Assembly: GCA_030386875.1 (NCBI GenBank)
Contig: CM059556.1
Span: 39,224,964 to 39,288,963 of the forward strand
Reading direction: 5' to 3'
DNA length: 64,000 bases
Origin: Morinoia aosen
Lineage: Eukaryota > Arthropoda > Malacostraca > Amphipoda > Talitridae
Shown here one piece after another: positions 1 to 64,000 of this stretch (positions are counted from its first letter, which is position 1; every line of letters begins with the position of its first letter). The position numbers and the translations under genes are program-made. The notes beneath the pieces were generated by a model that was given only the letters and a program-made list of their open reading frames with translations, ran no database searches and was not told the origin of the DNA.

Positions 1-75
1 TAGTGTGGTAGACCCCACGCTATAGTACAAGCTAGAGGTAGATCTCATGCTATAGTGCGGTAGACCTCAAACTAT
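1..75. repeat. Edge of a degenerate ~35-bp tandem repeat
   Basis: Two to three imperfect units are seen, each carrying a GGTAGA-(C/T)C core followed by GCTATAGT or ACTATAG. The array is cut by the left edge of the window, so its length is unknown. Confidence 0.5.
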
Positions 76-1884
76 AGCAGCACCAAAAAGTGAATAACAA
101 AAGTGGCATTTGGGACCAAGAAATAGTATCTGATCAACAGGGCAGAGGCAGAACGAATGTGCCATCCCCCTTCATATAGCTAAAAATTAGTATTCGCGCG
201 TTGGTACAAGTTCAAGACAATCCTTCAAGATCTCGAGAAGCATTAGCCTCATAACTCTCTATTACGACAACGAAAATTGAAACTCGATCAAACCAAGGGA
301 GAGGAAATATGCAAAAACGTCTGTCATCATTTAGGTTTATTTACATTTTAAGACATTGGTAATTTTACATGATTTAGTTAATTTAAAGCCCAGGTGAACC
401 TGAGTTCTGATGTTTCCTACATGAACGAATTGCATGTCATGATGCTTTGCAGAGGATCTCATCACGATCAGGTAAAAAAGAACTTCATTTTACGGTGCTT
501 CATGACGCCGATGGTCAGTGTGAGTCCCTGCGAAATTTTAAATTCAACTCGCATTTATTCACTCAAGCTGTTTCCATTGCTTGTCGTAGTAAAAAATTAA
601 TTTCGAGTAATTGAGTTTCAGGTACGTGAAGGCCCGACATTTGCGGGATGTTCTCGTGCTCTCCTTCATAATTACACGCACAAAATTCCCTCAATTTGCA
701 GAGCGCGAAAACCTACGAACCAAAAAACTCTTTTATTTTCATCCTTGAGCTAATCAAGCCATTGGCCGAGAGGGTTGATTTTACGCCACTCACTTACGAG
801 GGATTAATTTCGCCCGTTTACGTGTCACGCTGAAGCGACATTCTTCGACCAACAAGCGCTTATCAACTGATGCCTCGATGTCCCGCTGTATTTTATTAAC
901 TACTCAAGCATTTTTTAATCGCTTTGCCCTGGCTTCAGCACCGTAATCTAGTCCAGTATTGGAGCACGGCAATTATTTCCAGTGTTATTCCAGGCGCACC
1001 TGGTGAACTGGAAGTTCATGGGGCACAGCGCGCACTTAATCGTGTTTCGGCTTTGTGTTGACACATGTTAACATTTGTGTTGACATAGAGCGATACAACT
1101 GAAAGAACAAACGAGTTCTCAGATGCGAGTTCCTGCCTAAATTGGCATATGTAAACTTTGCTCTAAGTTTTAGACTCACAGAAGCGCTAAGCCAGTTTCA
1201 ATTAATTTCAAAAGATCGCGCACATTACTTTTTAAACGGGATTTGGACATATGTAAAAGGATGTACTAGAGGAATTTTTTCTTTGGAATTACCTCAGCGT
1301 TTTTTATGACTGCCTGCTTTTCTAGAGAATTTTCAGACACGCATAACAGAATCAGAAAAGCAACATCGTCAATGCAGTAATTTCGAGCTGGTCGTGTGTA
1401 ACGAAGGGTGAAAAAACTACACTGTAAGCGCCTTTGAAGCCCTGAGCCAATCAAATTTCCCCTTTACAATGTCTGCAACCAATCAGCGTCAAGCATAAAT
1501 GAGAACGAGCCAGTGAGGGCAAAGCATTCCAGAGCAACTGAAGGTCTCGTTAAAATTCATGGAAATCAATTATCTCGGCGACATTTCGCTGGCAGCCAAT
1601 CAACGTTACAGGAAACATCTTGTTGACAGGCGACGGATAGCAATATACAATAAATTGATTAGACTGCGCGCCAGTTAATGACTGTGAGCTCCAAACTGAC
1701 AGTTATTCATGAAATTCTAAAAACTGGCTGAGGGATTCCAGGAATGAGATACATGTTTTTTATGCGCAAAATGAATCTACTCTGAAAATATGGTTAACTA
1801 AATTCAAGTTTATAAAACTCTAACGTCAGCCCTAATAAAAGTCAATTATTATACACCAAAAAAACGCTACCTCATGGGATTGTT
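76..1884. other. Non-coding stretch, no gene recognised
   Basis: Only short chance open frames are present. CCAATC motifs near 1447 and 1479 sit in a slightly GC-richer patch, which could be promoter-like, but no start exon with a good donor was seen next to them. Confidence 0.5.
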
Positions 1885-2537
1885 AATGTAATAATTATTA
1901 GGACTGCTAAAATAACCAATATCAGGACTGCTAAACAAAAAATTGTGCGGACTGCTAAAATAATAATTATCAGGACTGCTAAAAAAATAATTATCAGGAC
2001 TGCTTAAATAATAATTATCAGGACTGCTAAACTAATAATTATCAGGACTGATAAAATAATAATTATCAGGACTACTAAGCTAATAATTATCAGGACTGCT
2101 AAACTAATAATTATCAGGACTGCTGAAATAATAATTATCAGGACTGCTAAACTAATAATTATCAGGGCTGCTAAAATAATAATTATCAGGACTGCTAAAA
2201 AAATAATTATCAGGACTGCTAAAATAATAATTATCAGGACTGCTAAACTAATAATTATCAGGACTGCTAAAATAATAATTATCAGGACTGCTAAACTAAT
2301 AATTATCAGGACTGCTAAACTAATAATTATCAGGACTGCTAAAATAATAATTATCAGGACTGCTCAACTAATAATTATCAGGACTGCTAAACTAATAATT
2401 ATCAGGACTGCTAAAATAATAATTATCAGGGCTGCTCAACTAATAATTATCAGGACTGCTAAAATAATAATTATCAGGACTGCTAAACTAATAATTATCA
2501 GGACTGCTAAAATAATAATTATCAGGGCTGCTAAAAT
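1885..2537. repeat. 24-bp minisatellite array, about 26 copies
   Basis: The unit is AATAATTATCAGGACTGCTA followed by four variable bases (AACT, AAAT or AAAA). The left end (1885-1960) is degenerate and the core is nearly uniform. Variants such as GGGCTG and CTCAACT recur at intervals, suggesting block duplication. No coding potential is seen. Confidence 0.95.
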
Positions 2538-3400
2538 AAGGCAAATCAAAAGCCTATCATTAAAACCCTGGAAAGAGCCTTTATCAAAGATTGATAAAAT
2601 GCTGAAATAAATCAAATGAAGAGCAAATTATGTAAAGCGCTAACTCAAATCTCACAAATAAACCGCTAAGTAGGTAACCAAAGAGTCACTTAACAAAATA
2701 CCTGAGTTTGATTGAACTTATAACCTTTACCATTTTTACACACGATAGTGGTCACCTGTCTCCGAAACGTCAGCCATGTGCTAAAGTATCAGCTAATACA
2801 AAATTGTAAGCCTTATCTAATATCTGTAAGTTATATTACAAGTATTACGACAGCAGCTGAATACTTTATGAACAAACTGAATTGCGATTGAAATAAGGCT
2901 TTCAATCATGATCAGACAAAAATAACTTAAGAACTTAAACAAAGGAAATATTAGAAAATTAAGGCAAAAAAATTGTAAAAAGCAGCTTATCAGTGGGGGC
3001 AACCCTGTCTAATTTTCTCACCGGGGCATCTATGATTTTAGCCGCCCAAGTGTGGCTTTCGCGCTGGGCATCCAAGTTATAGACCGAAAAGCGAAAAATG
3101 TAGCGTGGATATTGTATGCAAAAACTATGAATAAATTGCAGAAGCAATAATAATTGTCGAATATTAAATGAATATTAAAAATTTTAATAAATGCAAATCA
3201 AAACAGCGCGGGATAATTAATCTATTTACAACTTGAATGATACGCAAAATTTAATTCATTCCAAATTCATTCAAAATTGAAATTACATTTCAATTTAATA
3301 CATTCATTCTCGTAAAACAACGTCGTGTAGGCCATTCTACCTACAGAAGCGAAAAAAAATATTCAGAAAGAGCTGAGTTCTTATGCAACGCACGGCGCAT
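2538..3400. other. Non-coding AT-rich stretch with a half foldback element
   Basis: No gene is recognised. At 3003-3053 lies one decayed arm of the ~100-bp palindromic foldback family: it begins CCTGTCTAATTTTCTCACC and carries GCCGCCCAAGTG, but the second arm is missing. Confidence 0.5.
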
Positions 3401-3499
3401 CCCAGTCTAACGTTTTTGCCGCCTGCGTGCATGTTTTTCGCCACCCAAGTAATTAAATCGTGAAAAACATGCATGCTCCGTAGAAAAATTTAGACTGGG
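3401..3499. mobile_element. Palindromic foldback element, copy 2
   Basis: The left arm starts CCCAGTCTAACGTTTTTGCC and the right arm ends TTTAGACTGGG. In between, GCATGTTTTTCGCCACCC is mirrored by GTGAAAAACATGCATGC. The element is almost self-complementary over its length and is flanked by AT on both sides, a possible 2-bp duplication. Confidence 0.8.
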
Positions 3500-3535
3500 A
3501 TCCAACTTTGTACATTTCATGTTGCATGTGGGAGT

Positions 3536-4125
3536 CAACCCTGTCAAAATTGCAGGAATTGTTCTCGAAAATACATGATTCCTCTTTGAAAATGCAGGAT
3601 CCCTCAAAGAAAAACAGGATTCCTACTCGAAAATACAGGATTCCTCCTGGAAAATACGGGATTCCTCCTCGAAAATACGGGATTCCTCCTCGAAAATACG
3701 GGATTCCTTCTCGAAAATACGGGATTCCTCCTCGAAAATACAGGATTCCTCATCGGAAAATACGGGATTCCTGGACGAAAATACAGGATTCCTCCTCGAA
3801 AATACGGGATTCCTCCTCGAAAATACGGGATTCCTCCTCGAAAATACAGGATTCCTTCTCGAAAATACGGGATTCCTCCTCAAAAATACGGGATTCCTCT
3901 AAGAAAATATGGGATTCCTCCTCGAAAATACAGGTTTCCTCCTCGAAAATACGGGATTCCTACTCGAAAATACGGGATTCCTACTCGAAAATACGGGATT
4001 CCTCCTCGAAAATACGGGATTCCTCCTCGAAAATGCAGGATTCCTTCTCGAAAATGCAGGATTCCTTCTCGAAAATGCAGGATTCCTTCTCGAAAATGTG
4101 GGATTCCTCCTCGAAAATACAGGAT
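3536..4125. repeat. 20-bp minisatellite array, about 28 copies
   Basis: The consensus unit is GGATTCCTCCTCGAAAATAC. Because 20 is not a multiple of 3, the three frames cycle every 60 bp. All frames happen to lack stops, giving spurious 70-218 codon open frames on both strands with Ser/Lys/Ile- or Arg/Asn/Pro-rich repeats. Variants (GGGATTCC, ATGCAGG) cluster at the right end. Confidence 0.95.
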
Positions 4126-4689
4126 AAACTGCCAGCTCGGAGTTGCAACCATTTAAGCACTTGAGTAGCATTGCCGTTCTAGTTTATTGGCGGAGATATG
4201 GCAGTGATAAACTCGTGCCGTGAGGGCTGAATGCCATGACTAGCAATCCACCCTCTTGTCTCTAGTGTGATCCTTCACGCAATCTCTTCTGTGCTCTCTT
4301 GCATTAAATCCTGCAATCTTCTTCGTGCACTTATTCCTGCAATCCTTCGTGCGCTAATTCTTGCTATCCTTCCTACACTATCTCCTTCGCGTGCTAACTC
4401 CTGCAATCTTCCCTACACTAGCTCCTGCAATCCTCCGTGCGCGATTACTCTTGCCATCTCTCTTGCTCTAATTCACGAAATTTTTCTATGCCAAAACTGA
4501 TGCTGATGGCGACAAACGCAATTCCATCGCCATACCTCTTACAATTCTTCTTGCAACGCCTTCCTACACTAACTCTCGTCATCCATCCTACATTGACTCC
4601 CGCATTCCCTCCTGCAATCCCTCCTGCAATAACTCCTACAATCCATCTAGCACTAACTCTTGCAACCTACCCCAGCCAACTCCCAGAAT
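4126..4689. repeat. Decayed left edge of the 24-bp satellite
   Basis: From about 4260 the motif CTCCTGCAATC(C/T)T recurs at roughly 24-bp spacing with many substitutions (CTTCCTACACTA, CTCCTTCGCGTGC). It becomes steadily more like the regular array at 4690. This looks like an old, diverged flank of the array rather than a gene. 4126-4255 has no recognisable feature. Confidence 0.6.
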
Positions 4690-7600
4690 TCTTCGATAAC
4701 ATTCTCCTACATTCCCTCCTGCAATAACTCATGCAATGCCTCCTGCAATAACTCTTGTAATGTATCCTGCAATAACTCTTGTAATGTATCCTGCAATAAC
4801 TCTTGTAATGTATCCTGCAATAAATATTTTAATGTATCCTGCAATAACTATTGTAATGTATCCTGCAATAACTCATGCAATGTATCCTGCAATAAATATT
4901 GTAATGTATCCTGCAATAACTATTGTAATGTATCCTGCAATAACTCATGCAATGTATCCTGCAATAAATATTGTAATGTATCCTGCAATAACTCTTGTAA
5001 TGTATCCTGCAATAACTCATGCAATGTATCCTGCAATAAATATTGTAATGTATCCTGCAATAACTATTGTAATGTATCCAGCAATAACTCTTGTAATGTA
5101 TCCTGCAATAACTCATGCAATGTATCCTGCAATAACTCATGCAAAGTATCCTGCAATAACTCTTGTAATGTATCCTGCAATAACTCTTGTAATGTATCCT
5201 GCCATAACTCATGTAATGTATCTTGTAATAACTCTTGCATTACCTCCTGCAATAACTCATACAATGTCTTCTGCAATAACTCATGCAATGTATCCTGCAA
5301 TAACTCTTGTAATGTATCCTGCAATAACTCTTGTAATGTATCCTGCAATAACTCATGTAATGTATCTTGTAATAACTCTTGTAATGTATCCTGTAATAAC
5401 TCATGTAATGTATCCTGCAATAACTCATGCAATGTATCCTGCAATAACTCTTGTAATGTATCCTGCAATAACTCTTGTAATGTATCCTGCAATAACTCTT
5501 GTAATGTATCCTGCATTAACTCTTGTAATGTATCCTGTAATATCTCATGTAATGTATCCTGCAATAACTCTTGTAATATATCCTGTAATATCTCATGTAA
5601 TGTATCATGCAATAACTCTTGTAATGTATCTTGTAATATCTCATGTAATGTATCCTGCAATAACTCTTGTAATGTATCCTGCATTAACTCTTGTAATGTA
5701 TCCTGCATTAACTCTTGTAATGTATCCTGCAATAACTCTTGTAATGTATCCTGCAATAACTCATGTAATGTATCCTGTAATATCTCATGTAGTGTATCCT
5801 GCAATAACTCTTGTAATGTATCCTGTAATATCTCATGTAATGTATCATGCAATAACTCTTGTAATGTATCCTGTAATATCTCATGTAGTGTATCCTGCAA
5901 TAACTCTTGTAATGTATCCTGTAATATCTCATGTAATGTATCCTGCAATAACTCTTGTAATGTATCCTGCATTAACTCTTGTAATGTATCCTGCAATAAC
6001 TCTTGTGATGTATCCTGCAATAACTCTTGTAATGTATCCTGTAATATCTCATGTAGTGTATCCTGCAATAACTCTTGTAATGTATCCTGCAATAACTCTT
6101 GTAATGTATCCTGCAATAACTCTTGTAATGTATCCTGTAATATCTCATGTAGTGTATCCTGCAATAACTCTTGTAATGTATCCTGCAATAACTCTTGTAA
6201 TGTATCCTGCATTAACTCTTGTAATGTATCCTGTAATATCCCATGTAATGTATCATGCAATAACTCTTGTAATGTATCCTGTAATATCTCATGTTGTGTA
6301 TCCTGCAATAACTCTTGTAATGTATCCTGCAATAACTCTTGTAATGTATCCTGCAATAACTCTTGTAATGTATCCTGTAATATCTCATGTAGTGTATCCT
6401 GCAATAACTCTTGTAATGTATCCTGCAATAACTCTTGTAATGTATCCTGCATTAACTCTTGTAATGTATCCTGTAATATCTCATGTAATGTATCATGCAA
6501 TAACTCTTGTAATGTATCCTGTAATATCTCATGTAGTGTATCCTGCAATAACTCTTGTAATGTATCCTGCAATAACTCTTGTAATGTATCCTGCAATAAC
6601 TCTTGTAATGTATCCTGTAATATCTCATGTAGTGTATCCTGCAATAACTCTTGTAATGTATCCTGCAATAACTCTTGTAATGTATCCTGCATTAACTCTT
6701 GTAATGTATCCTGTAATATCTCATGTAATGTATCATGCAATAACTCTTGTAATGTATCTTGTAATATCTCATGTAGTGTATCCTGCAATAACTCATGTAA
6801 TGTATCCTGTAATATCTCATGTAATGTATCCTGCAATAACTCATGTAATGTATCCTGCAATAACTCATGTAATGTATCCTGTAATATCTCATGTAATGTA
6901 TCCTGCAATAACTCTTGTAATGTATCCTGCAATAACTCTTGTAATGTATCCTGCAATAACTCTTGTAATGTATCCTGCAATAACTCTTGTAATGTATCCT
7001 GTAATATCTCATGTAATGTATCCTGCAATAACTCTTGTAATGTATCCTGTAATATCTCATGTAATGTATCCTGCAATTACTCTTGTAATGTATCCTGTAA
7101 TAACTCTTGTTATGTATCCTGCAATAACTCTTGTAATGTATCCTGTAATATCTCATGTAATGTATCCTGCAATAACTCTTGCATTACCTCCTGCAATAAC
7201 TCATACAATGTCTTCTGCAATAACTCATGCAATACCTCCTGCAATAACTCATGCAATACCTCCTGCAATAACTCATGCAATGCATCCTGCAATAACTCAT
7301 GCAATACCTCCTACAAAACTCATACAATGCCTCCTGCAATAACTCATGCAATACCTCCTGCAATAACTCATGCAATACCTCCTGCAATAACTCATGCAAT
7401 GCCTCCTGCAATAACTCATGCAATACCTCCTACAATAACTCATACAATGCCTCTTGCAATAACTCATGCAATACCTCATGCCTCCTGCAATAACTCATGC
7501 AATACCTCCTACAATAACTCATACAATGCCTCCTGCAATAACTCATGCAATACCTCCTACAATAACTCATACAATGCCTCCTACAATAACTCATGCAATA

Positions 7601-7720
7601 CCTCATGCCTCCTGCAATAACTCATGTAATGTATCCTGCAATAACTCATACAATGCCTCCTACAATAACTCATGCAATACCTCATGCCTCCTGCAATAAC
7701 TCATACAATACCTCCTGCAA
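4690..7720. repeat. Large 24-bp satellite array, about 125 copies
   Basis: The unit is TCCTGCAATAACTCTTGTAA followed by TGTA. Variants carry ACTCATG, ATATCTCATG, AAATATTG or ATTAACTC in the middle. Since 24 is divisible by 3, a frame without a stop stays open through the array. Frames of 986 and 868 codons on the + strand (Cys-Asn-Asn-Ser and Met-Tyr-Pro-Ala-Ile-Thr octapeptides) and 670 on the - strand arise this way. The right part (about 7180-7720) uses a different variant with CCTCCTGCAATAACTCATGC. No start context, splice sites or codon-level constraint suggests a protein. Confidence 0.97.
6061..6780. repeat. 240-bp higher-order repeat inside the 24-bp array, three copies
   Basis: Blocks 6061-6300, 6301-6540 and 6541-6780 have the same order of ten variant 24-mers. 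By eye they differ at only about three positions (near 6241, 6294 and 6760). The order breaks down after 6780. This shows recent amplification of a multi-unit block. Confidence 0.9.
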
Positions 7721-7977
7721 GGATCCACCTGCAACTCACAGACAGCGCCACCAATTCTACGCCCGATGAGCAGCTTATGCCAGTTTGGCGACCTTCAAAT
7801 CAGCACGAAGGAGAGTCCCATTTGCTGAATGTTATTACTTAATAACGAAGAACATTGCAACGATTTATACTTGCATCTGTTAATGTCGTTCTGCATCTAC
7901 TTCGTTGCAAAAGTTAGTCCAATTCATGCCTACAAGCTTTTTTTCGCAGCATGACCTTTTAAATGATGTAGGTACTG

Positions 7978-8079
7978 CCCAGGAGCAAGCTGGAGCAAGC
8001 ATGGTGTACGCCGCCTAAGTGATTTAATTACTTGAGCAGACAAAAACATGCATGCAGGCGGCGAAAAAGTTGAACTGGG
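7978..8079. mobile_element. Palindromic foldback element, copy 3
   Basis: The right arm is well kept (AACATGCATGCAGGCGGCG, then AAAAAGTTGAACTGGG) and the centre GCCGCCTAAGTGATTTAATT is typical. The left arm is eroded (CCCAGGAGCAAGC). Confidence 0.7.
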
Positions 8080-8229
8080 TGTGTCCCTTGCACATGTTCT
8101 AATATCTGATTTTGATCCGAAGCACTCCAGGGAAAGTGGCACGTATTGCGAAGCCTGAGAAGTAATAACCTCAGTAATCTGTTCTCACGGCTTCTTTTTT
8201 CCCTTTGCGTTCTGGTAAAGTTTACTTCC

Positions 8230-8572
8230 TTGAATTTTACATCGGATTGTGGTTATATCAATTTTTATTTCAATTTTTACAACAATTTTACACTAATTTT
8301 GCATCAGAAATGAGGATATATCAATTCTTATTGCAACCTTCATATCAATGTTACACTAATTTTGCATCAAAAGTGAGGTGATATCAATTTTATTTCAATT
8401 TTTATACCAATTTTACACTAATTTTGCATTAGAAGTGAGCTTTTATCAATTTGATGCGAATTTTATATCAATTTTATATTACAAATGTGGTTTTATCAAC
8501 TTCATATCAATTCTATTTCAATCTTCATTTAAATTTTACGCTGATCTTGTCTCAGAAGTGAGGTTCAACTGA
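8230..8572. repeat. Degenerate ~60-66 bp tandem repeat, about five copies
   Basis: Each unit carries ATATCAATTTT, then TTTTACACTAATTTTGCAT, then CAGAAGTGAGG. Copies differ by substitutions and small indels, so this is an older array than its neighbours. Confidence 0.75.
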
Positions 8573-8617
8573 TAAAGTTTTCACGACGCTCTATGTTTCC
8601 GTTACGCCTGCTGTAAT

Positions 8618-8884
8618 GTTTTGTACTTTCTACATCACAAAATCTGGCATTGATGTCAGATATAGTACTTTCTTTATCACAAAATCTGGCATTGGTGTCA
8701 GATATAGTACTTTCTTTATCCCAAAATCTGGCATTGGTGTCAGATATAGTACTTTCTTTATCCCAAAATCTGGCATTGGTGTCAGATATAGTACTTTCTT
8801 TATCACAAAATCTGTCATTGGTGTCAGATATAGTACTTTCTTTATCACAAAATCTGGCATTGGTGTCAGATATTGTATCAATAT
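8618..8884. repeat. 42-bp minisatellite array, about six copies
   Basis: The unit begins GATATAGTACTTTCTTTATC, continues (A/C)CAAAATCTGGCATTGGTGTC and repeats. Divisibility by 3 keeps several frames open on both strands, which explains the 83-108 codon open frames here. Confidence 0.92.
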
Positions 8885-8991
8885 CTTGCATTGGTGTTGT
8901 GCTGTATTTTAAGCATTTTTTTAATATAAAAACATAGTTACTTTCAGAAGTATTTCAGTAGTACGACATAATTCTGCAGTACTGACATATG

Positions 8992-9108
8992 CCCAGTCTA
9001 ACTTTTTCACCGCCTGCATGCATGTTTTTTGCCGCCTAAGTGATTTGAGCGAATAAATTGCTTAGGTGGTGCAAAACATACATGCAGGAGTTGAAAAAAC
9101 TCGACTGG
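8992..9108. mobile_element. Palindromic foldback element, copy 4
   Basis: It starts CCCAGTCTAACTTTTTCACC and ends AAAAAACTCGACTGG. The centre GCCGCCTAAGTGATTTGAGC is mirrored by AAATTGCTTAGGTGGTGC. ATG occurs directly outside both ends, a possible short target duplication. Confidence 0.8.
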
Positions 9109-10258
9109 AATGTACGTGCATTGAGCAGTGTATGCATGTATAGACGATATATGTATTCTCGGAATATCGGAAGTTAAGAGTGTTTCAGTGAAATAATACG
9201 CATGAACACACGATGAGGTCCAGTAATGTAGAAAGCGCAATACAAATAAATATAAGCAATTGTGACAATATTATATTCGTTTGTAAGGCCCATATAAATA
9301 TAGGGTATCCTAGCAGCCTTGTAAGTGAATTACAGAAAATATACAATAATCACGTCATGTGAGTAAAGTACTACTAACAACACCCTCTAGCAATAATGTC
9401 AGAAAAGTCGAAGCTATAATGTTCATTCTAGTTTCACACACCGCCATCGGTTTTCTGGCTAAGGCTGTACACTATGTAATTTCATCAATTTTCCATTCAT
9501 ATTAATAATCGCATCATGAACCAACACCATCTTAGAAATTTAAAAATTCAAATTTAATGCAAGCGAAATTGTTCCTGAAATTCATCGTTCATGTGTATGC
9601 AATGAGGGGAAACTTGCATCTGGAATTCAATTCATTTCGCTAGTTATTCGACTTCTAAATTCAAAAAAAAATCTCGCGCCTAAAACTTTCCTAAAACAAT
9701 CAGCGAAGAAAGAGAAGTCCAAGTGAACCTCAGAGCGTCGTAAAGGCCTTAAAACTCCTCGGTTATATCAAAGCGAAATAAAAAACCGGTTCTGCTCGAG
9801 GCCGGAGTTCCCTGATGACAAGAAATTCCCTCGTCTCGTGAAATCTTTCAAAATATTCACTTTCACATTCATTTGAGGCAGATCTAAAGAAATTCTACTT
9901 ATCCTTCCGCTGAAAGTGCTGGGGTTAGCTGAATCTTTTTCTTCTTAAAGTGGAATTTTACTCTCGTTTTCAGCGCAACTTAGTGATGTTATAAAATTGC
10001 AACTGTATATTTTCAACACCTGGAGGCGAATATTTATTCGTGCAAGCTTAGGCCAGAAAAAATGCTTATGAGACCTTATCTATGCTAATTTTAATTTATT
10101 ATTTTCAAAAGTTGGGAACTGCAAAATAGACGACACGATGGAAATTTTCCATTATTTTTTACCCTGAACATCTACATATTCGATTCATTCCACCTTTTAT
10201 GGCCTCATTTGTATACAAGATTCTGCGCAATCGAAACCTCGCCCGCAGAACACAAACG
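9109..10258. other. Non-coding stretch, no feature recognised
   Basis: AT-rich sequence with short chance frames only. No splice-flanked coding segment or known repeat was recognised. Confidence 0.5.
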
Positions 10259-10358
10259 AACTTTATCGCCGAAGTATGCATGTTTTTCGCTTCCTAAGCG
10301 AATTAATTACTTGTGCATTGAAAAACATGCATGCAGGCGGCGAAAAAGTTAGGCTGGG
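10259..10358. mobile_element. Palindromic foldback element, copy 5
   Basis: The right arm is complete (AACATGCATGCAGGCGGCG, then AAAAAGTTAGGCTGGG). The left arm is shortened at its tip (CTTTATCGCCG, then TATGCATGTTTTTCGC). The centre is CTTCCTAAGCGAATTAATTA. Confidence 0.75.
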
Positions 10359-10479
10359 AATGGAGCAGACAACTCACGTAAGAAAGCTACAGCGCTCAAC
10401 TTGACGGATGCTTACTTAATCTCAAACTTTAGAACATGAAGTTTGGAGATGAGAAGCGCCAGAATGCCTGCATGTTGCT

Positions 10480-10740
10480 CTCAGTTTTTTTACGTCACCA
10501 TTCTTCTGTCTTCTCTCTGTCGTTTTCTTCTTTCGTCGCCATTTTTACGTCCCCCTTCTTTTTTCTTCTGTCTATCGTTTTCTTTTTTCTTCTTTCGTCG
10601 CCATTTTTACTTCCCCTTTCTTTGTTCTTCTGTCTATCGTTTTCGTTTTTCTTCTTTCGTCGCCATTTTTACTTCCCCTTTCTTTTTTCTTCTTTCGTCG
10701 CCGTTTTTTACAACCTTCTTCTTTTTTCTTTGTTTTCCAG
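10480..10740. repeat. Pyrimidine-rich tandem array, left part
   Basis: Repeats of about 57-60 bp combine TTTCTTCTTTCGTCGCC, ATTTTTAC(T/G)TCCCC and TTCTTCTGTCTATCG. The run ends in a polypyrimidine stretch plus CAG at 10740. The same sequence resumes at 13713, so the LINE between them appears to have inserted into this array. Confidence 0.85.
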
Positions 10741-11985
10741 GTGAAACTGTCATTTCACCTGGACGAGTCAAATTTACTCCACCAAAATCAATATGCCTAT
10801 AGAAGAAATACTAGCACTCAAGACGCTCTGCTCAATATATCTGAAAAAATATACAGTGACATTGATCAAAAGAATGTAACACTCTTGCTGCTACTCGATC
10901 TCTCTAAGGCGTTCGATAGCGTCCAACATGAAAGACTTCTACGTAAAATACTGAACTTGGGAATAGACACGCAATGGTTTGAAAGTTACTTGTCAAATCG
11001 ATCTCATGCAGTCCGCATAGAAAACAAATTGTCCCCATTCATTCAAAACAATTTTGGTGTTCCCCAAGGATCCATTCTTGGTCCACTACTGTTTTCTATT
11101 TTCATTAATGATTTCCCTCCAACGCCTTCTAACACACGGATCTCAATGTATGCAGATGATGTTCAAATTGCAATAACAAGTTCTGTATCGGAAATACCAC
11201 AGACGCAAATTAAAGCCGAAACTTTACTGACTAGCCTGAAATCATGGTACGACCGAAATGGTCTGAAATTAAATGCTAATAAAACACAATGCATTATTTT
11301 TGGATCCAAAGATGCAATTAAAAAAACTTCAGATCTTACTCTTGCAGTTGGAAATGATAAAATTAATGCATCAGAAAAAGTTAAAAATCTGGGTATCTGG
11401 TTCGATAGAAATATGTCCTTCAAATCTCACGTTGAGACTACTTGCAACAAAATCTACGGAACTTTAATGTTTTTTCATCGTATAAAAAGTATGCTAGACG
11501 AAAAATCCAGATTATTAGCCATTCAATCCCTTGTGTTATCGCGCATTGACTACTGCAGCCTAGTATGGGGAGACTTACCTCAATACCTTAAAAGGGACTT
11601 ACAAAAATGCATGAATTTTGCAGCCAAGGTGGTATGCAACGGAAATTTCAAAAGAAGTGATCACGTAACTCCTCTCCTCAATAAACTCGGCTGGATCCCT
11701 ATCCAAGAAAGGCTCCTCATGCAGAAGGCCCAATACGTATTCTCCTCGTTATATCTTCCTCAGAGCAATGCTGAGATAGTGCGTTTCCATCCACCCACTG
11801 TAACCAATCAAAAACCGAACAGGAACAATAATGTCTTAGTCAACTATCGTTCATCTCACTTAGGGCAGAAGGCTCTGTCCATATCAGGCGCCTTACTGTG
11901 GAACAAACTTCCCCTGAGTATTAAAGTCCCTCAAAGACCGAGAGAATTTAAAGCCAAAATAACTCGTCATCTTGTGTCTCAATAA
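10741..11985 (+). CDS. 5'-truncated LINE reverse transcriptase (CR1/L2-like)
   Basis: The open frame of about 414 codons is the C-terminal two thirds of a non-LTR retrotransposon ORF2. In order it shows the RT fingers (NQYAYRR, STQDALL), palm motif LLLLLDLSKAFDSV with the first catalytic Asp, GVPQGSILGPLLF, the MYADDVQIAI box with the catalytic Asp pair, a thumb region (LKLNANKTQ, KNLGIWFDRNMSF) and a C-terminal tail (LLNKLGWIPIQERLLM ... LLWNKLPLSIK). That tail is characteristic of the CR1/L2/Daphne group. The endonuclease and the start of RT are missing. The frame opens with GTG right at the edge of the pyrimidine array, so there is no native start. No internal stop is present, which suggests a fairly recent insertion. 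It is not a host gene. Confidence 0.92.
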   Translation: MKLSFHLDESNLLHQNQYAYRRNTSTQDALLNISEKIYSDIDQKNVTLLLLLDLSKAFDSVQHERLLRKILNLGIDTQWFESYLSNRSHAVRIENKLSPFIQNNFGVPQGSILGPLLFSIFINDFPPTPSNTRISMYADDVQIAITSSVSEIPQTQIKAETLLTSLKSWYDRNGLKLNANKTQCIIFGSKDAIKKTSDLTLAVGNDKINASEKVKNLGIWFDRNMSFKSHVETTCNKIYGTLMFFHRIKSMLDEKSRLLAIQSLVLSRIDYCSLVWGDLPQYLKRDLQKCMNFAAKVVCNGNFKRSDHVTPLLNKLGWIPIQERLLMQKAQYVFSSLYLPQSNAEIVRFHPPTVTNQKPNRNNNVLVNYRSSHLGQKALSISGALLWNKLPLSIKVPQRPREFKAKITRHLVSQ

Positions 11986-13712
11986 TAATCCTTAATTACA
12001 GAACATACTGAACGAGTACTGACGAATCTCATTTACCTGGTATCTCCATTGCTGAACAATCTCCCTCGCTCATTGTTTTATAATTCAAGACATCACACAA
12101 CAGTTTTGAAGTATGCGTAGGTATTATGATTTGACCGCCTATACGTTGTCATTTGCAAACATGCTTACTTGTATATGTGTGTACGTATATAGGTGTATGT
12201 GCGCATATGGGTGTGTATATGTGCACGTACAACTGTGTGCACTAGAGTAGATCAACCAGTCGAAGGTGCATTTTATGTCATTCCTCTCCGTTTCTGTGTA
12301 AGCATTAAACTAGACCGACATGGTACCTATGTGTGTGTGTGTTGATCAATTGCAGACATTCTGCACCATATTAAAAAAAATAATGTGTTTTTTTCTAATA
12401 TGAAATTGTAAAGCATCCATGTAAAAAAAATAAATTCGTTGTGTGATCATCCATTTATACTGCAGTAATATACTTATTCGGCTTATAGTTATATGCTTAT
12501 AATAATGTGATACCTATGTTTGTTTATCAACTGCCGACAATTTGCGCCATATTTCAAAGATAATGTGATTTTTTTTTTCTAATATGAAACCTTTATAGGA
12601 CATTAATGTTTTCTTTCTTATTCACGTCCCACAATCGTTTTCATGTTTCCGACTTAAGTGGACTGTTTTGTGCCACTATTTTTAGTACGAAATTTTATAA
12701 AATTCATGCTATAATAAAAGATATTTTCTCCGTTTCCCTCGATTGGAATTCTGGTTTATACGAACTAGTTTACGCTGATATTTGCGCACATGCTTACTTG
12801 TGTATATGTGTACGTGTCCACGCTATGCGTATGACACTCTGTAGAATGCGTATATGTATTGCCTCGATGCATAGAAATGCATTTGTGTTTGCTTACGAGT
12901 TTGGTGTAAGTATGTGCGGGGGTATATGTGTGCATGTGTATGTGTATGTGTATATATTTACATGTATACGTGCACATATGTGTGTACTAGACTGACAACT
13001 AGCATTTTACTAGAGATAATGGCCTTTTTTCTGTGCACTCTCAACTTGTAACATTACCTAACTCGTCATCTCTTTAGTATTGTGAAGCATTCATGTAAAA
13101 ACTATACTTTTGTTGTGCGATCATCCATTTATATTTAAATAAAATGCTTGTTTACTAATGACCGTTATGATAAAATTGTTGAATCAGTAATACAAAACTT
13201 ATAATCTTCTTGGTCCTCATGCTTATATGTATATATGTATTTGTGTGTGTGTGTATGTGTGTGTGTGTGAGTGTGTGTATGGATATGCACACACATGCAT
13301 ACGTATATGTACATATGTGTGCATATGGATATATATTTATATATATTTTTTTTTCATGCTTCCTTAAAACGACACTTGTGAACATTGACCGAAACAAACG
13401 ATTTCATATATTATTTCCTGGCGTCAAGAATTGCGAAGTTTTATGTCATGTACATGTAAACTGTCAAAAGTGTTTTCACCCCACAATGAAAATGCATCGT
13501 CCATGAAATTGTGTTATCTCTTATAATTATCATTACATGTATTATCAAATGTAGATTAAGCTAGATTAGGAGTTCATTGCCCTCAATCATTTCTTTTCGA
13601 CTAGTGACACGAGTTTTTCAATACTCGTGTGTGTGTATCATCTAAGTATATTAATTTTAAGATATTTAAAAACCAATGATTGTAATATTGTACAATCTCT
13701 ATTGGAAATAAA
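11986..13712 (+). mobile_element. Long 3' region of the CR1/L2-like LINE, with internal repeats and TG-rich tracts
   Basis: No further ORF belongs to the element. Modules recur: CATGCTTACTTGT plus (TG)n/TATATG tracts near 12160, 12790 and 13215; AATGTG-(T)n-CTAATATGAAA near 12382 and 12560; GTAAAGCATCCATGTAAAA and a relative near 12410 and 13083, each followed by TTGTGTGATCATCCATTTAT-like sequence. It ends near an AATAAAC signal (about 13707) and the pyrimidine array follows at once. Part of this could be host sequence, as the exact 3' end was inferred. Confidence 0.6.
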
Positions 13713-13830
13713 CTGTTTTTCTTTCTTTTTCTTTTTCTTTTGTTGTTTTCTTCTTTCGTTGCTGTTTTTTACGTCACCCTTCTTTTTCTTCTCTCTGTAG
13801 TTTTTATTCCATGTCACAGTTTTCTTTTTT
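13713..13830. repeat. Pyrimidine-rich tandem array, right part
   Basis: It contains GTTTTCTTCTTTCGTTGCTG, TTTTTTACGTCACCCTTC and TTCTTCTCTCTGTAG, matching the units and the left border of the 10480-10740 array in the same orientation. Confidence 0.8.
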
Positions 13831-15740
13831 CTTGGTTCATATTTAACCAGTATGAAACCCTTTCGAGTGCGGTAACAATTCTGACTATCCTTTCGTTGCA
13901 ATTTTTTACATTGTCATATTTTTATCATTTTACTAATGGATTAAGGCAGAGATGCTTTTAATAATCGTTGAGAAACCTGTAGGAATGCATGCCTCATTTA
14001 GACTTTATTTTATTATTACAGTTCTTTTTTTCTTTTTGAACCAGCTAAAATTTGCTGCTATATTTAGTTAATAGCTAGTGAATCCAACGCAGTGCTATGG
14101 TTGTTGGAAACAAGAATGGAATAACAGTTGAATTTAACATGGATTGTGGTTGCACCTGATTTTATCCGATGATTCTTTACAAGCACTGATTCTATGACTG
14201 ATTTAACTTGTGAATTTCATTCCGATCATGTTTATTGTGTTGCTTGTTTTAATGAAGTAATTGGCGGTGGATTAATCGAAATTTTATCTACGACCATAGT
14301 AAAAAAAGCACAATGATGTTTTTCCAAGATAATATGAAGCAACATCACACACTGTTTATGGAGTCAGTAACATTTTGAAAAGTGATCTAAATACCAAATT
14401 TTCATTCTAATAATGGGGAAAAGAAGTTTTGAATTTTCTGCACAAATTCATCGCGGGGTGCTTTTGACCCATACTGCTAATTTCAACCCAAGTGAGGTAG
14501 AACTTAATTCCAGGTAGAACTTAATTCCAGATCCATATTCAAATACTTTCATACATTGTATACGCATATGTATGAGTTAAGAAGCACGTCCCTTATTAAA
14601 ATTTACTTCGCTTCATGTTGCAAAGCGAGCATCTATTACCCCTTTCAAATAATGAAAAATGCAACTTCTCAGATATGAAAACAGTAGGACATGCTTTCAA
14701 ATATCCAACTCTTCTTCATAACGCGAAATTGTCGCAGTCAAGTCCAAGGACGCAAAAGGCAAAGCAACGATATTCATTGTTCTCTTTTTGTGATTTGCAC
14801 TTGAGAATGGAGGTCAAACGTGGCACCAATGCCTTTGAAGTACAGCGGCTCATGCATCATTTTCTAGCGCAATGTGACACGTGTCTTCCATGAGTGCAGG
14901 CAGGCGCATATAGGGAGCTTGGAACAAGACACCGTTGCTTCTGCTGTGTTCTTCATGCAAAACTTCTCAGGGCAGAATTTCGAACAAGACTAACAGTTTC
15001 CACGTCGCATCTGGTAAAGTAGTTGTCTCTTTCTGTACATGCAGTCAGTACTTTGAGATATTTTGTGAATTTGTCGGTTGTAATTGAGGGGAAATGAGAA
15101 AGTATATAATGGATTGCACATAAAAAATTATTCTTAATGTTATGGTTGGAGATTAGAAGAAATGGATTGGGTTGAACTTCGTGATGTTTACTCGAGTTAC
15201 AGGCTAAGGCTAAAGCAAAATAATCCTTCAGTCAACCATCGAGAGGAGCTAATTCTCAATCTCAACAACCAATTAAGTCAATAGTTATAGTCAAAACAGT
15301 CTCTGAATTCTTTTGAAAAAAATTAAGTGTGAGTAAGGTTAAGTCAGCCAATGTGCTATAATAACAATAATAAAAATATTAAAAGAAACCCCCCACATTC
15401 GTTGGGTACGCGAGGTGAGAGAGGAGGGAGAAAGCTTAGATTACAGACAGTGTTGCCACACCGCCCAATTCTTGAAAAACTTAAATTTACTCTTTTACAA
15501 AAATTTGGAGATGAGACCACTCAACTTCTGACAACCCTGCAAAGTTATCAGATACGGAGTGGTCTTTAGGTTCAATGATGCTCAAAAAAGCTCTATTTTA
15601 ACTAGTTTGGCTAGCAAAGGGCCAAGTTAGCCACCCTGGTTGCAGTGTTCTCGGTAGCAGCAAATTGGGGACCAGGAATAGCATCACAGCAAGAGCTTCA
15701 AGTCGCCTAATGAGAGGCGACTTTAAGGTTGACATTGAGA
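13831..15740. other. Non-coding stretch, no gene recognised
   Basis: A 92-codon frame at 14615-14893 has no recognisable domain and no supporting splice sites, so I do not call it. Nothing else was identified. Confidence 0.5.
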
Positions 15741-16052
15741 CGTCGATGCTGTACCAAAAGACCCTATTATTATTCAATCCATTTCGTAAGTTATTCCACT
15801 TTCAATCATGCTATTACCTGATAGCATCTTGTGACGCTATTAAGACTGTCTAGAAACTTATGTTAATATCTAACAACTGAAACAGCGTACTAGCAGTCGA
15901 TGCGGCACCAAATGTACCCAACATTATTCAATCCATTTTGTAAGTGACTCCAGTTTCAGAATTCACGCTATTACGTGATGGCACCCTGTGACGCTATTAA
16001 GACTGTCACGAAATGATGTAAATATCCAGCAACTGAAATAGCGCACTAGCAC
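15741..16052. repeat. Tandem duplication, two units of about 154 bp
   Basis: Both units share ATTATTCAATCCATTT, CTGTGACGCTATTAAGACTG (first unit CTTGTG), ATATC(T/C)A(A/G)CAACTGAAA and GCG(T/C)ACTAGCA. They are diverged by roughly a fifth, so the duplication is old. Confidence 0.75.
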
Positions 16053-16530
16053 GAGCATCCAAACGGAAGGAGCGTCTGTAGACCTGCAAAACGATAGTAT
16101 CATTATACCTGAATCAAAATTCATTGGCACTACCGCTCGAAAATTAGAACTCAATGGAAAGCCATGGAATTAGAACACAGTTCAGAAGAAACGTAGCTAA
16201 AATCAATGTTTTTATAATATTCAACAATTAACCAGCGCTAACACGCAAGATGATCTCAGAAGTAATAACAGATGACAACTTTAACCTTGCTGATCATTTC
16301 TAGCGTCCCACAGACTTTGTATTGTCCTCCTGTAGATGAGTTAGATTTTTAGGGAGGTTTTAATGATCACAGTCTCATTGTCTTGTGGCTGATGTAGTTC
16401 TTACACTAAAATTCGTACTATATAAGAAATATGGAAAATAACCCTGCTGAAAGCGATGGAACGTGCGCATTTTCTTTGGGCATCTGCATAACATGATATG
16501 TCTGAATTCATAACGTGACTGAAGCTCAGT
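16053..16530. other. Non-coding stretch, no feature recognised
   Basis: Only short chance frames are present. Confidence 0.5.
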
Positions 16531-16800
16531 CTATAGTGCAGGAATGTAAACTCAAAGAGCAGCCAAGTAAATTTGTATTGCAGCTATGTAAATATAAAAT
16601 GCAGCTTTGTAAATTAAAAATGCAATTGTGTAAATTTAGCCTAACGTGTAAATTTAGAGTGCAGCTATGTAAATTTAAAAGGCAGCTTAATAAATTCAGA
16701 GTGCAGTTATGTAAATTTATAGAGCAACTATGTAACTTTAGAATTCAGCCAAGTACTGTAAATTCGAGGGCAGCCACTTTAATTTAGAGTATAGCTATGT
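16531..16800. repeat. ~21-bp minisatellite array, about 12 degenerate copies
   Basis: The unit is GTAAATTTAGAGTGCAGCTA with variable joins (AAAATGCAG, AGGCAGCTTA). It explains the 90-codon Lys/Cys-rich frame at 16515-16787. Confidence 0.85.
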
Positions 16801-16904
16801 GAATTAAGCAGGAACTCGTTTTCTCTCAGACTGATTCATATACTGTACTTCAAATAACTACGTTTGGAGCAGGCAACACTCATTAGAACACACACTCTGG
16901 AGCA

Positions 16905-17087
16905 GCGCTCATTTTGCATCTGGGAGCACTGCTCCCCCCAAATCTGGCTCCACTATTGGCCTAACGGCATAGCGTTTTGGTGACGTCATGAAGTTTGTTT
17001 GAAATGAAGCCTTTCTATTGGCTAGCCGAACAAGAGGAGGTGTATTTTCTCCCATAGAAATGACCCAACCCTGTTTCCTCTACCGTG
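16905..17087. mobile_element. hAT-like MITE family, copy 1 (left end missing)
   Basis: It shares the body GCAGCGCTCAT, GCACTGCT(A/C)CC, TTGGTGACGT, AAAGCCTTTCTATTGG and the right terminus TGTTTCCTCTACCGTG with copies at 45313 and 46023. The left inverted terminus is not present here, so this copy is truncated. Confidence 0.75.
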
Positions 17088-17096
17088 GCAATAAGC

Positions 17097-17376
17097 ATCC
17101 AGGTAGAGAAGTTCTGACATTTTGGCTTGCATTCGAGCCCATGAAATGGTGGACCAAGTACAGTTGAACACTTGCGATATCTAATGCTTTTTTACTTCAG
17201 AAACAAAAGAAAGCAACAGTTACACAAACATATATATGCCATGTCTATGAGTCGTTTCTGTTGCTTTCCTTTCTTTTTTAAAGACAAAGGCATAAAAAAG
17301 AGGTCAGTAGTGCCCTGCTTGGTCCACCATTTCAAGGGCTCGAATGCAAGCAGAAATGTCAGAACTTTACTTGGAG
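17097..17376. repeat. Long foldback (hairpin) sequence, ~280 bp
   Basis: The left arm 17099-17159 (AAGTTCTGACATTT, GCTTGCATTCGAGCCC, TGAAATGGTGGACCAAG) is the reverse complement of 17317-17374 with few mismatches. A second nested pair is GAAACAAAAGAAAGCAACAG (17200) against CTGTTGCTTTCCTTTCTTTT (17258). The loop is about 38 bases. Whether it is a foldback transposon or a hairpin RNA source cannot be told from sequence. An open frame crossing it (17172-17441) is not called. Confidence 0.85.
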
Positions 17377-17411
17377 GCTCACTCGTACTACACACTGTCG
17401 TAGGCATGCTC

Positions 17412-17506
17412 GCTGTACCGAATACAGGATTTGAAGAATAAGAATATAAAAATACTCTTCAGGAGACGGGAAAGATGGCATTTCAAAAAGAATGAACTTC
17501 GTGCCC
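17412..17506 (+). repeat. Inverted repeat pair, left member
   Basis: The segment GCTGTACCGAAT ... AAGAATAAGAATATAAAAA ... GGAGACGGGAAAGATGGC ... AATGAACTTCGTG matches the reverse complement of 20801-20897 with few differences. Confidence 0.85.
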
Positions 17507-17626
17507 ATAGCATTATGTATATAAATATATACATGATTCAATCCACGTTTGGTGGCTTCTAATCTATTTACTAAAAATATTATCGACATGTTAAATAAAT
17601 TTTAGATTTTTATGTGGTACTAGAGT

Positions 17627-18090
17627 ACGCGACCCGTCAAAAATGGCGGGATTCAATATTTTTGTTGATAAATATTACAGATATCGATGCGAAACAAATG
17701 AATTCATCCTAATAGTACACGTGATCAAAATATTCTTGTACTTGCGCACTGGTGAAATTCATCGCAGAGACGGTCATCAATTAAGCATCCTTAAGAACGT
17801 CACAGACACACGTACCAAGAAAGCAAGCGACAATTGTGCATTATTTTCTATCTTAATTACTGTTATTAGCCAAGAGACTTCTGAAAAAACTTGCTACGTC
17901 GTTTTCATCGCTTTAAGCGGCATTTTCAATTTTCAAGCATTATTTTTGACCTATAAACAAACGTGACCAGATGTCAGTTTTTTATATCATTTAAATCGTA
18001 TCTGTGATACCAAGCAAGCAGATCCCATTTTTATAACATAGGAAAAATTGCGCACAAAAAATATATTTGTAAAGACACCTGGAGTTTTAT
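17627..18090. repeat. Dispersed repeat, copy A
   Basis: It is related to 18919-19215: both begin GTAC(G/A)CGAC(C/A)CGTCAAAAATG, share ATCCTAATAGTAC, AAAATATT-TTG(C/T)ACTTG(C/T)GCA and TGGTGAAA, and end with AAAGACACCTGG. The family is unknown. Because copy B runs into mariner sequence, it may be flanking sequence of an old DNA transposon. Confidence 0.65.
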
Positions 18091-18182
18091 TATGCATTGT
18101 TGATTCTTGATCGCATTTCCGACAAATGGAGAGATTCATTCATAAGCGCATGAGTCGACTTTTTCGGCAATTCCTAACATAA

Positions 18183-18287
18183 CCAGTCTAACTTTTTCAC
18201 CGTCTGAACGCAGGTTTTTCGCCGCCCAAGTAATTGCATCACCTGGGCGGCGAAAAACATGCATGCTCCGGCAAAAAAGTTAGACTG
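18183..18287. mobile_element. Palindromic foldback element, copy 6
   Basis: One of the best-kept copies. CCAGTCTAACTTTTTCACCG is mirrored by AAAAAAGTTAGACTG, and TTTTTCGCCGCCCAAG by CTGGGCGGCGAAAAAC. It is a near-perfect palindrome of just over 100 bp. Confidence 0.85.
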
Positions 18288-18918
18288 TGTAACCATCAAG
18301 TCTATAATAATTTTACACTTAACTTATTAACTACTTAACTATCACTTAACTTAACTTATTCGTTTTAACTAATATAATCGCTAAATACACATCTATAATT
18401 TCACGTTGACGAAATCTAAATTTAACATACATACATAGATCAATTTTAATTTCACAATGCCTAACTCTAACCCCTACAATATTGTCCAACTGTTCAATTT
18501 GACACGCAAAAAATATAGAGCACGAAGATTCACAACGATGTTCCAGAACAAAACAATAAATCGCATGATTTATAACTTGAAAAGCGCTGTTTGTGTGCAG
18601 GTTTTTCAGTCTCCCATAATAATTCATCACAGCTGTATCCTAGATACCGTGAAGTTGCTTTGGTATCCGGAAATTTTGTAGCATTTGCTCTGATGATAAA
18701 TCAACAAAAAGGGTTAGAAGCTTTTTGCCTTTTTGCGATAAACTCTAAGATCTAGTTGAGCCTTAAATTTGTAAGAGCATTTTGACGTCGGTACAGGTCC
18801 TTTCTTTTTACGCTTAAGTCTTAGTAACAGTAACTGAAGGGAAGGGAAACATTATAACTTTGACATTTTGACAGTTTATTCAGCAGATGAGGAGACCGAA
18901 AGTTTCATTCTAACCAAC
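18288..18918. other. Non-coding stretch, no feature recognised
   Basis: Short frames on both strands (up to 94 codons) have no recognised domain or splice support. Confidence 0.45.
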
Positions 18919-19215
18919 AGTAGTGTACACGACACGTCAAAAATGACGGGATTTGATATCTTCTTCAGACAATTATTTTTGCTAATGTTGATGACAAATA
19001 ATTTTCCATCCTAATAGTACCCGAAATTAAAATATTATTGCACTTGTGCATTGGTGAAACTCGTATCACAGATACCGTCATTAGGCTTCCTCAAGAGCGT
19101 GAAAAAGAGATGGACCAACCAATTTAATGAGTTCAATGAGATTCCATATCATCGACGTAGAAGAAATTACTCACAAAAAGATTATAACTTCAATTATTTA
19201 TGAATTTAAAAAGAC
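18919..19215. repeat. Dispersed repeat, copy B
   Basis: It is a diverged copy of 17627-18090 in the same orientation, about 1.3 kb apart, and shares the opening CGTCAAAAATG and closing AAAGACACCTGG motifs. It abuts the 3' end of the mariner fragment. Confidence 0.65.
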
Positions 19216-19635
19216 ACCTGGCATATTACATATAAGAAGTGACCGCCTTCAACCATGATGACGCGTCTACACTCTCTCAAAAGCCGGACACGGTGCGGAT
19301 TACTTCTGCCCTTTACAACGACTCCACGGTTTTTTTGACGCTTTTTTCTTTTTTTCAAGGCTGGGGCACTGTTGTGGGGCTTCTGTTTGCCAGATATTGC
19401 AGTAGAATCTGGCATTCACTTCTACGTTCTTGGTGAAAAAATGGGTATGGATATCACCATCAGCTGAAACCACGCAGGGGATCATGACGCTGACTGGTTT
19501 CTTCGTTGTCATCGTGTGTTGAACGTGAGTATTTGAAGTGGCAATCCAGAGATCGTTACGTCTGTTAAAAACTCTGTCAACTGTAAAAATCGTCACTTCA
19601 TAAAAGGATTTTATGTTCGATCCTTTGGTTTTCAA
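19206..19635 (-). pseudogene. mariner-family (IS630/Tc1/mariner) transposase fragment
   Basis: Two overlapping minus-strand frames (19635-19300 and 19415-19206) carry pieces of one transposase. The first has FTVDRVFNRRNDLWIA, then KKPVSVMIPCVVSADGDIH and FFTKNVEVNARFYCNIWQT. This matches the arthropod mariner pattern FTVDxVxNRRNDR ... SVMVxGVVSxDG ... PHFFxxGxxVNxxxY in the DDE core. The second ends CRRVIMVEGGHF, like the C-terminal EAxGGHxE of these proteins. The stretch between, with the third catalytic acidic residue, is missing, and the frames are out of register around the T/A-rich tract at 19330-19355. It is a dead, internally deleted copy; the upstream DNA-binding half is absent. Confidence 0.75.
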
Positions 19636-19789
19636 TCAGTTCACAACTTTCTTGCACTTCTCGCAACACACTTGTTTTATCTGATTAGTTAGAAACTGCG
19701 TTCTACCTTGCGCGTAAGAGGTTATGCCAAGGTCCTTTGGTCGCTCTGTGAATTATAGTGATGCTGATGAGCCTCTTCATAACCAATGT

Positions 19790-20155
19790 ATACTATAAAA
19801 AGAGCGGTGTCTGTCTCTTTGTCTGTCTGTCTGTCTGTCCGAAGCCAGCCTGCAGTGTGTGATTAGCGTATCTGTGATACAAGCTTCATCAACTCCACAT
19901 TTTCCCGTGTTTAATCCATCAGATTCGAGTAGGAATGAATATCCCGTGAATTCTTAGGAAATAGGAACGTGTGTCATGTGATTTGTCGAACATTATTGTT
20001 CATTTTTGACGGGCCGTGTGCACGCGGCCTCATCAACTCTCGAGAGATTGAATCTATTTATTTCTTGCGGCCTTTCTTTCATTTCACCTTCTTTCTTATT
20101 CAAAATAAAGGGGGGCGTGGAATAATGTTGGTAAAACCACAGTTGGAATGGCCTT
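19790..20155 (+). mobile_element. Helitron-like non-autonomous element, diverged copy
   Basis: It shares TATACTATAAA-AGCGG-GTC, (TGTC)n, CCGAAGCCAGCCTGCAGTG, GCGTATCTGTGATACAAGC and GGCCGTGTGCACGCGGCCTC with the pair at 50576-50987. It has an extra ~130 bp in the middle and lacks a clear CTAG end. Confidence 0.55.
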
Positions 20156-20800
20156 GACGCATATTCTTTAGGGCAGGTAGAGAGCGAAGTTTACAAGTTA
20201 TATCTTTTCATTGCGTGTGGGTGGCTCTGCAATTTTTACCAGATTGTTTAAAACGCTGGCAAACATCGTCAAGTGTCTGCCTTAGATCCTGAAAGGATTA
20301 TTCAAAAAAGCTCAGCCTCGGCCCGTGCGGCGTAGTTCACAGATGGCTGCACGTTTCGACTGCTTTATTGTGTTACGATTAGGCAACGAACTCTCAATGT
20401 GGATTGCTGTTAATTAAATATAACTGATGCATAACAGTTTTGATAACTTCTAGAAGATTAGAAAAATCAATTTTTAAAATGTGTGCGGACTTATCTGGAA
20501 AACCTTTTGCTTCGTTGTGTGATGACAGTATCATGTACAAACGACCGGGGAGGTAAAAAAAAATAGTCATTCAAATTATTTTACAAAACGGTTACATATT
20601 AGGAAACTAACTTGAAAGGACTTACAACAATTGTCACGAAATATGTATGTTTATATCGTATGATATATTTTTTTGCTAAATCACGTAAATATCACATTTT
20701 TATTTTTGGCTAAATCCCGTGAAGCTATCACATTTTAAAGAAAGGTAAACATTCTGCTGGGATACAAACATTAGAATGTGTTGTGTATCGAGTGTCTGAA
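20156..20800. other. Non-coding stretch, no feature recognised
   Basis: AT-rich with repeated AAATC(A/C)CGT motifs near 20680 and 20712. No gene is seen. Confidence 0.45.
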
Positions 20801-20897
20801 GTGTCACGAAGTTCATTCTTTATTAAATGCCATCTTTCCCGTCTCCTGAAGAGTTTTTTTATATTCTTATTCTTTAAATCCTTTATTCGGTACAGCA
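20801..20897 (-). repeat. Inverted repeat pair, right member
   Basis: Reverse complement of 17412-17506 (CACGAAGTTCATTCTTT ... GCCATCTTTCCCGTCTCC ... TATTCTTATTCTTTAAATCC). About 3.3 kb containing copies A and B, a foldback element, mariner and Helitron-like sequence lies between the two members. Confidence 0.85.
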
Positions 20898-20989
20898 ATT
20901 TCGACAAGCGTTCTCAAGTGCTTGAAACAGGATGTCATTCATCAAAGTGACCCGGCGGTCGGCCCTTCGACCAGACGTGCTGGCTCAAG

Positions 20990-21075
20990 GCAAGCTGGCA
21001 CACAACACATGCACACACAACACACACACACATGCACACACACAACATAAAGCGCACAACACACAGGCGTTGCGT
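20990..21075. repeat. CA-rich microsatellite
   Basis: Interrupted (CA)n runs (ACACACACATGCACACACAC and similar) lie beside the 3' end of the minus-strand LINE. Confidence 0.85.
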
Positions 21076-21363
21076 GGGAACGCCCGAACGAGGCAGCTTC
21101 GAAGGGACTTGAACTTGAACTTGAACTTGAACTTGAGGGCCGACAGTGTCGGGGCCTTTGTAACGGCCTACAATTCCCTCCACAATTTTCACACAAAGAG
21201 TTCAGCGCCTGGTACCAGACTTGTCCACTAAACTACTCAGGATCTACGATCCTTGTCACAAGCCTCCATTGGAAGGCATCACCGGGACAGCCAGTGTGTC
21301 AAAACACCATCCCCCGGCACATTGGGTCATTACAGCCCATTCTACCAGACTGGCTCATTCCAG

Positions 21364-23811
21364 TCACTGTCTCTTACTCCAGGCACGCACAAGAAACACT
21401 TTCATAGCCTCAGTGATACTCGCATTACACTCCTGATCCAATCCAGCAAGACAGCTCATACCGCAATCATCTTCAGCACATCTGGCATTCCACTCATTCT
21501 CTCCATACTGCTCAGACACCACATTCATAAAACTCTCTCTCTCTTGCTCATACTTACTACATTCCAGCACAAAATGCTCAATTGTTTCCTCTACTCCACT
21601 ATTACACTGCTGACATAATCTGTTATTATTCTCATTCCATCTCCATGTACGTCTGTTCACACTCAATGACTTACATCTCACAGCAAACAAGAGTTGACTT
21701 CCAAAACTACCATCATAGAACAGCTCAAACTTAGGTGCTTTCTTTTTCATATACCAGTTAAGTGTAGGCTTCCGCATCATGCTAAGCTTCCACTTATTCA
21801 ATCCATACTCTTTTGTTTGTCTCTCAATCTCTTTCTTCCACCTCTTGCAGTCCCACTCAGGCCCTACACCTCCTACATTTATTAAACTCCAGTCATCCAC
21901 AGGTCTCCCAATTCTAACATGAATAATCTTTTGCATACTGAGTTTCCTTGCATGCCCCCAACATACTTTCTCCCAATAGCTTACACTCAGATTCCATTCA
22001 AAGATTCGCCTTACCCACCTGCTATTCTGCATTCTTTCAATTCTCACCTTATAATTCAGCACAGCTTTCATCATTCTTTCTGAAAATAGGCTCCACCCTA
22101 GGTCACCTCTAATGGCTTCTATAGCTGTCCATTTCGGAGCACCCAATGCTACACGTCCTACCTTATTTTGTATCACATCCAGCTTTTCAAGATCACTTCC
22201 ATTCCAAGCAAGAGCACTCATACCATACATGACACTAGGTACAGCAACATACTTCCACATTCCTCTCACACATTCGTACTTGTTTGCTCTGTATCTGGCC
22301 ACACTACCTAACCGTCCACTCCACTGCATTGCTTTAGCCACTTTCTCACCTTTAGTTCTAGTACATCCATCTTCACTCATCATACAACCTAGATATTTGT
22401 ATTCTTTTGTTCTACCTATTCTGATTTCTCCGATATTCCACAGTCTGTCTCTATCAGTCTCATCACTATTTATAACCATGACCTTACTTTTATCGGCACC
22501 AAAGTTCATCTTGAAATCTGTACTATATCCATTCACAATGTCAAGCATCCTTTGTAGTTCATGACCACATTCACTAACCACAACCACATCATCAGCATAC
22601 AACAAACAGCTCAGTCTCTCATTACCAACTTTCAGTCCTAAACCACTCCCTCTCAGTCGAACTGCTAATTCTTCTGTGTACAATCCAAACAACAGGGGGG
22701 ACAGAGTACAGCCCTGTCTCACTCCTCTAACACTCCTCACTTGCCCTGTTTCCAAATTTCCTAACCTGTAGATAGCACTTGTGTTCTCATACAGACTCTG
22801 TACAATGTTCACTATTTTTCTGCTAAAACCAACTTTTCTCAAAATTTCAAACAGCCTAACCCGATCCACTCTGTCATACGCCTTTTCAATATCCAGGAAT
22901 GCTAAATATACCTTCTTGTTATCCTTCTTCATTCGCTCAATTATTTCACTCACTACAAACAGATTATCCTCCCCCCGTCTATCTTGCCTAAAACCATTCT
23001 GTTCTTCTCTCAGGACTCCTAATTCCTCAACTAAATTTTTCATTCTCTCATTCAAAATACCACAAAAGATCTTACATACGGTGTCACCCAGTGCAATTGG
23101 TCTGTAATTTTTAAGTTCTTTCATACTCTTATGTCCACCCTTATGCAACAGAACTACATTACACTTGTTCCAGTCATCCGGTACTCTTTCACTCTTCCAT
23201 ATCTCATCAAATAAACATTTCAACATACTGACTACACTCTCTCCTCCACATTTATAGAACTCATATGGTATCTTATCAGGGCCACATGCCTTTCCATTTT
23301 TCACTTTCTTCAAAAAACTTACAATCTCTTCACAAGTGATTTCGTCTTCCATTTGCAGTTCATGTTCATCTATCAGAAAATTTATTGGTTCATCATCTGT
23401 AACCTGCTCATTCATTCCACCAATGTCCTCCCAGTATTCTTCAACTGCTTTCACCATTTGCATCCTATCTTGCACACTGCAACCATTGACTACTAATTCA
23501 TCAACTTGAACTTCACTACCTCTATCATTACCTTGTATAAACCTATACCAATCTTTTATTCCATCTGGACCTTTCTTTCTTAGATTTTCAACTTGGTGTC
23601 TCTCTTCTTTAACCCTAGCCTCATTGATCATTCTCTTTACTTTCTTCTGCTGGTCCTTGTACTCATTCCATACACTCTGCCATTCATCCTCAGTAATTCT
23701 GCGTCTTTCATACATTTTCCTCATACTGCGTTGTTTTTTATTTAAAGTCTTCCTTCTCGTTCGTTCTTCCTTTATCTCACTCGTAAACCACCTAGCATTC
23801 CCTGTATGCAT
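21364..23811 (-). CDS. LINE ORF2, reverse transcriptase part
   Basis: 815 codons. After a basic linker (NARWFTSEIKEERTRRKTL) come the RT motifs: YRPIALGDTVCKIF, EEQNGFRQDRRGEDNLF, VYLAFLDIEKAYDRV (first catalytic Asp), GVRQGCTLSPLLFGLY and LLYADDVVVV with the Asp pair, then FGADKSKVMV and YKYLGCMMSEDG in the thumb. The C-terminal zinc-finger-like CQQCNSGVEETIEHFVLEC is of the kind found at the end of many LINE ORF2 proteins. The frame is offset by one base from the endonuclease part, near 23808, so ORF2 is not continuous. The Met at 23811 is not a native start. Function in life: target-primed reverse transcription of its own RNA. Confidence 0.93.
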   Translation of the reverse strand: MHTGNARWFTSEIKEERTRRKTLNKKQRSMRKMYERRRITEDEWQSVWNEYKDQQKKVKRMINEARVKEERHQVENLRKKGPDGIKDWYRFIQGNDRGSEVQVDELVVNGCSVQDRMQMVKAVEEYWEDIGGMNEQVTDDEPINFLIDEHELQMEDEITCEEIVSFLKKVKNGKACGPDKIPYEFYKCGGESVVSMLKCLFDEIWKSERVPDDWNKCNVVLLHKGGHKSMKELKNYRPIALGDTVCKIFCGILNERMKNLVEELGVLREEQNGFRQDRRGEDNLFVVSEIIERMKKDNKKVYLAFLDIEKAYDRVDRVRLFEILRKVGFSRKIVNIVQSLYENTSAIYRLGNLETGQVRSVRGVRQGCTLSPLLFGLYTEELAVRLRGSGLGLKVGNERLSCLLYADDVVVVSECGHELQRMLDIVNGYSTDFKMNFGADKSKVMVINSDETDRDRLWNIGEIRIGRTKEYKYLGCMMSEDGCTRTKGEKVAKAMQWSGRLGSVARYRANKYECVRGMWKYVAVPSVMYGMSALAWNGSDLEKLDVIQNKVGRVALGAPKWTAIEAIRGDLGWSLFSERMMKAVLNYKVRIERMQNSRWVRRIFEWNLSVSYWEKVCWGHARKLSMQKIIHVRIGRPVDDWSLINVGGVGPEWDCKRWKKEIERQTKEYGLNKWKLSMMRKPTLNWYMKKKAPKFELFYDGSFGSQLLFAVRCKSLSVNRRTWRWNENNNRLCQQCNSGVEETIEHFVLECSKYEQERESFMNVVSEQYGENEWNARCAEDDCGMSCLAGLDQECNASITEAMKVFLVRAWSKRQ

Positions 23812-24773
23812 TTCATTCTACCGATCTTTTGCTCTGCCACATCATACAAGGTTCTTGCAATCTCCTTATTTAGGCCATTTACATTTCCACACCTGTTCCA
23901 GTTACATCTACTCAATTCATTTCTAAATTCTTCCCAGTTTGCCATTTTAATACGCCAATTTTCTCTTACTCTGCTGGCCTTCTGCATCGGCTCCTTTCCA
24001 CCCCAATTATATTCTAGTACAAGCATTTTATGGTCACTATCAATATCAAAATCATCTTCATCTACAAACATTTCTTTGACACACTCTCTTGCTCTACTAT
24101 TCACTATCATATAGTCAATTGCAGTTTTACATTCCCTGCTTTGCCATGTATGCAAGCCATTTCCTATTGTTACATTTAGGTTCTCAAGTTCATTCTCATC
24201 ACAGAAATCAATCAATTTTTGTCCATTTGCATTCACAGGCTCACCAAGTATACCAACATGGCCATTCATATCACCCATCAAAATCAGAGGGCATCTGCAA
24301 TGCTCTTGCACAATTCTTGTTAATATTTCATACTTTTTTACATTCTCTTGATGAGCTAAAATACCATCAGTTGTCATATAGCATACAACCACAATAACAC
24401 ATCCTCTGGCATGCATTCTTTCACACTTTATTACTTACAGATCTTCACTCTCAGGTTCATTTCCAACAGGAATTTCTTCTAATTTCCAATTTAGAGCATT
24501 TTTTACAATGAGACCAACTCCACCACCTCTTTTTTGCCAACTTACACGCCCTTTTCCAATCATGTAGTACTTACTCTCCTTACATTTTAAACTGACTCTA
24601 TCACGCATTTGGGTCTCTACTACACCAACACAATCCAAATCTCCATTCTCAAATTCTGCTACAAGGTCATTTAACTTTCCTGCATTCCATCCACGCACAT
24701 TTATACATCCAAACCTTACAACACTATTGGACAATTCACGACATTTTTCATTTTTGCTCTGACAGCTTTCCAT
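23772..24773 (-). pseudogene. LINE ORF2, apurinic-like endonuclease part (one in-frame stop)
   Basis: The start ATG at 24773 directly follows the ORF1 stop (TGA then ATG). The frame reads FGCINVRGWNAGKLNDLV (the N-terminal Asn region of the fold), VGVVETQM with the metal-binding Glu, and KRGGGVGLIVKN, then meets a TAA at 24437-24435. It continues in the same frame with VIVVVCYMTTDG, LILMGDMNGHVG (catalytic Asp/Asn), TWQSRECKTAIDYMIVNS (the Asp of the DY motif) and DFDIDSDHKMLV (the catalytic SDH). All catalytic positions seem kept, so inactivation looks recent. It ends at about 23772 where the register is lost relative to the RT part. Confidence 0.88.
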
Positions 24774-25949
24774 TCATCCAGTTCCACCTTCCATTACAAT
24801 ATGAGTACACCCAATCCACTGGATGTATCTCCTGGAGAGTTTCATCTCACCTTCTTGAGTAAGGTGGACTCCATCTCCACGAAAACACCCACTCTGGATC
24901 AGGTTATCCATATCAAGGAAGCTGGAACCCATTTCACGCTTTCTCATACTCTCAGCTTTCATACTCATAATCCTTTTATGCACTTCCCTATTCACCTCCT
25001 TTCGCACCCTTTCATACTCCTCACCACATGCAGGCCTTCTCAGCAGACTGGTCACAGCCACTCTTACATTCTTCTTTCGCGCCCTTTCAACAACATTCAT
25101 AATTGCATTCACCGTACGCTCTCTCCCACATTCAAGCAATCCATTGCCACCTCCTTGCAGTACAACCATCCCTTCATCCATTCCATCTATCACTTCCTCA
25201 GCATGCCTACAAATCTCATTCACTCCCTTTCCTCTCATGCTCGTACATCCACTACGGTCAGTCATACTCACAAACCTATCAACATTCTTCACCATGCTGT
25301 CACCACATATTCTAATTGTAGGTCTCACTCTCCCTTTCATACTACTCTTTTGTTCAACTCTTCCACTCACATCACTCTTTCCATCCATCTTCCTTTCATT
25401 CACTTCCACTACAGGCGCCTGCACCTCATGTGGCATATCAACAGGTTGCTCCTTCACTCTCTTCCCATTCGTACTTCTTTCATCATGCTCATTCATCCTT
25501 CTACTCTCAGCTGACACATTTGCACCACCATTCACTTCATTTATTGCATTCACACTCCTTGCACCATCATCCACTTCATTTGCACTCCTTGCACCATCAT
25601 CCACTTCATTTGCACTCCTTTCACCACCACCATTTACCTCTTCATTCACTGCATTTGCACCATTCTCATTCTTTCCTTCATTCAACTTCCTTTCATCCTT
25701 CAAATCAGCCTCTAAAGCAACCATCAGAATTGTCAATCTCTCAACCTCCTCTTCCAACTTCTTTCTCTCGTCATTCAAACATTTCCAGCACGTAAACACA
25801 AGATCATTCAACTTCCTCCGACTCATCTCTCTCAAACCTTTGCATGCATCTATATCTACCCACTCTTTACAAGTCATGCACTCAATCTCCTCATCCATTC
25901 CACTTGCACCTCCCTTCCTACGACCAGTCCTATTTCTTGCCATCCTCAA
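24774..25949 (-). CDS. LINE ORF1 with CxxC finger, coiled coil and SGNH esterase domain
   Basis: 391 residues, uninterrupted. The N-terminus carries CMTCKEWVDIDACKG and FTCWKC, spaced like a PHD-type zinc finger (residues ~25-60). Next comes a Lys/Glu/Leu heptad-like stretch (~60-95, likely coiled coil), a low-complexity Asn/Glu/Val region with two copies of NEVDDGARS (~100-150), and then an SGNH hydrolase domain from about residue 205. That domain has ICGDSMVKNVD (nucleophile Ser block), VVLQGGGNGLLE (Gly/Asn block) and GDGVHLTQEGE (Asp/His block). In CR1/L2-type LINEs such ORF1 proteins bind RNA and have esterase activity. All four block residues are present here. The start is the first Met after the 5' region. 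Confidence 0.9.
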   Translation of the reverse strand: MRMARNRTGRRKGGASGMDEEIECMTCKEWVDIDACKGLREMSRRKLNDLVFTCWKCLNDERKKLEEEVERLTILMVALEADLKDERKLNEGKNENGANAVNEEVNGGGERSANEVDDGARSANEVDDGARSVNAINEVNGGANVSAESRRMNEHDERSTNGKRVKEQPVDMPHEVQAPVVEVNERKMDGKSDVSGRVEQKSSMKGRVRPTIRICGDSMVKNVDRFVSMTDRSGCTSMRGKGVNEICRHAEEVIDGMDEGMVVLQGGGNGLLECGRERTVNAIMNVVERARKKNVRVAVTSLLRRPACGEEYERVRKEVNREVHKRIMSMKAESMRKREMGSSFLDMDNLIQSGCFRGDGVHLTQEGEMKLSRRYIQWIGCTHIVMEGGTG

Positions 25950-26345
25950 ACACAGACTTCTATCTCAGTACAAATTTCACAGGCAGAAGAAGTCTTCACT
26001 CACCAAATCTACTGAAAATCAAGTTATCAAAAAAAAAGAATCAAAAACGTTTCCTACTACTCACAGTCACTCTCTACAATGTCACACACTATACTCTTTA
26101 TATGCAAAGAAAGCTTAACTACCAGTCAAAACACCTCAGTCAAAAATTGCAAGTCACCACACCAAAGTCCAATGCTCAGTCTCAACTCTCACGCAACAAA
26201 AAAACTACTCTCACGAGCACTCCATACAAAGTCACACACTGTACTCACGTGAATATACAAACTATACCATTTTTTAGCAACTTCACTTTAATTCACCACA
26301 ATATTCGTCGGAGGACCAGAAACCAATCAATTGCCACCACGTTCT

Positions 26346-27170
26346 AACGCCACAAGAGGCCAGGAAGCGTAGATACAGCCATTCAGTGAAGAGAACTAGG
26401 GAGCACATCCCGTCCGCCAATCAGCGCTCTCGAAGGAATCACACGTGGAGGTGTGTCGAGCGCGAACCAATCATAGGCAAAACTTCAGGACCTGCAAGTT
26501 TCCAACGAATCAAAATTGAGAAAATCGAGTGACTTTCTCTGTAGCTTGGAAGAATCCAGACCCTTCGAGAAAGAAAGAGGCGACACACATAAAAGGAGTG
26601 AGACGAGGATAATCAGGGTTCTTTTTGGTGGAGGCGAGTGCGGAAAGGTGCACGCATCTGAGGGGCACGCCAACAGGCACGCCGGCGCACTGCTGGTGTG
26701 CCTTCAACATACTCAGCAAATCGAATATCTGAGCACATCGAAATTTTCAAGAAAGGCAACGTCGTCCATCATAAATCGTCGAAGCACCAATTTTGCAACA
26801 GCGACTCGCGCGAAGAATTACGGCCTGAGCACATCGACAATTCAATGTGAAGAGAAATGCCCATGGAGAATCTCTACGCCAATTATAAGCTCACAAACAA
26901 CCACAGCATTAAAATGTGGAGTCACGCGTTAACCAACAATGCGGAAGGAAACAAGAAAAGATCTACAGTTATCCAGCCCTTCAACGCAGCCAAAACTCAG
27001 ATATGCGAAGCTTGGATGTGCGGAAAATGGAGGGCAGCAGCGCTTGCCTGACGGAGCATGAGTATCACCGACGCCGCGATGGAACTCTAAGAATCTGTTG
27101 AGAATTCTGTTGAGAAATTGGAAGAAGTCGGCACCGAACACTCAGCGATCGCGCATCACAGAAAAGTTGA
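26346..27170. other. GC-richer island with CCAAT motifs, possible promoter or unknown exon
   Basis: This stretch upstream of the minus-strand LINE is GC-richer than its surroundings. It has CCGCCAATCAGCGC (about 26415) and GAACCAATCATAGG (about 26464), then ACATAAAAGG (about 26588). A 138-codon plus-strand frame (26516-26932) has no recognised domain. It could be a host promoter with a 5' exon, or the far 5' region of the LINE. No gene is assigned. Confidence 0.35.
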
Positions 27171-28440
27171 AATTTCGTCTTATAGAGATCGTTGAAACAG
27201 TAATTTAAAGTGAAAAATTGGAAAGCAAAATAGCACACTGAACGGTGCTTTCAGATTGCCGCGCAGTCCAATGTGATTAGTGTGATGTGTTTTCTTAGCT
27301 GAGGTTCCAATTTTGTATTGTGCATAATGCGAAGCGTGCTGTATTATGACACCTTGTTGTAAGTCAAGGTTCTTCCTGTTTTGGCATATCCCTTTTATTT
27401 CATGTGTGCGCTAGCCAGGATATTCATTTCATGTTTCTAATTCTTTTGTTATAGTGCGAAATTCAATGTTTGATAGTTGTCAAGAAATTCTATGCAGCCA
27501 AGATTTAGCTATCTCATTGTGCCGGATAAAACTGTCATGACGTTAAATCATAAGCATCTTACATTAGTGCACTGGTGCGCATTTTTTATTATTTCGTTAA
27601 AATATTCCCTGTGCCAAAATTCCACGTGTTCATCTTAAAATAAAACTCATGTTAATCTTTCAAATTATTTTATTCTCCATGTCTAGTATGCAGGTGCACG
27701 CAAGCATGAAAGTATAATACTCTAAAATTGTGCGGGGGTGAAATTCCCTCAAGCGTCTGAGAAGGGGGTCCTAAACCACAACCTTTTCTCATGTCGCAAC
27801 ACAATCATAGGATAACAAAATTAATGCTCAAAATTTCTAGGAATACTGAAAAAGTAAAATTAGTGTAAGATAATTTATATTATAATTCAACAACATCAAT
27901 TATCTCAAAAAGACCTCGCGCATTATATATTAAAATATATATATATATATAATTCAAAGCGTAAATTTACTCTCTAAATACTAAAAAGATAACTATTGAT
28001 ATTCTTATTACTCTCACTTTTATGAGAAAATATAATCCTCCAGATCAAAATTAAAACTAAAGTTCGTACTTACGTAATCTTTTCAAAATGAACTATTCCC
28101 AATGAATCTGAGTAGGATGGTTCTTCTCAGGAGAGCGTAGATCAATTTAAAACGTAAACTACTAAGTCAAAAAATTGTTAATAATTACCACGAATAAATA
28201 CACATTTTTTTCTATTTCGTTCGTACAAACTCCTAAATTTCTTTCTGATAAGCCCCGAATAAATCATCTTAACAATTTGAAAACCACTTACTCCCCTCAG
28301 ATTCACAAAAAAATATTCAAAAATGAACTCCACAAACAACGAACGTATAATTCCGAGCAAGTCATTGGTTTACCTGGCATTGAAGGGACCAATTTCACAC
28401 TTTTTGACGTGGCAATTTGCGTCAGTTCCGAGATCAAGTG
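27171..28440. other. Non-coding stretch, no gene recognised
   Basis: AT-rich, including a short (TA)n near 27930-27950. Small frames without recognised domains are not called. Confidence 0.5.
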
Positions 28441-28469
28441 AAATTCACCGAACAGAAGCAGGATCTCTG

Positions 28470-28601
28470 ACGCCAGCGGTGACGTCAGCGCGTTAAAGGC
28501 GTGGCAACACCCGAGGGAAGCATGCAACAGATTGCTCTGCTCACTCGTGTGCTTCCCTTTCATTTTTAATTGGCTTTCGATTCTCTGTCCAAGACTTGAA
28601 A
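28470..28601 (+). promoter_or_regulatory. Candidate promoter with CRE-type palindrome
   Basis: A GC-richer patch contains the full palindrome TGACGTCA at 28480-28487, the classical cAMP-response/bZIP site, about 115 bp before the ATG of the candidate exon at 28602. No TATA box is seen. Direction is inferred from the downstream donor. Confidence 0.4.
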
Positions 28602-28681
28602 ATGACGGCACGCGTTCTAGCGAGGATGACGCAAGCGAGGGTTCCAAGAAGATCGGGCATTGACGGAGACATAGTCGATAC
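28602..28681 (+). CDS. Candidate first coding exon, basic N-terminus (uncertain)
   Basis: From the ATG the frame reads MTARVLARMTQARVPRRSGI then DGDIVD, followed by GTGAGT at 28682. An Arg-rich, acid-poor start of this kind resembles a mitochondrial targeting peptide. The exon would end in phase 2, whereas the rhodanese exon at 62804 needs phase 1, so a direct joining would be out of frame. It may therefore belong to another gene, to an unseen intermediate exon, or be untranslated. A second possible donor (GAGGTACGTAA) lies at about 28700. Evidence is only the donor, the composition and the CRE upstream. Confidence 0.3.
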
Positions 28682-28699
28682 GTGAGTTTGTTTCGAGGT

Positions 28700-29785
28700 A
28701 CGTAAATGAACAAAGTAAAAGGAAGAAAGTTCATGACTTCAAAAAAGTCTACTCGCGTTAATTAAGACATTCAAATGCTGGGACAGTGATATGGCAAATT
28801 TTTTGTGGGTATGTTTCTCTTAATTGCTCTGCAAGTTGATGCATGCTTTTGAATCTTATGTAATAGAAAATCTGTTGCATTGTCATTTAACTTATAATAT
28901 ATCACCTATCAACGATAACCTACAGCATCCTTAACGACTGTTAGCATCAACCCCGTAACTTCTGAAACCTACCCATCTATACTGATGCCGCAGTTCTTAA
29001 TTTTGACCTAGGCTAAGAAGTAGAACACCTGTGTCCGTGATAAGCACGGATTATTTGATCGTTTGTTTTTGCCGGAGTAACTCGTAAAAATTGTGCCTTC
29101 ATTTTGTGATTATTCTTTAGGTTCATTCACTGTTATATTTGATTTGAACAGTGACATTGAATGTTCTATAATTATTTATTGTTAGGTTTTTACGAGTGTA
29201 GGAACAAAGTTGATTGCTTAGTTTACTCATACATATTTCCTTTATTTGCAGAACGAGACTCATAATATTTTCAGCCCGTAGCCGTTCATTATAACTACTG
29301 AGGTCACGCTGCAACCGTTCACTGTAGCCCTTCTCTCATTGCGCTACCAATTACTGTTTCACGTGATGTTGACCAGCAGCAAAACCAAACTGAATTAAAT
29401 GACTATTGTTTCAACCACCTGAATGTGCTCTTGTTGATTTCGTGTTCAGTGAAACCAGTTGTGAAGAATAACTAGGGCCGGTGATGCCAAGCGAAGGTGT
29501 GTGGCGCCTTCATATGCATTAATTTATCTAAAAAATCTACTCATAAATACTTGTTATAGAATAATCCATTTGTATCGTTCAATTTATCGTATCAAGGATT
29601 TTTAAATTAATTCGTTTTAATATACGCTCTTGATTAGTTACAAAGTTTTAATCACAATTTGAGAATTTCAATGTTAGAATATCAATGTAATCAGCTTGCT
29701 TTGACTGGACCAAACTGCACTGGGTTTGACTGATGAACAGCTGGAAGGACTGAGACAAGCATAAGTAACTAAGTCATGCAAATCA
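28700..29785. other. Non-coding stretch, no feature recognised
   Basis: AT-rich; no coding segment or known repeat was recognised. Confidence 0.45.
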
Positions 29786-30075
29786 AAATTTACATTTACG
29801 ATGGAGGTTAAGAAAATATCGTGAGCAATATCGTATGACGTGGAAACAAAATATATTTGAATCATAAAAACTAAATTTACACATACATACAATCAACAAA
29901 TTATTACGTGCCATGCTCAAACCACTGTGAGGCGTTCATATAGAGATTAACATTGAGATGAAAAAATATATTGCTCGATGGAGGTCAAAAAATATTACGT
30001 GCAATGTAGTATGACATGAAAAAATATAGTCGAATCATAAAAATAAAATTTGCTCATAAAATCAACAAAACAACG
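29786..30075. repeat. Diverged tandem duplication, about 180-bp period
   Basis: GATGGAGGT(T/C)AA, AAATAT-(C/T)GTG, GTATGAC(G/A)TG, GAATCATAAAAA-TAAA and AATCAACAAA occur in the same order from about 29800 and again from about 29975. Confidence 0.65.
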
Positions 30076-30583
30076 GAATCCTGTGTAATGGAATAATAAT
30101 GCTGTGTAATGGAATAATACTTTTTTTTGAGTCTTAAAAACAAGAGTTGTAGAATTTGAGAGTATGAATTTTAGATTGCATGCTCTAAAACCAGCTGGTC
30201 TGCCGCTCTTGTCACCAGCGGAGAAATTATGCAAGGAAGTTATTATTCCAATGCAATTCAGATTTAAAAACGTCTTAAATTAGGAGACAATACCACGAAC
30301 AGAACGTCGAGCGTCGTAGGAGAAATCCCTCTAAATTTAAACAAAGACAAATAAGAAGTTTGTTCATTACAATAGTTGTCATGGCAGTCACGTGGCACAG
30401 CCTGCTGTTTGTCTGCACAGCTCAAAGTAAAGTAGAAATTAGAATTTAGGTCTCCTTGTGCTCGCCCAAGAAATGGATTACGTATGTTTGGAAAAAAGTA
30501 TTCGACCCTTATGTTCAAACATGCATAAAATGTTTTATATTTATGGGTGCGACATTAATTCATGATGTTTATAGACATGACAT
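30076..30583. other. Non-coding stretch, no feature recognised
   Basis: A short local duplication (CTGTGTAATGGAATAATA twice near 30080-30120) is the only structure noticed. Confidence 0.5.
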
Positions 30584-30658
30584 CCCAGTCTATCTTTTTA
30601 GCCGCCTGCATGCATGTTTTTCGCTACCTAGGCGATTGAAGCGAAAAATTTAGAGTGT
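30584..30658. mobile_element. Palindromic foldback element, copy 7 (deleted right arm)
   Basis: The left arm CCCAGTCTATCTTTTTAGCC, GCCTGCATGCATGTTTTTCG and the centre CTACCTAGGCGATTGAAGCG are followed by GAAAAATTTAGAGTGTG only. It sits inside the ~30-bp GAACATGATATT array, so it inserted into that array. Confidence 0.75.
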
Positions 30659-30910
30659 GATTAGTTCATGATATTTATGGACATGGTATTATTGAATGAA
30701 ATTTATGAACATCATTTGAATGCATGATGTTTATGAACATGATATTAATGCATTGCAGTTATGGACATGATATTAATGTATTGCAGTTATGAACATGATA
30801 TTAATGCATGTTATTTATGAACATCATATTAACACATGATATATATATGGACATCAAATTTTTGTGCGACATTTATGAACATTATATTATTATACGATAT
30901 TTTCGAACAT
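30659..30910. repeat. Degenerate ~30-bp tandem repeat
   Basis: The unit is TTATGAACATGATATTAATG with CATGATGT or CATTGCAG at the join, about eight copies. The array also has one or two units left of the foldback copy at 30540-30583. Confidence 0.8.
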
Positions 30911-31011
30911 CGATGCCATTTGTGGAGGCAAATGGGATCACATAAGCGTTTTCAGGGTGCTCATGTGCGTTATCAACAGGTGTAGTGCACATGTGTGTAC
31001 AGTAAACGAAC

Positions 31012-31860
31012 GCTGTGAACATTTGTGGGCTGTTAACAGGTGCAGTGAACATTTGTGGGCTGTTAACAGGTGTAATGAACATTTGTAGGCTGTTAACAGG
31101 AGCAGTGAACATTTGTGGGCTGTGTGCAGGAGCAGTGAACATTTGTGGGCTGTTAACAGGTGCAGTGAACATTTGTGGGCTGTTAACAGGTGCAGTGAAC
31201 ATTTGTGGGCTGTTAACAGGTGCAGTGAACATTTGTGGGCTGTTATCAGGTGCAGTGAACATTTGTAGGCTGTTAACAGGTGCAGTGAACATTTGTGGGC
31301 TGTTAACAGGTGCAGTGAACATTTGTGGGCTGTTAACAGGAGCAGTGAACATTTGTGGGCTGTTAACAGGTGCAGCGAATATTTGTTCGCTTTTAACAGT
31401 GCAGTGAACATTTGTGGGCTGTTAACAGGTGCAGTGAACATTTGTGGGCTGTTAACAGGAGCAGTGAACATTTGTGGGCTGTTAACAGGTGCAGTGAACA
31501 TTTTTGGGCTGTTAACAGGTGCAGCGAACATTTGTGGGCTGTTAACAGGTGCAGTGAACATTTGTGGGCTGTTAACAGGTGCAGTGAACATTTTTTCGCT
31601 GTTAACAGGTGCAGTGAACATTTGTGGGCTGTTAACAGGTGCAGCGAACATTTGTTCGCTGTTAACAGGTGCAGTGAACATTTGTGGGCTGTTAACAGGT
31701 GCAGTGAACATTTGTCCGCTGTTAACAGGAGCAGTGAACACTTGTGGGCTGTTTACAGGTGCAGTGAACATTTGTTCGCTGTTAACAGGTGCAGTGAACA
31801 TTTGTTCGCTGTTAACAGGTGCAGTGAACATTTGTTCGCTGTTAACAAGAGCTGTAAACA
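31012..31860. repeat. 30-bp minisatellite array, about 28 copies
   Basis: The unit is TGTTAACAGGTGCAGTGAAC followed by ATTTGTGGGC. Variants TTCGC and CCGCT dominate toward the right end. One unit near 31390 is a base short, which shifts the frame. Both strands are open over long stretches (a Val-Asn-Ile-Cys-Gly-Leu-Leu-Thr-Gly-Ala decapeptide on +, Met-Phe-Thr-Ala-Pro-Val-Asn-Ser-Pro-Gln on -) purely because 30 is divisible by 3. Confidence 0.96.
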
Positions 31861-32400
31861 GAGGGCATGAGCGCTGCAAAGGTTTTAATATTCATCAAAT
31901 CGGATTTTCCAAAATGACTAAAAAACTATACCGGCAAAATTCTACAAATCCACTTTTGCAAGCATCGCCATTATATTTTCTGTATCGTCGAATTTGTGTC
32001 TTAATGTGCACTTTGCAGGTCACTACCGATTGGCAATTCCTTCCTTATTCTACATAATATTGGTGACAACCTGACGCAAGTATTTTTATAATTCTTTATC
32101 TTCTTCACATTCAACTACTCCAAGTGTCCCCTCTTCCTATACTTTTCACATATATGTGTAATATTTTCAAGTGTCTCATCTTTAAGCGTCACTTCGCTCA
32201 ATGTCTGTCGTACTGGTGTTCCAGTTTCAATTGTCTCATCCCCAGGTATCACTTCTCCAGACGCCTCTTCTCCAGATGCCACTTTCCCCCAACATCTTCT
32301 CTGGATGCTACCACCGCCACCTTCTTCGGACATCTTCTTCAGATGTGGCATTTTCCAACCATCACCTTCTCCAAGTATCATCTTCAATCGCCGTTTTCTA
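31861..32400. other. Non-coding stretch, pyrimidine-rich at right
   Basis: No gene is recognised. From about 32200 TC-rich degenerate units (TCTTCTCCAGATGCCAC-like) lead into the next array. Confidence 0.5.
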
Positions 32401-32640
32401 CATGTATCATCTCTTCTAAGCATCATCTCCACCTTCTACATGTTTCACCTCCTCCAAGCATCATCTCCACCTTCTACATGTTCCACCTTCTCCAAGCATC
32501 ATCTCCACCTTCTAGATGTATGACCTCCTCGAAGCATCATCTCCACCTTCTACATGTTTCACCTCCTCCAAGCATCAACTCCACCTTCTAAATGTATCAC
32601 CTCCTCCAAGTATCATCTCCAAGTTCATCACAACATCTCG
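32401..32640. repeat. ~38-bp minisatellite array, about six copies
   Basis: The unit is AAGCATCATCTCCACCTTCT followed by ACATGTTTCACCTCCTCC, with variants AGATGTATGACC and AAATGTATCACC. It explains the overlapping Ser/Pro/His-rich frames here. Confidence 0.85.
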
Positions 32641-32959
32641 AGGCGCCAGGCTCAGCAGGAGCCACCACCTCCGGGCCCTCATCTCGAGGCAGCAATAAAC
32701 ATGCCAGCTAAGAGGCACCTCTTCGAGCGCCTCTGCTCGAGAGCGGCTTTCAATTTTTCCCCCTGCTGATGTGAACTTTCACTCCTGCACAATGGGACGC
32801 TAAAGAGTCGTTTTAATTTAATTCGGCCGACGGCTGCTGAGAGCAGCTGTTGGTATTAGAGCTGGGAACGCATCTTGGCATTCGTTTCTCTCTTCCTGGC
32901 AGTCTTTTCCCTCTGGATTGACGTTCCTTTCCTTCTGCCCTCCTGGCACTTTTCTTCCA
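32641..32959. other. Short unique stretch, no gene recognised
   Basis: GC-richer sequence (CACCACCTCCGGGCCC, CTCTGCTCGAGAGCGGC). No domain or splice-flanked segment was recognised. Confidence 0.4.
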
Positions 32960-33330
32960 TTGACCAAATATTTTTTTCCCTCTCTTCTGGTAGTCTTTTT
33001 CCTCTACTCTGGTAGTCTTTTCCCTCTGTTCTGGTAGTCTTTTTCCTCTACTCTGGTAGTCTTTTCCCTCTCTTCTTGTAGTCTTTTCCTTCTCTTCTGG
33101 TAGTCTTTTCTTTCTTTCGTGACCGTCTTTTCCTTCTGTCCTGGTAGTCTTTTCCCTTTGCCTTGACATCGTTTTCAATTTGTCTTGACATCGTTTTAAA
33201 TGTGTCTTGGCATCGTTTTCCATCAAGCCTGACAGTTTTTTCCCTTTCTCATGACAGTCATTTCTCTCTCTCCTGACATACATTTTCCTCTGTCCTGAAA
33301 AACCTTCTATTTTATTCTGAGAGTCTTTTT
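32960..33330. repeat. ~22-bp pyrimidine-rich minisatellite array
   Basis: The unit is TGGTAGTCTTTT(C/T)CCTCT followed by (C/A)TTC or (C/A)CTC, about 15 copies. From 33150 it passes into a variant with TCTTGACATCGTTTT. The minus strand is open as a Lys/Arg/Glu-rich frame. Confidence 0.85.
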
Positions 33331-33548
33331 TACTTGTCAAACCTCTTTTCCCACGCATTCGTATTAATGCCCTTGTATTTATTAGCATTGATGACCTTTA
33401 TTTTCCTTTTCCAATATTTTTTCGCACTTCCTTACATTCATCTCCCTCTGTCTTAAATTTATTTCTCACTATCCATCATTTAATAATAATGAAGGCATCT
33501 ACGGATGCTTTATTTCCAATCAAGCCTGATACATATCACCTTGTACAT

Positions 33549-33766
33549 TGGATTTTCAAATGCCTTATAACTAACACCAGGATGCCATGACACTTTCCCT
33601 CGGTCAAGACCGGTACCCATTTCAGACACCTGGGTAGAGTGGGGTATTGCGCTTGGAATTTTTCTCCTATTCCCAACAGAGAAAATCGCCACCACCAGCG
33701 CCGAGATTCGATCCCGGGTCTGCCGCACGGCGGCAGAAACCTCTAGCCACATGGCTATGGCGAGTT
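33549..33766 (-). mobile_element. tRNA-derived SINE, minus-strand copy
   Basis: On the minus strand the head has a box-A-like region (TAGCCATGTGGCTAGAGG) and a box B (GGATCGAATCTCGGC). The body contains CCCCACTCTACCCAGGTGTC, GAAATGGGTACCG and ATCCTGGTGTTAGTTATAAG, then GCATTTGAAAATCC. Body and tail match the plus-strand copy at 37834. The head is followed directly by the 22-bp array at 33767, so the insertion lies at or in that array. Confidence 0.85.
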
Positions 33767-34442
33767 CATTTCCCTCTAACCTTACATTTATTTCCCCCTA
33801 ACCTTACATTTATTTTTTCTAGCCATTCATTCATTTCCTTATTAACTCACATTTATTTCCCTGTATTCGAACATATATTTCCTTCTAGCCTTGCATTTAT
33901 TTAATTTTAACCTTATATTTATTTCCCTCGAATTTACATTTATTTCCTTCTAACCTTACATTCATTTCCCTCTAACCTTACATTTATTTCTTTCTGGCCT
34001 TACATTTATTTCCCTCTAACCTTACATTTATTTCCTTCTTGCCATACATTTATTTCTCTCTAACCTTACATTTATTTCCCTCTAAACTTACATTTATTTT
34101 CTTCTAGCCTTTCATTTATTCCCCTCTAACCTTTCATTTATTTCCCTGTATTCTAACATTTATTTCCTTCTTGCCATACACTTATTTCTCTCTAACCTTA
34201 CATTTATTTCCCTCTAATCTTACATTTATTTTCTTCTAGCCTTTCATTTATTCCCCTCTAACCTTTCATTTATTTCCCTCTAGAATTACATTTATTTCTC
34301 GCTAACCTTAAATTTATTTACCTCTGGCCTTACATTTATTCCCCTCTAACCTTACATTTATTTCCCTCTAACCTTACATTTATTTCCCTGTATTCGAACA
34401 TTTATTCCCCTCTAACCTTACGTTTACATTTATTTGCCTTCT
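33767..34442. repeat. 22-bp minisatellite array, about 30 copies
   Basis: The unit is CTTACATTTATTTCCCTCTA followed by AC. Variants TTCTAGCC, GTATTCGAAC and CTTGCCATAC recur in blocks. Related units (CTTACATTCATCTCCCTCTG) also appear left of the SINE near 33430, so the SINE may split the array. Confidence 0.93.
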
Positions 34443-36439
34443 CATCCATTTAACTTTGGGGCGAGAATTCTGACGAATTGTTAGGCTGGTGTTTTGAACA
34501 GTACAACAGCACAGAATCCTTATGAAGTAGTATTAGAACTAATCGATCAATTGAATAATATTCAGAGCAATAATATTATTTATAATAAATTGTAATGAGA
34601 AATTATGTAAATTTAAACTTAGAAATTTCGAGATGTGAAAAACATAAACTTTTTATAACTTCATTTTCATAAGCGTTTAACTCTAAATACGCTAAACCCT
34701 GTTATACCTAAATGAATTTACTTTCTAATATTATTATTATTTCTAAACTATTTTCCAGTTTACCATCAAGTATTTCTATCATACTTTACAACTCTCATGT
34801 TGTGCACACTCATTTTAAATTCTGAGTTGAAAACTCTCAACAAAATAAAATGGCTGCCCCGAATTTAAAGTAATTTTAAGCACCACTCCTGCAACGGCAT
34901 GGAAGGTTTATATACAAACAGAGTTGCTCTTTTCTGTGCCCTTCACAAAGTTCTGCCTTCACCCATAACAAGCAGCCTCCAAAGCTTTATTGTAAAAATA
35001 TTCCCATAAAATTCTCTCGAAAGCCCTTCAGAGAAAAAATCTCTCCCGCAACGCGTCGTACATCGCTGTAATTATGACGCACTGCGTTTCTACGTTGAAA
35101 TATTCCACCGCAAAAATATTCATCGCTAAAACGAACATGCTGGAGCCCTGCTAGAAAGTCTTTGAAGTGTTTGCTAAGGGAAATATCGCCGGAAAGATAT
35201 ATGTAATAAGTATGCGGTGTGTGTGTGAGATATCAGCGTTGCCCTCAGAGTTAGGACTGCATCTCAAAACGTGTTTTGCTGGGAGATTTACAGCTTATTT
35301 GAAATATTAATGTGATAGTAACTGAGAAATTTCTCACAGTAAGATTTACAATTCATTTAAAATTTTCATGTGGGAGTGACTGAGTAATTTGCCGCAGTAA
35401 ATCTATCGTAAATTGCTGATTTCTAAATTTTCAATGATAGAATGCGCGCTGCTGATTTTATTGAGTGGGATTAGTTTTTCCAGAAATAATTAATGTTGGT
35501 GTTTAAATGAAATTTATACTTTACCTGTGTTACGCAGGTGAGGTCGAAAGCGAGTCTTGTAATAGAAATATTTGAGAAAGTTGAAGAATGAATGAAAAAT
35601 ACACGCGAACAGAGGCACGGTTAATGTCATGCATGTCTAAAGAATTTCACAAATAGACTTTTTGTCCTTCAAAATTATTAGAGAAATGTGTCATCTCTAT
35701 GTGTCATTCAACGTTTTTTTATGTCCTTTCTGTTACCAAGCAGAAACGAGTTATTTATATTAATATCGGTGACAACTTGATGAATTGGTGACCATATCAA
35801 TGTGTGTTTTTCCACATACATTTTTCAGTTTTTCTGAAAGAAATAGTTCAATGATAGTAATTTTTCACTGAAGTTTTCATTTCATTTATTTCAAATACTT
35901 GATGAATATGAGATTCAGGAGTACAATTCATTAAGCCATCAAGTCGATTTACAGACATTGATCAATAGGATTAATTCATCTTTTGTATTTTTAATTCAAT
36001 TTCAGGGCGTTAAGCAAGTTTCATTATTCAAATTAAAAAATAAAATTCCCTATTTTAAAAATATACAGTGTGAAATTAGTCGCCGCCAACAGGAAGTTAG
36101 ATGTGGTTTACGAGCGCAGAATAAAATGATAAAAAAGCGCAAAATTAAATCAAGTTAGACGCCCCATTATAAACCACGATTGGCTAATTTGCATTTTCCA
36201 TGTCAAACTCCAAAAACTTCGCCTTCTCTAAATAAAAAATTCCCATAAAATTGCCTAATAAAAAACGCTAGAAGGTCATCAGATTTGAAGGGAATTTATG
36301 GGCCTACATAATTTGGAAATAGGGCTGATGCTTTCTGCCTTTTTCTCAAAACGCTGAGAAGCGGACGATGTGGAGCCGGGACCACAAAACCCGGTCTCCA
36401 GATTTGTGGAAGTGAGTAATATTCTCTTATGAGTTCAGT
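34443..36439. other. Non-coding stretch, no gene recognised
   Basis: AT-rich with short chance frames only. A small pair of related segments (TTTACAG-TTATTTGAAAT and TTTACAATTCATTTAAAAT near 35288 and 35344) is seen. Confidence 0.5.
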
Positions 36440-36890
36440 TTTACTCTTTTTCTGACTTCTGGGTGATGTAGTCCAAGGTCATTAATATTTAAATACATTT
36501 GTGGAGTTTTATCAAAAAAATGACCAAGGCAGCCCAAGGTCATTAATACTTTGATGCATTTGTGTAGTTAGATAAAAAATGGCTAAGGCAGCCAAAGATC
36601 ATTAATACTTTCAATACATTTGTGTAGTTTGATGAAAAAATGACCAAGGCAGCCCAAGGTCATTAATACTTTAATACGTTTGTGTAGTTTGATAAAAAAA
36701 ATGACCAAGGCAGCCCAAGGTCATTAATACTTTAATACGTTTGTGTAGTTTGATCAAAAAAATGACCAAGGCAGCCCAAGGTCATTAACACTTTAATGCA
36801 GTTGTGTAGTTAGGTAAAAAAAGGGCTAAGGCAGCCCAAGATCATAATTACTTTCAATACATTTGTGTAGTTTGATAAAAAAATGACCAA
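36440..36890. repeat. 60-61 bp minisatellite array, about 7.5 copies
   Basis: The unit is AATGACCAAGGCAGCCCAAG, then GTCATTAATACTTTAATACG, then TTTGTGTAGTTTGAT plus an A-run. The outer copies are more diverged than the middle ones. Confidence 0.93.
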
Positions 36891-37434
36891 TCTGACATCC
36901 TCACCCATACTCGAGGAGAAACTGAATCTTCAGTGAAGAAGGTCAGGGCCCGCTGACTGGCAGGAAATTCTGGCACAAAATGGGGATGTTTTTTTTCAAT
37001 AAGAAATAGAGAAGACAGCAGAAATGTAATTAACCTAATGATTTTTTGATGAAATCTATTATATGTTGTTTTAGTTTAGAAGCTCCGAAAGAATAAAACA
37101 TTTACCCTCATTGGTGGATAATAAAAACTGTGGATAAATTTTTTCTTACCGACAGAAAAATGGAATAATGAAATCGAACTATTCATATTCCTATTCATAC
37201 GAAGATGTTGTTCAACTTCAACGAAAATTTCAACGACAATAGAATTTTTACACTATTCAATTCAAAAACAACCAAAGAGGTCGATTTGCTATAGAGTTGT
37301 TTCCGAATTGAAATAAGTCATGCAGATAATTGAGCAGTGTCTAAGGGGATTTTTTATATTTTATGTACGGAACAAATCTCAGTTCGGTATTTTTCATCAT
37401 AGCTCTTTTCCCTAGAAAACTTTTAACACGCTAC
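36891..37434. other. Non-coding stretch, no feature recognised
   Basis: No coding segment or known repeat was recognised. Confidence 0.5.
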
Positions 37435-37660
37435 AGCAACAGATTCACCAGAGCAGTAGCAACTCAAGCACCTCTATTATCAGCAGCAGCAGTACAAGCA
37501 CCAGCACCAGCAGCACCAATATCGCCATGAGTACTACTAACACAATCGCCAATATCAGCAGCAGAAATACAAGCATCAGCAGCCCCATGAGCACCACCAA
37601 CACCATCACCAATACCCACCATCACAACACCGGCATCACACCGAGCAGAGCGGCGACAGC
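37435..37660. repeat. CAG/CAC/ATC-rich trinucleotide region
   Basis: Interrupted AGCAGCAG, CACCAGCACCAGCAGCACC and CACCATCACC runs. A 75-codon frame (37527-37754) over it is Ser/Thr/Asn-rich. It is probably a by-product of the trinucleotides, although a low-complexity exon cannot be excluded. Confidence 0.7.
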
Positions 37661-37833
37661 TGCACGTTTACGATCCATAAACAGTGATGGCTTCAAGTTT
37701 GTTTCGCCGTCTCAATTTATTGGGGAATTTTTGCACGAGTTTTGCCCCATTTGATGAGGCGTGAGGACGACCTGGCCGATGGAGCTGGGCGCCGGAGTTG
37801 CGAAGGCAGCGAGTGAAAGACTGAGTGCCTCTT

Positions 37834-38050
37834 GGTCACCGTGGCCGAGTGGTTAAGAGCGCGCCCTTCACGGGAAGGGTCGACAGTTCGAATCCCGGCA
37901 GTGCCACCCGGAGATTATCCCCGTCGGGAAAAGGGAGAACTCAGTGACTATTCCCCACTCTACCCAGGTGTCGGAAATGGGTGCCGTGTTCATCAGGGGT
38001 AATCGTCATTGTGTCCTGGTGTTAGTTATAAGGCATTTGAGAAACCAATG
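37834..38050 (+). mobile_element. tRNA-derived SINE, plus-strand copy
   Basis: The 5' head is tRNA-like: GGTCACCG, box A TGGCCGAGTGG (37842-37852) and box B AGTTCGAATCC (37885-37895). These are internal RNA polymerase III signals. The body has ATTATCCCCGTCGGGAAAAG, CCCCACTCTACCCAGGTGTC, GAAATGGGTGCCG, and the tail TCCTGGTGTTAGTTATAAGG, CATTTGAGAAACC. It matches the copy at 33549-33766. A free-standing tRNA gene is less likely because the tRNA-like part continues into the conserved body and the acceptor ends do not pair fully. Confidence 0.88.
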
Positions 38051-41039
38051 TGTTGATTTAATTGATTTATAAATTTATGTAGACACCTGACGTTTTATTA
38101 GAGTGTTGATATTTCAGTATCTTGTTACGGCATATTCAGTGTCTTGTAACACTGAAGTATTATTCCTATTAAAATACTTCAGTATCTTGTTACGGCATAT
38201 CTACAGGTCAATCAACTCCGGAACTTTACGAGTATATTTTTTCCTCGAGTTCTCATCGAAACAAAGAAAGCAATCCACTCATATCGGACGAGTGAGAAAG
38301 ATCCGCGTGGCCATTTTCATTAACTTTGGAAATTAACATGAATGGAACAATGATCATGAGCATTGTAGACTGCAGAGTACACAGTTACAAATTTATCACG
38401 CCGCTTCTAAAGGCAACTGAAAAAAATCGTAAGATGAGAATACTCGTGTTTTAGTTCGATCAACAGAAGTCCCGGGCTAAGTACTAAAAATTGTTGATAA
38501 AGAGCTCGAAAGTTTTATGATTAAGTCTAGATAAAGGAAAATTTATAATAACAGAAAGTAACTAATCAGGCACTCATTAATTATTTCAGAAGCATCTACA
38601 ACGACATTGAAAAATAAAATTCATTGCTCATCAGAGCAAAGCTCACGGATTAACATCTCGCAATTTTAAAATACTTTTCAGAGATAAGCAAATATCGACT
38701 CGGATTCAGAGAATGTGAGTTTACCAGCTCTTTCTGTTTTCTCCCTTTTTTGCATTGCTTCACTTTGAGTTGTGTTTGCTAAATTCGACAGCTGCAAAAC
38801 CAGAGCTTGCACTCCCATTAAGGCTCTGTTCCCATTAAAATAATGAGACATCCAGTGATTTATTCAAGGAATTTGTGGGAAGGAATTAAACTGCAGTTGA
38901 ATTGTAGCACAAATGCTGCTTGTCTCGTAACAGAGAAGGTATGGTCAAGAATCGCCAAGTTTAGGTAATTGTTGAGATAAACTCTGATAAATGATAATTT
39001 AATTACTGTACACTTGACAACTTATGTGACCTTATCAAACGGTAAAATATGATTGAAAGTTAGAAATTAGAAACTTTAAAAGTTAGAAATTAGATACACT
39101 ATGGCTTCTTACTTCGATCTTATAGTGGAATGGGAGTACAGAAAGGAAAAATGCAGCAGTCTATGCTCGCATTAATTTCTGGTTGAGTGTGACAGAAAGT
39201 GTTCGCACCTTCATTTATGAGGGATACGGATTAGAATGTTGCTGCACTGGAACATCTAACTTTTTTGATACTAGGAAAACTTCACCTAAATTTGCTTTCC
39301 CTGTAGGTGTAAAGTTAATTTTTGCTTAGTTAGCCATCCACGGAAACGTACATTTTCATCAAATAATCTGAACACTTTAGTCCTACGTCTTGAAAAAACA
39401 ACTCTAAATCGCAAACAAAAATACTCCTGTGGCTCCATGGCTTTTTGTTGAAAAGCCTACGGATAAAGAAACGAACATTTAACTATCTTTTTCTTGGATG
39501 TAAATCGTCGCTGGTTTTTAAACCTAAGTGAATTGCGATCCAAAACCTCCTTTAAATGAATATTATCTACGGTTTGAATGGAGCAGGTGGAGCTGCTGTT
39601 TGAAAATAAAGGGGTTTATCATGTATTGTGCAAATGTGTTGTGTAATGTAATGTACGTTATTATTTAATTAATTATTATTAATTACTCCATATTATGGGT
39701 AAATACAAGGTTAAATTTAATAATTTACTTGAAGCACCGAATCAAATTTACCCCCGTTTTCGAACATATAAAATGAAATTTAATACATGCCGTTTTATTA
39801 CATCTATTTAATGGTCTATTCTTTTAATTTGCCGTAGAAATTCAGCAGGAAATCCGCAAAGTTATTATTAGTAAAAGCAGTTCAAAAATTTAGGATAAAT
39901 TCTTAGGTACAAAAATATTTAAAATTATTATTAAAAATTATTAATAAATAAATTAATGAAAATAATTATTATTTGATTTTAATAAATAATAAAATTACTA
40001 TTAATATTATCAAATAATATTCGTATAAAAATGATTAAAAAAAATATTATTATTATATATTAATAAAATTATTTCAACAATTATTTAAAAACAAATCTTT
40101 GTTCGTTTCGTGACTCGTACTTAACTCTTTTGTTTTAATTTTCAAGGATCTCTGTACACTACGAATAATGTGGCAACAGAACCATATTAATCAATACACC
40201 AATTACAATAGTGATTGGCTTTATTGGATATGCTTTTGCTAGAATCCTAAAGAATGTTCTATTTTTTGTACCAAAAACTGGGTGGCTATTGCGGTCACAG
40301 TATACGAGGCAAAAAAAATCTTTGAGAATTTAAGCTGGATATAAATCTACCAAACACTTGCTTAAGGAAATGACGAGCTGATAAATTTCAATTCTTTGAC
40401 ATAAAATAAAATAAAAGATATACAATGGGAAACATAGAACACTTACATTTTTGATAAAATTAATGAAGGACACTGAACAGCATATCACACGCATATTAAT
40501 GTAAATTTTTGCATGGCATTTCATAGCTCACCTTTACACATTCAAAATAATTCTCTTGTTATATGTTAATATGTGAGTGTCTTAATATTAAATTCACTAA
40601 TATTTTTCAGTTGAGTGTCGATGAGCGGTTTTCAAAATATAGTTAATTAAATGCGCGTCTCTTTGTCCGTAGCCTTTTTTTGAAACCACGATAATGCTAA
40701 GTAAATCGATTTTGTTGAACAGCGTTATTTTTTCTGCGTACTATGAGAAAGTGTTTTGCATACTCCATTTCAATACGCATAATTTGTTCGTCAATTTTGA
40801 TTTGACAACAAACGAAATGGAGAATTTATGTCAGAAAAATACACCATATAACCCAGTCAACAATTCATCAAAAATATTTCCACACCTCCGTTTGCATCTC
40901 CCCGCCAAAAATTTTACATTGCTTGCTTAAAATTCATTTGCTTTAGCTTTATGTATTTCAAAAAATTGAAGCGAAGGTTATATATTAACCATTTTTGACT
41001 ACACGAAAGCCTTCAATTATGAGATAGCCGATCCCTGCA
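38051..41039. other. Long non-coding, AT-rich stretch
   Basis: No gene is recognised. GTAGACACCTGACGTTTTAT at about 38079 resembles the ends of repeats A and B. A direct duplication of CAGTATCTTGTTACGGCATAT (with one base trimmed either side) lies near 38115 and 38183. 39640-40090 is almost pure A/T with many TTATTAATAA motifs. Confidence 0.5.
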
Positions 41040-41146
41040 CCCTGTTTACCTTTTTCGTCGGAGCATGCATGTTTTTCGCCACCCAAACGATTTATTACTT
41101 GGGTGGTGAAAAACATGCATGCAGGTTGCGAAAAAGTTAGACTGGG
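41040..41146. mobile_element. Palindromic foldback element, copy 8
   Basis: Arms: CCTGTTTACCTTTTTCGTCG against GAAAAAGTTAGACTGGGG, and GCATGCATGTTTTTCGCC against GGTGAAAAACATGCATGC. The centre is ACCCAAACGATTTATTACTT followed by GGGT. Confidence 0.85.
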
Positions 41147-41585
41147 GAGTTGAGGACAAAAAGGCTTTTAGTAAGAGGCAAAAATTTAAGCTTGTGAGGC
41201 CTTTTTTGCACAAACGAGGTTCAGCTATCAGCTACATCGTCTCGTGACCTATGGAGTTCGAATGACAATTCTATGTCACCCAATAATGTCGAAGTAAGTA
41301 GCCATGATACAATGAAAGGCCTTATTGGGAATAAGCTCTAGTTTTGCTACCTAGGCGCTTTTTTTCCTTTGGTTTGTGATACTTTGTTGCTTGCAGTCTA
41401 TAACTACAGCTTTTTATCTTTAAGCGGGAAAGCACTTTGGGTGTCATTGAGAGCAGGTTTCATTTTGTAAATATACAAAGATTCGAGGAGGTGCACATCT
41501 GTTCTGTAGGAGGTACTGTTCTGTAAGAGGTGTTCTGTAAGAGGTTTTATTCTCAAGCTGAAAAGCATCAATGATGGACTTTTTA
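41147..41585. other. Non-coding stretch
   Basis: A short local repeat GTTCTGTAAGAGGT (41518-41545) is seen, otherwise nothing is recognised. Confidence 0.5.
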
Positions 41586-41812
41586 AATTAAACTTGATCT
41601 TTTTTAAATTAAACTTAAGCTGTTTTAAATTGAACTTGACCTTTTTTAAAGTAAACTTGACTTTTTTAAATTGAACTTGAGCGTTTTTAAATTGAACTTG
41701 ACTTTTTTAAATTAAACTTGAGCTTTTTTAAATTGAACTTGACCTTTTTTAAATTAAACTTGAGCTGTTTTAAATTGAACTTGAGCTTTTTTAAATTAAA
41801 GTTAAAAAGCTG
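41586..41812. repeat. ~19-bp minisatellite array, about 12 copies
   Basis: The unit is TTTTTAAATTGAACTTGAC, alternating with TTTTTAAATTAAACTTGAGC. The alternation of GAACTTGAC and AAACTTGAGC types suggests a two-unit block of about 38-40 bp. Confidence 0.88.
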
Positions 41813-42344
41813 TAGTGGTAATTTAAACCTTAACGACCCAAGTTTTTTAGTCATTTTCCAAACATCACAACCGCTGTCATCAGACTGATGCTGGCATCAG
41901 GTTATCACCAACATCAGAATGGGGACTGTACTTCTATTTGAGAAGCCGTTGAAATTAGTTTTGAATACAATTAGATGTAGTGTGTTATATGTGACTTTTG
42001 TGCCATCTTTTCAAGGTAGCCCAGTCGAATAGATTTATGAGAAGCACTGATTCACAGTTTTATTGATTTCAGTACGTTAGAACAAGGGAAAAATTCAACT
42101 TACACGATGACGAAAATCTGTGTGTCAGCTTATTCAAAGATTAATAACAATTTATTCTCGATTATATTTTGTAAAATGAAAGCAAATTTTTTCTTGTACA
42201 CTCAGGTGTGTAAGAAAATTTGATCCATGTACGAAAGTCTGTTTAATTAAACATCGATTACTATCATTATTTGCATGGTATTAACATGATAATTTTGTCA
42301 TAAGAAATCTTTTGATGCTTCCTAATTCATTTACCTATGTTGTA
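41813..42344. other. Non-coding stretch, no feature recognised
   Basis: No gene is recognised. A local direct repeat (ATCAGACTGATGCTGGCATC beside GTTATCACCAACATCAGAAT) is weak. Confidence 0.45.
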
Positions 42345-42515
42345 AGTTACTTAGTTGACCAATAAATATCAGTGTGGTATGCAGCTTAGTTAACCAATGA
42401 TTATCAAAGTGTTTATCAACTTATTTAACCTATAAATATTAATGCGGTGAGGAGCTTAGTTAACCAATAAATATGACTGTGGTGAGCAACTTAGTTAACC
42501 AATAATATAAGTAAA
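42345..42515. repeat. ~35-60 bp degenerate tandem repeat
   Basis: CTTAGTTAACCAATAAATAT is repeated four or five times with (C/G)AGTGTGGT-GAGCA spacers of varying length. Confidence 0.75.
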
Positions 42516-42887
42516 TATCACGCATGCAAGTATTCTCACATCAATCAAGCCTGAGCGAACTTATTTCTAGCATATTTCCATTCTCATATTAAGTGTACTA
42601 TGAAGATTGGAAGACATAATTATCTTTCTTTCATTTCCAGACGCAGAAATTGCACATATATATGGTAGTTTTCAAAGTTCTTTTTCCATAAGCAAACATT
42701 CACCAGTTTAGGAATTAGATTTCCCCTCAGTTACTGCAAAAATTTCTGTGCTTTTAAAGTAAAATTAATCTACAAAACCTCCAGCAATGAGATATATGTA
42801 GTCTGATATTACTCGAGAGGATCAAAGAGCAAAACATTTTCGTCCTAGGGATCCAGCTGCACTACATCCTCTACCGTGCACTACATA

Positions 42888-43083
42888 CAGGGTGTCTCAC
42901 AAAAACCCGAACCGAGTATTTATTTTCCCGTATCAGTAATACCATCAGAATTAGTACCACCTTTTCAATAGGTTAATTCTGAAGGATAATTTTGCTAGAA
43001 ATTAAATGCTTATGGTATTATTATGATGGTATTACTGATACGGGAAAATAAATACAATGTTCGGGTTTTTGTGGGACACACTG
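42888..43083. mobile_element. mariner-type MITE with ~60-bp inverted termini and TA target duplication
   Basis: 196 bp. The left end starts CAGGGTGTCTCACAAAAACC and the right end, read inverted, starts CAGTGTGTCCCACAAAAACC. Both continue into CGAAC, ATTTATTTTCCCGTATCAG and TAATACCATCA. TA flanks both ends (42886-42887, 43084-43085), the duplication made by Tc1/mariner transposases. There is no coding capacity, so it is a non-autonomous element. Confidence 0.92.
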
Positions 43084-43427
43084 TACAGTAGACTCAACAT
43101 CCACGTGAAATACACTCTAGCCACGAAAAGTTTAACAGTCATACATTCGAATTTTGAAACAAACGCTTCTCAGAAGCCGTACGATAAACAACCAGCTGGA
43201 GTTAGTTGGGTTTTTTCGTCTCATGCTGTGGGGACTGGTTCCCTCAGGAGAAATGCTCCTAAATTACCTCCGCTTTAGATAGGCTTGCAGCACTTCTGTA
43301 TTTGTATTTCGAGCTCACTTTGCTTCTTCGGGTGCTTGCCTTCTCTACAATCTGTTGTTTCTTGTTTACGTCTCTTCCCTTCTACTATACTGTTTCTATG
43401 TGTATCCAGCATGTGAACTATACAGAA

Positions 43428-44060
43428 TGAGTTCAGTACAGGATGGGATCCGTACAGTTGGGGTCCGTACAGGATGGGATCCGTACAGGATGGGATCCGT
43501 ACAGTTGGGATCCGTACAGGATGGGATCCGTACAGTTGGGGTCCGTACAGGATGGGATCCGTACAGGATGGGATCCGTACAGGATGGGATCCGTACAGGC
43601 TGGGATTCGTACAGGATGGGATCCGTACAGGATGGGATCCGTACAGGATGGGATCCGTAAAGGATGGGATTCGTACAGGATGGGATCCGTACAGGATTGG
43701 ATCCGTACAGGATGGGATCCGTACAGGATGGGATCCGTACAGGATGGGATCCGTACAGGATTGGATCCGAACAGGATGGGATCCGTAAAGGATGGGATCC
43801 GTACAGGATTGGATCCGTACAGGATAGGATCCATACAGGATGGGATCCGTACAGGATGGGATCCGTACAGGATTGGATCCGTACAGGATGGGATCCGTAC
43901 AGGATGGGATCCGTACAGGATGGGATCCGTACAGGATGGGATCCGTACAGGATGGGATCCGTACAGGATTGGATCCGTACAGGATGGGATCCGTACAGGA
44001 TGGGATCCGTACAGGATTAGATCCGTACAGGGGGAAACCATACAGGATGGGATCTACACA
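43428..44060. repeat. 16-bp minisatellite array, about 39 copies
   Basis: The unit is GTACAGGATGGGATCC. Variants: CAGTTGGG in the left part and CAGGATTGG in the right part. A stop-free 48-bp super-period opens all three frames on + (Asp-Gly-Ile-Arg-Thr-Gly-Trp) and frames on - (Ser-Cys-Thr-Asp-Pro-Ile-Leu-Tyr-Gly), giving spurious frames up to 308 codons. Confidence 0.96.
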
Positions 44061-44639
44061 GTGTGGGATCCGCACCTGTCTCCTGTGTGAGAACACACAT
44101 TGTGTATAGATTCCTGTTTCTACAGTCCATTCCCAATAATTCCTTCCATTTGCTCGCTCTAGATTGTATTTGTTGTGATTGTCTCGATCGTATCTCTCCA
44201 AATCGTCTTTGTAGTGGCTATGGAGTACTGAACTGGTTTAATAATAATTTAAAGTAGAGTTTAAGAGAAGTCAATGCTCAGCGCGTCATGTTGTACTATC
44301 TATGCGCAGAGTTGTGCGGTAAAAGTAGAAATTTTCAAAAAATAGAAAGTTTCACCGACGTGTCATTTTCTTTTATTGACAAACGGTTTTTTAAAACCCA
44401 CATGAACTCTAAAATAAGACCAGACGAATTTCGGGATAAATCCAAAATTTGCAAAATTCAAGCTTTTTAAAAACATTGTTTTTATTTAAACGATATTTAA
44501 ACGATGTTCTCAAAAAAAGATGAGTTGGATGACTTCGTCTGGTTATTGCTAGTGCGAAACACAAGGGAGTCTCCTTTCACAGATGCGGTCATCTCACTTA
44601 GTCTTTAAATTCTCAGCACCTTGATTGGTTGTTTTTCAG
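44061..44639. other. Non-coding stretch with a CCAAT-type motif at its end
   Basis: No gene is recognised. TTGATTGG (inverted CCAATCAA) lies at about 44622, just before the candidate exon. Confidence 0.45.
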
Positions 44640-44725
44640 AGCATTGAAAATGGATTTATTATATTCTACAGCGTCTGCTTGTATTATGACATTCTTCGCT
44701 ACATCGGTTATCCTTTTCATTTCAA
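44640..44725 (+). CDS. Candidate exon encoding a hydrophobic segment (uncertain)
   Basis: The segment is bounded by a pyrimidine-rich acceptor (GGTTGTTTTTCAG) and a perfect GTAAGT donor at 44726. From the ATG at 44650 it reads MDLLYSTASACIMTFFATSV then ILFIS, a hydrophobic stretch that could be a signal anchor. It ends in phase 1, the phase required by the rhodanese exon at 62804, so it could be another alternative N-terminus of that gene. It lies about 1 kb upstream of first exon 1a. The reading rests only on splice signals and composition. Confidence 0.3.
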
Positions 44726-45190
44726 GTAAGTGATTCTTTGGAAATCAGCTATTGCACCTATTTTCAGAGTTAAGGATATTTAACGCTTTGAATATAAACT
44801 ATCATGTCAGCTCCTACGTTTTATTTTTAACGCTAATTTGCAATCCATTCTGATACCTTTCATTTCAAAGCCATTCTGATCAAAAATATTCTTATTATCT
44901 CATAACCACTCCTATCAAAACCATTCCATTTCAACACTTCCTACCCTATTTACCATTTCTCATTTAGATATTTGTTCAATGGAAATTTTGTACATGAAGC
45001 AACTGCTGCTGCAGCTTTTCTTGCTGCTGTTTAAAATAATATGAAACAGTTCGGTAGATGCCTCCACAATGTTTTTGCGGGTTTATTTTAAGCTGCGCAA
45101 CGGGAAGTAATTTATGCATGTTTTGTCTTTAGCGCGAGCTTCCATTCATTGCTTCGCCTTTTAATCAATCTGCTAATCATTGCTCTGTCT

Positions 45191-45689
45191 TTTGCCTGAA
45201 TTTTAAGCACACCAATTTTTGGCTAAGATGCCAATGACGCAGTCAGCATCTGCTGACCCATGATGCGTATTTTAGATACGCATAGCAGTTGTACAGTTGG
45301 CTAGCTGTAGACCACGGAAGAGAAAACAATTTAAGGTCAAACCAGTCTTTTTTTCGTCGGCTGTGAAGGTTTGCAAACCAGTCTTTTTTTCGTCGGCTGT
45401 GAAGGTTTGCAACATACCAATAGCAGCACTCATTGCTTTTGGTAGCACTGCTACCCCCAAATGACGAGATGGCATTTTGATGACCTCATAAAGTTTTCTT
45501 GATATAAAGCCTTTTCATTTGCTAGCCGAACAAGAAGAAGTGTATTTTGCCCCGTAGAAATGACCCTACCTTGTTCCTTCTACCGTGTTGCAGACATCGG
45601 CTGCTGGCAGTGACATCTTTGACTTCGTTGAGGTTGGTTGCATCTGCTTGTTTTGGTTATCGCTTATCAGCTGTCGACCCTCTATAACG
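45191..45689 (+). promoter_or_regulatory. Promoter and 5' leader of first exon 1a, split by a MITE
   Basis: Outside the MITE (45313-45587) this region aligns with the promoter of exon 1c at 58172-58393. Shared: TTTGCCTGAA/TTCGCCTGAA, ATGCCAATG, GACCCATGA, CAGTTGGCTAGCT, CTTTGACTTCGTT and CATCTGCT just before the exon. With the MITE and one copy of its target duplication removed, the two keep equal spacing over the 38 bases after CTAGCT. No TATA box is seen. Confidence 0.65.
45313..45587. mobile_element. hAT-like MITE, copy 2, inserted in promoter 1a
   Basis: 275 bp. The left terminus CACGGAAGAGAAAACAA is inverted relative to the right terminus TTGTTCCTTCTACCGTG. Flanks are CTGTAGAC (45305-45312) and TTGCAGAC (45588-45595), a diverged 8-bp duplication of the hAT/P size. 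Inside is a direct duplication of CCAGTCTTTTTTTCGTCGGC / TGTGAAGGTTTGCAA. The body matches copies at 46023 and 16905. Confidence 0.85.
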
Positions 45690-45696
45690 ATGAGTG
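45690..45696 (+). CDS. Alternative first coding exon 1a of the rhodanese-domain gene
   Basis: ATG AGT G is followed by the strong donor GTGAGTGA at 45697. It ends in phase 1, and the shared exon at 62804 starts with CG, so splicing restores GCG (Ala) and gives Met-Ser-Ala-Asn-Phe-Ser-Asp-Val. The intron would be about 17.1 kb. The same seven bases and donor occur at 53010, and a one-base variant at 58394. The context before the ATG (TCTATAACG) is acceptable. Inferred from sequence only; no transcript was seen. Confidence 0.6.
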
Positions 45697-46022
45697 GTGA
45701 GTGACCCTAGAATGTGCTGCAGAGTATTATGAATAATGGAGCGCTCAGTATTATAAATAATGGAGTTTATGATAGAGTAACGTTTTTCTGTAATGTCTAC
45801 AATAATATCTATTTGTTTCAAGTGTGAAATGCGGTGCACGCTATTATTAATTATTAGTTATTTCTCCCCAAGTTATGATGCTACATCGAACTTGGTTGAC
45901 AACTGACGGACATAGAAAACAATGCCACAGAAACGATCCAAGCAGCCCGTTCACGGATTCTTCTTCACACGCATGTCGTAGATTCGTATTAACACTTTCC
46001 CCGCGTGTTGGACCAAATGTAC

Positions 46023-46290
46023 CACAGTAGAGGAAACAAGGTAAGTTCAAACTAGTTTTTTCGTTGACGGTGTGGTTTTGCTGATGTTACGGCAACGAAC
46101 AAATAGCAGCGCTCATGTTGCATCTGGTAGCACTGCTACCCACAAATCCATCTCTACTATTGGCCTAACGACATGGCGTTTTGGTGACGTAATAAAGTTT
46201 GTTTGAAATAAAGCCTTTCTATTGGATAGCTGAACAATAAGAAGTATATTTTCCCCATATGAATGACCCTACCTTGTTTCCTCTACCGTG
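46023..46290. mobile_element. hAT-like MITE, copy 3
   Basis: 268 bp. The left terminus CACAGTAGAGGAAACAAGGT is the near-perfect inverse of the right terminus ACCTTGTTTCCTCTACCGTG. The flanking 8-mers (AAATGTAC and ATGCTTAC) match only partly. It lies about 330 bp after exon 1a, inside its intron. Confidence 0.85.
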
Positions 46291-49279
46291 ATGCTTACTG
46301 TACCATTAGGTAAATTGTTCATTCACATACCATTATAAATGAATGACATTTTATCTATATCGCAACATTTTCGAAAAATAACTGTAATCATACAAAGTAA
46401 AATATTATCGTGCAATTATATTTTTTCACATTTCTTAGGAAGGATAAAGATGTCTCCGAGCAGTAGATTCGATTTCCCAATTCTGCTACTCTCAACCTAA
46501 CCAAACTAACCATTAACAACCGCGGAAACGCGGTGAACGTATTAAAGCAAGATCTCACATTGAAATTTAAGGTTTCTCTTGCCAATGGAGACTAACCCAA
46601 TATTCCTTTTAAAAAATACAACGCACGCTGGGGACTGGCCCGACCAAGGCTATCCGATTTAACTCGATATTTATAAGGCAATTGAAAATTCAACGCTGAA
46701 TGAGTTATATCCCAACTTGGTTTGAACGTTGAATATATAATGTTTGTGAGTGATTGGAATGTTGTGTGCGTCTTTTACGAGCTTCATTGGAATTTTTAAT
46801 ACATCAAGGACCAGCTTGATTAGAATTGTGAATATTATTACATATACCAGCTTCATTGGGAACCATGAATATTATACCATGTACTCATTTGACTGATATG
46901 GTGAATGTTATTTATCACTTCAACTAGAATGTTCTACTCACTTCGTTCAATGGTTAAAACATCATGTACCAGCTGAATTTAAATGCTTTTTCAACAGGAT
47001 CAGAATATTAATGTGTTTTGGGAATATTAATTAGGTTTTAGAGTTAAATAGCATGCGTCAAATGCATTAAAATGTTGAGTACTTCATGTATCCCTTAACA
47101 AAATTGCTAAACATGTCATGTAGCCGCCTTATTTCATTGAAAATGTTTATACTTTTTATTAAACTGTTTTAATGCCGTTATTTTTAAATGACCCTATCAA
47201 TAAACGACTTTGCTCGTCTCCGAGACGATAAGACTTGCGCCAGTACCTGTGAGGCGAAGGTTAGCTGATAAGAAATGATAGCCGACTTCTTATCTACACA
47301 TTTCCATCCAGTTTGCTCTACATCTGTATGGAGTTGATTAAATCACCGGAACTCACATTTACGGACCATGTACAATTACGAAAAATGGACTATATATAAA
47401 CGGCAATATAAAAGGGATAATAATATATCTAAAATCCACAAACATTTTTAACAGAAACAAAAAACAGAAACAAGTTTAATATATATACGAACAAAAATTT
47501 ACAACATATTTCAAGAAATACATATTTTAATGCTGCGTTTCACTGGACGCTGTTTTTCATTCAAATTTTCCCCATCATCATCTATTATTTTCAAATGAAT
47601 TTATGTGCAAAACTTGCTTAATTTTTCCTCGATCGGAAAGCTTCAAAAATTGTGCTCTGTGCGCGAAGAAAATATGAAGTTTTACCTTCTAATAGATAAA
47701 ACACAAGCTATCGGCAATGTTAGATACCTTGCAAAAAGCTAACGAGGTGAAACTAGCCAGAAGCAACGTTTTGGCTAATAAGGAAAGAATTAACTGAAAG
47801 AATCAGCTACCACGTACACTGTAAACACGTGTAAGTTAACCATGTTCTTCAAATTATTAAAATCTGGTCACATCGCAGTTAAAGTTAGCAGCTTACTTAG
47901 CATTTTTAGCAGCTTACTAAGCATTTTTTTAGCAGCTTACTTATCATTGATCAATTCCTCTTTATATTATTTTTTGTTTGTCTTCTAGCCGTTCTCTATT
48001 CATTGGTGTAGATAATCACCCATAAGTGATTAAGTTGGGGTTTTAATTCCCACAGAACATATTTTAATCTACCTACATATTTTAACTTTATTGCTTAACT
48101 TTATTTCCTTTTTACTTAGTTGCTATAAACTTCAATGAACGAATAAAACTTTAATGAACGTGTTTGATTTGATGTTTAAGAATAAACAGAGAAATGTAAT
48201 TGCTTCCGCCAAACTTATTTTTTGTTGTAAATGAAAGAAAATTTTGCTTCGTAATTTTCCTTAGGGATTCCTGCGTTATTAATTCTTCGATAATCAATTG
48301 AAAGTTGACACTCGCTTTTTAAGTTTATCGTCTTGAAGTATGAAGATTAGCAGATTTAATTTGTTCAATGAATTTTCGTGTAATTGTGATATATATTGTA
48401 ATTGTAATAGTTTCTTCTAATATATTTATGAAAATTTTAAACTCACGTATGGTTTCTTTGTAATTTACTTGGCTAGTCAATAAATTTTGAAGTTCAATAT
48501 CAAAATGTTGGAAATTCTACTCTCTCAGAAAAAATGATCGATTGGCATTCGATTTTTACTCACTAAAGTCTGCGGTAAATGAAACCAGGACTTAACTATC
48601 TTTTTCATATTATTCTATATAAAAGATATCCGCTCTTCGACATCAATTTTAAGAATTAATTCTATTTCTTTTGAGCTTACTAAGTTAAATGAATTTCATT
48701 CGGTATATAGCGCAATTACTTGAAATTGTGATTTTCATTAGCAATATTATAGATTATAAGTACATTAAAAGCGACATGTAGAAAATTTTAATAATTACAT
48801 TTCTTACCTAGTCCAGCAGCAAAATTTTCCACTGAATACCGAGCCCATTTGATTTTGTAGCCAATTTTGTGTTGATGTGGGATTTTTTAACTAAGGAAAA
48901 CATCATCAGTAATATGTCTTAATGTTGAAACCTACATTGAATATAAACTTAAAGCGATAAATTTGGATTTTAAATCCATAAAAATGACAGAATTATTGGC
49001 TAGTGAATATTTACCTCACTGACCTGTACTTCAATTTCAACATATGACACCTTTAAAGAAAATTGCAATCAAACCAGCTGTAAATGACCAAATGAGACGG
49101 GCGCTGTACTTTGTGTCCATAATTTCTAATTGCCCGCACATGAACAAAAAATATCATTATTAGCGCTAAGCCAAAGATCGATCTCAAGTAGATCCTACCA
49201 TTTTCTTGAATTCTAACAATTGGGGAGATGGTGGCATTGAGGAGACGGAAGACGGCTTCGCCTGCTCTGTGTACTAGAG
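46291..49279. other. Intronic or intergenic AT-rich stretch
   Basis: No gene is recognised. 46690-46960 has weak ~45-bp repeats with AC(C/G)AGCTT(C/G)ATT and GAATATTAT. 47890-47945 holds three copies of TTAGCAGCTTACTTAGCATT-type sequence. Confidence 0.5.
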
Positions 49280-49345
49280 CAGGGCTTCTCAACTCTCTAT
49301 TGTCGCGTACCCCTTAGCTTAATGGTGTATCTTCATGTACCCCCA
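49280..49345 (+). mobile_element. Terminus of a hAT-type element (fragment)
   Basis: CAGGGCTTCTCAACTCTCTA, then TTGTCGCGTACCCCTTAGC matches the usual start of hAT MITEs (CAGxGGTTCTCAAAC ... CGTACCCC). A matching opposite end was not found, so the extent is open. Confidence 0.45.
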
Positions 49346-50575
49346 GCACAGTTAAAGGCTTAAGAACCTTCAAAATTAAAAACCTACTGACTACGATGAC
49401 GTTTGCTAAGAACTGCACCAAGGCGTACACACATTTGGGTACCAACATGTCCATCAAAATTGATCTCCTCAAATTATATTATATCTTCTCTTTTCACCGA
49501 ACACTTAGGTTAAATCAGTTACGAGCACGGTGAACGTTCTCAGCATATCTAACTGATGGAGTCACGTTATCGAGATCGATGGAGTGCAGAGATGTTGGCT
49601 GGTTACCGCTCGATACAACAACGTGACGTACCAAATACTCGGCGCAAACGAAAACAATAATAATTTCTCGGCTTATGGGCGAGAAATTTAAACCTATCAT
49701 AATTTAGGTTAGGGAAAAATACACGTTTAGGTTAGGGAAAAACGTGTATGAATTTTCTGTGTGTTTTATTTGTTGAACTACAAATTACTATGTACTCGAT
49801 GTGCCATGCATCTCATTTTTACTATTTTCTTAGCTAATGCCATGTTCGTTATAACTCATGCAAGAATAAATGAGTCTAATGAAATATTAATGGTTAAAGG
49901 CGTGTATAGAACGAACGGTGGGTGATAGACACAAGTAATTTCCACGCCCTGAATTAGCATGTTTCAATTGTTTTAGAATAACTGCTGGATGCAGCTACTT
50001 TTTATAATTTGTTTGCATGTGTAATTATATTTTGTCCGATCTGATTCGGTAGATTTAACCAATAGCAAATTCAGTGCTCCCTGAGACTGAGAGTGAAAAG
50101 CTGCCCCATGATTTTCACGCGCTTAGTCGGAAATAATAATTCAAAATTTTTAATTTCAGCCCATCATTGCCTTCTTCATAGGTATGAGAGCATCGTCAAA
50201 TTTAAGATGCTAAATTTCAAATATTGATAGTTTTACTTCATCAACGTTAACGTAACTGCATCACTTTTTTGTATCAAATTTCTGTTTTTATTTTGTGATT
50301 TGGCCCCGAAATATCATAATGCTAATATGAATTAAATTCAGTTCACGTTCATTTTTTCTCATGTCTTGCTTCTTGCACCTTTCAATATCCTGGTAAGGAT
50401 TATTGGGCTCCCAGTTTACCCTCCATTTACCTTAAATTAAATATTGTAAAATTAAAAACCCGTGTTAATCAATGTCATTCAAAGTGCTGTCTTTTACAAG
50501 AAAATTCAAATGAATCAGTATTAATTAGCGTGAGAAAGATGCTGCGATCAAGGACCAAGATAAGAGCACCTGTAA
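49346..50575. other. Non-coding stretch, no gene recognised
   Basis: It may include the body of the hAT-like element. A small duplication of TTTAGGTTAGGGAAAAA lies near 49704-49742. Confidence 0.45.
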
Positions 50576-50794
50576 TCTATACTATAATAAAAGCGGCGTC
50601 CGTCTCTCTGTCTGTCCGAAGCCAGCCTGCAGTGTGGATGAGCGTATCTGTGATACAAGCTCCAGCACTATATATTTTGATCGGCCGTGTTCGCGCGGCC
50701 TGATCAACTATAGAGAGATTGTGTTTTTTTATTTCTTGCGACGTTTCTCTCATTTTGTGCTCTTTTTTATTTCATAGTTACGGGAGTGGACTAG
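50576..50794 (+). mobile_element. Helitron-like non-autonomous element, first of a head-to-tail pair
   Basis: It begins TCTATACTATAATAAAAGCG directly after an A and ends GGGAGTGGACTAG before a T. This fits the Helitron rule of insertion between A and T, a 5' TC and a 3' CTRR. Internal shared blocks: (TGTC)n, CCGAAGCCAGCCTGCAGTG, GAGCGTATCTGTGATACAAG and the palindrome GGCCGTGTTCGCGCGGCC. Confidence 0.6.
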
Positions 50795-50987
50795 TCTATA
50801 CTATAATATTAGCGGCGTCCGTCCGTCTGTCTGTCCGAAGCCAGCCGAAAGTGTGTGATGAGCGTATCTGTGATACGGGCCGTGTGCACTCGGCCTCATC
50901 AACTCTCGAGAGATTGAATTATTCTACTTTATTGCCTATCTTTCATTTCGCCTTCTTTCTTATTTCAAATAAGGGTGAGTGGACTAG
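50795..50987 (+). mobile_element. Helitron-like non-autonomous element, second of the pair
   Basis: It starts TCTATACTATAATATTAGCG immediately after the CTAG of the first copy and ends GGTGAGTGGACTAG. A small hairpin, CTTATTTCAAATAAG, lies just before the end, where Helitrons carry one. The interior is shorter than the first copy but has the same blocks. Confidence 0.6.
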
Positions 50988-52780
50988 CAATTTCTAAGCC
51001 GGGATGTCTTCGTAACTATTATTTCTCAGTGATCTATTCACTACCGCGATGGAGAGAATAGTCTTCTCGCAAAATTAGATGGTTTAGCTCGAATTTGTGC
51101 TTTCCTGATATTAGTGTTTCAGCTCAAATTGAAGGTTTCTTGTTATCCCGACTTCTGATATTCTACAATTAAATGGTTTCATCATTTTAGCTCCAATTCA
51201 ACATTTTCTGCTACCCTCCGCGTTCTGTAATTTTTTTTATATTACTGTAAAGGCTGCATTTCAATGCCACACAATCTTCATTTCCTTTGCAAGTTAGTTT
51301 TAATGGATTTATTAAGTAAGAATTATTTTACAGGGTTTAAACCAGCGTCTAAAAGTCTTAGCCCTTGTTCTAGACTAGTGACTCGCTGAATCAAGATGTT
51401 TAACCTTACAAGACCGTTATTCAGATGTTTCGATAAATTTCGCATCTACCGCCAAACCGCTGTTTCTAATTTTTGGTACTGTGCCAAGTAAAAAAAAAAA
51501 TTTTTTTAGTACGTGTAAAAATGCGTCACGAACTAAAAAACACCAACCAATTATGGTCAATCCTCATGTTAGCCATTTAAAGTGTCTACCATATGTGATT
51601 GAATCGACTTTGGGTGGTTCAACATTTAATGGCTATGTTCAGATCCTCAGATCTGCTTTGGCTGATGATTCCCGATAAACTTGTTGTGGACCTAATATTT
51701 TCTGTAACAACCGATGTTCTTGACCTATATTTTATTATTGATAATTACAAATTTTCTTGGTATATTTTTCATCGGTTGTTTTTCTTCAGTTGCTCAAATC
51801 AGATAGAGTGGTCTGTTTACATCAAGGAAATGCAAAGTACGCAGTCGTCTTCTGCGGTGGTGGTGAATATATGAGATTATGTTTTAGTCTGTACTTGACG
51901 AACACTTTGACCACAACGTGCGTCACCGGTGGCCACGGAGGACATTCTCATAATGCTGCTGACCGACCAGTAGTCACAAACTTCAATTTTTATAAATACT
52001 TAATTGAAGCAAAATAAAGGCATGATCCAGTTAATGCATACTATTTAAAGCTTCAATAGAAGATTAGGGGCAAAACCAAAGACGTCCACATTTTGCACAT
52101 CATTATGGATGTCATTCACTATCTTTTTTACCTTTCTTACAGGGTATGGCAGTCTGTTCGCAATTGCCGGTGTTTAAACAGCTCTAGTTTTGTATAATGT
52201 GTGTAATTGCCAAGTCAGTAATATTTAGTTCTCTGTTTATATTTGTAGGTTTGCAGCTGATTAGCTGTAATTACCAGGAATAGTTACGGCAATTCCAAGC
52301 TCGAAACGTTCGTTTTAGTGTTGACCACCTACAATTTTAACAATGTTGACTTTTCTGATTTTTGCCCTTATTTTTTTGTGGATAGACTGTATTAAATATA
52401 AGGATTAAGTTTGCCCTGGTTCCTATTTATTCATCATTACAGTCATACAAAATCTTTGAATGTTTTTTGGAGAGGAATATTTGTATTTTCCCCGCAGGAA
52501 GTTTGACGAATGCTAAATGATTACTCCCTACATGTTCTGACATTCTTTTTCCACTCATTTTTCGACATAATCGAGTGTTTACGTTGTGTTTAAGTGTTTA
52601 TTTAAAACTGTTTTATCGAAGCATTTAGCGAAAGATTTTCATTTAGGAGAAAGTGTTTATTGAGTACAACGGAAAAGTGTTTATTTAATAGTGCATTTTC
52701 AAAGCATTTAAAGAAACATTTTTATTGAGTATTAAGTGTTTATTCCAACTATCCGAACCATGGAAAAGATTGTCCAACAA
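50988..52780. other. Non-coding stretch, no gene recognised
   Basis: Short frames at 51481-52017 have no recognised domain. A weak pair with AGCT(C/A)(G/A)AATT recurs near 51086-51195. Confidence 0.45.
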
Positions 52781-53009
52781 AGTGCAGGTAACCCTGTATA
52801 AGTTAAGCATCGAAGAGAAGTCGCGCAGGTAGATGCGGTTGCTCCGCTCGTCCTGCTCGCTGATTGGACGCTGGGGCATCTCCGTAGACGGATGTCAGTC
52901 AGGTGACTCGCATGCTGATGAATCAGTGGATGTCCAGCCGGTGATGGGAGAGGTGCGCTTCGGTCTTGAATATCCCTGAGTACTTCCCACTCCATATCAG
53001 TCATTCAAC
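52781..53009 (+). promoter_or_regulatory. Promoter and 5' leader of first exon 1b
   Basis: A GC-richer patch with GCTGATTGGACG (inverted CCAAT, about 52859) and two matches to the arthropod initiator TCAGTC, at 52895-52900 and about 52998. The second is so close to the ATG that the leader would be very short. It is not visibly related to promoters 1a and 1c. Confidence 0.5.
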
Positions 53010-53016
53010 ATGAGTG
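53010..53016 (+). CDS. Alternative first coding exon 1b of the rhodanese-domain gene
   Basis: ATG AGT G followed by donor GTGAGTAA at 53017. It is identical in its seven coding bases to exon 1a and in the same phase, so it would encode the same protein from a different promoter, with an intron of about 9.8 kb to 62804. The identity of such a short exon could be chance. Agreement in phase, donor and first two codons with two other sites makes chance less likely. Confidence 0.55.
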
Positions 53017-53444
53017 GTGAGTAACGAGCATTGCTACCAGATACTCACTCAGTTTAACAATGTTATTCCAAGAGCATTTATAAGATCCTACTTCATATTT
53101 GGTCAAAATTCTGATACGGTATTCTCCGGCGTCGTTTTGCTATACTTTTTTCTCGTAGCGACTTTTCTTGGACGGAATAATTTGACAAATTCACTGAGTA
53201 AGTTTTCAGTTTTTGAGCAGAGTACATATAATTTTCGAAGAAATGCACAACTGGGATACATGCTATGGTGGGAGCATATTAACACTAAGCCAACCATAAG
53301 CACTCAAATCCGAAAGCGGTAAACGAATCACATCGACAGTGTACGTTTTTCGTTGTGTTCTGCAGGCAACGCGCCAGTGACGTGTGGCAATGATCCTCCT
53401 CCTTCTACCTGCCTCTAATGAGAGAGCCCGTCTACGACAATTTT
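53017..53444. other. Intronic stretch, no feature recognised
   Basis: A 102-codon frame (53014-53322) has no recognised domain and is not called. Confidence 0.45.
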
Positions 53445-53840
53445 TAGTGCACGAATAACAGTTTTAATGCGCTAATAACAATTTTTAATGCCCAAATAAT
53501 AACTTTTAATGCACAAATAACAATGTTTAACTCGTAAATAACAGTTTTAATGCGCTAATAACAATTTTTATTGCCCAAATAACACCTTTTAATACGCAAA
53601 TAACAATATTTAACTCGTATATAACAGTTTTTAATGCGCAAATAACAATTTTTAATGCCCAAATAATAACTTTTATTGCGCAAATAATAATATTTAACTC
53701 GTAAATAACAATTTTTAGTGCGCAAATAACAATTTATAGTGCGCAAATAACAACTTTTAATGCGCAAATAACAATATTTAACTCGTAAATAACAATTTTT
53801 AGTACGCAAATAACAATTTTAGTGCGCAAATAACAATGAA
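53445..53840. repeat. ~21-bp minisatellite array, about 18 copies
   Basis: The unit is AACAATTTTTAATGCGCAAAT with variants TTTAACTCGTA and AATGCCCA appearing in a regular order, suggesting a block of four or five units duplicated as one. Confidence 0.92.
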
Positions 53841-54275
53841 CTCAAAAATTTCAATGTCCCTAATTGCCCGTTACGCGTACATCGGCTCAAAAATGTAGGG
53901 CGGGATTGTATCGTGCGCGAGTTCTTATACGTCAACAAATACAATAATTTTTTTTTTTTTTTTTGAGCTGGAGACAAACGAAGGACTCGAGCTACGAAAT
54001 AATGTGTTGTTCATAAATGCATGAACTATCATATGATGCCCGCTCTATTTTTGGGTTTGTATTTGTTTGTTTGTTTGTTTGTTAGGCAGTACATATTTGG
54101 CGTATAGGCAGTATTAACATCTTTTCTGGATTCCACAGCCATCACATGCATCATGTAGAGGTAAAATAATTTTTCGATCGCTCATCGGGCATCGAAGAAA
54201 ATGTCCCATTTTGTCCGAACGGTGAGTGTTCTTGAACTACGTACACTTTAGCGGGCTTTGCAGCTATTTTCGAAT

Positions 54276-55090
54276 GCTTGAAACAACTTCAGAATGTTTT
54301 GTAATAACTTAATCTTCATTTTTTATAAATTAAATTGGTTTGTAACAACTTCAAAATGCTTCGAAACAACTAAATCGTTTTTTTTTAAACAACTCAAAAT
54401 GGTTTTTGACACCTTCAGAATGCCTCGAAACCACTTTGTGATACTTATAACTACTTTTGCATGCAGTGAAATATCTTGAAAAAGTTCCTTAACCCCTTAA
54501 AGTAAATTTTAACTACTTTACCCTGTTGTGTAACAACTTTGTAAAGCTTGAAACAACTTTAGGGCGCTGTGTAACAACTTTGTAAAGCTTGAAACAACTT
54601 TAGCGCGCTGTGTAACAACTTTGTAAAGCTTGAAACAACTTTAGCGCGCTGTTCAACCACATTAAAATGCTTGAAACAACTTTTGCGAGCTGTGTAACAA
54701 CTTTGTAAAGCTTGAAACAACTTTAGCGCGCTGTGTAACAACTTTGTAAAGCTTGAAACAACTTTAGCGCTCTGTTCAACCACTTTGGAATGCTTGAAAC
54801 AACTTTAGCGCGCTGTATAACAATTTTGTAAAGCATGAAACAACTTTAACGCGCTGTATAACAACTTTGTAAAGCTTGAAACAACTTTAGCGCGCTGTTC
54901 AACCACATTAGAATGCTTGAAACAACTTTTGCGAGCTGTGTAACAACTTTGTAAAGCTTGAAACAACTTTAGCGCGCTGTGTAACAACTTTGAAAAGCTT
55001 GAAACAACTTAAGCGCGCTGTGTAACAACTTTGTAAAGCTTGAAACAACTTTAGTGCGTTGTGTAACAACTTTAGAATGTTTATAAAAGC
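54276..55090. repeat. 41-bp minisatellite array, about 19 copies, with a higher-order block
   Basis: The unit is GAAACAACTTTAGCGCGCTG followed by TGTAACAACTTTGTAAAGCT. The variant TTCAACCACATTA(A/G)AATGC with GCGAGCTG recurs at about 54652 and 54897, near six units apart. The left part (54276-54540) is diverged. Just left of the array are a T-run (about 53949) and a TTTG run (about 54060). Confidence 0.92.
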
Positions 55091-55650
55091 TTCAATGCGG
55101 TTTGCAACAATGAACATTTAACGACTGGGGTATCGAAGAATGACAGTACGCTTTTTTATCAACGTTCAATGGATTTGCTTCAAGCGAGGGGCAGGTAACG
55201 ATAATTTGGAGCAAATAAGAAGTATCCGAGCAATTGCTGATGCTTATTTTCAAATTTTCATTTATCTCTGTTCATGCTTTCTTGTTTATTTATATCCTTC
55301 ACGTCTATCTTTTGTGCTTTACACTGAAATACGAGAAATACAAAATATTCCTAGAATTTATGCTTAGAAAATATTTCCAAATGTCTGCACCAAACATTTA
55401 ACGCTTTTATTTGAAAAAGTGTGAAATTACCAGAGTCTTTTTTTAGTGTACACCGACCTCTTCAAATTTTTTTACTTTCAAATTTCTCGAACAAGAGATT
55501 TAATCCCGACATGTCTATCTGAACACGCCAGCCGGCGCTGCACGCAGGTCAAGTATCGACTTTATTAACATTCTATCTAAATCACACAGAGCTGCTTCTA
55601 CGTTGTGGTCGAATTTAATCTGTTACACTGTACTGTCACGGAACTGAAGT
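55091..55650. other. Non-coding stretch, no feature recognised
   Basis: Only short frames are present. Confidence 0.5.
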
Positions 55651-56763
55651 TATTACGTGGATCGATTTGGAAATCGGGGAATTGTTTTCTCGGTGATTTG
55701 TCGTTGTCTCAAATTTTGTTTTGTCTCAAACTTAGATCTATTTGTAAATTGGGGAATTGTTTTCTCGGTGATTTGTCGTTGTCTCAAATTTTGTTTTGTC
55801 TCAAACTTAGATCTATTTGTAAATTGGGGAATTGTTTTCTCGGTGATTTGTCGTTGCCTCAAATTTTGTTTTGTCTCAAACGTGGATCGATTTGGAAATT
55901 GGGGAATTTTTTTCTCGGTGATTTGTCGTTGTCTCAAATTTTTTTTTGTCTCAAACGTGGATCGATTTGGAAATTGGGGAATTTTTTTCTCGGTGATTTG
56001 TCGTTGTCTCAAATTTTGTTTTGTCTCAAACTTAGATCTATTTGTAAATTGGGGAATTGTTTTCTCGGTGATTTGTCGTTGTCTCAAATTTTGTTTTGTC
56101 TCAAACTTAGATCTATTTGTAAATTGGGGAATTGTTTTCTCGGTGATTTGTCGTTGCCTCAAATTTTGTTTTGTCTCAAACGTGGATCGATTTGGAAATT
56201 GGGGAATTTTTTTCTCGGTGATTTGTCGTTGTCTCAAATTTTGTTTTGTCTCAAACGTGGATCGATTTGGAAATTGGGGAATTGTTTTCTCGGTGATTTG
56301 TCGTTGTCTCAAATTTTGTTTTGTCTCAAACTTAGATCTATTTGTAAATTGGGGAATTTTTTTCTCGGTGATTTGTCGTTGCCTCAAATTTTGTTTTGTC
56401 TCAAACGTGGATCGATTTGGAAATTGGGGAATTTTTTTCTCTGTGATTTGTCGTTGCCTCAAATTTTGTTTTGTCTCAAACGTGGATCGATTTGGAAATT
56501 GGGGAATTTTTTTCTCGGTGATTTGTCGTTGTCTCAAATTTTGTTTTGTCTCAAACGTGGATCGATTTGGAAATTGGGGAATTTTTTTCTCGGTGATTTG
56601 TCGTTGTCTCAAATTTTGTTTTGTCTCAAACGTGGATCGATTTGGAAATTGGGGAATTTTTTTCTCGGTGATTTGTCGTTGTCTCAAATTTTGTTTTGTC
56701 TCAAACGTGGATCGATTTGGAAATTGGGGAATTTTTTTCTCGGTGATTTGTCGTTGTCTCAAA
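55651..56763. repeat. 75-bp minisatellite array, 15 units of two types
   Basis: Type A has GTGGATCGATTTGGAAATTG, type B CTTAGATCTATTTGTAAATTG. Both continue GGGGAATT(G/T)TTTTCTCGG, TGATTTGTCGTTG(T/C)CTC, AAATTTTGTTTTGTCTCAAA. Order by eye: A B B A A B B A A B A A A A A. Blocks 55741-56040 and 56041-56340 are nearly identical, a 300-bp higher-order repeat. Open frames of 421, 369 (+) and 369 (-) codons with a 25-residue period come from the period alone. Confidence 0.97.
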
Positions 56764-57869
56764 TAAAAACGCCTTGGCAGAGCTTTTTGCTTTCCTATTT
56801 CCTTTCCTTTTCTTTTCTTTTTGCTATCAAAGAGCGAGAAATGAAGAAATGTTCCTCTATTATCAAGTAAATTTTTTCTATCAATTAAATTACATAAAAA
56901 GGGCGCGACACATTTTGTGTAATAATTACTTCCTTGCCTTTTGAATATTCAAACTATTTGTGTCTTGAGCCAACATCTGCTGCATTTTAATCGTAATAGT
57001 CAGGTCTAGATCCAATGCTCTACTGTTCAAGCGATCAGTTTTATGTACAGTTCTCAGTTTATAGAACTGCACATCAAGGCCAATTTATTGCCAAGTTCTA
57101 TAACCAAAACTTGCCTTTATGAATTAAAAGAGGCATCTATTTACCCTTAAAGCTACGAAACATTTGTTAATCTAGACGGTGACATAAGAAGGGAAGAAGA
57201 AATTCTGCCTTTTAATTCATTTTCAATTTGTTCACAGGAACGAAATGCAATCCATACAGCGGTGGCAGAAAAAAAATTCCTCAGTAAAAACGAGCTCATA
57301 ATTTCGGTAGTAAAAATTTTTAAGTGAAAACGAGTACGAAATTTCGGTATTGTTAACACAAACATTAGTGTCCAAGAATCGTCAAAAATCTCATGTTTTA
57401 TATTTAATTTTAGAGCGATATTTCGCTCTTGAAAACTGTTTTTGAAACGACCTGTTTTTAATGTTCGACTATTTTTTTAATTCATCTTTTTAAGAGTTAA
57501 GTTAACTGGTAGTGGGTTGCTATCGATAAAACTTAGTCCCAATTGAGAAATGAAAATTAGCAGAAATTGTGCAGAATACTCAGAGTACAGAATGGGGGTA
57601 GAAACGGGGAGACCAGTCATGCAAGTTACAAACTGTCAATTATAAAGTATAAGGATGGGAGGATACTTCTTTTTGCAGTATATCGTATCCTTACGTTTTA
57701 CTTACGTTTACTAAAGATATATTACTTACGTTTTCTAGAATATCTTCCAGTACGATAGTACACACTATACTCAATTCTCTACCTAGAATGAATGTATGTA
57801 ATAGTTCAGCTGCACACACTATGCTCGATTCCTTGCAAAAGCCCTTCCTTAGGGCACAGTTCACACCAA
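56764..57869. other. Non-coding stretch, no gene recognised
   Basis: A local duplication TAC(A/G)AAATTTCGGTA near 57290-57345 and GTACACACTATACTC / TGCACACACTATGCTC near 57757-57825 are seen. Confidence 0.5.
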
Positions 57870-57977
57870 CCCAGTCTAACTTTTTCGCCGGGGCATGCAT
57901 TTTTTTCGCCACCTAAGCGATTTAATTTCTCGGGCGGCGAAAAACATGCACGCAGGCGGCGAAAAAGATAGACAGGG
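57870..57977. mobile_element. Palindromic foldback element, copy 9
   Basis: Arms: CCCAGTCTAACTTTTTCGCC against GGCGAAAAAGATAGACAGGG, and TTTTTTCGCCACCTAAG against CTCGGGCGGCGAAAAACATG. Centre CGATTTAATTT. Confidence 0.85.
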
Positions 57978-58149
57978 AAGAGAACCCTGGGGTTGCGATA
58001 ACTGAAAGAAAACCTGTACAATTAGGTGCCTCAACGGGCTACTAAAATCTAAAAACTATTCAATACGTGTTTCATACCGTATCGTTTCCTGATATGATAT
58101 TAAGCGACACACTGCGACCTAGCTTGCGCACGCTAGATTGGCTAGCTCT

Positions 58150-58393
58150 TCGCCTGAACTTCAGGCTATACCTTCGCCTGAAATGCCAATGCCGGTATCG
58201 GCATTACTGTAGTCGACCCATGAATCGTATCTAGGAGTATCATGAATCGACCCATGAATCGTATCACAGCTGAGGCCAGTTGGCTAGCTACTGGCAGCGA
58301 CTGCCAGCAGTAGGCGCTTTGACTTCGTTCAGATTAGTCATTTCATCTGCTAAGCAGTTTTTTCGCCGGCCTCCGACCCGACCTTCCTCAGCC
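58150..58393 (+). promoter_or_regulatory. Promoter and 5' leader of first exon 1c
   Basis: A diverged duplicate of promoter 1a without the MITE. It has a doubled CGACCCATGAATCGTATC (about 58215-58270), CAGTTGGCTAGCT, GACTTCGTTCAG and an initiator-like TCATTT at 58338-58343, about 50 bp before the ATG. It ends CCTTCCTCAGCC directly before the ATG. Confidence 0.6.
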
Positions 58394-58400
58394 ATGAATG
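58394..58400 (+). CDS. Alternative first coding exon 1c of the rhodanese-domain gene
   Basis: ATG AAT G with donor GTGAGTTA at 58401, phase 1. Spliced to 62804 it gives Met-Asn-Ala-Asn-Phe-Ser-Asp-Val, i.e. Ser2 of exons 1a/1b becomes Asn. The intron would be about 4.4 kb, the shortest of the three. The leader aligns with exon 1a over its last ~70 bases, so 1a and 1c are duplicates that kept start codon, phase and donor. Confidence 0.6.
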
Positions 58401-59265
58401 GTGAGTTATCATTGCCTGTCAATAAATGATTGCTTTAAACTCACACGTTTCATCGCTCAATGAGAGCGGTATGGAATACCTAGACAACAAGATTTAATTT
58501 GCGAAGATATTATTTGGGTGTGAAAATTGATGTCCCTCAAAAAATCATAGATTTAATTTTACGAGTGATAGCGAGTGGCATATTTTATCATTTTGTACTA
58601 CCGATCTAATTAGGAGAGTCGTTCCTGTCGCTTTTCGGCTTTCCCATTTCGCAGATCCGTTCCTTCGTCGTATTACAAATTCTTTTTTTCGACAAATTAC
58701 GAATTTAAACACCTCTGTTTCTGCCCGAGAGAGATTGTGAGGCACAATGTCCGGCTTCAGTAAAGGAGGCGCTGAAAAACTTTGAAGCCCACTTGCATTC
58801 TCCACTCGGCGCAGTCGTTTGCGCATACTGCTGCGTTCGCTCTTTTGCATCAAAGTTGTAACTCTGCAAGCCCCTCAGTCTAACAGTAGCTTGTCTACCG
58901 CAGTTCAGACGTCAGGATTATTTTTTTCTGATTTCCTGCATCTAATTTAGGTCATTTAATGTTTTTTGGCGTCTAATTTAAGACGTTTGATTAATGATTA
59001 TTGTAGTTTTCGCTTTTTGAGAACAATAAATCTCCCTCGTTACGATTTTATCGTTTTTGGATCCTTTGATGACTTGAACAGTGCGTCAAATGGTAGTCGT
59101 ATTTTTATTTCGGTTGAAAATCATTAGTTATCTTTACTATGTGATTCTAGCACATTTCTCGCAAAATTTTATTTTGTTACTATTCATTGTTTATTTATTT
59201 TATATTTTTCTGCAATGATGGAACGTCCTTTTCCTATTCTTGAGTGTGGTGAATGTGGAAAATTT
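58401..59265. other. Intronic stretch with one weak exon-like start
   Basis: 58560-58920 is GC-richer. ATG TCC GGC TTC A at 58749-58761 followed by GTAAAG is in phase 1, but the donor is weak and no promoter pattern is shared with exons 1a-1c. No other feature is seen. Confidence 0.3.
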
Positions 59266-59412
59266 CTTTAGAACGGCAAACATTTTCCCAAATATATCTA
59301 TCTTTTATGTGCAATTCATGAACAAAATTTTCCCAAATACATCTATCCCAAATTTCATTTTCCCAAATATACCTATCCCATATTTTATTTTCCCAAATAT
59401 ATCTATATTTGA
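59266..59412. repeat. 30-bp tandem repeat, about four copies
   Basis: The unit is TTTTCCCAAATATACCTATC plus CCATATTTTA. It is bracketed by TGTGCAATTCATGA(A/G)C on both sides, a duplicated ~16-bp flank. Confidence 0.8.
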
Positions 59413-60542
59413 TGTGCAATTCATGAGCAAAACGGACGTGAATGACATATTGCCACATACTTTCGTTAGCTCCCAAGTAATCCTAAATTCTCAGCTACTA
59501 ATGAATATAGTCATTCTGCATTTTGAATATAAAGTTTTGACCGATAAAATTGATGAAAGCATCAATAATTGGATCCCTACTAAATTAAATAAGCTCTATT
59601 AACCGACTAGTTTTCCTTCTTATGAATTTCAAAGCTTCTTGTCCATGTAAACGTCGTAATAAATGAAAGGCAAATTTCCTCATAGAAGCGAGAGCAAAAC
59701 CTCCAAAACTACATGGGGAGTTTGCTCAACATGACTTTGAAATAACCAAAATACACAGAGATTCTTAAATCAAGATCTCTTTTCATCTCGCACATGATGG
59801 AACTCTTTAAATCTGAATTAAAATTAAAGACATGAGACTCAAAGGTAGACAACCACGGTGATGCCACTTGCCTCGCACCATCTTTTCAAGACTCTTTAAC
59901 ATTTGTGACGATAATATCTAAACATTTGCAGCAGTCTTTTCACAACGCTTAGCTAATGACACAAATGACAGCTATCCCTACACCACAGCAAACTCGACGC
60001 GCTTATTGGAAGTCAGCATCGAAAAAAAAATCACAAGTTACTGGCGAGCGTTACAGAAATTTCAAAGAAAATCACCAGAGGGATTCAAAAACAAAAACTC
60101 TAGGGAACATGTTGGACAATGCCATTCAAACTGTGGTGCATACTTTATTTCCAGCACTCCTGACTGGCTATAAGATAGGCAATAAGTTCAACTTAGTTAA
60201 GTTTATCTATCCTGTGCAAAGCAGACAAGCTCCCCGAGGGAAGATATTGTGAGGTCCCTTCCGTTGTGTGTAAATTAGCCTTTTGAACTTCTTTCTTTCT
60301 TGCACATTTTCTAATTTTCAGTTTTCATGTCTTCTTTGTTATCTTGTCTTTTTCTTTTCTTCTTCTTTATCCTTCCTAACTTGCAGCTTCTGTTTGCAGG
60401 GTATCATTTGTGGAAGTACACTTCTTGCATAGGTTCCTCGTTGTCCCCAGCGTATGCTAACTGGTTCCTTCCCTTCGTTCTCTTCAGATGGCATGTGTTG
60501 TGGCCATAGAGAGTCTTGCACTAACTTATATAATCATCATAT
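59413..60542. other. Intronic stretch, no feature recognised
   Basis: Small frames (up to 98 codons) without domains or shared splice phase are not called. Confidence 0.45.
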
Positions 60543-60800
60543 CTTGTTCCCAAGTATCTCATGCTATCTCCAAAGATACTTCCAAGTATTTCCTATCTTA
60601 AATTCGTTGATTTAGAACATTCAGCGGTATAGAGACTTGAATCACACTACGAATGTCCGGTATAATAATTATAATTTCTTCCCAGATATCTCATACCGTC
60701 TTCAAAAATACTTCCAAGTATTTTCTATCGTAAATTTTGCATTTTAGAACATTCAGCCTTCTAGGGGCTTAAATCATTCTAAGAATGTCCGTTGTCAAAT
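60543..60800. repeat. Tandem duplication, two units of about 132 bp
   Basis: Both units carry CCCA(A/G)(G/A)TATCTCAT, ACTTCCAAGTATTT, TTTAGAACATTCAGC, GG-GCTTAAATCA-like and AAGAATGTCCG. Divergence is moderate. Confidence 0.75.
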
Positions 60801-62803
60801 AATAATACCTGACACAAACAGCACCACTATTTATTTTTTATTCATTTCACAATAGATCACTAATTGTAATGAGACCATTGTGTTCTGAGTTCATTGTTTT
60901 CGCCGTTGCCAATACCATGGAAGGTAATATTTATCTGCCTGAGACTAATATTTACGATAGATCTGAGCAAAGAGTCCTCGGACACAAGCCGTAAGCTTTC
61001 GATATCGACTGCCGGTATTTCACTGAAAATAAACAATCAAGAAAAAGCGAGCATGAAAAATAGTTCTTTTCCGCTTGTGAAACCATGAATATTTTAACGG
61101 ATGTGCCAGGTATCGGAATCAGATGTTTTTGGCATCGAAATCTTCGATAGTATGAGGATAAAAGTTAGGCGAATCGGAATAGGATTTCATTTCATTGGCA
61201 CATTTTTGGACTCGTGATTTGACCACTCTTTGCGAGATAATCAAGTGAGTTTTTAATTGAAATTTCCAGGTTTTTTAATGAATGATGTATATAAGGCTCA
61301 CACTCATACACTGATATTTATGATCACCATGTACAATATATTGATTAGCAGAATCCTTTAAACACGCATTGAAATCGCCAGAAGCGTGGAATTCAAGTTT
61401 CTGGTCATCCACTTTCTACAAATGGATTTTTTTCTTAAAAATTTTCCCAGTTTCAATGATGACATACGCACGAATTCATGGAGGGCATAACTAGCCTGAA
61501 CCCTCGTGACAAGATACCTGGTATGTCTTGATGAGGCTTTTTCTCTTTTAATATGTAAGTTTGGATAAAGTTTCACTCTTAAGATATGTTGAGCTTTATT
61601 TAACATTCATATGTGTATTTTTTTATCTATGCGAAATCCACCTAATGACTCAAGTAAAATATGTTCGTTGTTTTTCAAGATGTAGTGGTAAAGTATTGTG
61701 GTTCATAAAATTTACATGAATTTTTCCTTTATATCTTAGTACTGTAAACCAAAATAATGTAAAGTTTGGGCCCTAAACGTGTAAAAATTTACGCAGTTCA
61801 ACCTTTCATTTTTTTTAATTATATGGTGCTACATGGTTTTTCAGCGAAATTTAAATGAACACCAAAAACATAGTTGAAATTCTAAAAATTGAACTAGTTT
61901 CACCTATTTTCGTCTTGTACTTAATTGATCATGAGCGTTTTCTTCCTTCATCTTGATATACTAAAAAAATGCGTGCAGGGTTCACTGCAATTTCGATGGT
62001 CTCAAAATTCATTTTGCAATTGTTTCCCAGGGCCCTATGACTAATGCGCGTGTTGTTGAACTTTTGTTTCTAAGCAATAAAAAGATCTTGACGTATCAAC
62101 TTATGAAACACGTTCATATGTTTAAACATAAAATTTCATTTTGCAAAATATTCATTAAAGGAAATACGGAAATCTTCTTTTTTCATTTCGGAGGCAAGAA
62201 AAAAAATGATTCTTTCAGTTTTCGGTCAGCGTGACAGTGTCTGAAAAGTTTATCGTGAGTCAGGTAACTCATACACGACAACCGTGATTGATTTTATACA
62301 TATATTCCTCTCGGAAATGCATTTTCTTTTTCAGTAATGACGCCTTTTCCTTTTTCTTCATTGAATTTCGAATTTACATTTTACATTCAACTAGCCATTG
62401 CATTCAACTTGTTGTCTCGTTCTTCTAGGGTCTATGAATTCATCTCATTGAGCTTTAAATTTGCGTCAGATATTAAGGGATGGCTCGCTTTAAGTGATGC
62501 CAGTGGCAAAAAAAAACAATGCACAAGCATATTAACACTTTAACTGCGACAGGTGAAATTTGAATTTATTATTCGACTCGAATTGAAAGTGAATAGTTGT
62601 AAACGATTTTGAATGAGCAAGCATTAACTGATTTGTTCCCTCATTTAGTTTTGATAAAGTATTTATGAAAATTGAGTTCGTTACTTATGGTCGGTCTACA
62701 GCATTATAAAAACTCCCTCACTAACCTGCGGTGGCGCACGTCTCAGTTTAAATGTTAAAGGCATAGAGGGAGAGAGATTATTAATTAGTTGACTTGATTG
62801 CAG
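60801..62803. other. Intron upstream of the rhodanese exon
   Basis: AT-rich, no repeat array. It ends in GACTTGATTGCAG at 62803, the acceptor of the shared exon. The pyrimidine tract is weak. TTATTAATTAGTTGACTTG just before could supply a branch site. Confidence 0.5.
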
Positions 62804-62917
62804 CGAACTTCAGCGACGTACAGGCTGCCCAGAACGACAGCACCGTCATACTCGACGTGCGCAACAAGGACGAGGTGCAGAAGTATGGCAAAATTCCAGG
62901 TGCCCAGTGCGTGCCAC
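62804..62917 (+). CDS. Shared coding exon, start of a rhodanese-like domain (Hsp67B2/CG4456-type)
   Basis: The exon is 114 bp (38 codons, phase 1 at both ends), bounded by TTGCAG and a strong GTGAGT donor. With a first exon it reads M(S/N)ANFSDVQAAQN, then DSTVILDVRNKDEV and QKYGKIPGAQCVP. The pattern (V/I)(I/L)(L/I)DVRxxxE(V/Y)xxxGxIPGAxx(V/I)P is the first half of the rhodanese fold (beta strand, Asp-Val-Arg, helix, Gly-x-Ile-Pro-Gly-Ala). Single-domain arthropod relatives are annotated as heat shock protein 67B2-like or CG4456-like and are about 110 residues long. They are persulfide/sulfur-transfer type proteins, mostly cytosolic. The active-site Cys loop would be on a later exon right of the window, so catalytic activity cannot be judged. 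Codon use is much GC-richer at third positions than the surrounding DNA, supporting a true exon. Confidence 0.88.
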
Positions 62918-63451
62918 GTGAGTATATCTTGTATATCCATCACTTTAAATACCTATTAGCTTAGTAAAGGATTATTCAAAGTTAAATTTCTTTGTTGGCA
63001 GTAGCCAAAAAGACATTTTGGGGGAATAGAATAAGACGTTAGAGTTAGGTGAAGGCAACGAAAATTCGATGCCGTAGTCGACAATAATTTCTGCTTAGGT
63101 ACAACATAATTTTTTAAGAATATTTTCACACAGATCGGTTCTGCGTGAGTCTAAGTCGTTTTTTTTCAAGTTGTAAATCAATGATAATTCATCGTGCAAG
63201 TGTTTTTACATAAAGTACTTTCAGCCAGTAATTTGCTTGCTGTAAATGCATGGCTCTGTTTGCTTGCCGTATGCTAGCTGCAGACCCATAACCATTTCCT
63301 CAAGGAGTCGTTTGGGTCAACGTGAGGTCTACCTCCATATATCGCCTACCCAGATGCAGTTTGAGATATAGTAACATGGCGCTACCTGACCTCTTATAAG
63401 CAGTGTGGATGCATAAACATGGCACTCCCTTACCGCTTATGAGCAAAATAT
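62918..63451. other. Intron downstream of the rhodanese exon
   Basis: AT-rich. From about 63300 degenerate units with ATGGC(G/A)CT(A/C)CC and TATGAGC announce the next array. Confidence 0.5.
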
Positions 63452-63660
63452 ATATAGAAATATGGCGCACCCTAGTCTCGGATGAGCAAAATATATACAG
63501 AAATATGGCACACCCTAATCTCGGATGAGCAAAATATATACAGAAATATGGCGCACCCTAGTCTCGGATGAGCAAAATATATACAGAAATATGGCACACC
63601 CTAATCTCGTATGAGCAAAATACATGCAGAAAAATGGCGCACACTGTATAAGCAAAATAT
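63452..63660. repeat. 43-bp minisatellite array, about five copies
   Basis: The unit is AAATATGGCGCACCCTAGTC followed by TCGGATGAGCAAAATATATA and CAG. The alternating variant GGCACACCCTAATC suggests an 86-bp two-unit block. Confidence 0.9.
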
Positions 63661-64000
63661 GTACATATGCGTATAGTTCCACACATGCAACACACAAACA
63701 GTATGAATTTCTGCGCACCTCACACAGAATCACGATGCACGTCATTTCTTCTGAGATAATCTATGTCCTCAAAACAGCCACTCCATAATTTGTGGTTTAA
63801 ATTATTTCGAAATTGCCACTTCTCGGAAAATTTAACCTTATCTACATTTTTAAGTAAATGTCTTGCATTTTATGTGCACGCCAATCATTTTTGTTAAGTT
63901 TAACACCAGACGTCTGGGTTCCATTATTATTTGTGGGTTTGAAAATTCATCCAGAATTTCTCAACTTTAATAGGCCAAACTCTATGCTTACTTACTGAAA
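63661..64000. other. Intronic tail of the window, no feature recognised
   Basis: No second rhodanese exon is visible before the right edge. Confidence 0.5.

Follow-up and report, generated by a model that had tools for sequence, protein, structure and literature searches.

Three seven-base candidate first exons upstream of one rhodanese exon in the amphipod Morinoia aosen: probable alternative promoters, two of them duplicates

Introduction

Where does a protein begin when the first recognizable exon of its gene encodes no methionine, and why would three start codons, each followed by four bases and a splice donor, stand upstream of that exon? The question is raised by a locus of the amphipod Morinoia aosen, which was studied in a window of 64 kb (the whole stretch of DNA that was analyzed; all positions are counted from its first base). 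Close to the end of the window lies an exon encoding the start of a rhodanese domain, and three mini-exons, termed A, B, and C, lie upstream of it on the same strand. The explanation favored here, at a probability of about three in four, is a single rhodanese gene with alternative promoters and first exons, two of which are duplicates of each other.

Results

The rhodanese exon, which would be the common second exon, was placed at 62804-62917 on the + strand. It is entered in phase 1 and left in phase 1, with a GTGAGT donor at 62918. Direct reading of the acceptor border at 62804 gave GATTGCAG on the intron side and CGAACTTC on the exon side, and TTGATTGCAG directly precedes the exon, which is then followed by GTGAGT. 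Joining any of the mini-exons to this exon would give M(S/N)ANFSDVQAAQNDSTVILDVRNKDEVQKYGKIPGAQCVP, that is, a protein beginning MSANFSDV or MNANFSDV. The predicted 40 residues (Ser form) fall within the Pfam family Rhodanese (PF00581), with E = 5.3e-5 and 24 bits at a cut-off of 22.2, and the match covers profile positions 4-36 of 102, the first third only. Against solved structures, the same 40 residues gave no significant match (four up to E = 10, the best at E = 0.052). The gene encodes only these first 40 residues before the window ends, and the rest, including the catalytic cysteine loop, lies outside it. The gene product is probably a small single-domain rhodanese of the TSTD1 or fly CG4456 type; CG4456 is the protein also named Hsp67Bb or Hsp67B2. 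In a single comparison with a working sequence of CG4456, residue 2 of the fly protein lined up with residue 3 of the prediction (39 columns, 36% identity, E = 2e-6), and the fly sequence itself matched solved human-type TSTD1 (6bev) with E = 1.9e-17.

The reading frame of the exon at 62804 is closed upstream by a TAA at 62782, there is no ATG between the two, and the exon encodes no methionine; the start codon therefore lies further upstream. Assuming the predicted splice, profile position 4 is already reached at residue 7, so that the N terminus begins directly at the domain and little of it is missing. Taken together with the CG4456 alignment, the position at which the Pfam match starts suggests, for this protein family, a start exon of very few codons. 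Seven in-phase acceptors were found from 62618 to 62804, of which five run into stop codons and two, 62789 and 62804, are open. The acceptor at 62804 is an ordinary one (29% of the AGs in the window score equal or better on a crude scale), and that at 62789 has a poorer tract than 62804 and would yield a protein beginning MSVDLIAANF. Just upstream of the rhodanese exon, an inverted similarity of 135 bp (73%) was observed between 62608-62741 and 51916-52049, the latter about 1 kb upstream of site B. Base pairing between these arms would be possible in a long transcript starting at A; alternatively, they could simply represent a dispersed repeat.

The three candidate first coding exons are all on the + strand. 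Mini-exon A, ATG AGT G, occupies 45690-45696 with a GTGAGT donor at 45697 (direct reading, pattern search, and donor scan) and reads ATGAGTG/GTGAGTGA, the slash marking the border between exon and donor. Mini-exon B, again ATG AGT G, occupies 53010-53016 with GTGAGT at 53017 and was read directly as ATGAGTG/GTGAGTAA. Mini-exon C, ATG AAT G, is found at 58394-58400 with GTGAGT at 58401 (direct reading, pattern search, and donor scan) and reads ATGAATG/GTGAGTTA. The core common to all three is ATGARTG/GTGAGT, the 13-mer ATGARTGGTGAGT, and each mini-exon ends in phase 1, the phase needed by the exon at 62804. At the level of sequence only, this is the arrangement of an alternative-first-exon gene, with at least two in-phase first-exon donors upstream of one common acceptor.

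The frequency of such sites was assessed across the window. The pattern ATGNNNNGTRAGT was matched three times on the + strand and not at all on the − strand, sites A, B, and C being the only occurrences. In 200 first-order Markov sequences of window length, ATGNNNNGTGAGT occurred on average 0.17 times per simulated sequence and three occurrences were reached in none (0/200), and the 13-mer ATGARTGGTGAGT occurred 0.01 times on average. A looser pattern, ATGNNNNGTRRGK, brought in one extra + strand site, at 37754 (ATGCGTC/GTGAGG), which is without the common core. On a generic splice-donor matrix, not trained on Morinoia aosen, the donors of A, B, and C fall within the top 0.3% of the 3387 GTs on the + strand. 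A start-exon filter was also applied to the 64-kb window, admitting ATG exons of at most 61 nt that end in phase 1, carry a purine at −3, and have a donor no weaker than the weakest of the three. On the + strand exactly A, B, and C passed, the base at −3 being A in sites A and B and G in site C. The earlier note on this DNA had described three seven-base exons in phase 1 with GTGAGT donors, and these are confirmed by direct reading and exceed chance.

On the − strand two exons passed the filter, both within frames of a LINE-type element at 21367-25964. This element, on the − strand, has matches to reverse transcriptase (PF00078, E = 6.3e-32) and endonuclease (PF14529, E = 4.7e-11), together with a PF03372 match in the next frame and a GDSL-lipase match in an upstream frame (E = 3.9e-4), both of the latter below cut-off. 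The strong GC skew at 22-26 kb is probably due to this element.

Chance matches, or fragments of a dispersed repeat, could account for the mini-exons, with the true first exon lying elsewhere, for example at 61478-61520 or upstream of the window. The repeat content of the window, about 21% of which is masked as tandem repeat, speaks for this idea, as does the phase-1 candidate at 61478. This candidate (MEGITSLNPRDKIP) is the sole one between C and 62804 when phase-1 start exons are allowed a length of 400 nt and a donor score within 3 bits, and its donor is the weaker (7.8 versus 10.4 bits); in that interval, no start exon in phase 1 reaches the donor strength of the three. The rarity of the core, and the fact that all three sites are in phase and on the strand of the gene, make the explanation quite improbable. 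The long minisatellites of the window are located at 4717-7678, 1889-2539, 31015-31847, 43421-44072, 55655-56764, and 63439-63642, with units such as 24 bp × 123 and 75 bp × 15. Searches of the window for RNA families at the gathering threshold and for tRNAs returned none.

The sequences leading up to A and C were found to be related. The putative promoter and leader of C (58132-58393, + strand) correspond to two separate + strand stretches upstream of A, namely a distal part at 45172-45312, homologous to the sequence from 58132 onward, and a proximal promoter/leader at 45596-45689, homologous to leader C. When the sequence inserted between these parts is left out, alignment of A from 45172 with C from 58132 gives 182 identical bases among 230 paired, with many small gaps, a count that takes in the 13-base exon plus donor. 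The local alignment score is 130, compared with a maximum of 62 among 500 random window segments, and the alignment ends at the splice donor. For the next 250 bases past the donor, the score is 38, which is no excess over the null (median 32, 95th percentile 52). The leaders considered by themselves (94 bases before the ATG of A and ~ 100 before that of C) have a local score of 37, which 0 of 200 resampled pairs reach; the anchored leader score was reached by 0 of 991 random window segments and, in another control, by 1 of 200.

Beyond the insertion, the similarity resumes between 45191-45270 and 58149-58230, where 0 of 1000 random segments are as good under either of two scorings. The region 45150-45340 alone scores 32 against C (aligned over 45191-45270), the maximum of 1000 random segments being 30. 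Further upstream, comparison of 44700-45190 with 57600-58148 revealed no homology (score 20). The 100 nt leading up to the start contain no ATG in either A or C. Judged from these alignments, one putative promoter-plus-first-exon unit is present in two diverged copies, A and C. The retention of similarity in promoter, leader, and mini-exon, and its loss at the donor, suggests that both copies may be under constraint, although a duplication breakpoint located at the donor would give the same picture.

These data also bear on chance matches or repeat pieces as the source of the mini-exons. The A–C similarity stops at the donor, a limit that a repeat need not respect, and each of the short A and C blocks has the other as its best match (score 37), the next-best matches in the window scoring 22 and 25. 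As a counter-point, a longer C segment also has a gapped match near 7.9 kb (58322-58366 to 7899-7947) with a score of 32, versus 37 for A–C.

Promoter unit A is split by a stretch of 275 bp (45313-45587, no strand assigned) that is absent from C and is flanked by CTGTAGAC and TTGCAGAC, which agree at 6 of 8 positions. This stretch is read as a MITE-like insertion that would have occurred later than the A–C duplication. Its relatives in the window are found at 46092-46294 (75% identical) and 16901-17087 (73%), and those two are 87% alike. A terminal inverted repeat of 20 nt is matched at 14/20 positions in the A copy and at 19/20 in the copy at 46023-46290, the flanks of which agree at only 4 of 8. 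A small MITE-like family can be described from the three related stretches 45313-45587, 46023-46290, and 16901-17087, with terminal inverted repeats seen in the first two. The divergence of about a quarter between the insertion and its relatives hints at an old event and is no proof of one. A dispersed-repeat origin of the mini-exons was rejected, the repeat upstream of A ending before the leader and no ATGARTGGTGAGT lying near its two relatives. Elsewhere, a sequence of ~ 75 bp at 57902-57980 is matched eleven more times at seven other locations of the window, with matches on both strands; it is self-inverted (57870-57977) and is probably another small palindromic dispersed repeat.

Site B has only the exon and donor in common with the A and C units. 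Comparison of B with unit A or unit C on either strand gave background scores in 8 of 8 cases, and B as a third copy of that unit was rejected as not detectable. Its leader, without detectable kinship to those of A and C, carries four ATGs within its last 100 nt, and B transcripts would therefore start very near the ATG or have their translation damped; an initiator-like TCAGTC is found close to the ATG, at −13. B would be a copy that has diverged further, or an independent acquisition. The core 13-mer, the purine at −3, and the position all favor B as a candidate, but it is still the least certain of the three.

The features of A and B would suit a locus in which a single first exon is used, most simply C, which is nearest to the rhodanese exon and has an unbroken promoter, with A and B as relics of earlier duplications: promoter A is split by the MITE-like insertion, and B has an unrelated leader and four upstream ATGs. 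Such a history is unlikely, since A, B, and C have all kept an intact ATG, an equal length of 7 nt, and a donor in the top 0.3%. The repeat in A is only 75% and 73% identical to its relatives, which hints at age, yet mini-exon A and its donor are intact despite the splitting of the promoter.

The presence of a second gene body was examined with the predicted 40 residues. A tblastn search found no second rhodanese exon in the window, including the interval between A and 62804, the next match having E = 2.7. Pfam was run on 10 of the 78 listed stop-to-stop frames of at least 60 amino acids at 43-64 kb, and none of the ten has a domain above cut-off (two weak matches had E = 0.045 and 0.084). Within these limits, the searches reveal no further gene body to which A or B could belong. 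A and C being duplicates, and gene duplication being a common source of repeated first exons, the mini-exons might each have belonged to a separate tandem rhodanese gene, two of the bodies being lost or elsewhere. The searches for other bodies argue against this, and the order A, B, C, exon 2 would require the genes to be interleaved, which leaves the proposal very improbable indeed. A single gene is preferred. The earlier note had placed the mini-exons in register with one rhodanese exon, which the matching phases and the search for a second exon bear out. Its broader claim of one gene with at least three promoters holds in part: the register, the single rhodanese exon, and the duplicated promoter of A and C speak for it, and the part of B, without leader homology, is less certain.

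Promoter motifs were sought in the 300 nt upstream of each start, using generic definitions for these and for the heat-shock and metal-response motifs. For A, a TATAAA was found at −187, inside the insertion, and a TCATTT at −175; for B, TCAGTC at −115 and −13 and TCATTC at −9; and for C, TCATTT at −56. No TATA or initiator position is consistent across A, B, and C over these 300 nt, where 0.75 initiators are expected from background. The earlier note had also hinted at heat stress. The 64-kb window contains no exact three-unit heat-shock element, and of 27 elements with one mismatch, one is within 1 kb upstream of B and none is within that distance of A or C. Two-unit sites number 48, with one at −661 from C. 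Heat-shock control was rejected as being without motif support. Metal-response core motifs number 49 in the window, with three within 1 kb upstream of C and none for A or B.

Discussion

In the preferred reading of one gene with alternative first exons, each first exon would have its own promoter and leader and would contribute only seven coding bases, the ATG plus four. The first exons would be spliced over 17.1 kb (A), 9.8 kb (B), or 4.4 kb (C) to the common exon at 62804, and the resulting proteins would be alike save for residue 2, Ser or Asn. Which first exon is chosen would mainly decide the promoter and the 5′ leader. A and C would have arisen by duplication of one promoter-plus-first-exon unit, and the MITE-like insertion would later have split A. 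We infer that each leader is transcribed and that the three splice junctions form; A and C are likely to be in use, and B is less certain to be.

Alternative first exons are a known kind of arrangement, and alternative promoters for one and the same protein are well known. Mouse Rbfox1 has alternative first exons and promoters encoding an identical protein (PMC7214753), and prawn beta-actin has two transcripts differing in the untranslated leader (PMC6202971). The likeness is that more than one promoter, each linked to a first exon or leader of its own, leads to a protein that is identical or almost so; the difference is that the candidate first exons of the rhodanese gene hold a start codon plus four bases. 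The clustered protocadherins and the 5′ cassettes of chelicerate sDscam (PMC4835542) consist of tandem 5′ units with their own promoters that are spliced to a constant exon. The present locus likewise has tandem 5′ units, each with its own putative promoter, and a common downstream exon. In contrast, the protocadherin and sDscam units encode variable domains and generate protein diversity, whereas each mini-exon encodes Met, Ser or Asn, and one further base, and thus no variable protein domain. What is unusual here is the near-absence of coding content, three times over, together with a demonstrable promoter duplication.

In the fly, CG4456 and CG12279 are described as small single-domain rhodaneses of 111 residues and CG4456 as overlapping hsp22 and being stress-inducible (PMC12189691), with Hsp22 and Hsp67Bb forming the dicistronic gene CG32041 (PMC1175994). 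On those descriptions, 5′ regulation out of the ordinary has a precedent in this protein type. The M. aosen protein resembles CG4456 in its predicted small single-domain type and its N terminus; the difference is between a stress-inducible fly gene and a window with no exact three-unit heat-shock element. Among the matches listed for titles and abstract openings in the openly licensed literature, there was no case of one exon being fed by several first exons limited to a start codon, and no description of the first exons of this rhodanese gene, which is weak evidence of absence.

The first exons differ only in Ser2 or Asn2, and regulation rather than protein diversity is therefore the likely point of the arrangement. 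The earlier reading of the locus as one of transcriptional rather than protein diversity is plausible, with the qualification that Ser2 versus Asn2 could alter N-terminal processing. N termini beginning Met-Ser and Met-Asn would be processed differently. A bolder interpretation, which we regard as doubtful, is that the locus is a promoter array like that of the protocadherins whose units have lost their coding content. A promoter with its seven-base start exon would have been duplicated and kept in the service of a small enzyme; first-exon choice would set tissue or stress control and would also carry a promoter-linked difference in N-terminal processing. By the usual N-terminal rules, the C form (Met-Asn) would retain its first Met, with acetylation by NatB, and the A/B form (Met-Ser) would lose its Met, with acetylation by NatA, so that protein stability would be linked to the promoter used.

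If one rhodanese gene is indeed served by these first exons, the locus would be a clear-cut case of promoters being multiplied while the protein stays as it was, with start exons short enough to escape gene finders and read aligners. The duplicate pair A and C, with a transposon in one copy, would make the effect of an insertion on promoter use measurable. The locus would also serve as a warning that, for small genes lacking an annotated start codon, start exons of fewer than 10 coding bases may lie many kilobases upstream.
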